From: Phoronis ovalis
Lineage: Eukaryota; Phoronida; Phoronidae
Direction: 5' to 3'
NCBI GenBank assembly: GCA_028565635.1
Contig: JAOXYB010054945.1
Span: 1 to 25,788, forward strand
Length of the DNA: 25,788 nt
Numbering within the stretch: position 1 is the stretch's first letter; each line of letters opens with the position of its first letter. Below the pieces are notes generated by a model, which was not told the origin of the DNA, made no database searches, and was given only the letters and a program-made list of their open reading frames with translations. Of this stretch, positions 1 through 25,788 are shown one piece after another. A program made the position numbers and the translations under genes.

Positions 1-88
1 GGGTTTACTACCGAAAGCCAAAATTTTGGATTGGGTTCCGCGGCACATCCCCGTAGTCAAAAAACCTTGAGTACCCCACCCCCCGGGG
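1..88. mobile_element. hAT-like MITE, family 1, truncated by window edge
   Basis: This is in the opposite orientation to the other copies. The reverse complement reads CCCCGGGGGG...GGTACTCAAGG, then GACTACGGGGATGTGCCGCG. Only one end is inside the window. Confidence 0.7.
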
Positions 89-2026
89 TATCAGGCAATA
101 AATTTTGTTTCATGCATTCACTTAGATGAATGGAACTAAGAGGCTTTAGATGTCCTAACTGCAGCACGTTATATAATTTCATGCAAACTTCTACGTTTAC
201 AAATATGCAATAATCACGCAAAATACTTTCGAACTTTATAGTATGCTAAGTTAAGGAACTCAGATTTTTTTTTGGTTAATATTTCTTTGATGAGTAAAAA
301 CATAGAATTATTTTCTGGTTACGCTACGTATGCTGAGCGTGTTTATTGGAAACTGGGTATCAATTCAAAAATGACAATTTCAGCAATCCCATCTTTGGGT
401 TGAAATAAAGAATTTTGATAAGATGCTGAAAGTGATGTTGCTGTACGCACATACAATCGAATTTAAACACATTTGTGCAGAATGTTATCCGCTTCTTAAT
501 TGTGTGGCAATTTCCAATAAGAATAATATTTTATCGATATCTTGTGTGTCTTCCTACTGCATCAAAACTTTCCCTACATCTGTTTCTCACATTATGATGT
601 TGGTTTATGGAGGGATATTGCCCACCGTTCCCATTCACGTCTGGCTAGCTTATGGCGATTTGCCAAGTCTGCCTGCGGATTTGTTTAGGGATCTTAGCTA
701 GACGAAAAGTTATCACACGATGTCAATGCAGTCTTTTGCGAAATGTTTACAGGGATAAGTATGCATTCCTGGTTTGTTGCAGCTGGGTACCGACTTAAAA
801 AGATCTCCAAGGGCATGTTACATCACAAATCAATTACCCCTATTATTGTTTTCTTGGTCGTCAAAACCTTTGATGGATTCAATCATTTGTTGAAATGTTG
901 ACCAGTCGGCTAATTACAGACGTGTTAATCCTTAACAGCATCGGGCTGAAAAAGTGGCCCAAGAAAAAAATTGCTAAGTTGTCGATTTAAAAATTCTACC
1001 CCCCACTGTGACAAATCTTGATTTCGAAGAAGTTATGCTCACCAGATGTGTTTTATTGTACCTGTTTGGGTAAGGCATTAATTAATGAATATTATTAGCA
1101 GAAATCAAAATTTCACTTTAAGCCAATTAAAAGATATAAAACAACCCGAGGCGTTTCAATTTTTGCACATAGTATATATTGAGCTATAATACAAGTATTA
1201 ATAGTTAGAACTAGTTCTACCTGGAGTTTGTTTTAATTTTAGTTTATCTTAAGCAGAATGATATCTAATTTGTTCAGTAATATATTAATAACAAAATATT
1301 TACTAGTGATGCAATGTTATTACAAGAGATAATTAGTGACTGAGTACTTCAGGATTAGTTAATTGTAAAATTAATCTGCTCGTCATAATCTAAGGCATCT
1401 ACTAATACATTGTTTAGTAATTAATAAACGTCTAAACACCAAACGTTCTATTATCTGTAAACTTTCTAAACACCAAACGTTCTATTATCTGTAAACTTTC
1501 TATGCACCAACGTAGTCCTCGTATCAGTATGATATTAACGCAATGGACGACGTTCCCCTTAATACATTGGACGTATTACTAAAACTAGGTGTCAAACCTG
1601 ATACAGCGACATCAATATTGAAATGCTAATAGTCATCTGAGGGATAGGATCGCTGAGCAGATGAAAGAAGAGAGCGCAGCAAGGGGATGGGATATGGGGC
1701 ATGACTCCTACCAGAAAACGTTTTTGAACATTTGATATACATTTGCCTTTCCTTAACCTGCTGCATCTTGAGATAGTTTAATACACAATCTGTATTAATA
1801 TATATAAATGTTATGTTGTTACATTTCTGGTAGAAGAGGAAACTAGTAGATCAAGAAGAGGCCAAAGTTAATCTATGCGTAAAGTCGATCGTGATATATC
1901 ATTATCAACTGAGAGAGGACTAGTCTTGTGTAACAACAAGCTTCGATCACTAACGCTACTAATCAAATGTGCAACTACAACTATCTACACAGCCGATGTA
2001 CAATGTGGGTTGCGGAGTTATTCTAC
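89..2026. other. Intron or intergenic, no confirmed gene
   Basis: This is downstream of exon 4b on the minus strand and should contain intron 4 of the receptor gene. I searched for a Cys-loop exon (C...FP.D...C) and found none. A plus-strand island at 1543-1728 reads MDDVPLNTLDVLLKLGVKPD, then in another frame LRDRIAEQMKEESAARGWDM. It looks coding-like but is frame-broken and unrecognised. Confidence 0.6.
1431..1498. repeat. 34-bp tandem duplication
   Basis: TCTAAACACCAAACGTTCTA and the next 14 bases are repeated exactly at 1431 and 1465, followed by a partial third copy (TCTATGCACCAACG). No function is evident. Confidence 0.95.
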
Positions 2027-2136
2027 CTGTTTTGTACTCCCATATCTGGTAGCCATACCAATATAGGTGAGTGGACCAGGTTTTTCAATCCACCGTACTT
2101 TTCAGGGAGCCATGTTAATCTTTCGTCTCTCCACCT
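2027..2136 (-). CDS. nAChR-like gene alternative exon 4b
   Basis: This second exon 4 is also exactly 110 nt and lies 313 nt downstream of 4a. The acceptor is gatggggttttag|AGG and the donor AACAG|GTAGAA. It encodes RWRDERLTWLPEKYGG, then LKNLVHSPILVWLPDMGVQN, in the same alignment and phases as 4a. The last ~30 nt (WLPD...QN) are very similar to 4a, while the middle (ITYTILPSTNT versus LKNLVHSPILV) is unrelated. This favours a functional alternative exon rather than a decaying copy, because there are no stops and both splice sites are intact. As in 4a, the loop A Tyr is Gln. Confidence 0.9.
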
Positions 2137-5100
2137 CTAAAACCCCATCATACAAGAAATAATAATTAACCAAATTGTAAAAAATTACCGCACTATCTCG
2201 AATGTAAAAGATAAAACGTAAAACTAAATCAAAGCAAGTATATCGAATGCCGTATTCAGCAAGCAGTCTAGTGAAAGCTGAATGGTACACATACATGTAA
2301 CGCCAAAACGAAAGAACATATATAGTATATGCTAAACGAGATAATACGGTAATTTGTAATAAACTATCATAAAATTCAATTGCGAAATTGTAACACAAAC
2401 TAAACATCGTCGAACAAAAGTCCAGACGCAAACACTTTTATATGAGCACCTGTTTTGAAGTGCGATGTCTGGTAGCCAAGTATTTGTAGAGGGCAGAATG
2501 GTATAAGTTATTCCGCCATAATCATCTGTATCCCATTGTAAACGCTGATCTTGCCAAACCTGTGTATAAATAATGTATCGCTAATTTTACGATGCTTTTT
2601 AACAAATTGGGTTCAGGCGGGTTCAGGCTAATTTTCATTGCAAATATTAGATGTATGTACGTAATGCTATAATTGTAAAAAGTTGTAAATAGTTGTAAAA
2701 AGACGAAAGTTGGTATTGTTGATATCACTGTCAACATTCTTCGAGACCTCAGTTATCGAGAGCAAAAGCAGAGAAACATTCCAGAGACGATGTTTTGCTA
2801 ATGTTGGTAAACTAAATGAGCCCTGAATTTTCATTTTTGAGTTCTTGAATTGTTTATATTTTATTGTTCCAAAATGCAAACGCTGATGCTACAAAATTCG
2901 AAGGTGGAAGCTGTTATAGATATTTGAATAAAATCATTCATCGCTGCTCTGTGTTTTGCAATACTGCTGAAGGTGTAGTTTTCTAGTTCCCCAGGACAAG
3001 TTTTCCGCGAGTAACACCTGTCTTTTGAAAAGGATGGAAATCTGTTTTTTTTTCGTGCATAACTGAGAAATTAGTGCATTTGGTATTATTTTCTGCATTA
3101 AATGTGATTAGACCTTTCTGCTATAATCAGAAGACTGGAGAAGGATTTTAGTGACTGCAATTTTCTTATGTTTAAGATGTGAATTTGGAATTGGCCTTAA
3201 TTTTTTTGAAATAATAGTTTGTAATGCCACTTGTGTGTTTTGTTGGTATCTCTGTTACAAACAATCTCCTCAAAGGCTCAGGAGAACTGTTGTTCATACG
3301 TACCACCTCCATCCATCCTGATGTTGTTAGCACCTGACGTTTTTCGTCCTAGTAACAAATATAAATAGTATCTAAGAGAGTGTATTAAAACGGTAGCCGG
3401 GAACATGGGGACAGATAAATGAGATTCTAATTTCATCAAAATATGCATGATGCCCAATCTATGTGCAAAAGCATTTCCCATCATAGGTAACTATTCCCAT
3501 GCTATCAGCTACCGTATTCAAGCTACTATTATAAATTACATTCAAACGCGTCTGTTAGGCTTACTAACAATTTTCTAAAGCTCGCTTAATTAGATGTCTA
3601 GAGTGAATTCGGAATTTAATAACATTTAGTTATATTAGTCTCAGATTATGGCTTAATTTAATTGATAATTCCATTTCTCACACAAGATGACGCTGAATTC
3701 CATTCTAAGTTCTGTTTCATGAGACCTTTCAATATCACTATTTACATATAAATGTCTTTAGTGAAATATAATAAATATGAAAATAAATATCAAGAAAGTA
3801 TTAACATATGTCCAGCAATTAATGATTTCATCACAGTTCATTTTAACTCACCAGATTATTAAGCTGAATCAATGTAAAACCTATGGAGACAGTTATGGCT
3901 TTGTTGTTACTCGTTCGTGCACGTGACGCTTTCTCATAATTCTGAAATAAGTCCTTTATTAATTTGTCTTCGTTATATGATAATGAATACTCGGTACCTA
4001 CAAGAAAATTTTAAAATGTGTAAAATCATAAAAACATCAGTTTCTGTGCATATTGTTTACCGATACATACACTTATTTTGAAAACGTTCTGGTGAGCGGT
4101 AACAGTGTCACAAATTGACCCATTAAAACTAAATAAAATAAATATCACATGCAACATAGCCGGCAATCTCTACTCAGACTCCCGGGGTACTCATGATTTT
4201 TTGAATACGTGGATGTGCCGCGGAACCCAATCCAAAATTTTAGGTTGCGGTAGCAAACCCAATCCAATTTTTTTTTAAATATAAGGGTAGCAATCCAAAT
4301 TTTGTGAAATATATGGGTAGCAATCCAAAATTTTAAAATATTTGAGCAAATAGCAATCCATTTTTACGCAAACTGACTGATACAAACCAAATTCCAAAAA
4401 ATCGTTTTATGGGTACAAACCTAAAATTAATCCAAATTATTTGTTGTAAACAGCGGGTAGCAATCCAATTTTTTGAATTTCTTTAAGGTAGCAATCCAAA
4501 AAAATACAGTAAGAAGTATATAATCCAAATCCAAAATTTTCAACTGAGCTGCACACCCCCACCAAAAAATACCTTGAGTACCACCCGGGCTCAGACTGTT
4601 CTCTACATTTTATTAATTCCTTGTAATATCATCATACTTTAAGCTCTGTATAATATTAGTCATATGAGCAGAAAAAATCATTAAAGTCTATAACTCATTT
4701 TTAGTTAGTATATGAAGTTTTATGTAAACATTTTGTTCTGGGAAAAGATTTTGATACTGTTATGTTTGATGTTTACATGCTGAAAGTTGATTGGTGACAG
4801 GTGTGTCGTAGGTAAATTTATCTAAGAAACGCCCAGAGACACACGTCGCTAGCTGCGTATAACAGGCCCATGTTGAAAACATTTTTTAGTCCAAAGTTGC
4901 TATATTCAAATACGCACAATAAGTGCCGTTTTGAATCTTTTGATTTTATGTTTTTACAACAAAAAAAATATATGTATATATTTATAAGTTATCAGTTTAA
5001 GAGTTAGACATGTTTACTGGTTGACTTCCAACGCCTCGGGAAATGTACTAATAAAATACAAGTGTGCTATGTGAATTCGAGCGTTTTCCTTTCAAACTAG

Positions 5101-8100
5101 AAATTCAGATTAGAGTGGTAAACTGTGGATTAAAGTCTTGGAAAAATCAAACAATGTCTTAATGAAAAAAGTTACTTAGTAGAATTAGCAAGTTTTAGGA
5201 ATAATGTCACACCAATGTAAGGATAAATCCTGGAAAAAAGTATACAAAGTATTTTTCCTGGGTACGTATCTATGTCTGCCCTTCAAAATTAAGGTACAGT
5301 CTAATTACACATCACAGTGAAGAAAACTTGGAATTTATAAATTGTTTAAAACCAACTTCTCGCAGGTGAAATACTTGAAGTACATAAAGAGAACTTTATT
5401 AAATTAAAAGAATTTACTAAGTTATGCGTTACACATCCAATCCCTATGAACAAAAGATGTACGAAATATAACTACACCGTGAAGGATGAGAAACTCTTCT
5501 AATGTGTTTATGCCTTGATCTAATTCACCGTTTTAATAGGAAAATAAGGCTTCAAAAGAAATATCAGGTTTTACATGTATGGATGATAATCTGAAATTTA
5601 TTTATTGGATATCAAGCAATAAGAAAGAATCATTATAGCAATACCTGAATTTGTCCAAATAGCACGCGAATTAGAGATTACACTCTAGGGGACATAGAGC
5701 ATTTGATTAATACATAGCGTATTTTTTAAAGTTTTTTTTTGACGCATAGACCTACATATTTATTGTGTATAGTGTAAATTGTATATCATGTATTGTACGT
5801 ATTTAGTGTTTTCTTTCTGCACATTATAATTATCAGTTGTTTGATGTATCAGTTGATCGAGTAATAAAATTATATTCTATAAATGTCCAATGGATACCTA
5901 TTCCTGTGAAAATACCTATATATTTTATTTATGAAAACCCAAAAGCTACTTATTTTATTTTGTGCAAAACAGAAATAGAGTATGTGACATAACGTGTGAG
6001 CTATAGCTTGTTCTGTTCCTTTCCCATTAGTCGAAAAACTATTCATTTTGTACCGATTTGAGATGGTGTATTTGACATAGCGTGTGAGCCATTTCTTGTG
6101 CAGTGCGCGTGAGCCATTTTTTGTACCGTGCCTCTCCCATCGGTCACTGTCAATTAAAAACAAACTATTCATTTTATTTCGTACATATCTAAGAGGGGGT
6201 ATTAGGCATAACGTGTGAACCATAACTTATGTCGTGCCTTTTCCATCGGTCATTGTCAATTTAAAAAAAGCTATTCAGTCTATTTCGTACAGATCTGAGA
6301 TGATGTGTTTGAATTAACGTGTGAGCCATAACTTGTGGTGTGTCTTTTCCATCGGTCATTGTCAATTTAAAAAAAGCTATTCAGTCTATTTCGTACAGAT
6401 CTGAGATGATGTGTTTGACTTAACGTGTGAGCCATAACTTGTGCTGTGTCTTTCCCATCGGTCATTGTCAAAAAAAATCTATTCATTTTATTTCGTAGAT
6501 CTGAGATTTGACATAACGTGTGAGCCATAACTTGTGCAGTACCCTTTTAATCGGTCATTGTCAATTTAAAAAGCACAATTAATGCAAGATATGTTATATG
6601 AATTACTTGCAATTTCTTAAATACATGTAAAACTTATTAAATAAAGAAATATTATCTCACGTATATATATTGGATTTAGCCATATAGCTAGCATTTGTGT
6701 ATTTTGTAGTAAAATCAATCAAGTCTTTATTTTATTAATTGTTACATATGTTTTATTACGGTCAATTAATTCAATGTGGGGAATAATTGTTCATCTGAAG
6801 TAAACCTGAGGTAATACAGGGTGAGACGAAACGGTTTTACAGGATATTTAATTAATATTCACACTGTCGTAACATTAAAATAATGCAAATAAACCCTCTT
6901 CCTACTGAATTTTGCTCTGAAAGCGATTGGATTTTTTTCGCTATTGTAGGCTTTAATAACTATATATATAAAATTTTAATTTTTCAACTTCTAAATAAGT
7001 CAGCTATGCTTGTTACTATCATATAATAAGGAATTTATTTCTATCACAAGAACAATTGATAAATTATTATAATAAAAAAATATATTGATATATCTTCTGA
7101 TATGTGGACGTTTATTTATTAGCCTTGTACGGACAATATCTATTAGAAGGGGCGTCTAAAGAATGAGAATCTATTTGGAAAACCATAATTAAGCTATAAT
7201 TATTTAAAGTCTAGATAGATACAATTTTTTAGTTTCATCCAGTACATGCACACGTAATGACCTAGCATACTGCCTTATCATGTATCCTACCCCAAATTAG
7301 TATAACCAATTGGCTAATTGTTACATAATCAATATTTTTTATATCGTAATCTTTATCCCAATCGTTGAAGAATAACAACTTTCAAAACAACATTTCAGCT
7401 TGTATCGACATTTATAGTGTCGATATTGATGTAAAACCTGTAACTACACAGTTAAGTATACCTTTATGAGTATCAATCGTATTGACTTTGAAGTCAAAAC
7501 TGAAAAAAATACTTTATTACTATATTTACACATGTATCATGTTCCCACTGCTCTCCTTGACGTTATCTTCCATCAAGATTCTCTCTCTCACGTATTCTAT
7601 TCAAAACCCCGGTCTAAACATGCACGAATAAGACTAAACTATTTTACCGTTTCTTTAACAATACATGAATAGTGGAGGAGTATAAGCTATTTTAATATCA
7701 TAATTTAAAATTTGATAATATTTTTCATTTTGCCTATAACTCATGCTGACAAATGGTACTGTTAGAGGATATAACATGCAGTGTACGTCATGCTTTTGTT
7801 TGGTGCGAAGTGCAAATGATATTCTCCCAAACACATACCCTCGGGGATGCTTAAATCGGGTTCCAAAATAGCATCGGGGATGCTCAAATCGGGTTCCAAA
7901 ATAGCATCGGGGATGCTCAAATCGGGTTCCAAAATAGCATCGGGGATGCTCAAATCGGGTTCCAAAATAGCATCTGGTACTTTTGTAGAGACAGGTTTTA
8001 TATCCGTTGTAGAATCAGGTTTGTCTTTTAAATATTGTACTTGTATATGTTCATCCGTCATAGCATCCCATTTATGACTGTGACAGTACGTACGCAGTTT

Positions 8101-10299
8101 ATCAAGGAAACATTGACTTAAGTCAGCTTCCGATTCAGAGACAAAAATGAGATCATCTGGAAAGGGATAGATATAAGAAACACACAGAAATTGAAATCCT
8201 GGAGCATCAAATGCCAACATACTTTAAAGTACACATGATCTGGCGTCTTCATTTTTTTTTAAATATGGAGCCATCTAGTTAGGTTATTTAAAACATATGG
8301 TCAGCAGTAGATTTATTGGCCACCCTAGTTAGGTATGTCTACGTGAACATTCAAATGTTGGCTAGAAGTTATTGAAGCATTATGCCAATCAATATTTTTT
8401 CATCAACTGCAATTTGCGATTCAGGCGCCTGGTACAATATAAATTCATATCAACCATTTGCTGATGGGTTGAAAAATACAACTGCCATAGCGAGCAATGA
8501 GGAGAAAGCTTAGGTCACCAACTGTTCGAAAGCATAAAATCCCAGGGGGTCACTTGTGTAAAGGGTGGGTCCACAAGAGTTTTTAAAAAGCCCCTAAACG
8601 CTTATATAGCCTGCTAAAAAACACCCCTTTGACTTGCAGGTTTAAAAAGTGACCACTATATATATTGCGAAATATGCTGACGCGCTAGTTATAAGCCGTC
8701 CTAATTTTACGCAACTAATGGTGAAAAACATACCCTTATTTAATACTTTAAATACGTATCTTTATGACTGCATTTTATTGTGAAAAAACATTCTAAAAAC
8801 AACACCCTATTTGCCAATACTTAAATAAATATATCCCTTAACGCGGAACGCACGTTACTTGCCTCATTGAAGAAAATATCCCCTTTCACGTGATTTTTCG
8901 TTCGCGCATGTGGACTCTTCCTTGATCCATGTGACCCCCCTGGGCATAAAATTCACTCATTGTTGTGACGAAGCATGGTGCCTGCCATGGAAAAATCTTG
9001 TTGCTGTTACTTAGTGATAGCATCCAAATTTTAACAGCAAAAAAACGTTTCTTTGCTGCAATGTCAGACCATGTGCACCAATAAAAGTATTCTGGCATAG
9101 ATATTCTCCAAGACTCATGAGAACAAAATAGTATCAGTTATCAGTAAACAGAGTAAGAAGGGATACGTGACCTTCACGAGAACAGAAAGTAGAAATTGGA
9201 AAATATGACGATACATTCATTGCAGATAATAAAGTATTAATAAGAAGCGTATTTACGTAATAGAGTATAGTTCAAGAGATAGCGAAAGAAGCTCAGTCCT
9301 TGGAGGGGACTTGCGATACTACCATTCTGCGTAATATCCCCTTGTATGCTTGGCCAAGACGTTTTACAATATCCTGATAGTAACTCAAATCAAATTTCCA
9401 TGTGATCTACTTTGATGAATCCATGCATGGTTCAAGGCATAGTTGACAGCATACAGATGGGTAATATAACCATAGGTTATAGCTAGGTTCGTTGTTACTG
9501 GTGCCTGATCAACATTTACTGCTATGTGAATTTCCTATATACAAGCTGCACAAACTTTGGGTTATGTATATACGTATGTTATTTCGATTAGAGAAAAATA
9601 TTACTTTTAACTAAGTAAACTAATTAATTAAGACTTAGCTGAATCAATGAAAGTAAACAATTTTGTACTCGTTTTATAAATTAATTACACTTAAAATATA
9701 TTAAGCATGCAATATGTTATTGTCACAGTTTTAGCCATTTCATTTCCAGGAGTTTACTAGTATCTCTGTGATTAGAATTTGCAGAACTTATAAATAATAA
9801 TATGGAAAAACGAAATATAATTAATTCTCCAAACTTTTCGGAAAACTAGCTTTAGGAATTGAACTAAATATATGGTTTGTAAAAAAACATTTTATAGTAT
9901 CATTCCCTTGGAAATGAACCAAAAACAGCACGGAAAAACAAATTAAAAATATACATAATTATATTCTTCATGTTTTCCAAACAATAATATTTAAAACGTG
10001 GCTTATAAATACGGTTCTAGGCTTAGCTCATGATATATTACAATACTATTTTCTAACGCACCTAACACCAAAGAATCCTTGGTACCCCTGAAGTGTTGCA
10101 ACAGTAATGCTTGCACAGGAAGTCGGGACTGTGAAGAGAGTTACGTCAAGTTACTATATCAAAATAATGTACACGTAATAGCATTTATAAAGTTAAAAGA
10201 GAAAATACTAAGAAAAACAAACTTACCGTTTTTCGCCACAGCCATTAAATAGGTTTGAAAATGTATAAAAATTACACACAGATATATGATCCAATCCAT
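2027..10299 (-). CDS. nAChR-like Cys-loop receptor subunit, 5' part (exons 1-4)
   Basis: This is the 5' part of a nicotinic acetylcholine receptor-like subunit, a pentameric ligand-gated channel subunit of the plasma membrane. Exons are 10227-10299 (signal peptide), 3852-3997, 3304-3348, then either 2450-2559 or 2027-2136. What is seen: the exons join in frame, all junctions are GT/AG, and the lengths 146, 45 and 110 nt match the conserved nAChR exons 2, 3 and 4. Translated motifs include NEDKLIKDLFQNY, VSIGFTLIQLNNL, DEKRQVLTTSGW and W-x-D-x-RL-x-W...YGG...WLPD. These are the N-terminal helix, the first beta strands, the loop D tryptophan and the loop A region. The Cys-loop, TM1-TM4 and stop are missing because the gene runs off the low-coordinate edge of the window. 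The loop A tyrosine is replaced by Gln in both exon 4 versions, so classical acetylcholine binding by this subunit is doubtful. The family is confident; the link to exon 1, across 6.2 kb, is less so. Confidence 0.85.
2450..2559 (-). CDS. nAChR-like gene alternative exon 4a
   Basis: This 110-nt exon starts after acceptor tttatacacag and ends at AACAG|GTGCTC in phase 2. It encodes VWQDQRLQWDTDDYGG, then ITYTILPSTNTWLPDIALQN. This matches nAChR exon 4 (W-x-D-xx-L-x-W-xPxxYGGI...IWxPDIVLYN). The conserved loop A Tyr (IVLYN) is Gln here. It is first in transcription order of two tandem versions. Its length, 2 modulo 3, means that splicing in both versions or neither would shift the frame. Confidence 0.92.
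3304..3348 (-). CDS. nAChR-like gene exon 3 (45 nt, loop D)
   Basis: This 45-nt exon encodes DEKRQVLTTSGWMEV, matching the nAChR consensus DEKNQxLTTNxWLxQ. The Trp is the loop D aromatic residue of the ligand site. The acceptor is atttgttactag|GAC and the donor GTG|GTACGT. Exon 3 of nAChR genes is typically 45 nt and phase 0 at both ends, exactly as here. The Asn before the Trp region is changed to Ser-Gly. Confidence 0.92.
3852..3997 (-). CDS. nAChR-like gene exon 2
   Basis: This 146-nt exon begins after acceptor ttttcttgtag, with two bases completing a codon, and ends at CTG|GTGAGT in phase 0. It encodes 48 residues including NEDKLIKDLFQNYEKASR and KAITVSIGFTLIQLNNL. These correspond to the nAChR N-terminal helix (LLxDLFxNYNxxVRP) and strand beta1 (VxVxLGLTLxQL). 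The length equals that of the canonical nAChR exon 2. Confidence 0.9.
4181..4589. mobile_element. hAT-like MITE, family 1, complete copy
   Basis: This 409-bp element has inverted ends CCCGGGGTACTCA / TGAGTACCACCCGGG and is flanked by the 8-bp direct repeat CTCAGACT (4173-4180 and 4590-4597). The interior holds repeated GGGTAGCAATCCAA motifs and no protein. The 8-bp duplication is typical of hAT-group transposition. Confidence 0.85.
4598..5984. other. AT-rich intron of gene A, nothing recognised
   Basis: This is part of the presumed first intron of the receptor-like gene. It has no long ORF, inverted repeat or exon-like block that I could support. Confidence 0.6.
5985..6573. repeat. ~105-bp tandem array, about six diverged units
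   Basis: Units begin GACATAACGTGTGAGCCATA and contain TCGGTCATTGTCAATTTAAA and TATTTCGTACAGATCTGAGA. Starts are near 5988, 6073, 6204, 6311, 6417 and 6510. The 117-codon minus ORF at 5870-6223 is a by-product of this array. Confidence 0.9.
6574..7761. other. AT-rich intron of gene A, nothing recognised
   Basis: Low-complexity A/T stretches only. The 68-codon plus ORF at 7466-7672 has no protein-like features. Confidence 0.6.
7762..8220 (-). CDS. Hypothetical 152-codon ORF with 11-residue repeats
   Basis: I do not recognise this protein. It is the longest ORF in the window, with its own ATG and stop. The first ~85 residues look protein-like (acidic, with Cys in CFLDKLRTYC). Four perfect 11-residue repeats PDAILEPDLSI follow, encoded by the 33-bp minisatellite, then a short tail. 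No TATA box or splice site stands out. It lies in the long first intron of gene A on the same strand, so it may be a nested gene, a retrogene fragment or chance. Confidence 0.35.
   Translation of the reverse strand: MLAFDAPGFQFLCVSYIYPFPDDLIFVSESEADLSQCFLDKLRTYCHSHKWDAMTDEHIQVQYLKDKPDSTTDIKPVSTKVPDAILEPDLSIPDAILEPDLSIPDAILEPDLSIPDAILEPDLSIPEGMCLGEYHLHFAPNKSMTYTACYIL
7842..7973. repeat. 33-bp minisatellite, four copies
   Basis: Four adjacent 33-bp units beginning CGGGGATGCT (7842, 7875, 7908, 7941) differ by a single T/C change, so the expansion is recent. The period is a multiple of 3 and keeps the minus-strand ORF open. Confidence 0.97.
8541..8944. mobile_element. hAT-like MITE, family 2
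   Basis: This 404-bp element has inverted ends CCCAGGGGGTCAC / GTGACCCCCCTGGG and an exact 8-bp target duplication CATAAAAT (8533-8540 and 8945-8952). No coding capacity is seen. Confidence 0.85.
9257..9534 (-). pseudogene. Coding-like fragment, possibly family C receptor ligand-binding domain
   Basis: After a tatatag acceptor-like site, the minus strand reads EIHIAVNVDQAPVTTNLAIT, then YGYITHLYAVNYALNHAWIH. After a frame change near 9374-9410 it reads GYCKTSWPSIQGDITQNGSI, then ASPLQGLSFFRYLLNYTLL, ending at C|GTAAAT. The order Y-x-x-x-(V/L)YAxxYALxH...C..W...L..(F/Y)L.N resembles the ANF-type domain of metabotropic receptors. The two parts are separated by only ~37 nt, too short for a normal intron, so a frameshifted pseudogene is likelier. 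Low confidence. Confidence 0.3.
10227..10299 (-). CDS. nAChR-like gene exon 1: signal peptide
   Basis: The exon starts at an ATG (10297-10299) and encodes MDWIIYLCVIFIHFQTYLMA followed by VAKN plus one base. That is a hydrophobic signal peptide with a plausible A-V-A cleavage motif. It ends in an excellent donor, G|GTAAGTTT, in phase 1. Phase 1 is what exon 2 at 3852-3997 needs, and the junction would make an N-G-T glycosylation sequon. Assignment to the receptor gene is inferred from phase, signal-peptide content and order on the strand. A nearer alternative first exon in the 6.2-kb gap cannot be excluded. Confidence 0.5.
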
Positions 10300-12854
10300 A
10301 GCGGTATGTCGTCAAGTGGTAAGAATACTCCTTACAATGCTGAAAATCTTATCATATATAGATCTCACTTTAATAAGCTCTTAGAAATCAAATACCAATG
10401 AAATAAAGACTATTTAGTTAGGAAGAGACGATTCATGAAGTGCCAGAAGCAAAGGAAAATTGATTTCCGTTTAAAGTGTTCACTCAAGAGAGGGATGTGA
10501 TAGCTTGCTATAGGGAAAATGAACATCTGCGAAGCAACGCAGGATTTTCTACACCGTACAAATTTTCAAACAAAAAAATATCATTATCAAGACGTTTATT
10601 GTTCACATTTACAATTCATGAGACATGAACTGACTGGTTTTTGTTATCCACAAATAATAGGTTTCAACAAAAATAAGCAAATTTGTGCTAGGAAACAGTG
10701 ACATCTAGCCGCGACATTAATGTTGACCTCAGTACAGATCGTGTTATTTACTGTATCAATTAAGTTGTTTCTAATTAATTTATGTAGTTTGTTCTTACTA
10801 TTTGTCTTCCTCCACAATTAAATAAAGATCAATGTTACAACTGATGTCTATTTTAGGTAATATTCTAATGAACAGTTTTTCTAACAGTATAATATTTTAT
10901 GCACATTGTAAGTGTCGATTCATGGAAGAGGACGCGCCATATTATTTTAATAACATATTAAAATATGTAAATCCTATTATGTGCAATTATTAATCGTAGA
11001 TTTCTTCAGGTGTCCTCCTCTTACTTACGCTTTACATAACGTTCTTCCACATAAAATGTGCATCGCAAATGGTTTCCCTTTTATTTCTAAAATATGACAT
11101 CTAATTGAAAATAATTAATCGTGGCATAAAAAGGTGGTTTTAATTTTCACAAGTGGAGATTATAAAAAAAAAATATTTTCGTTTTTTTTTGCGAAACGAT
11201 AGTCGTCAGGCGACATCTCGTGACTTAGTAAAATTTGGTGTACCGTTTTTTGTTGTAGACGGCAGTGGTATAATAGGACATTGAATTATGTAAAGACAAC
11301 TTGCATTAGATTGAAATTCATTATATTGTAATTTAGTTTACAAAAATATACATAACATTTTAAAATACCTGTGCCCATGAGCATTGATTGCAAACAATAT
11401 TTTGAACATTTTAAAACAGAAAATTTATAATTATCCTTAATTTAAAATCAAGTATAATCTGATGTCACACTCCTGAATGGCATCTGCATCTGTATACAGA
11501 ATTGACAGATTGAAAGTGTTTCTTGACAGACAAGCTATTATAATTATAGTAGTTGGTCCCACAGCTCAATTGTGAAAACTGAATAATTAAATGACCAGCC
11601 CATAAGGCACAGTCAATACACTATTTTTGATTTTTTTAGTAACAGGCGACTTGACACCTTGGACTTCATACTTGAATACTAATATGCCTAAACACTATAT
11701 AATATATACTTTTAACAACACTACTTATCAATTATCCATATTTCAGATCTAAATACAAATACTGTTGTCACAGGCAGTGAGATTAGACTTGTGAGATGCC
11801 AATTAAAAATCATTGTCAACTAACGTTTTTGAGGGAAAGTATACTAAAGAAAGACCTATCACATATCTTGTGCAAATTCATCCTAAAACTGCTCCAATAA
11901 ATCATACAAGTCTATCAAGTGTGGTAATTTTATTGCCAAAAGTCCATTTTAATAATTACAGCATGACCAACCTTTGTTTCTCCATAGTTCAAGAACTGAT
12001 GGGAATTGAAGGTAATAAACTTTAATGTCTTTTGAATGTAATGTCAATTTAACTCGAAACTTGCTACAAAGGTACTTGTTGGAACATTCCTTTTTGATGT
12101 CCCAATCAGATTTAGCACCAAATACCAAATATGATAGGGACAAAGATAATTTACATCCCTCTAAACTATAAGAAGGATTACTAATTTTTAAATGAATTAA
12201 ATTTTCTAATAAGTTACGTCTGTTACATCACTGGAACCAGAGATTCATTACAATGAATACCAACAAATTGGGACCAAAAACCTCTTCTCACAGATTCACA
12301 AATTAAAGCAAAATTACATTTTGCCTGATATGATTGTTGCTTCACTCCCTATCCAGTACTTGGATATGTTTGACACACGATACACCATACTGTGTTATAT
12401 TGCATGTATAAGTGTACCTAAGAAATGTTAGTTCAGTTTGTTATTTGAACAAGTATAATTTAAATTTTAGCATTTTAACATGTTTTTCACTTAAATTAAT
12501 ATCACGTGTAATGGGCACTAAACTTTACATCAATGCCAGAAGCAATCACTGAGTTCAAAGCAGATCCCTAAGCTCCATTATTTAGAACTGATGTCATGGT
12601 ATACATGCAAGAGACATTATCCTAAAATATTTCTTCACTACATAGAACAGGCAATCAATACTACACTTGTCATCTGTTTAATTAAGGAAAACATTGAGGC
12701 CCTAACTCTTCTACAGGTTAAAAGATTTTTTTGGCATCCCTCATATTACAAAAATGAATTAAACGTACAAAATAAAATTTAAATTTCATGAATTACAGAT
12801 TTTTGTCATTTTCAAAGCAGTCATAATAATTTATAACTTGATATCTTATTGTTG
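10300..12854. other. Gap between gene A and gene B, nothing recognised
   Basis: This lies upstream of the receptor signal-peptide exon and downstream of the transporter stop, both on the minus strand. It should hold the gene A promoter and 5' UTR and perhaps gene B transcription termination. Sequence is AT-rich with several short ORFs that lack protein-like composition. No clear TATA or CpG feature was found. Confidence 0.55.
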
Positions 12855-12862
12855 GTGGAAAC

Positions 12863-13267
12863 CCGGGGGGGGGGGGGTACTCATGGTTTTTGACTACGGG
12901 GATGTGCCGCCCAACCCAATCCAAAATATTAACTTGTGGTAGCAAACCCAAATCGAATTTTTTTGAAATATAAGGGTAGCAAAAACATTTTATGAAATAT
13001 AAGGGTAGCAATCCAAAATTTTAAAATATTTGAGTATGGCAATCTATTTTTACACAAACTGACTGATACAAACCAAATTGCAAAATCTATTTATTTATGT
13101 ATACAAACCTAAAAATAATCCAAATTATTTGTTATACAATGGATAGCTAAATTTTTTGAATTTCTTTACAGGTCGCAATCCAAAAATACATTTAAGTTTA
13201 CAATCCAAATCCAAAATTTTCAACTGGGTTGCACACCCCCACCAAAAAATAACTTGAGTACCCCCGT
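12863..13267. mobile_element. hAT-like MITE, family 1, copy in gene B 3' region
   Basis: This copy has the same ends and interior as the one at 4181, with a target duplication GTGGAAAC (12855-12862 and 13268-13275). It starts about 33 nt after the stop codon of the SLC17A9-like gene and includes a run of 13 G. It probably forms most of the 3' UTR. Confidence 0.85.
13090..13095 (-). promoter_or_regulatory. Candidate polyadenylation signal AATAAA inside a MITE
   Basis: On the minus strand, AATAAA lies about 205 nt after the stop codon of the SLC17A9-like gene, inside the transposon copy 12863-13267. I noticed no other AATAAA between the stop and this site. Use of the signal is inferred. Confidence 0.4.
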
Positions 13268-13300
13268 GTGGAAACAATAAAGTAATGTAAACCAATGTGT

Positions 13301-13470
13301 TTAAATGATCTTTTTTCCTGTGCCAAATATAATATATACCACCCATCCGGCCACACACACTGCAGCAGTCTGATTGAAAACCGCGCTCCAACTTTTAGTA
13401 GCTTCTAAGATATGACCAGCAATGTATACACCGACAAAGCCCGGGACTGCACCAGCCATATTCATTAAAC
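13301..13470 (-). CDS. SLC17A9: SLC17A9-like last coding exon: TM11-TM12 and stop
   Basis: This exon follows acceptor atgatttatttcag and ends at TAA (13301-13303). It encodes GLMNMAGAVPGFVGVYIAGH, ILEATKSWSAVFNQTAAVCV and AGWVVYIIFGTGKKII. The pattern G-x-x-N-x-A-G-A and the (S/G)W...F loop match the SLC17 C-terminal half. The C-terminal tail is short, ending just after TM12. Confidence 0.93.
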
Positions 13471-16400
13471 CTGAAATAAATCATAATGAACATAAAACAG
13501 TAAAGCATTTAGCTTAACACAGATACTCGAAATTCCTTAATATTCATTTGACACAAAATAGCGCTCTACAGGTGAAGTCATGCCTTTGCTTTGCTAAATG
13601 AACGACTTATTTAAATGAACCTGATAAATGCATACCTAATTTATAGGCAATTAATCCTGTGAGTGCTTTGCACCTTCTGATAATCTGACAGTTCTGATTT
13701 CGTGTTGAATAGTTAAAGTGATTCCACTTCGAAATTTTAAATCTCTACACAGTAAGTAAATCCAACCATCTGAGTTCCTACATGTATATCTGGATATTTG
13801 ATCTCTTTCTATAGAAATTCGCCTTCCACTTACTCCAATAATTAAGGACTGTTCCAGTAAAAAAAGTGGGGGAGGGGTGGGAAGGCACTTTCATTTTATA
13901 CCCACCACCCATAATTTTTAATTAGCTTGTAATGCAACCACCCATAATTCTGAACACAACCACCCACAATTTTTTATTTCAACTGCCTTCCCCCCCCTCC
14001 CCCACTTTTTTTACTGGAACAGCCCTAATTGAAATATCCCAGATGGTATGCAGAAAAATATCCTAACGATTAGCTTTCTCCATGATTTTTTTTTCATCAT
14101 GAGTATCATGTAAAAAAGCACCACCTGTGTGCTGGTGCCTACAAACAATTCATGATATTTGGCAAAAAGCCTTAGTGTAGGCAGCAAACTCATGGAGATC
14201 CTATCTGATGGGCATTCTACTTTTCATTCTTCAATGCAAGTTTGTATGAGACCTGCTTGTTGGAAAAACTTTTAAAAACCTGACATTCTATTTCCATAAT
14301 ATTTAATATGAAAGCGTCTAACTTTCATACAAATGCATACACACTACATACTCACCAAACACAGAACCAGAATATTTAGGCGCTATGTCTGTTGGATTGC
14401 ACAAAATTCCACTGTTATGAAAGCCCGAACACGCTATTGCCATCGCCATACAAAAAAGCGCTCCTTCATAATGCGTTACAAATGAAATCAGCACCAAAAA
14501 GAATGCAAGACCCAGCAGTGCCACAGTCTAGAAAATATGATATTTAGTCACTATAATCAGTAATTAGATTTTTCATGTAGCTGGGGTTGATTTCTCAAAA
14601 GTTATCGTATTTTAGACCAAATAATTAAAACCTTGTTTAACGGGTACAACTGCTTCAAATTTTGGTGTTTTCACTTTTAGTATTTTTTTTAATAAACCTT
14701 GTTCAACGTTTAATAGTCTTAAGACTGTCGTAAGATAGCTTTGAGAAACCACCCAAGCTATTACCTCACACCACTGATACACATTAAGAAATAATATTAC
14801 ATGACTATAAAAAATTCTTAAGAAAATCAAAAATTGGTTTTCAAGTGTTAGAATCAAAGAAATAGAAGGTATATTGTTATTAGCAAAAATGACACACAGC
14901 CTATGACTATGTGTCTATGCACTGTGTGCAATGGGCATAATAAAGGGCATAGTACAACATAATGTGCCACGATAAAAACACTATACCATAGGGGAGTCGC
15001 ACTTTATTGCAAACAGTAGTAAATGTATGTTCTTCATGGTTACATTATTTACAATTCGACACATACATGATAGTGGACCAATACCTTAGAAAATTCTGTA
15101 TAAATATTGCCATACTTACTGTCATAATTTTTCTAACTAACGTCACTGACATTCCTACAAGAAAAAAAAACAATTATCATTACAGCCACACGTGTATACT
15201 GAGATAAATGTGAATGAGACAACTGTCAAGTTGAAGAGAGGTAGCCACACAAAATATTTTTTCTGTCAGCTCTTTTTCAAGCAACAAAAGTAAATTTATA
15301 AGATTTTCAATTTCCTGGGGGTCCGGCTCAAATTAATGGTGGTACGCATGTGAGTGAACAAAAGTGCGCAAAAAAGGTGTTTTTTGAGAACAAAGCATGT
15401 TAACGCGCATTACACATACAAAAGTTACATACAAAGGGTACCTTATTTGATTAACTGCATGTGTTTAGGGTATCGAAAACTTCCTCTCTAAAGTTAATTT
15501 GTGACTGTCTTTTGTTTCAGAGGTTCGAATGGAAATTCCCATAATTCCTTTTTCCGGGAATTTTCCAAAAAATATTCTCAACGCATTTAGGATATCTAAA
15601 CTTTCTTCCAGTCAGTCAAATTAAAGGTTTAAAATTTTAAAATGAGAAAATGCATTTAGGGGCTTTTTCAAAAACCCATTCAAACACATGAGTACCAGCC
15701 CGGGGGGCAGTCAATATGAAAGTGGGTACACATGTTCCAACAAAATTTCACGTGAAAGAGAATGTTTTCGAACCATTGGTGTGTAACACGCGTTACGCGC
15801 TTAGGGTCTGTTTTTTGATTAAAATCACGAAAAGGGGTGGGTTTTTGGAGGTGTGACACTTCGTTAGGGGTGTTTTTTCCCAAAAGTCACTTCCTTAGGA
15901 GTGTAATTTTTCAAAAAACTCACTTCCTCAGGGGTGTATTTTTTGCAGAATTTCACAACGTTAGGGGCTTTTTTGAAAAGCCATGTTGGAACATGGGTAC
16001 CCAATTTCATATTGACTGCCCGCCCCTGGGTACCAGCAAATATACTTGAGTGGGGTTCAATTCATTAATAATAAAATACACTAGCTTTTAGTTACCTCTT
16101 GCTATTAGAGTATCAGCTAACCATCCACCAAATATTGCAGCTGGAATGGTAACAGCCCATGGAACAACATTAAACACCCAACCCTGAAACAATAAGTACA
16201 CTAGCTGAAGCATGGACATTACTCCAGACAGCATGAGGCACCAAATTATTAGTTGATCACACGTAGGTACTTTCCAACCTTTCTTCCCGGATAAGGGGTG
16301 ACCACTAGGCCAGTGTATAATTATATAAATGATACAATATGCAAACAAAACAAAATATGATTCAAACAAAATACAGCAACTGATACTATATACAAATTGA

Positions 16401-19400
16401 TAATGAAACATAGTGAACAGAAACAAGCAAATATAAACAAAATATTAAATATAACCTATTTACCACGAAGTAAAGTTTTATTTTAACCAAGCTTTTAGCA
16501 CCTACAAAGGACTTCCTGGGAGGGAAAAGTGGGCCAAAAATAGATTCAATTTATACTGAGTTCGGAGTATGCAAAATATAGTAACTGGAAATTAATATTG
16601 AACCATAAATGAACAGAAACAAGTCAAACATTTATAAAAATTCCAAAAAAACTAAAATAATCTATTTATTATATAACAACCTACAAAGGACTCTATAAAT
16701 ATGTTGGTACCCAGAACATTCGAATAAAACAAACTATTACCATGAGCAACATGTCCTATATATACACAATATAACACAGTATATAACACAGTTACACGAT
16801 CCAAAAATATTACCATAAGCAACATGTCCTATATATACACAATATAACACAGTTACACGATCCCAAAACTATTACCATGAGCAACATGTCCTATATATAC
16901 ACAATATAACACAGTTACACGATCCAAAAATATCTCATTTCACAGTAAATTGAAACCCACCTTAGAATCTACAAAGTTCTCTTTGAAATATGTTGGTAAC
17001 CATGACAACAGTATAGAGAAAGCATTAGACTCAGCAACATGTCCAATGAGCAGAGCCCTAAAAAAACACAAACACTGTTCCAACATTGAACACACTAATC
17101 CTGCATATCCTAGTACCCCGCCGACAGGTTTGCTGACGATTGTTCAATTGACCTTAAAAAACAGGTCAAGATCATGTACAAAATGTGAAGTCAACCAGCA
17201 GATTCTCACTGGGCTATATGATATAGATTATAGACTGCTCTACTAGATAAGCCTGAATTGTTATCAAGTGCACTTCATACAGATTTCAAACTTTAACCAC
17301 TGAATCCTTAAAAAAATCCAGAGGGCCAAACCAGGCGGGTGGCCTCTTAGTGTATGGAGTTGAAGGAGATATATGTCGCCGGCTCAAATATCTTGTTTGA
17401 TGAATTTTGTTATGTTTTGGGGCCCTCTTAACACACCTGCGGCACACTTTGAGAATAATTGTTGAGGCCAAGTCACGAATTCAATTGGAAAGGTACATTT
17501 TAGGTCTCCAGAAAATAACGTACAAATATCTCATAGAACAAATAACATTAGAACAACTGAACATTAAAAAACACTGAAATTTTGGGGTATGTTTCGAAAT
17601 TTTTGCTATATTTTGGTATTCATATTTCCACATTTTTGAGTTGAGCCAAAATTTTACCCTCAGTAGCATCCACCTCACAAAATATAACCAAGAGACCCCC
17701 AGAGATCCAAATATGCTTTGTCAGTCTTGAGATGATTCAAAACAGTCTTTCAGAGTTGACTATTGTGGTCTACAACTTTTTCCACTTGTAGCAAAATGAG
17801 GACTCAATTATTATAAGTTTCTCTGTGTCCCTTAGCAGCTGGTTTTTCTATGAAAATACTGTGTTAAGTATGGACAAAGATATAAGCTTAATATCACAAC
17901 CAATATATTGCTAACATAAGGGGCTTTTCTAATAAATTTATATTGCACGACAATTGTATATACCGTAGTAAGAATTGAAATCATATTGCAAATACTCTGA
18001 TTCAGCTTGCTTTTGCTTTATTTTTTAGTTTGATGCAGTGAATTATGTACTGTTGCTTCAAAACAGGATATAACTGATTCTACACATCGGCAACATAATT
18101 TTCCCAAAGTTCGCCCCTTTTCCAAAAGAACACCCAGTGATCTTTCACTATATGATCATGAAAACCCATAAAAAGAGCTATAGATTTTCTTATAGTTCAC
18201 CCTAAGCGTAGTTATAGAAACCCCTGGTTTAATTTGAAAATATTTTTAAACAAATAATTGGATTTTAGTATTAATTTTCTATGATTGTACATCAATGGAA
18301 TATTTTTCCCACACATACAAACCTTGTTCTCTATGACATCACAAAATATTGCATTATAATGACAGGGCTTCAAGCCAAATGCTCAATTGCCCATAATTTC
18401 AAAATGAATCGAGCAATTTTAATAATTTGTTTTGGAAATTATTCTCTAAGATATCAAAACCCACCAGAGCACCTACAAAGGATTCCTCGAAATATGTTGG
18501 TAACCATGACAACAGAATATAATGAGCATTAGTCATGGAAACATGTCCAATAATTAATCCCCTACAAAATAGAGGCACTGGTCGGGCAGTAAACAAGCTG
18601 ATCAGTTGAACAAAGCACAGTACCGACACCACCAGAGCTCTTTGGAGATGATGAAGGGGGCCAACAAGCAAGATGATCTCGACTAGCTGTTCATGGGACA
18701 AAGACATAGATAAAATTTTGACTGTTGATATGCATGGACTAAATTAACACCTAGACATGAGGATCAACTTTTAGTTGATCATACAGAGGTGCCTTCCAAC
18801 CTTTCTTACAGGATGAGGAATGATCACTATATTTCAAAATATGCAAATACAAAAAAAACAAAATATGTGCAAAACAAAATATAATAATTGAAAATCAATA
18901 GTGAACCATAGTGCACTCTAACAAGTCAAAAATTTATAAAAATGCCAAAAACTAATTAAAATAATCCATTTATTATATTATATACCAACTCAGCCTGCTA
19001 ACAACCTACAAAGGACTCTGTGAAATGTGTTGGTAAAATAAAAACAAACTAATACTTTGAACAACATGTCCAATATATACACAATATAACACAGTTATAC
19101 AGTCCCTGCATTGAGAAAATATCTCATTTCACAGTAAATTAAAACCCACCTTAGAAGCTACAAAGGTCTCTTTGAAATATGTTGGTAACCATGACAACAG
19201 TATAAAGAAAGCATTAGACTGAGCAACGTGTCCAATGAGCAGAGCCCTAAAAAACAAACACTGTTCCAACATTGAACAAACTGTTCCTGTGTATCCTAGT
19301 ACCCTACCGCCACGTTTGTGATAACTGATTATTTGATCATAAAAAACAGGTCAAGATCATTCACAGCATGTGAAGTCAACAATCAAGACAAGACAGTGAG

Positions 19401-22400
19401 ATCAAGACAGTGTACTTCTGACCTCTACATCCTTGAAAAGATCCGAGAAAGAAGTTCAATCCTGCTGGTCTATAGTGTATGTAGCTGAAGGAGATATGTT
19501 GCTGGCTCAAATATCCTATTTAATGAGTTTTGTTGTTTAGGGGAACCCTTTACACACATTCGGTATAATTTGAGAATAATTTTTGAAGCCTAGTCATGAA
19601 TTCCTTTGGAAACTTAAGGTATACTTTGGGTCTACAGAAAATAGTGTACAAATATCTCGTGAAATATTATTTTGAACAGTAAAAAATATTTTGTGGCATG
19701 TGTTGGATTTTCTTGTATATTTAGGTATCCATATTTCCACATTTTTGGTATAGAGTCGAGCCAAAATTTTTGCTCTCGGTGGCACCCCACTCCCAAAATA
19801 TAACCAAGAGACCCCCGGTGATCCAAACATGCTTTGTTCTTGAGATGCATTCAAAAACAGCCTTTCAAAGTTGACTATTTTAGCCTATAAATATATAGAA
19901 AAGCAACTTTTTCCATTTTTCACTGCAAAAATGAGGACTCAATTAAACTCCTCTGTATCCTTGAATAGCTTGATTTTTTATGAAAATACTGTGTTAATAA
20001 GAAGGAGACAAGGTAGGAACAAAATTATGAGCTTAATTTGTAACAAATCTATTTCATATATGAATTTATATTGCATGACAATTTTGAACTTGCAACGAAG
20101 CTCTTGTGTATAGTTAGAATTAAAATACATAATAATTGAAATTTTATGATTCAACTTGCTTTTGTTTTATTTTTTAGTATGATGCAGTGTGATATGCAAT
20201 GTTGCTTCAAAACATGATAAACCCAAGAGTGATCTTTCAGCATGTGAAAAAACCTGTAAAAAGAGCCCAGTTTCTGTACCAAAATTGTTTATAATAAGCT
20301 ATAATTCTTCGTGTGTCTCTGAGGGCTGCCATTAAAAGAATCATTTTGTGGTGACAAGGGAGAACAAGGTTTGTGTGTGTACTAGTTATATATAATGAAA
20401 ACCAACATAATTCACCTTTGTTTTCTACTCATATGCAATGGCTTGATTTCTAAAATTTTCCAAATTTTCTAAAATATAATACTTTGGAAACTATTCGCTG
20501 AAGATACCAAAACCCACCTTAGCATTTACAAAGGATTCCTTGAAATATGTTGGTAACCATGACAACAGAATGTAATGAGCATTAGTCGTAGAAGCATGTC
20601 CAATAATTAACGCCCTACAAAACAGAGACAAAGCATGGCTGGTATACTAGTCAAAGAACAGTATTGACACCGCCACAGCCGTTCAGAGTTGATGACAGGG
20701 AACATAAACAGAAGACCTTAACCTAGCTCCTCATGGGACAAAGACGTACATAAAACTTTGACTGTTATGATTCCAAACAAAATGACTGTGCTACCTATCA
20801 GCCAATTCAAAACAGTCTTTTGGGGAAAAAACAGAGATCCAGGTTTGCTTTGTTCTTACAATTTACAAACAGCCCTATTAGCTTGATTGATAAGAGTATG
20901 GCTTGTAATCCCGAGATCAAGGGTTCGATTCTCACTCTGCACTGAAATTTCTTTTTGTAGTGGTTTGTCGGGCAGCATGTCTTATATGTGTACTAAGTAA
21001 GTGCAATGCGCTGATTAGCAACCTTGCTGTTTGCTCCCCAGGGAGTTCAGATGGTTTTTGGAGTGAACAGAACTGTATAAGCAGGGGGAAATCATGCAGA
21101 GTCTCGTGAAAACTTTGGTTAATACAAGCCAGACTATAAATCTATACCTTTACCTTTATAACAGACAACCACATAACCAACAACCCTAATGGCAGGATAT
21201 TTACAACGAAAAAGCAGACTCGATAGTTTTGTCTTCGAGAGAAGGTGTATGTCTTATATTAAGGCTATGCTAGAGCCTTGTTACGGCTTTAGAAATTTCG
21301 TGAAAATCCGGCGAATTAAATTATTTTCATACAAGATAAATGTTTTCTTAAATTTTAACATTCAGGTTATTTGTTATAATGTCATTTTCAGTCTTGTGTG
21401 TGAAAAACGTGAAATTTATTAGTCTTTAACGACACCTAATCACACCATAAAATTCTAAAGGTACATTCTACAGAAAAGCCCATGGATCTAAATGAACGCT
21501 CATTATGTTTTTAAAAAGTAAACCCACCTTAGCGCCAATAAAAGTTTCCTGGAAATATGTTGGTAACCATGACAACAGTATGAAGTGGGCATTTGTCTTA
21601 GCTACTTGTCCTACAATTAATGCCCTACAAAAAAGACACAGTACCAACATTGAACAGGCCGATCCGGTTGATCACAGCACACTATTACATCACCGATCTT
21701 GTTCAGAGATGATGACAGGCTGGCAGCTTGATAATGATGAACTCAAAACCTAGCACATCATGGAGCAAAAATGTAGATCAAACATTGACAAGTCAGACAA
21801 ACAGACAGACACATAATTGGAAGTTAGATATTTCTATGTCCCCCAAGCCTTGGCGGCAGGGGACAAAAGATATGAGTGAGAAAACAGTAAATCTAAACAG
21901 TACACAGTACTTCTGTACTAGCAGGAAAATTCCAATTGATTAGCACTATTATGCTGATTAATTATACATGCAAATTTATGGCACTTATGGCAGTACATAC
22001 AAAACAGTAACTCACAGAATCACTAAAGATACCTTGTACACTAAATTGTTTCTACATAATTAAACATTTTTGTTACAAATGTTTGGAGAGTTGCTTCAAT
22101 TCTGGTTACTAAATGTAGGCCTTAACTGAAATGTTTTTTTTGATACGATGCTGGAAAAATTATAAATCTTGGTTACAAATACTTACCAAAATCCTGCCTT
22201 TGTAAAAAGAGTATAATATGGTACAGGATTACCAGAGCGTAGCTCAGGTGATGTTTCTGTTTTAATCTTAACAGCCTGAGATATATTGTCCTTTATTGAA
22301 ATAATTTGCGTTTTCCGCCTGTCCTTTGCTATTAATACAAATCTAAGATATAGTAACCATAACATATCAAGAAAACCTACAAAATAAATTAAATCAAATT

Positions 22401-25400
22401 AAATTAAATCAACATTACTTTTGTGCACATCACAATATATTAAGAGCTCAACAAAATGAAATTTACCGTAATAATTTATTTTTTAAATAATTTGTGTAAA
22501 TGTTTCATTTGCAGCTAATAAGATTTTCCGTCAACTTATTAATGAAGTATGAGACACAACAAATTACCTACTAAATAAAATGAGCTTTGCCAGCCATACT
22601 TATCCATAAATAAGGATCCTATACTCCCACAGAACAATGTTCTACAAAACAGAATGTGAGGTGTGTAGTTACAAAAGGATGTATAAGCATTAAAATACAG
22701 CCACAGTCAAAGTATTTTTCTAAAAGTTATCTTTTGTGATGCACTCCACTAATTTTCTATACACATACTGGCGAGCATATGTAAAAAAGTAATGAAGATT
22801 TGTATAAAAGTTATCTTTTGTGATTTTCTATATATACTGATGAGTAAAAAAGTAATGAAGCTGCAACACAACAGGTAAGTTTACTTAGATTACATATCAG
22901 TCACAACCAGTTACTATAAATGATACAATAATCCAGCTCAAAGTATACAGGAATGATAGTCAGGCTGACAACATAATTGCAAAATTGTTTTGAGCATTTC
23001 CTGTAATTAAAGACAAAATATCTAAAATAAATGAATGTTGAAAAGAACAACAAAAATTTAACATTTGCCTGACAAATTAATAGAATAAAAAGACATAAAA
23101 TTACCCTGCATGAGATCCTGCAGTAATTGTACTATAAGCTAAAGTTCTTTCTCCTGCTGAAATCTTCTTAGAAACTATACTAGACACACTGGGATAATGC
23201 ATACCTGTAACATACATATATACACACTTGAAACAACAACTTTATTGTGCCTCATAATGCCAAAATTAATAAATTGTTTAGGGGCTGTTCTTTAAACCTA
23301 TGTTGATGCATATGGACCCATCCTTAACACAGGTGTTTGGTTCACACAATTAATATCAAGATTGTCAATTACTATAGTTAAATTTTTCCAATAGCTGAAC
23401 AATCTTCATTTAAAATGTCAGTAACTTGTAGCTCACACAAGACATGCCAACATACCTTGACAACAGCCTAACAATACTCTTGATATAACAATGACAGTTA
23501 TTGCTGAGCCTTTTTCATCAAATAAATAGCATATACGTGGTGTCCAAAAGGTAATGAGTGACCAACCAATACCGGCTACACATATAACAATATCCCCACC
23601 AAGTTTGTCGCTGAGATATCCACCAAGGACTTGTGTCATCATATAGCCCCAGAAAAATGCGGATAAAACGGTACCCTGTAATATATGTAAGCATGCTGTT
23701 AATGTACCCAATAAATAAACATATCTGTATTGTAGATTTTTAAAAATTCAGATATCATAGTAGTCACAGAAAAATTTTTTTTGGCAATTATGTTTCACCA
23801 GAGGTATGCAAAATGGGTATTCACTGACTTTGAATAAAATATGAACCAAGAAAATAGTTTAGCAGCAAATAAATTATGATAATTATACACATTGTGATCT
23901 TTTCAATTTATTTGAAGAATAGACCTGACATAGAGCATTAGACATTCCGACTCTTATAATTATGTCCTCAGGAATAAAATATCTTCTATTAATGCTCTAC
24001 CAATAGCATCAGAAATAAATGTTTTGAGCCTATGAATTGTACAGAAGTCTCTGATAGTAACATGCTTTAATTATTAAACTGCATATTTCATGAAAAAGTA
24101 TTCCATTCATGTACAAGTATCATGGGCAGATACAGAAATTCAACAGCTGAGAACTTTTTAAATTTTTTTTTTATATATCTGCCTGGAATCTGGTACATTC
24201 TAAATTGTTTTATATCTTTAGCAAATATATTTCTTATACTACTGTATTTAGCACCTTTGAATGCTTTGACAGAATATTATTTTCATTAATTGTTACACAT
24301 TAATTACATTATTATATTATTTTTAAATAGGTTTTCTCATGCTTGGCTATTCCAGTCTCCCCCTAGTACTGCATAAGCACCAAGCAAACTATAATTATAA
24401 TGACAAATCTTTAAAATTAAAAACAAATGTACGTAAATGTTTGGAATTTTCCTGTTGATATGTCATATATTACAACATAAAATATATCAACTCATTAATT
24501 TGTTTTCATAAACCATTGTTTCCTGATTTTTTAAATGTCAGGTAAACCTTAATAATTATATACCATAATTGATTGCTAGTTTGTAACTGCATCAAAACAG
24601 GACGTAGGGGTAAATCAACTGATGGAACAGCCATGAGATGATTATTCGGGGGGGGGGTGGGAACTTCAGTAATGGGTAAATTGCAAGTTATTATGCGAAT
24701 TCATATTCCCATAAAGTAAAGACCCAATTAAACATACATAATAACCAAAACAAACTAATAACACAATCAATTATTAAGCATTCATAGTTGCATACAAATG
24801 GAAACCAGCAGAGCCAGCATAAATCTATAATGGCCACTGTATATACAATGATGTGGGATTGTAGTGGGTAGGGTTGCTAAACATTAACAATGTAAGCATT
24901 ATTATTGATACAGAAACAAATCATTGCATTAACACTAAAGCAAATGGCTGTTATATCTTTACATTAAAATGCATTATTGAAGCACAAACAATAATTTAGA
25001 CAAATGGATGCAAACCCACACAATTTATTACAAATGCAGATTTAATGATTAAGGTTTTTAATACAAACTAAAAAATATATTAACATAAACTTTGAACAGT
25101 TCAAAACATTTTGTATAATTTTACAGACATTTGAATATGTTTCAAATACTCAACAAAACATTGAATGAATTTCATAAATATTAAAAAAATCCATTCAAGC
25201 GTGTGACAGACAAGACAGCAGGATTATTTTCCTAACCTTATTCTGACATTGGTTAATATGTTTCTGGACATAAGTCTTTTTTACATGAAAACATATGTGT
25301 GACAGAAATTTCTTACAGATTGTGTTTTATCCCACTTTAGTTCTTCAGCAATTTTCACCACACATAATGGCATGACAGTTCTTGCTGAATACAACATGGC

Positions 25401-25443
25401 ACAGCCAAAAAATAAACTTCCAGTCCACACTTTTTTCTCAAAT
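13301..25443 (-). CDS. SLC17A9: SLC17A9-like (VNUT) vesicular transporter, lacking first exon
   Basis: This gene encodes a 12-TM major-facilitator anion transporter of the SLC17 family, closest to SLC17A9, which loads ATP and other nucleotides into secretory vesicles. Exons, in order: 25317-25443, 23456-23675, 23105-23204, 22568-22641, 22187-22376, one of five TM7 exons, 16096-16183, 15120-15154, 14356-14527 and 13301-13470 with TAA. All phases agree and give about 423 residues after the missing first exon; the human protein has 436. Motifs seen: WTGSLFFGCAMLYSARTVMP (TM1, with the Arg essential in VNUT), GGYLSDKLGG (MFS motif A), SRVLLGCCQG (TM4 Arg), YGWQSSFY, ILLSWLPTYF, GWVFNVVPWAVTIPA, VRKIM and GFHNSGILCNPTDIAP. 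The start codon must lie above 25443, probably outside the window. Among SLC17 members, SLC17A9 fits better than sialin or VGLUT. Confidence 0.93.
13846..14025. mobile_element. PIF/Harbinger-like MITE
   Basis: This 180-bp element has ~40-bp inverted repeats (GGACTGTTCCAGTAAAAAAA, then GTGGGGGAGGGG, and the complement). It is flanked by TAA on both sides (13843-13845, 14026-14028), a 3-bp duplication as in Harbinger elements. The interior has three ACCACCCAYAATT motifs. It lies in the last intron of gene B. Confidence 0.7.
14356..14527 (-). CDS. SLC17A9: SLC17A9-like exon: TM9-TM10
   Basis: This 172-nt exon has acceptor tcatattttctag|ACT and donor TTTG|GTGAGT, phases 0 to 1. It encodes TVALLGLAFFLVLISF, then an acidic loop and MAIACSGFHNSGILCN followed by PTDIAPKYSGSVF. 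The FHNSGI..N..DIAP motif corresponds to FNHSGISVNIQDLAP of SLC17A9. Confidence 0.94.
15120..15154 (-). CDS. SLC17A9: SLC17A9-like 35-nt microexon: TM8-TM9 loop
   Basis: This microexon has a strong acceptor (tttttttttcttgtag) and a perfect donor (ACA|GTAAGT). With the preceding G it encodes GMSVTLVRKIMT, matching human GYRAITVRKLMQ. Phases 1 to 0 agree with both neighbours. Confidence 0.88.
15314..16055. mobile_element. hAT-like MITE, outer element of a nested pair
   Basis: The left end CCTGGGGGTCCGGCTCAA...TGGTACGCATGTG pairs with the right end (reverse complement CCCCACTCAAG...TGGTACTCATGTG). Flanks TTCAATTT (15306-15313) and TTCAATTC (16056-16063) are a near-perfect 8-bp duplication. A second element is inserted in its right end. 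Confidence 0.7.
15700..16029. mobile_element. hAT-like MITE, inner element of a nested pair
   Basis: This element has a ~40-bp inverted repeat (GGGGCAGTCAATATGAAA...CATGTTCCAACA and its complement) and an exact 8-bp duplication GTACCAGC (15692-15699 and 16030-16037). The interior holds about four diverged 33-bp repeats of the type ACTTCSTTAGGGGTGT (15855-15985). It lies in the intron between the TM8 exon and the microexon. Confidence 0.85.
16096..16183 (-). CDS. SLC17A9: SLC17A9-like exon: TM8
   Basis: This 88-nt exon has acceptor cttattgtttcag|GGT and donor AGAG|GTAACT, phases 0 to 1. It encodes GWVFNVVPWAVTIPAAIFGG, then WLADTLIAR, nearly identical to human GWIFNVVPWLVAIPASLFSG. It is the shared acceptor for any of the five TM7 exons. 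Confidence 0.95.
16491..16519 (-). pseudogene. Short TM7 exon 3' end relic R3
   Basis: The minus strand reads CCAGGAAGTCCTTTGTAGG followed by TGCTAAAAGC. It resembles the 3' end of V2/V4 (GAATCCTTTGTAGGTGCT or close) with a one-base insertion. Only about 29 nt can be aligned. Confidence 0.5.
16677..16756 (-). pseudogene. Decayed TM7 exon relic R1
   Basis: On the minus strand this starts at GGACATGTTGCT (V5-like) and continues through ACCAACATATTT and GAGTCCTTTGTAGG. It therefore aligns with the alternative TM7 exons. It lacks the exon start and acceptor, carries a one-base length change before ACCAACATATTT that shifts the frame, and has lost the donor. Confidence 0.75.
16736..16931. repeat. 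Triplicated minisatellite derived from exon relic
   Basis: There are three copies of a ~62-73-bp unit starting ATTACCATGAGCAACATGTCC and ending CACGATCCAAAA, at 16736, 16809 and 16871. The first 21 bases are the 5' end of relic R1, so exon-derived sequence has been tandemly amplified. The sister unit near 19040-19115 has only one copy. Confidence 0.85.
16961..17057 (-). CDS. SLC17A9: Alternative TM7 exon V5 (E version)
   Basis: This 97-nt exon, last of the cluster, has acceptor gtgtttgtgttttttag|G and donor TCTAAG|GTGGGT. It encodes ALLIGHVAESNAFSILLSWL, then PTYFKENFVDSK. Residue 9 is Glu (17030-17032), a charge reversal relative to the Lys of V1. It is most similar to V3. Confidence 0.91.
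18465..18561 (-). CDS. SLC17A9: Alternative TM7 exon V4 (M version)
   Basis: This 97-nt exon has acceptor gcctctattttgtag|G and donor GCTCTG|GTGGGT. It encodes GLIIGHVSMTNAHYILLSWL, then PTYFEESFVGAL. Residue 9 is Met (18534-18536). It differs from the other four in beginning with Gly instead of Ala and ending in Leu instead of Lys before the junction with GWVF. The donor's -2/-1 bases are TG rather than AG, so this donor may be weaker. Confidence 0.88.
19003..19073 (-). pseudogene. Decayed TM7 exon relic R2
   Basis: On the minus strand this contains ATTGGACATGTTG, TACCAACACATTTC and GAGTCCTTTGTAGG, the TM7 exon pattern with internal deletion, frame loss and no usable splice sites. It is the partner of relic R1 in the neighbouring duplicated unit, at the same offset from V3 as R1 has from V5. 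Confidence 0.7.
19150..19246 (-). CDS. SLC17A9: Alternative TM7 exon V3 (Q version)
   Basis: This 97-nt exon has acceptor cagtgtttgttttttag|G and donor TCTAAG|GTGGGT. It encodes ALLIGHVAQSNAFFILLSWL, then PTYFKETFVASK. Residue 9 is Gln (19219-19221). It is a near-copy of V5, including the intronic flanks. Confidence 0.92.
20518..20614 (-). CDS. SLC17A9: Alternative TM7 exon V2 (T version)
   Basis: This 97-nt exon has acceptor gtctctgttttgtag|G and donor GCTAAG|GTGGGT. It encodes ALIIGHASTTNAHYILLSWL, then PTYFKESFVNAK. Residue 9 is Thr (20587-20589). The frame is open with no stop, and the flanks resemble those of V4, showing descent from a shared duplicated unit. Confidence 0.92.
20871..21160 (+). 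mobile_element. tRNA-derived SINE
   Basis: The 5' part resembles a tRNA(Thr)-like body with an A box (TAGCTTGATTGA, 20879-20890) and a B box (GGTTCGATTCT, 20922-20932). A non-tRNA body of about 200 bp and a short tail with repeated ACCTTT follow. It is inserted in the intron between V2 and V1. Flanking duplications are not clear. Confidence 0.7.
21528..21624 (-). CDS. SLC17A9: Alternative TM7 exon V1 (K version)
   Basis: This 97-nt exon, first in transcription order, has acceptor tgtgtcttttttgtag|G and donor GCTAAG|GTGGGT. It encodes ALIVGQVAKTNAHFILLSWL, then PTYFQETFIGAK. It aligns without gaps to the human segment ending FILLSWLPTFFEETFPDAK. Residue 9 is Lys (AAG, 21597-21599). V1 has Gln at residue 6, where V2-V5 have His, and it stands apart from the V2/V4 and V3/V5 pairs, so it may be the ancestral copy. 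Confidence 0.92.
21644..21656 (-). promoter_or_regulatory. Shared element upstream of V1 acceptor (branch-point region?)
   Basis: CCAACATTGAACA on the plus strand (TGTTCAATGTTGG in the transcript) sits about 20-32 nt upstream of the V1 acceptor. Identical 13-mers occur at 19266-19278 before V3 and 17080-17092 before V5. The distance fits a branch-point region; function is inferred. Confidence 0.45.
21701..21789 (-). promoter_or_regulatory. Conserved intronic element upstream of V1
   Basis: GTTCAGAGATGATGACAGG at 21701 is matched by GTTCAGAGTTGATGACAGG at 20681 (before V2) and GGAGATGATGAAGGGGG near 18644 (before V4). A second block starts TCATGG at 21758, 20731 and 18691 and ends TTGAC. Both lie 65-165 nt upstream of the exons, where splicing selector elements could lie. 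Confidence 0.4.
22187..22376 (-). CDS. SLC17A9: SLC17A9-like exon: TM6 and central loop
   Basis: This 190-nt exon runs from acceptor aatttattttgtag to donor TTTTG|GTAAGT, with phases 1 to 2. It encodes GFLDMLWLLYLRFVLIAKDR, a hydrophilic cytoplasmic loop, and VPYYTLFTKAGFW at the end. The final Trp codon is split: TG here, plus the G that begins every TM7 exon. The donor therefore serves all five alternatives. Confidence 0.92.
22568..22641 (-). CDS. SLC17A9: SLC17A9-like exon: TM5-TM6
   Basis: This 74-nt exon has acceptor cattctgttttgtag and donor GTAG|GTAATT, with phases 2 to 1. It encodes TLFCGSIGSLFMDKYGWQSS, then FYLV. The YGWQS(I/S)FY motif is an SLC17 hallmark. Confidence 0.93.
22721..22861. 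repeat. Tandem duplication in intron of gene B
   Basis: Two diverged copies share AAAAGTTATCTTTTGTGAT, TTTTCTATA and GTAAAAAAGTAATGAAG; the second is shorter. They lie between the exons at 22568-22641 and 23105-23204. Confidence 0.8.
23105..23204 (-). CDS. SLC17A9: SLC17A9-like exon: TM4-TM5
   Basis: This 100-nt exon has acceptor atgtatgttacag and donor GCAGG|GTAATT, with phases 1 to 2. It encodes GMHYPSVSSIVSKKISAGER, then TLAYSTITAGSHAG, equivalent to GVYFPALTSLLSQKVRESER...YSIVGAGSQFG of human SLC17A9. Confidence 0.93.
23456..23675 (-). CDS. SLC17A9: SLC17A9-like exon: TM2-TM4
   Basis: This 220-nt exon, from phase 0 to phase 1, has acceptor catatattacag|GGT and donor CAAG|GTATGT. It encodes GTVLSAFFWGYMMTQVLGGY, then LSDKLGGD and a stretch ending VIVISRVLLGCCQ. 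It carries MFS motif A between TM2 and TM3 and the TM4 Arg of ISRVLLG, conserved through SLC17. Confidence 0.94.
23676..25316. other. Long intron of gene B
   Basis: This 1.6-kb AT-rich intron lies between the TM1 and TM2-TM4 exons. It has a G run (24649-24660) and no extra exon copy or recognisable element. Confidence 0.8.
25317..25443 (-). CDS. SLC17A9: SLC17A9-like exon: TM1
   Basis: This 127-nt exon follows acceptor ttaattttcag and ends at TCT|GTAAGA in phase 0. The first base completes a codon begun in an upstream exon not seen here. It encodes FEKKVWTGSLFFGCAMLYSA, then RTVMPLCVVKIAEELKWDKT and QS. The Arg after LYSA matches the TM1 Arg that is essential in VNUT and contacts substrate in VGLUTs. 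Confidence 0.93.
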
Positions 25444-25788
25444 CTGAAAATTAATATACAAAGCATCACTATAAACACAAGACAGAAGTGGGGAAACAAG
25501 GTTCAACAGTGATATCCATAAGAGCGTACACTAAAGCATTTATTATAAATTATGAAATTTAGAATCATATGCAAATTATAGCTGCTGGTGCACTTTAAGA
25601 GACATTTTAAGACCTGGTTTGAAAAAGAAATTGTTGAAACACAACTAGATATTCTACCTTATATACATGTACTAGCGAATACTTTGTGCTCTACAATATT
25701 CTTTGCTTTAGTTCGTAAAAATATGTCTGGTTTTAAACTCAGAATTTGTAATCACCACAATTCGATTATTTATAATGTTTATAACAGC
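25444..25788. other. Intron upstream of TM1 exon of gene B
   Basis: No first exon with an ATG and a donor of matching phase was found here, so the N-terminal 15-30 residues are probably encoded beyond the window. Confidence 0.6.

Follow-up and report, generated by a model that had tools for sequence, protein, structure and literature searches.

The window analysed here, a stretch of 25,788 nt from Phoronis ovalis, contains a putative SLC17A9-type (vesicular nucleotide transporter) gene in which the TM7 exon has been duplicated in tandem, and its five copies (V1–V5) have probably been kept as mutually exclusive alternatives, one per mRNA. Clusters of mutually exclusive exons are a known kind, and an SLC17A9-like gene would be a new setting for one. 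We found no SLC17A9 exon cluster in the literature listed, as judged by titles and the openings of abstracts. When spliced fragments representing each of the five forms were searched against proteins, four of 38 candidates matched (the best 57% identical), none from this species.

The nine constant exons, together with any single V exon, form an SLC17A9-like frame of 423 residues (Table 1). The spliced protein is 59–61% identical to the best named SLC17A9 proteins across 100% of the query and 62% identical to a protein of Solemya velum, and it matches the MFS_1 domain (E 3.4e-45). In addition, its TM4 arginine, R108, which aligns with R184 of VGLUT2, is invariant in all 120 homologues listed of 447 matches. 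This full-length homology, together with the MFS_1 domain and the TM4 arginine, bears out the SLC17A9/VNUT-like identity given in the preliminary description. Should the acceptor directly preceding 25443 go unused, an in-frame ATG at 25466-25464 could start the frame instead. Nucleotide and protein searches of the 77.4-Mb assembly found no second SLC17A9-type gene, and the flanking constant exons were each matched once. Rfam at gathering thresholds gave zero matches within the window. The COX1 sequence of the assembly comes nearest to that of a phoronid, with 90% identity to Phoronopsis harmeri; this result and the 62% identity to the Solemya velum protein led to the rejection of a Solemya-like bivalve as the source, which mitochondrial gene order had at first suggested.

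Table 1. Exons, duplicated blocks, exon remnants and the common 27-nt stretch in the window.
Feature	Position	Strand	Remarks
Constant exon e1	25317..25443	-	Readable frame begins here
Constant exon e2	23456..23675	-	Spliced frame and protein match
Constant exon e3	23105..23204	-	Spliced frame and protein match
Constant exon e4	22568..22641	-	Spliced frame and protein match
Constant exon e5	22187..22376	-	Donor gtaagt follows ...TTTTG, which supplies two bases of a Trp codon; protein match
Variable exon V1	21528..21624	-	97 nt, encodes WALIVGQVAKTNAHFILLSWLPTYFQETFIGAK; W split with e5
Variable exon V2	20518..20614	-	97 nt, encodes WALIIGHASTTNAHYILLSWLPTYFKESFVNAK
Variable exon V3	19150..19246	-	97 nt, encodes WALLIGHVAQSNAFFILLSWLPTYFKETFVASK
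Variable exon V4	18465..18561	-	97 nt, encodes WGLIIGHVSMTNAHYILLSWLPTYFEESFVGAL
Variable exon V5	16961..17057	-	97 nt, encodes WALLIGHVAESNAFSILLSWLPTYFKENFVDSK
Constant exon c1	16096..16183	-	After ttcag, begins GGT TGG at a codon boundary; protein match
Constant exon c2	15120..15154	-	35 nt; spliced frame, no separate protein match
Constant exon c3	14356..14527	-	Spliced frame and protein match
Constant exon c4, with stop codon	13301..13470	-	Spliced frame and protein match
Duplicated block, copy A (V2, V3, remnant)	18727..20900	-	Aligned stretch, limits approximate
Duplicated block, copy B (V4, V5, remnant)	16184..18830	-	Aligned stretch, limits approximate; overlaps copy A in a common spacer
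V remnant downstream of V3	18998..19074	-	blastn: 77 nt, gapped alignment to V3 at 70% identity
V remnant downstream of V5	16678..16759	-	blastn: 82 nt, gapped alignment to V3 at 76% identity
27-nt stretch, V1 copy	21552..21578	-	CTGTTGTCATGGTTACCAACATATTTC, the same in each V exon
27-nt stretch, other copies	20568-20542, 19200-19174, 18515-18489, 17011-16985	-	In V2, V3, V4 and V5

The five V exons are intact. Each is preceded by a T-rich acceptor ending in TAG, starts with G, and is followed directly by a GTGGGT donor (5/5 for both sites); read after TG, each is open over 33 codons. The exons, their splice sites and the lack of stops are thus as first described, and so are the identical phases, with the TG end of e5 and the GGT TGG start of c1 fitting every copy. 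Pairwise identity is 72–95% over 97 nt without a gap, a likeness among the predicted exons that is beyond chance, and V1 as the query detects the V1–V5 loci only in the assembly at E <= 0.001. Tandem, homologous exons of equal length, with common phases and intact splice-site sequences, are the features by which a mutually exclusive cluster is recognized, and all are present here at the level of the sites. The introns between successive V exons measure 913, 1271, 588, and 1407 nt, and are therefore not too short in the way that steric exclusion between the copies would require. With GTGGGT donors and AG acceptors, the V exons presumably involve no mixture of U2 and U12 sites.

What, then, restricts the message to one V exon? 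All 32 possible sets of V exons were spliced in silico between e5 and c1. Only five sets remain open, each with exactly one V exon, while the other 27 stop early. The early claim that zero, two, three, or five copies break the frame is correct, but its corollary that four copies keep it holds for length only: all five of the four-exon sets stop after 279 residues, because the second V exon is thereby shifted into a frame with a stop. Likewise, five isoforms follow from the cluster, and the “at least” once attached to that number does not. The premature stops lie at least 228 nt upstream of the last exon junction (computed for zero and two V exons), and each further V exon adds 97 nt to this distance. 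In this cluster of five, stop codons, besides length, forbid every wrong combination.

The history of the copies can be read from their alignment. A block duplication copied V2–V3 into V4–V5, as the alignment of the duplicated stretches indicates. The exons of the resulting pairs, V2/V4 and V3/V5, differ at 16/194 sites without any indel, as compared to 312/1454 aligned intron sites of the same duplication (Fisher p 3.5e-6 for exon versus intron change). The same blastn alignment, whose first row yielded these counts, has 72 gap openings, and in a neutral simulation both pairs stayed intact with a probability of about 4e-6. Two further copies, downstream of V3 and V5, have decayed into remnants that have lost both the frame and the GTGGGT donor, and weaker short V-like matches lie at 16894-16866 (E 0.10) and 16513-16495 (E 0.74). 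The eight older V pairs, with 8 to 14 synonymous changes at 15.2–16.2 sites, have dS values of 0.54–1.28 and dN/dS values of 0.13–0.46. The dN/dS values of the two recent pairs, V2/V4 and V3/V5, are 0.82 and 1.24, from only 3 and 1 synonymous changes, so few that relaxed constraint, gene conversion, and diversifying selection are indistinguishable. Together with the premature stop in every zero- and multi-V set, the slower change of the exons than of the introns and the two decayed copies support the mutually exclusive splicing predicted earlier, at the level of the sequence.

These rates suggest that the five copies have been kept by selection. Gene conversion is another potential cause of the likeness of the exons, including their identical 27-nt stretch; we consider it somewhat unlikely, and it would still be compatible with exclusive splicing, so that it overlaps with the explanation we prefer. 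The likeness of V3 and V5 extends into their flanks, where 7/60 sites differ upstream and 1/30 downstream, and within the 27-nt stretch 8/8 testable codons are identical in every V pair, both as expected of conversion. However, the rest of the exon is strongly diverged in the eight older pairs, which would limit conversion to about 27 nt, although the Fisher test of this core against the rest of the exon gives p 0.018 at best and favours neither view decisively.

It is improbable that use is limited to one or two of the V exons, with the others being tandem leftovers which have not yet decayed. The two remnants in the same introns demonstrate that such decay takes place, and the dN/dS values near 1 in V2/V4 and V3/V5, from few changes, fit this reading. 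On the other hand, the copies are old, with dS values of 0.65–1.28 between V1 and the other V exons, and while the introns of even the youngest duplication are about 21% diverged with many gaps, all five exons retain their length, frame, and both splice sites. We also give little credence to dose control, in which the inclusion of no or several V exons would destroy the message and thereby set the amount of the transporter rather than its kind. The early stop in all 27 sets, far enough upstream of the last junction for decay, would serve this purpose, but a single duplicate would suffice for it, the eight older pairs retain constraint at the protein level, and the greatest difference among the V exons falls at a column that is critical for transport in VGLUT2. 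Finally, a stacking of haplotypes or repeats in tandem by the assembly is hardly credible: the introns are repetitive and the assembly is fragmented (4805 contigs), but the copies differ by 5–28% in exons and by about 20–30% in introns, far above the haplotype level, and the flanking exons were each matched once.

Returning to mutually exclusive use, we propose the following course. The TM7 exon would have undergone several tandem duplications, one of which copied a block of two exons, and in each mature mRNA a single V exon would link e5 to c1. Transcripts with no or several V exons would be removed by nonsense-mediated decay. Splicing factors or competing RNA pairing could make the choice among the V exons, and the 27-nt stretch that these exons have in common may take part in it. 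Allowing for <=3 mismatches, the last 26 nt of this stretch have five occurrences in the 77.4-Mb assembly and no others. A search for its pairing partner gave no signal, as 15/20 shuffles were as good or better. In a docking-selector test of four dock/selector region pairs with 12 shuffles each, the best score was matched by 3/80 and 3/40 shuffles, which is non-significant after four trials. The isoforms would share the constant parts of the transporter and differ most opposite Arg322 of VGLUT2.

How would the exchange of TM7 affect the transporter? The V exons align without gaps to TM7 of VGLUT2 and sialin through their variable first half, in agreement with the TM7 assignment made at the outset. 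The ILLSWLPTYF motif is invariant, and the variation lies on both sides of it. Position 10, which is K, T, Q, M, and E in V1–V5, respectively, is the sole column where all five exons differ, and it aligns with R322 of VGLUT2 (chain 7t3o). The R322A mutant of VGLUT2 reportedly gave no significant currents (PMC6057745), and R88 and R322 are said to coordinate glutamate (PMC12240346). Position 15 (F, Y, F, Y, and S) aligns with Tyr306 of sialin, and the alanine substitution of this residue lowered transport, as PMC11116495 reports. Position 10 is variable throughout the family (entropy rank 112 of 412 columns), and among the 120 homologues listed of 447 matches it is mostly E, Q, or H and never R; its role in VGLUT may therefore not hold in SLC17A9.

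The five predicted isoforms may thus differ in substrate or proton path, and the cluster probably tunes transport. Vesicular transporters are usually viewed as one gene, one cargo class. It is conceivable, and we suggest it tentatively, that TM7 swapping yields five transporters with distinct substrates or coupling, so that splicing sets the vesicle cargo (ATP, other nucleotides, or other anions) with position 10 as the specificity switch. If so, a splice cluster would let one nucleotide-transporter gene supply several specificities. It would also provide five natural variants at one site as a test of the role of this TM7 position in the SLC17 family.

The SLC17A9/VNUT proteins of molluscs and other animals have the TM4 arginine in common with the present protein, but the homologues differ from the V exons at positions 10, 14, and 30. 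Among the 120 listed of 447 matches, position 10 is Thr in none, Met in one, and Lys in two; the His at position 14 of V1, V2, and V4 occurs in none; and position 30, which is proline in 115, is not proline in any V exon. In Aplysia and Mytilus, the isoforms annotated as X2 carry H at V position 10, a site that is E in most relatives. The V region of Aplysia is 0.74 identical to that of Biomphalaria (0.78 in the rest of the protein), whereas six chosen mollusc pairs, all of the E kind, are 0.87–0.90 identical in V; however, the Aplysia V region resembles an E-type scallop and Mytilus equally (0.77). These values are only a hint of alternative TM7 exons in Aplysia and Mytilus, as the protein database merges isoforms.

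VGLUT2 and sialin, like the present protein, are members of the SLC17 family, and their structures have been solved; Arg322 of the former and Tyr301 and Tyr306 of the latter correspond to sites that vary among the V exons. We found no description of TM7 exon variants in the portions of the VGLUT2 and sialin literature covered. Dscam1 and the other docking-selector clusters resemble the V cluster in their tandem homologous exons, used one per mRNA, and competing RNA pairing is described there (PMC6071210, PMC4588896), whereas pairing in the V cluster scored as given above. The Drosophila MRP gene (multidrug-resistance like protein 1) has clusters of two and eight mutually exclusive exons (PMC4588896), and arrays of tandem exons are stated to have evolved repeatedly among MRP genes across phyla (PMC6071210). 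MRP belongs to the ABC transporter family and its exon use was seen in cDNA reads (PMC4588896), whereas the present cluster is known from genomic DNA; both genes, however, encode a membrane transporter with a large tandem cluster of mutually exclusive exons, here a predicted one.

On the minus strand of the window lies an almost complete gene with GT-AG introns, and its nine constant exons (e1–e5 and c1–c4, 5′ and 3′ of the alternative exon cluster) together with any single one of the five alternative 97-nt exons, V1–V5, give an open frame of 423 residues. The gene may start in an upstream exon beyond the contig, before e1, or at the in-frame ATG at 25466. The spliced protein belongs to the major facilitator family (PF07690, E 3.4e-45) and shares 59–61% identity over the whole query with the best proteins named SLC17A9, which bears out the SLC17A9-like identity proposed in the preliminary description; several of the top matches carry the label “hypothetical”. 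No second such gene was found in the 77.4-Mb assembly (4805 contigs), where 13 of the 14 matched places lie on the gene's own contig, and the fourteenth, outside it, matches weakly over 45 residues. The single COX1 match in the same assembly lies on a mitochondrial contig of 15,713 bases (27% GC, near complete by eye, with TGA read as Trp). Among the best 120 of 7999 matches, this COX1 is closest to that of Phoronopsis harmeri (90% identity), followed by one unnamed record (87%) and the rest, mostly molluscs (86% or less). The source is thus probably a phoronid, provided that the two contigs belong to the same animal.

Constant exons of the SLC17A9-like gene
Exon	Position	Strand	Remark
e1	25443-25317	-	constant
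e2	23675-23456	-	constant
e3	23204-23105	-	constant
e4	22641-22568	-	constant
e5	22376-22187	-	constant, then V1–V5
c1	16183-16096	-	constant, after V exons
c2	15154-15120	-	constant
c3	14527-14356	-	constant
c4	13470-13301	-	constant, carries stop

Elsewhere in the window, a 153-aa open frame at 7762-8223 (minus strand), with four head-to-tail copies of the 11-residue PDAILEPDLSI recognized by eye, is perhaps an exon of another gene. Apparent copies of one dispersed repeat, with the pattern TTGGATTGGGTT..CGGCACATCC..CGTA.TCAAAAA..ATGAGTACCCC, were seen by eye at the window start (1-110), downstream of the gene (4190-4600), and just past its last exon (12830-13300). A tandem array at 5960-6560, also seen by eye, has a repeat unit estimated very roughly at 100 bases, around TTGACAATGACCGATGG..AAAGACAC.

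The five V exons proved intact, as first described: each begins after a T-rich stretch with TAG|G, ends at |GTGGGT, is entered in phase 2 and left in phase 0, and contains no stop. When all 32 possible V sets were translated in genomic order, only the five single-V sets had an open frame. The set lacking V exons reaches a stop after 258 residues, and the sets with two, three, four, or five V exons do so after 277 or 279 residues, without exception. The expectation that four copies would also keep the frame was thus half right: the length is restored, but the frame is closed in all four-V sets, because the second V exon is then read in a frame holding a stop. In mRNAs with no V exon or with two, the stop is 228 to 365 nt upstream of the final exon junction, and each further V exon adds 97 nt to this distance, which is as a rule sufficient for nonsense-mediated decay. 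At the sequence level, the wrong V sets are excluded by stops, and with shifted-frame stops nonsense-mediated decay could in principle police all of them. Mutually exclusive splicing is the best explanation of the cluster, and a likely one, judging from its sequence.

How might one V exon be chosen? The introns between successive V exons (913, 1271, 588, and 1407 nt) are too long for steric exclusion. The V splice sites resemble the consensus of the major type. A docking-selector scan in four trials gave one weak signal, which shuffled versions reached 3 times in 80 and 3 times in 40.

A 27-nt stretch, CTGTTGTCATGGTTACCAACATATTTC, is identical in V1–V5, including all synonymous positions, and its last 26 nt occur at five places in the assembly and nowhere else at three mismatches. 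In the eight older pairs (all except V2/V4 and V3/V5), synonymous changes elsewhere in the exon number 8 to 14 at 15.2–16.2 sites, while the core, counted one codon longer than 27 nt, shows 0 or 1 at 7.7 sites. For same-residue codons only, the lowest Fisher p for core against rest is 0.018, and the other nine pairs all exceed 0.04; the excess synonymous conservation is therefore no more than suggestive. In 20,000 trials in which the invariant columns were shuffled, no run of 27 arose, although this control disregards protein constraint. The stretch could serve as a common splicing element or reflect a patch of gene conversion. No RNA-pairing partner for it stood out, as 15 of 20 shuffles were as good or better.

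Repeat analysis shows a block duplication of V2 and V3, with the surrounding sequence, that yielded V4 and V5. When the two blocks are compared in the principal blastn alignment, which spans 1934 columns with 328 mismatches and 72 gap openings, changes affect 16 of 194 sites in the exons, as compared to 312 of 1454 aligned intron sites (Fisher p 3.5e-6), and the exons contain no gaps. The intron drift is understated here, if anything, since a whole-block MAFFT alignment, which includes poorly alignable parts, has 537 of 1692 sites changed outside the exons and near flanks. When neutral change was simulated at the rate seen with blastn, both young pairs (V2/V4 and V3/V5) stayed intact with a probability of ~4e-6. 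Their synonymous (4/47, p 0.03) and nonsynonymous (12/151, p 3e-5) changes both fall below the intron rate; their dN/dS values, 0.82 and 1.24, are based on very few changes. Across the eight older pairs, dN/dS is 0.13–0.46, and V1 differs from the other V exons with dS of 0.65–1.28 and dN/dS of 0.13–0.25. Two further V remnants, after V3 (77 nt) and V5 (82 nt), have broken frames and lack the GTGGGT donor, and may be a single old remnant copied along with the block. At a position where P is found in 115 of 120 homologues among the matches listed, all five V exons encode I or V, from which we infer that the exons probably expanded within this lineage.

In the SLC17 fold, the V exons correspond to TM7; ILLSWLPTYF is constant in all five, and variation lies on both sides. 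Only at position 10 of the encoded peptide do all five differ from one another (K, T, Q, M, and E, from V1 to V5), and an ungapped alignment places this position opposite R322 of full-length VGLUT2 (chain 7t3o). The R322A mutant of VGLUT2 is reported to have no significant chloride or glutamate current with unimpaired expression (PMC6057745), and glutamate coordination is ascribed to R88 and R322 (PMC12240346). Position 15 (F/Y/F/Y/S) lies opposite Tyr306 of sialin, where alanine is reported to have lowered transport (PMC11116495). Positions 7 (Q/H), 10, and 14 (H/F) probably share one helix face, as they are spaced three and four residues apart. Any role of position 10 in SLC17A9 is putative, because homologues among the matches listed have mostly E, Q, or H and no R, and this column varies across the family (entropy rank 112 of 412 columns). 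R108, the TM4 arginine that aligns with VGLUT2 R184, is kept in 120 of 120 homologues, and R21 in all 113 having a residue there, among the matches listed; both are encoded by constant exons. R21, putatively the TM1 arginine, lies beyond the VGLUT2 alignment and has only a non-significant sialin match. Altered transport properties between the V isoforms are plausible, and a true specificity switch seems rather unlikely.

Among mollusc relatives, most have E at position 10, while Aplysia isoform X2 and two Mytilus isoform X2 proteins have H, a hint that alternative TM7 exons are possible there too. Two predicted Mytilus edulis proteins, ~78% identical overall, look identical in their last ~70 residues, as if tandem gene copies shared terminal exons or gene prediction had merged them.

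The titles and opening abstract lines of the papers listed yielded no report of an SLC17A9 exon cluster. Mutually exclusive exon clusters, with two and eight members, are reported for Drosophila MRP (PMC4588896), and MRP genes of other phyla are said to have gained arrays of this sort several times (PMC6071210). The cluster proposed here resembles that of Drosophila MRP as a large exclusive exon cluster in a transporter gene, and, given these reports, such clusters are of an already known kind.
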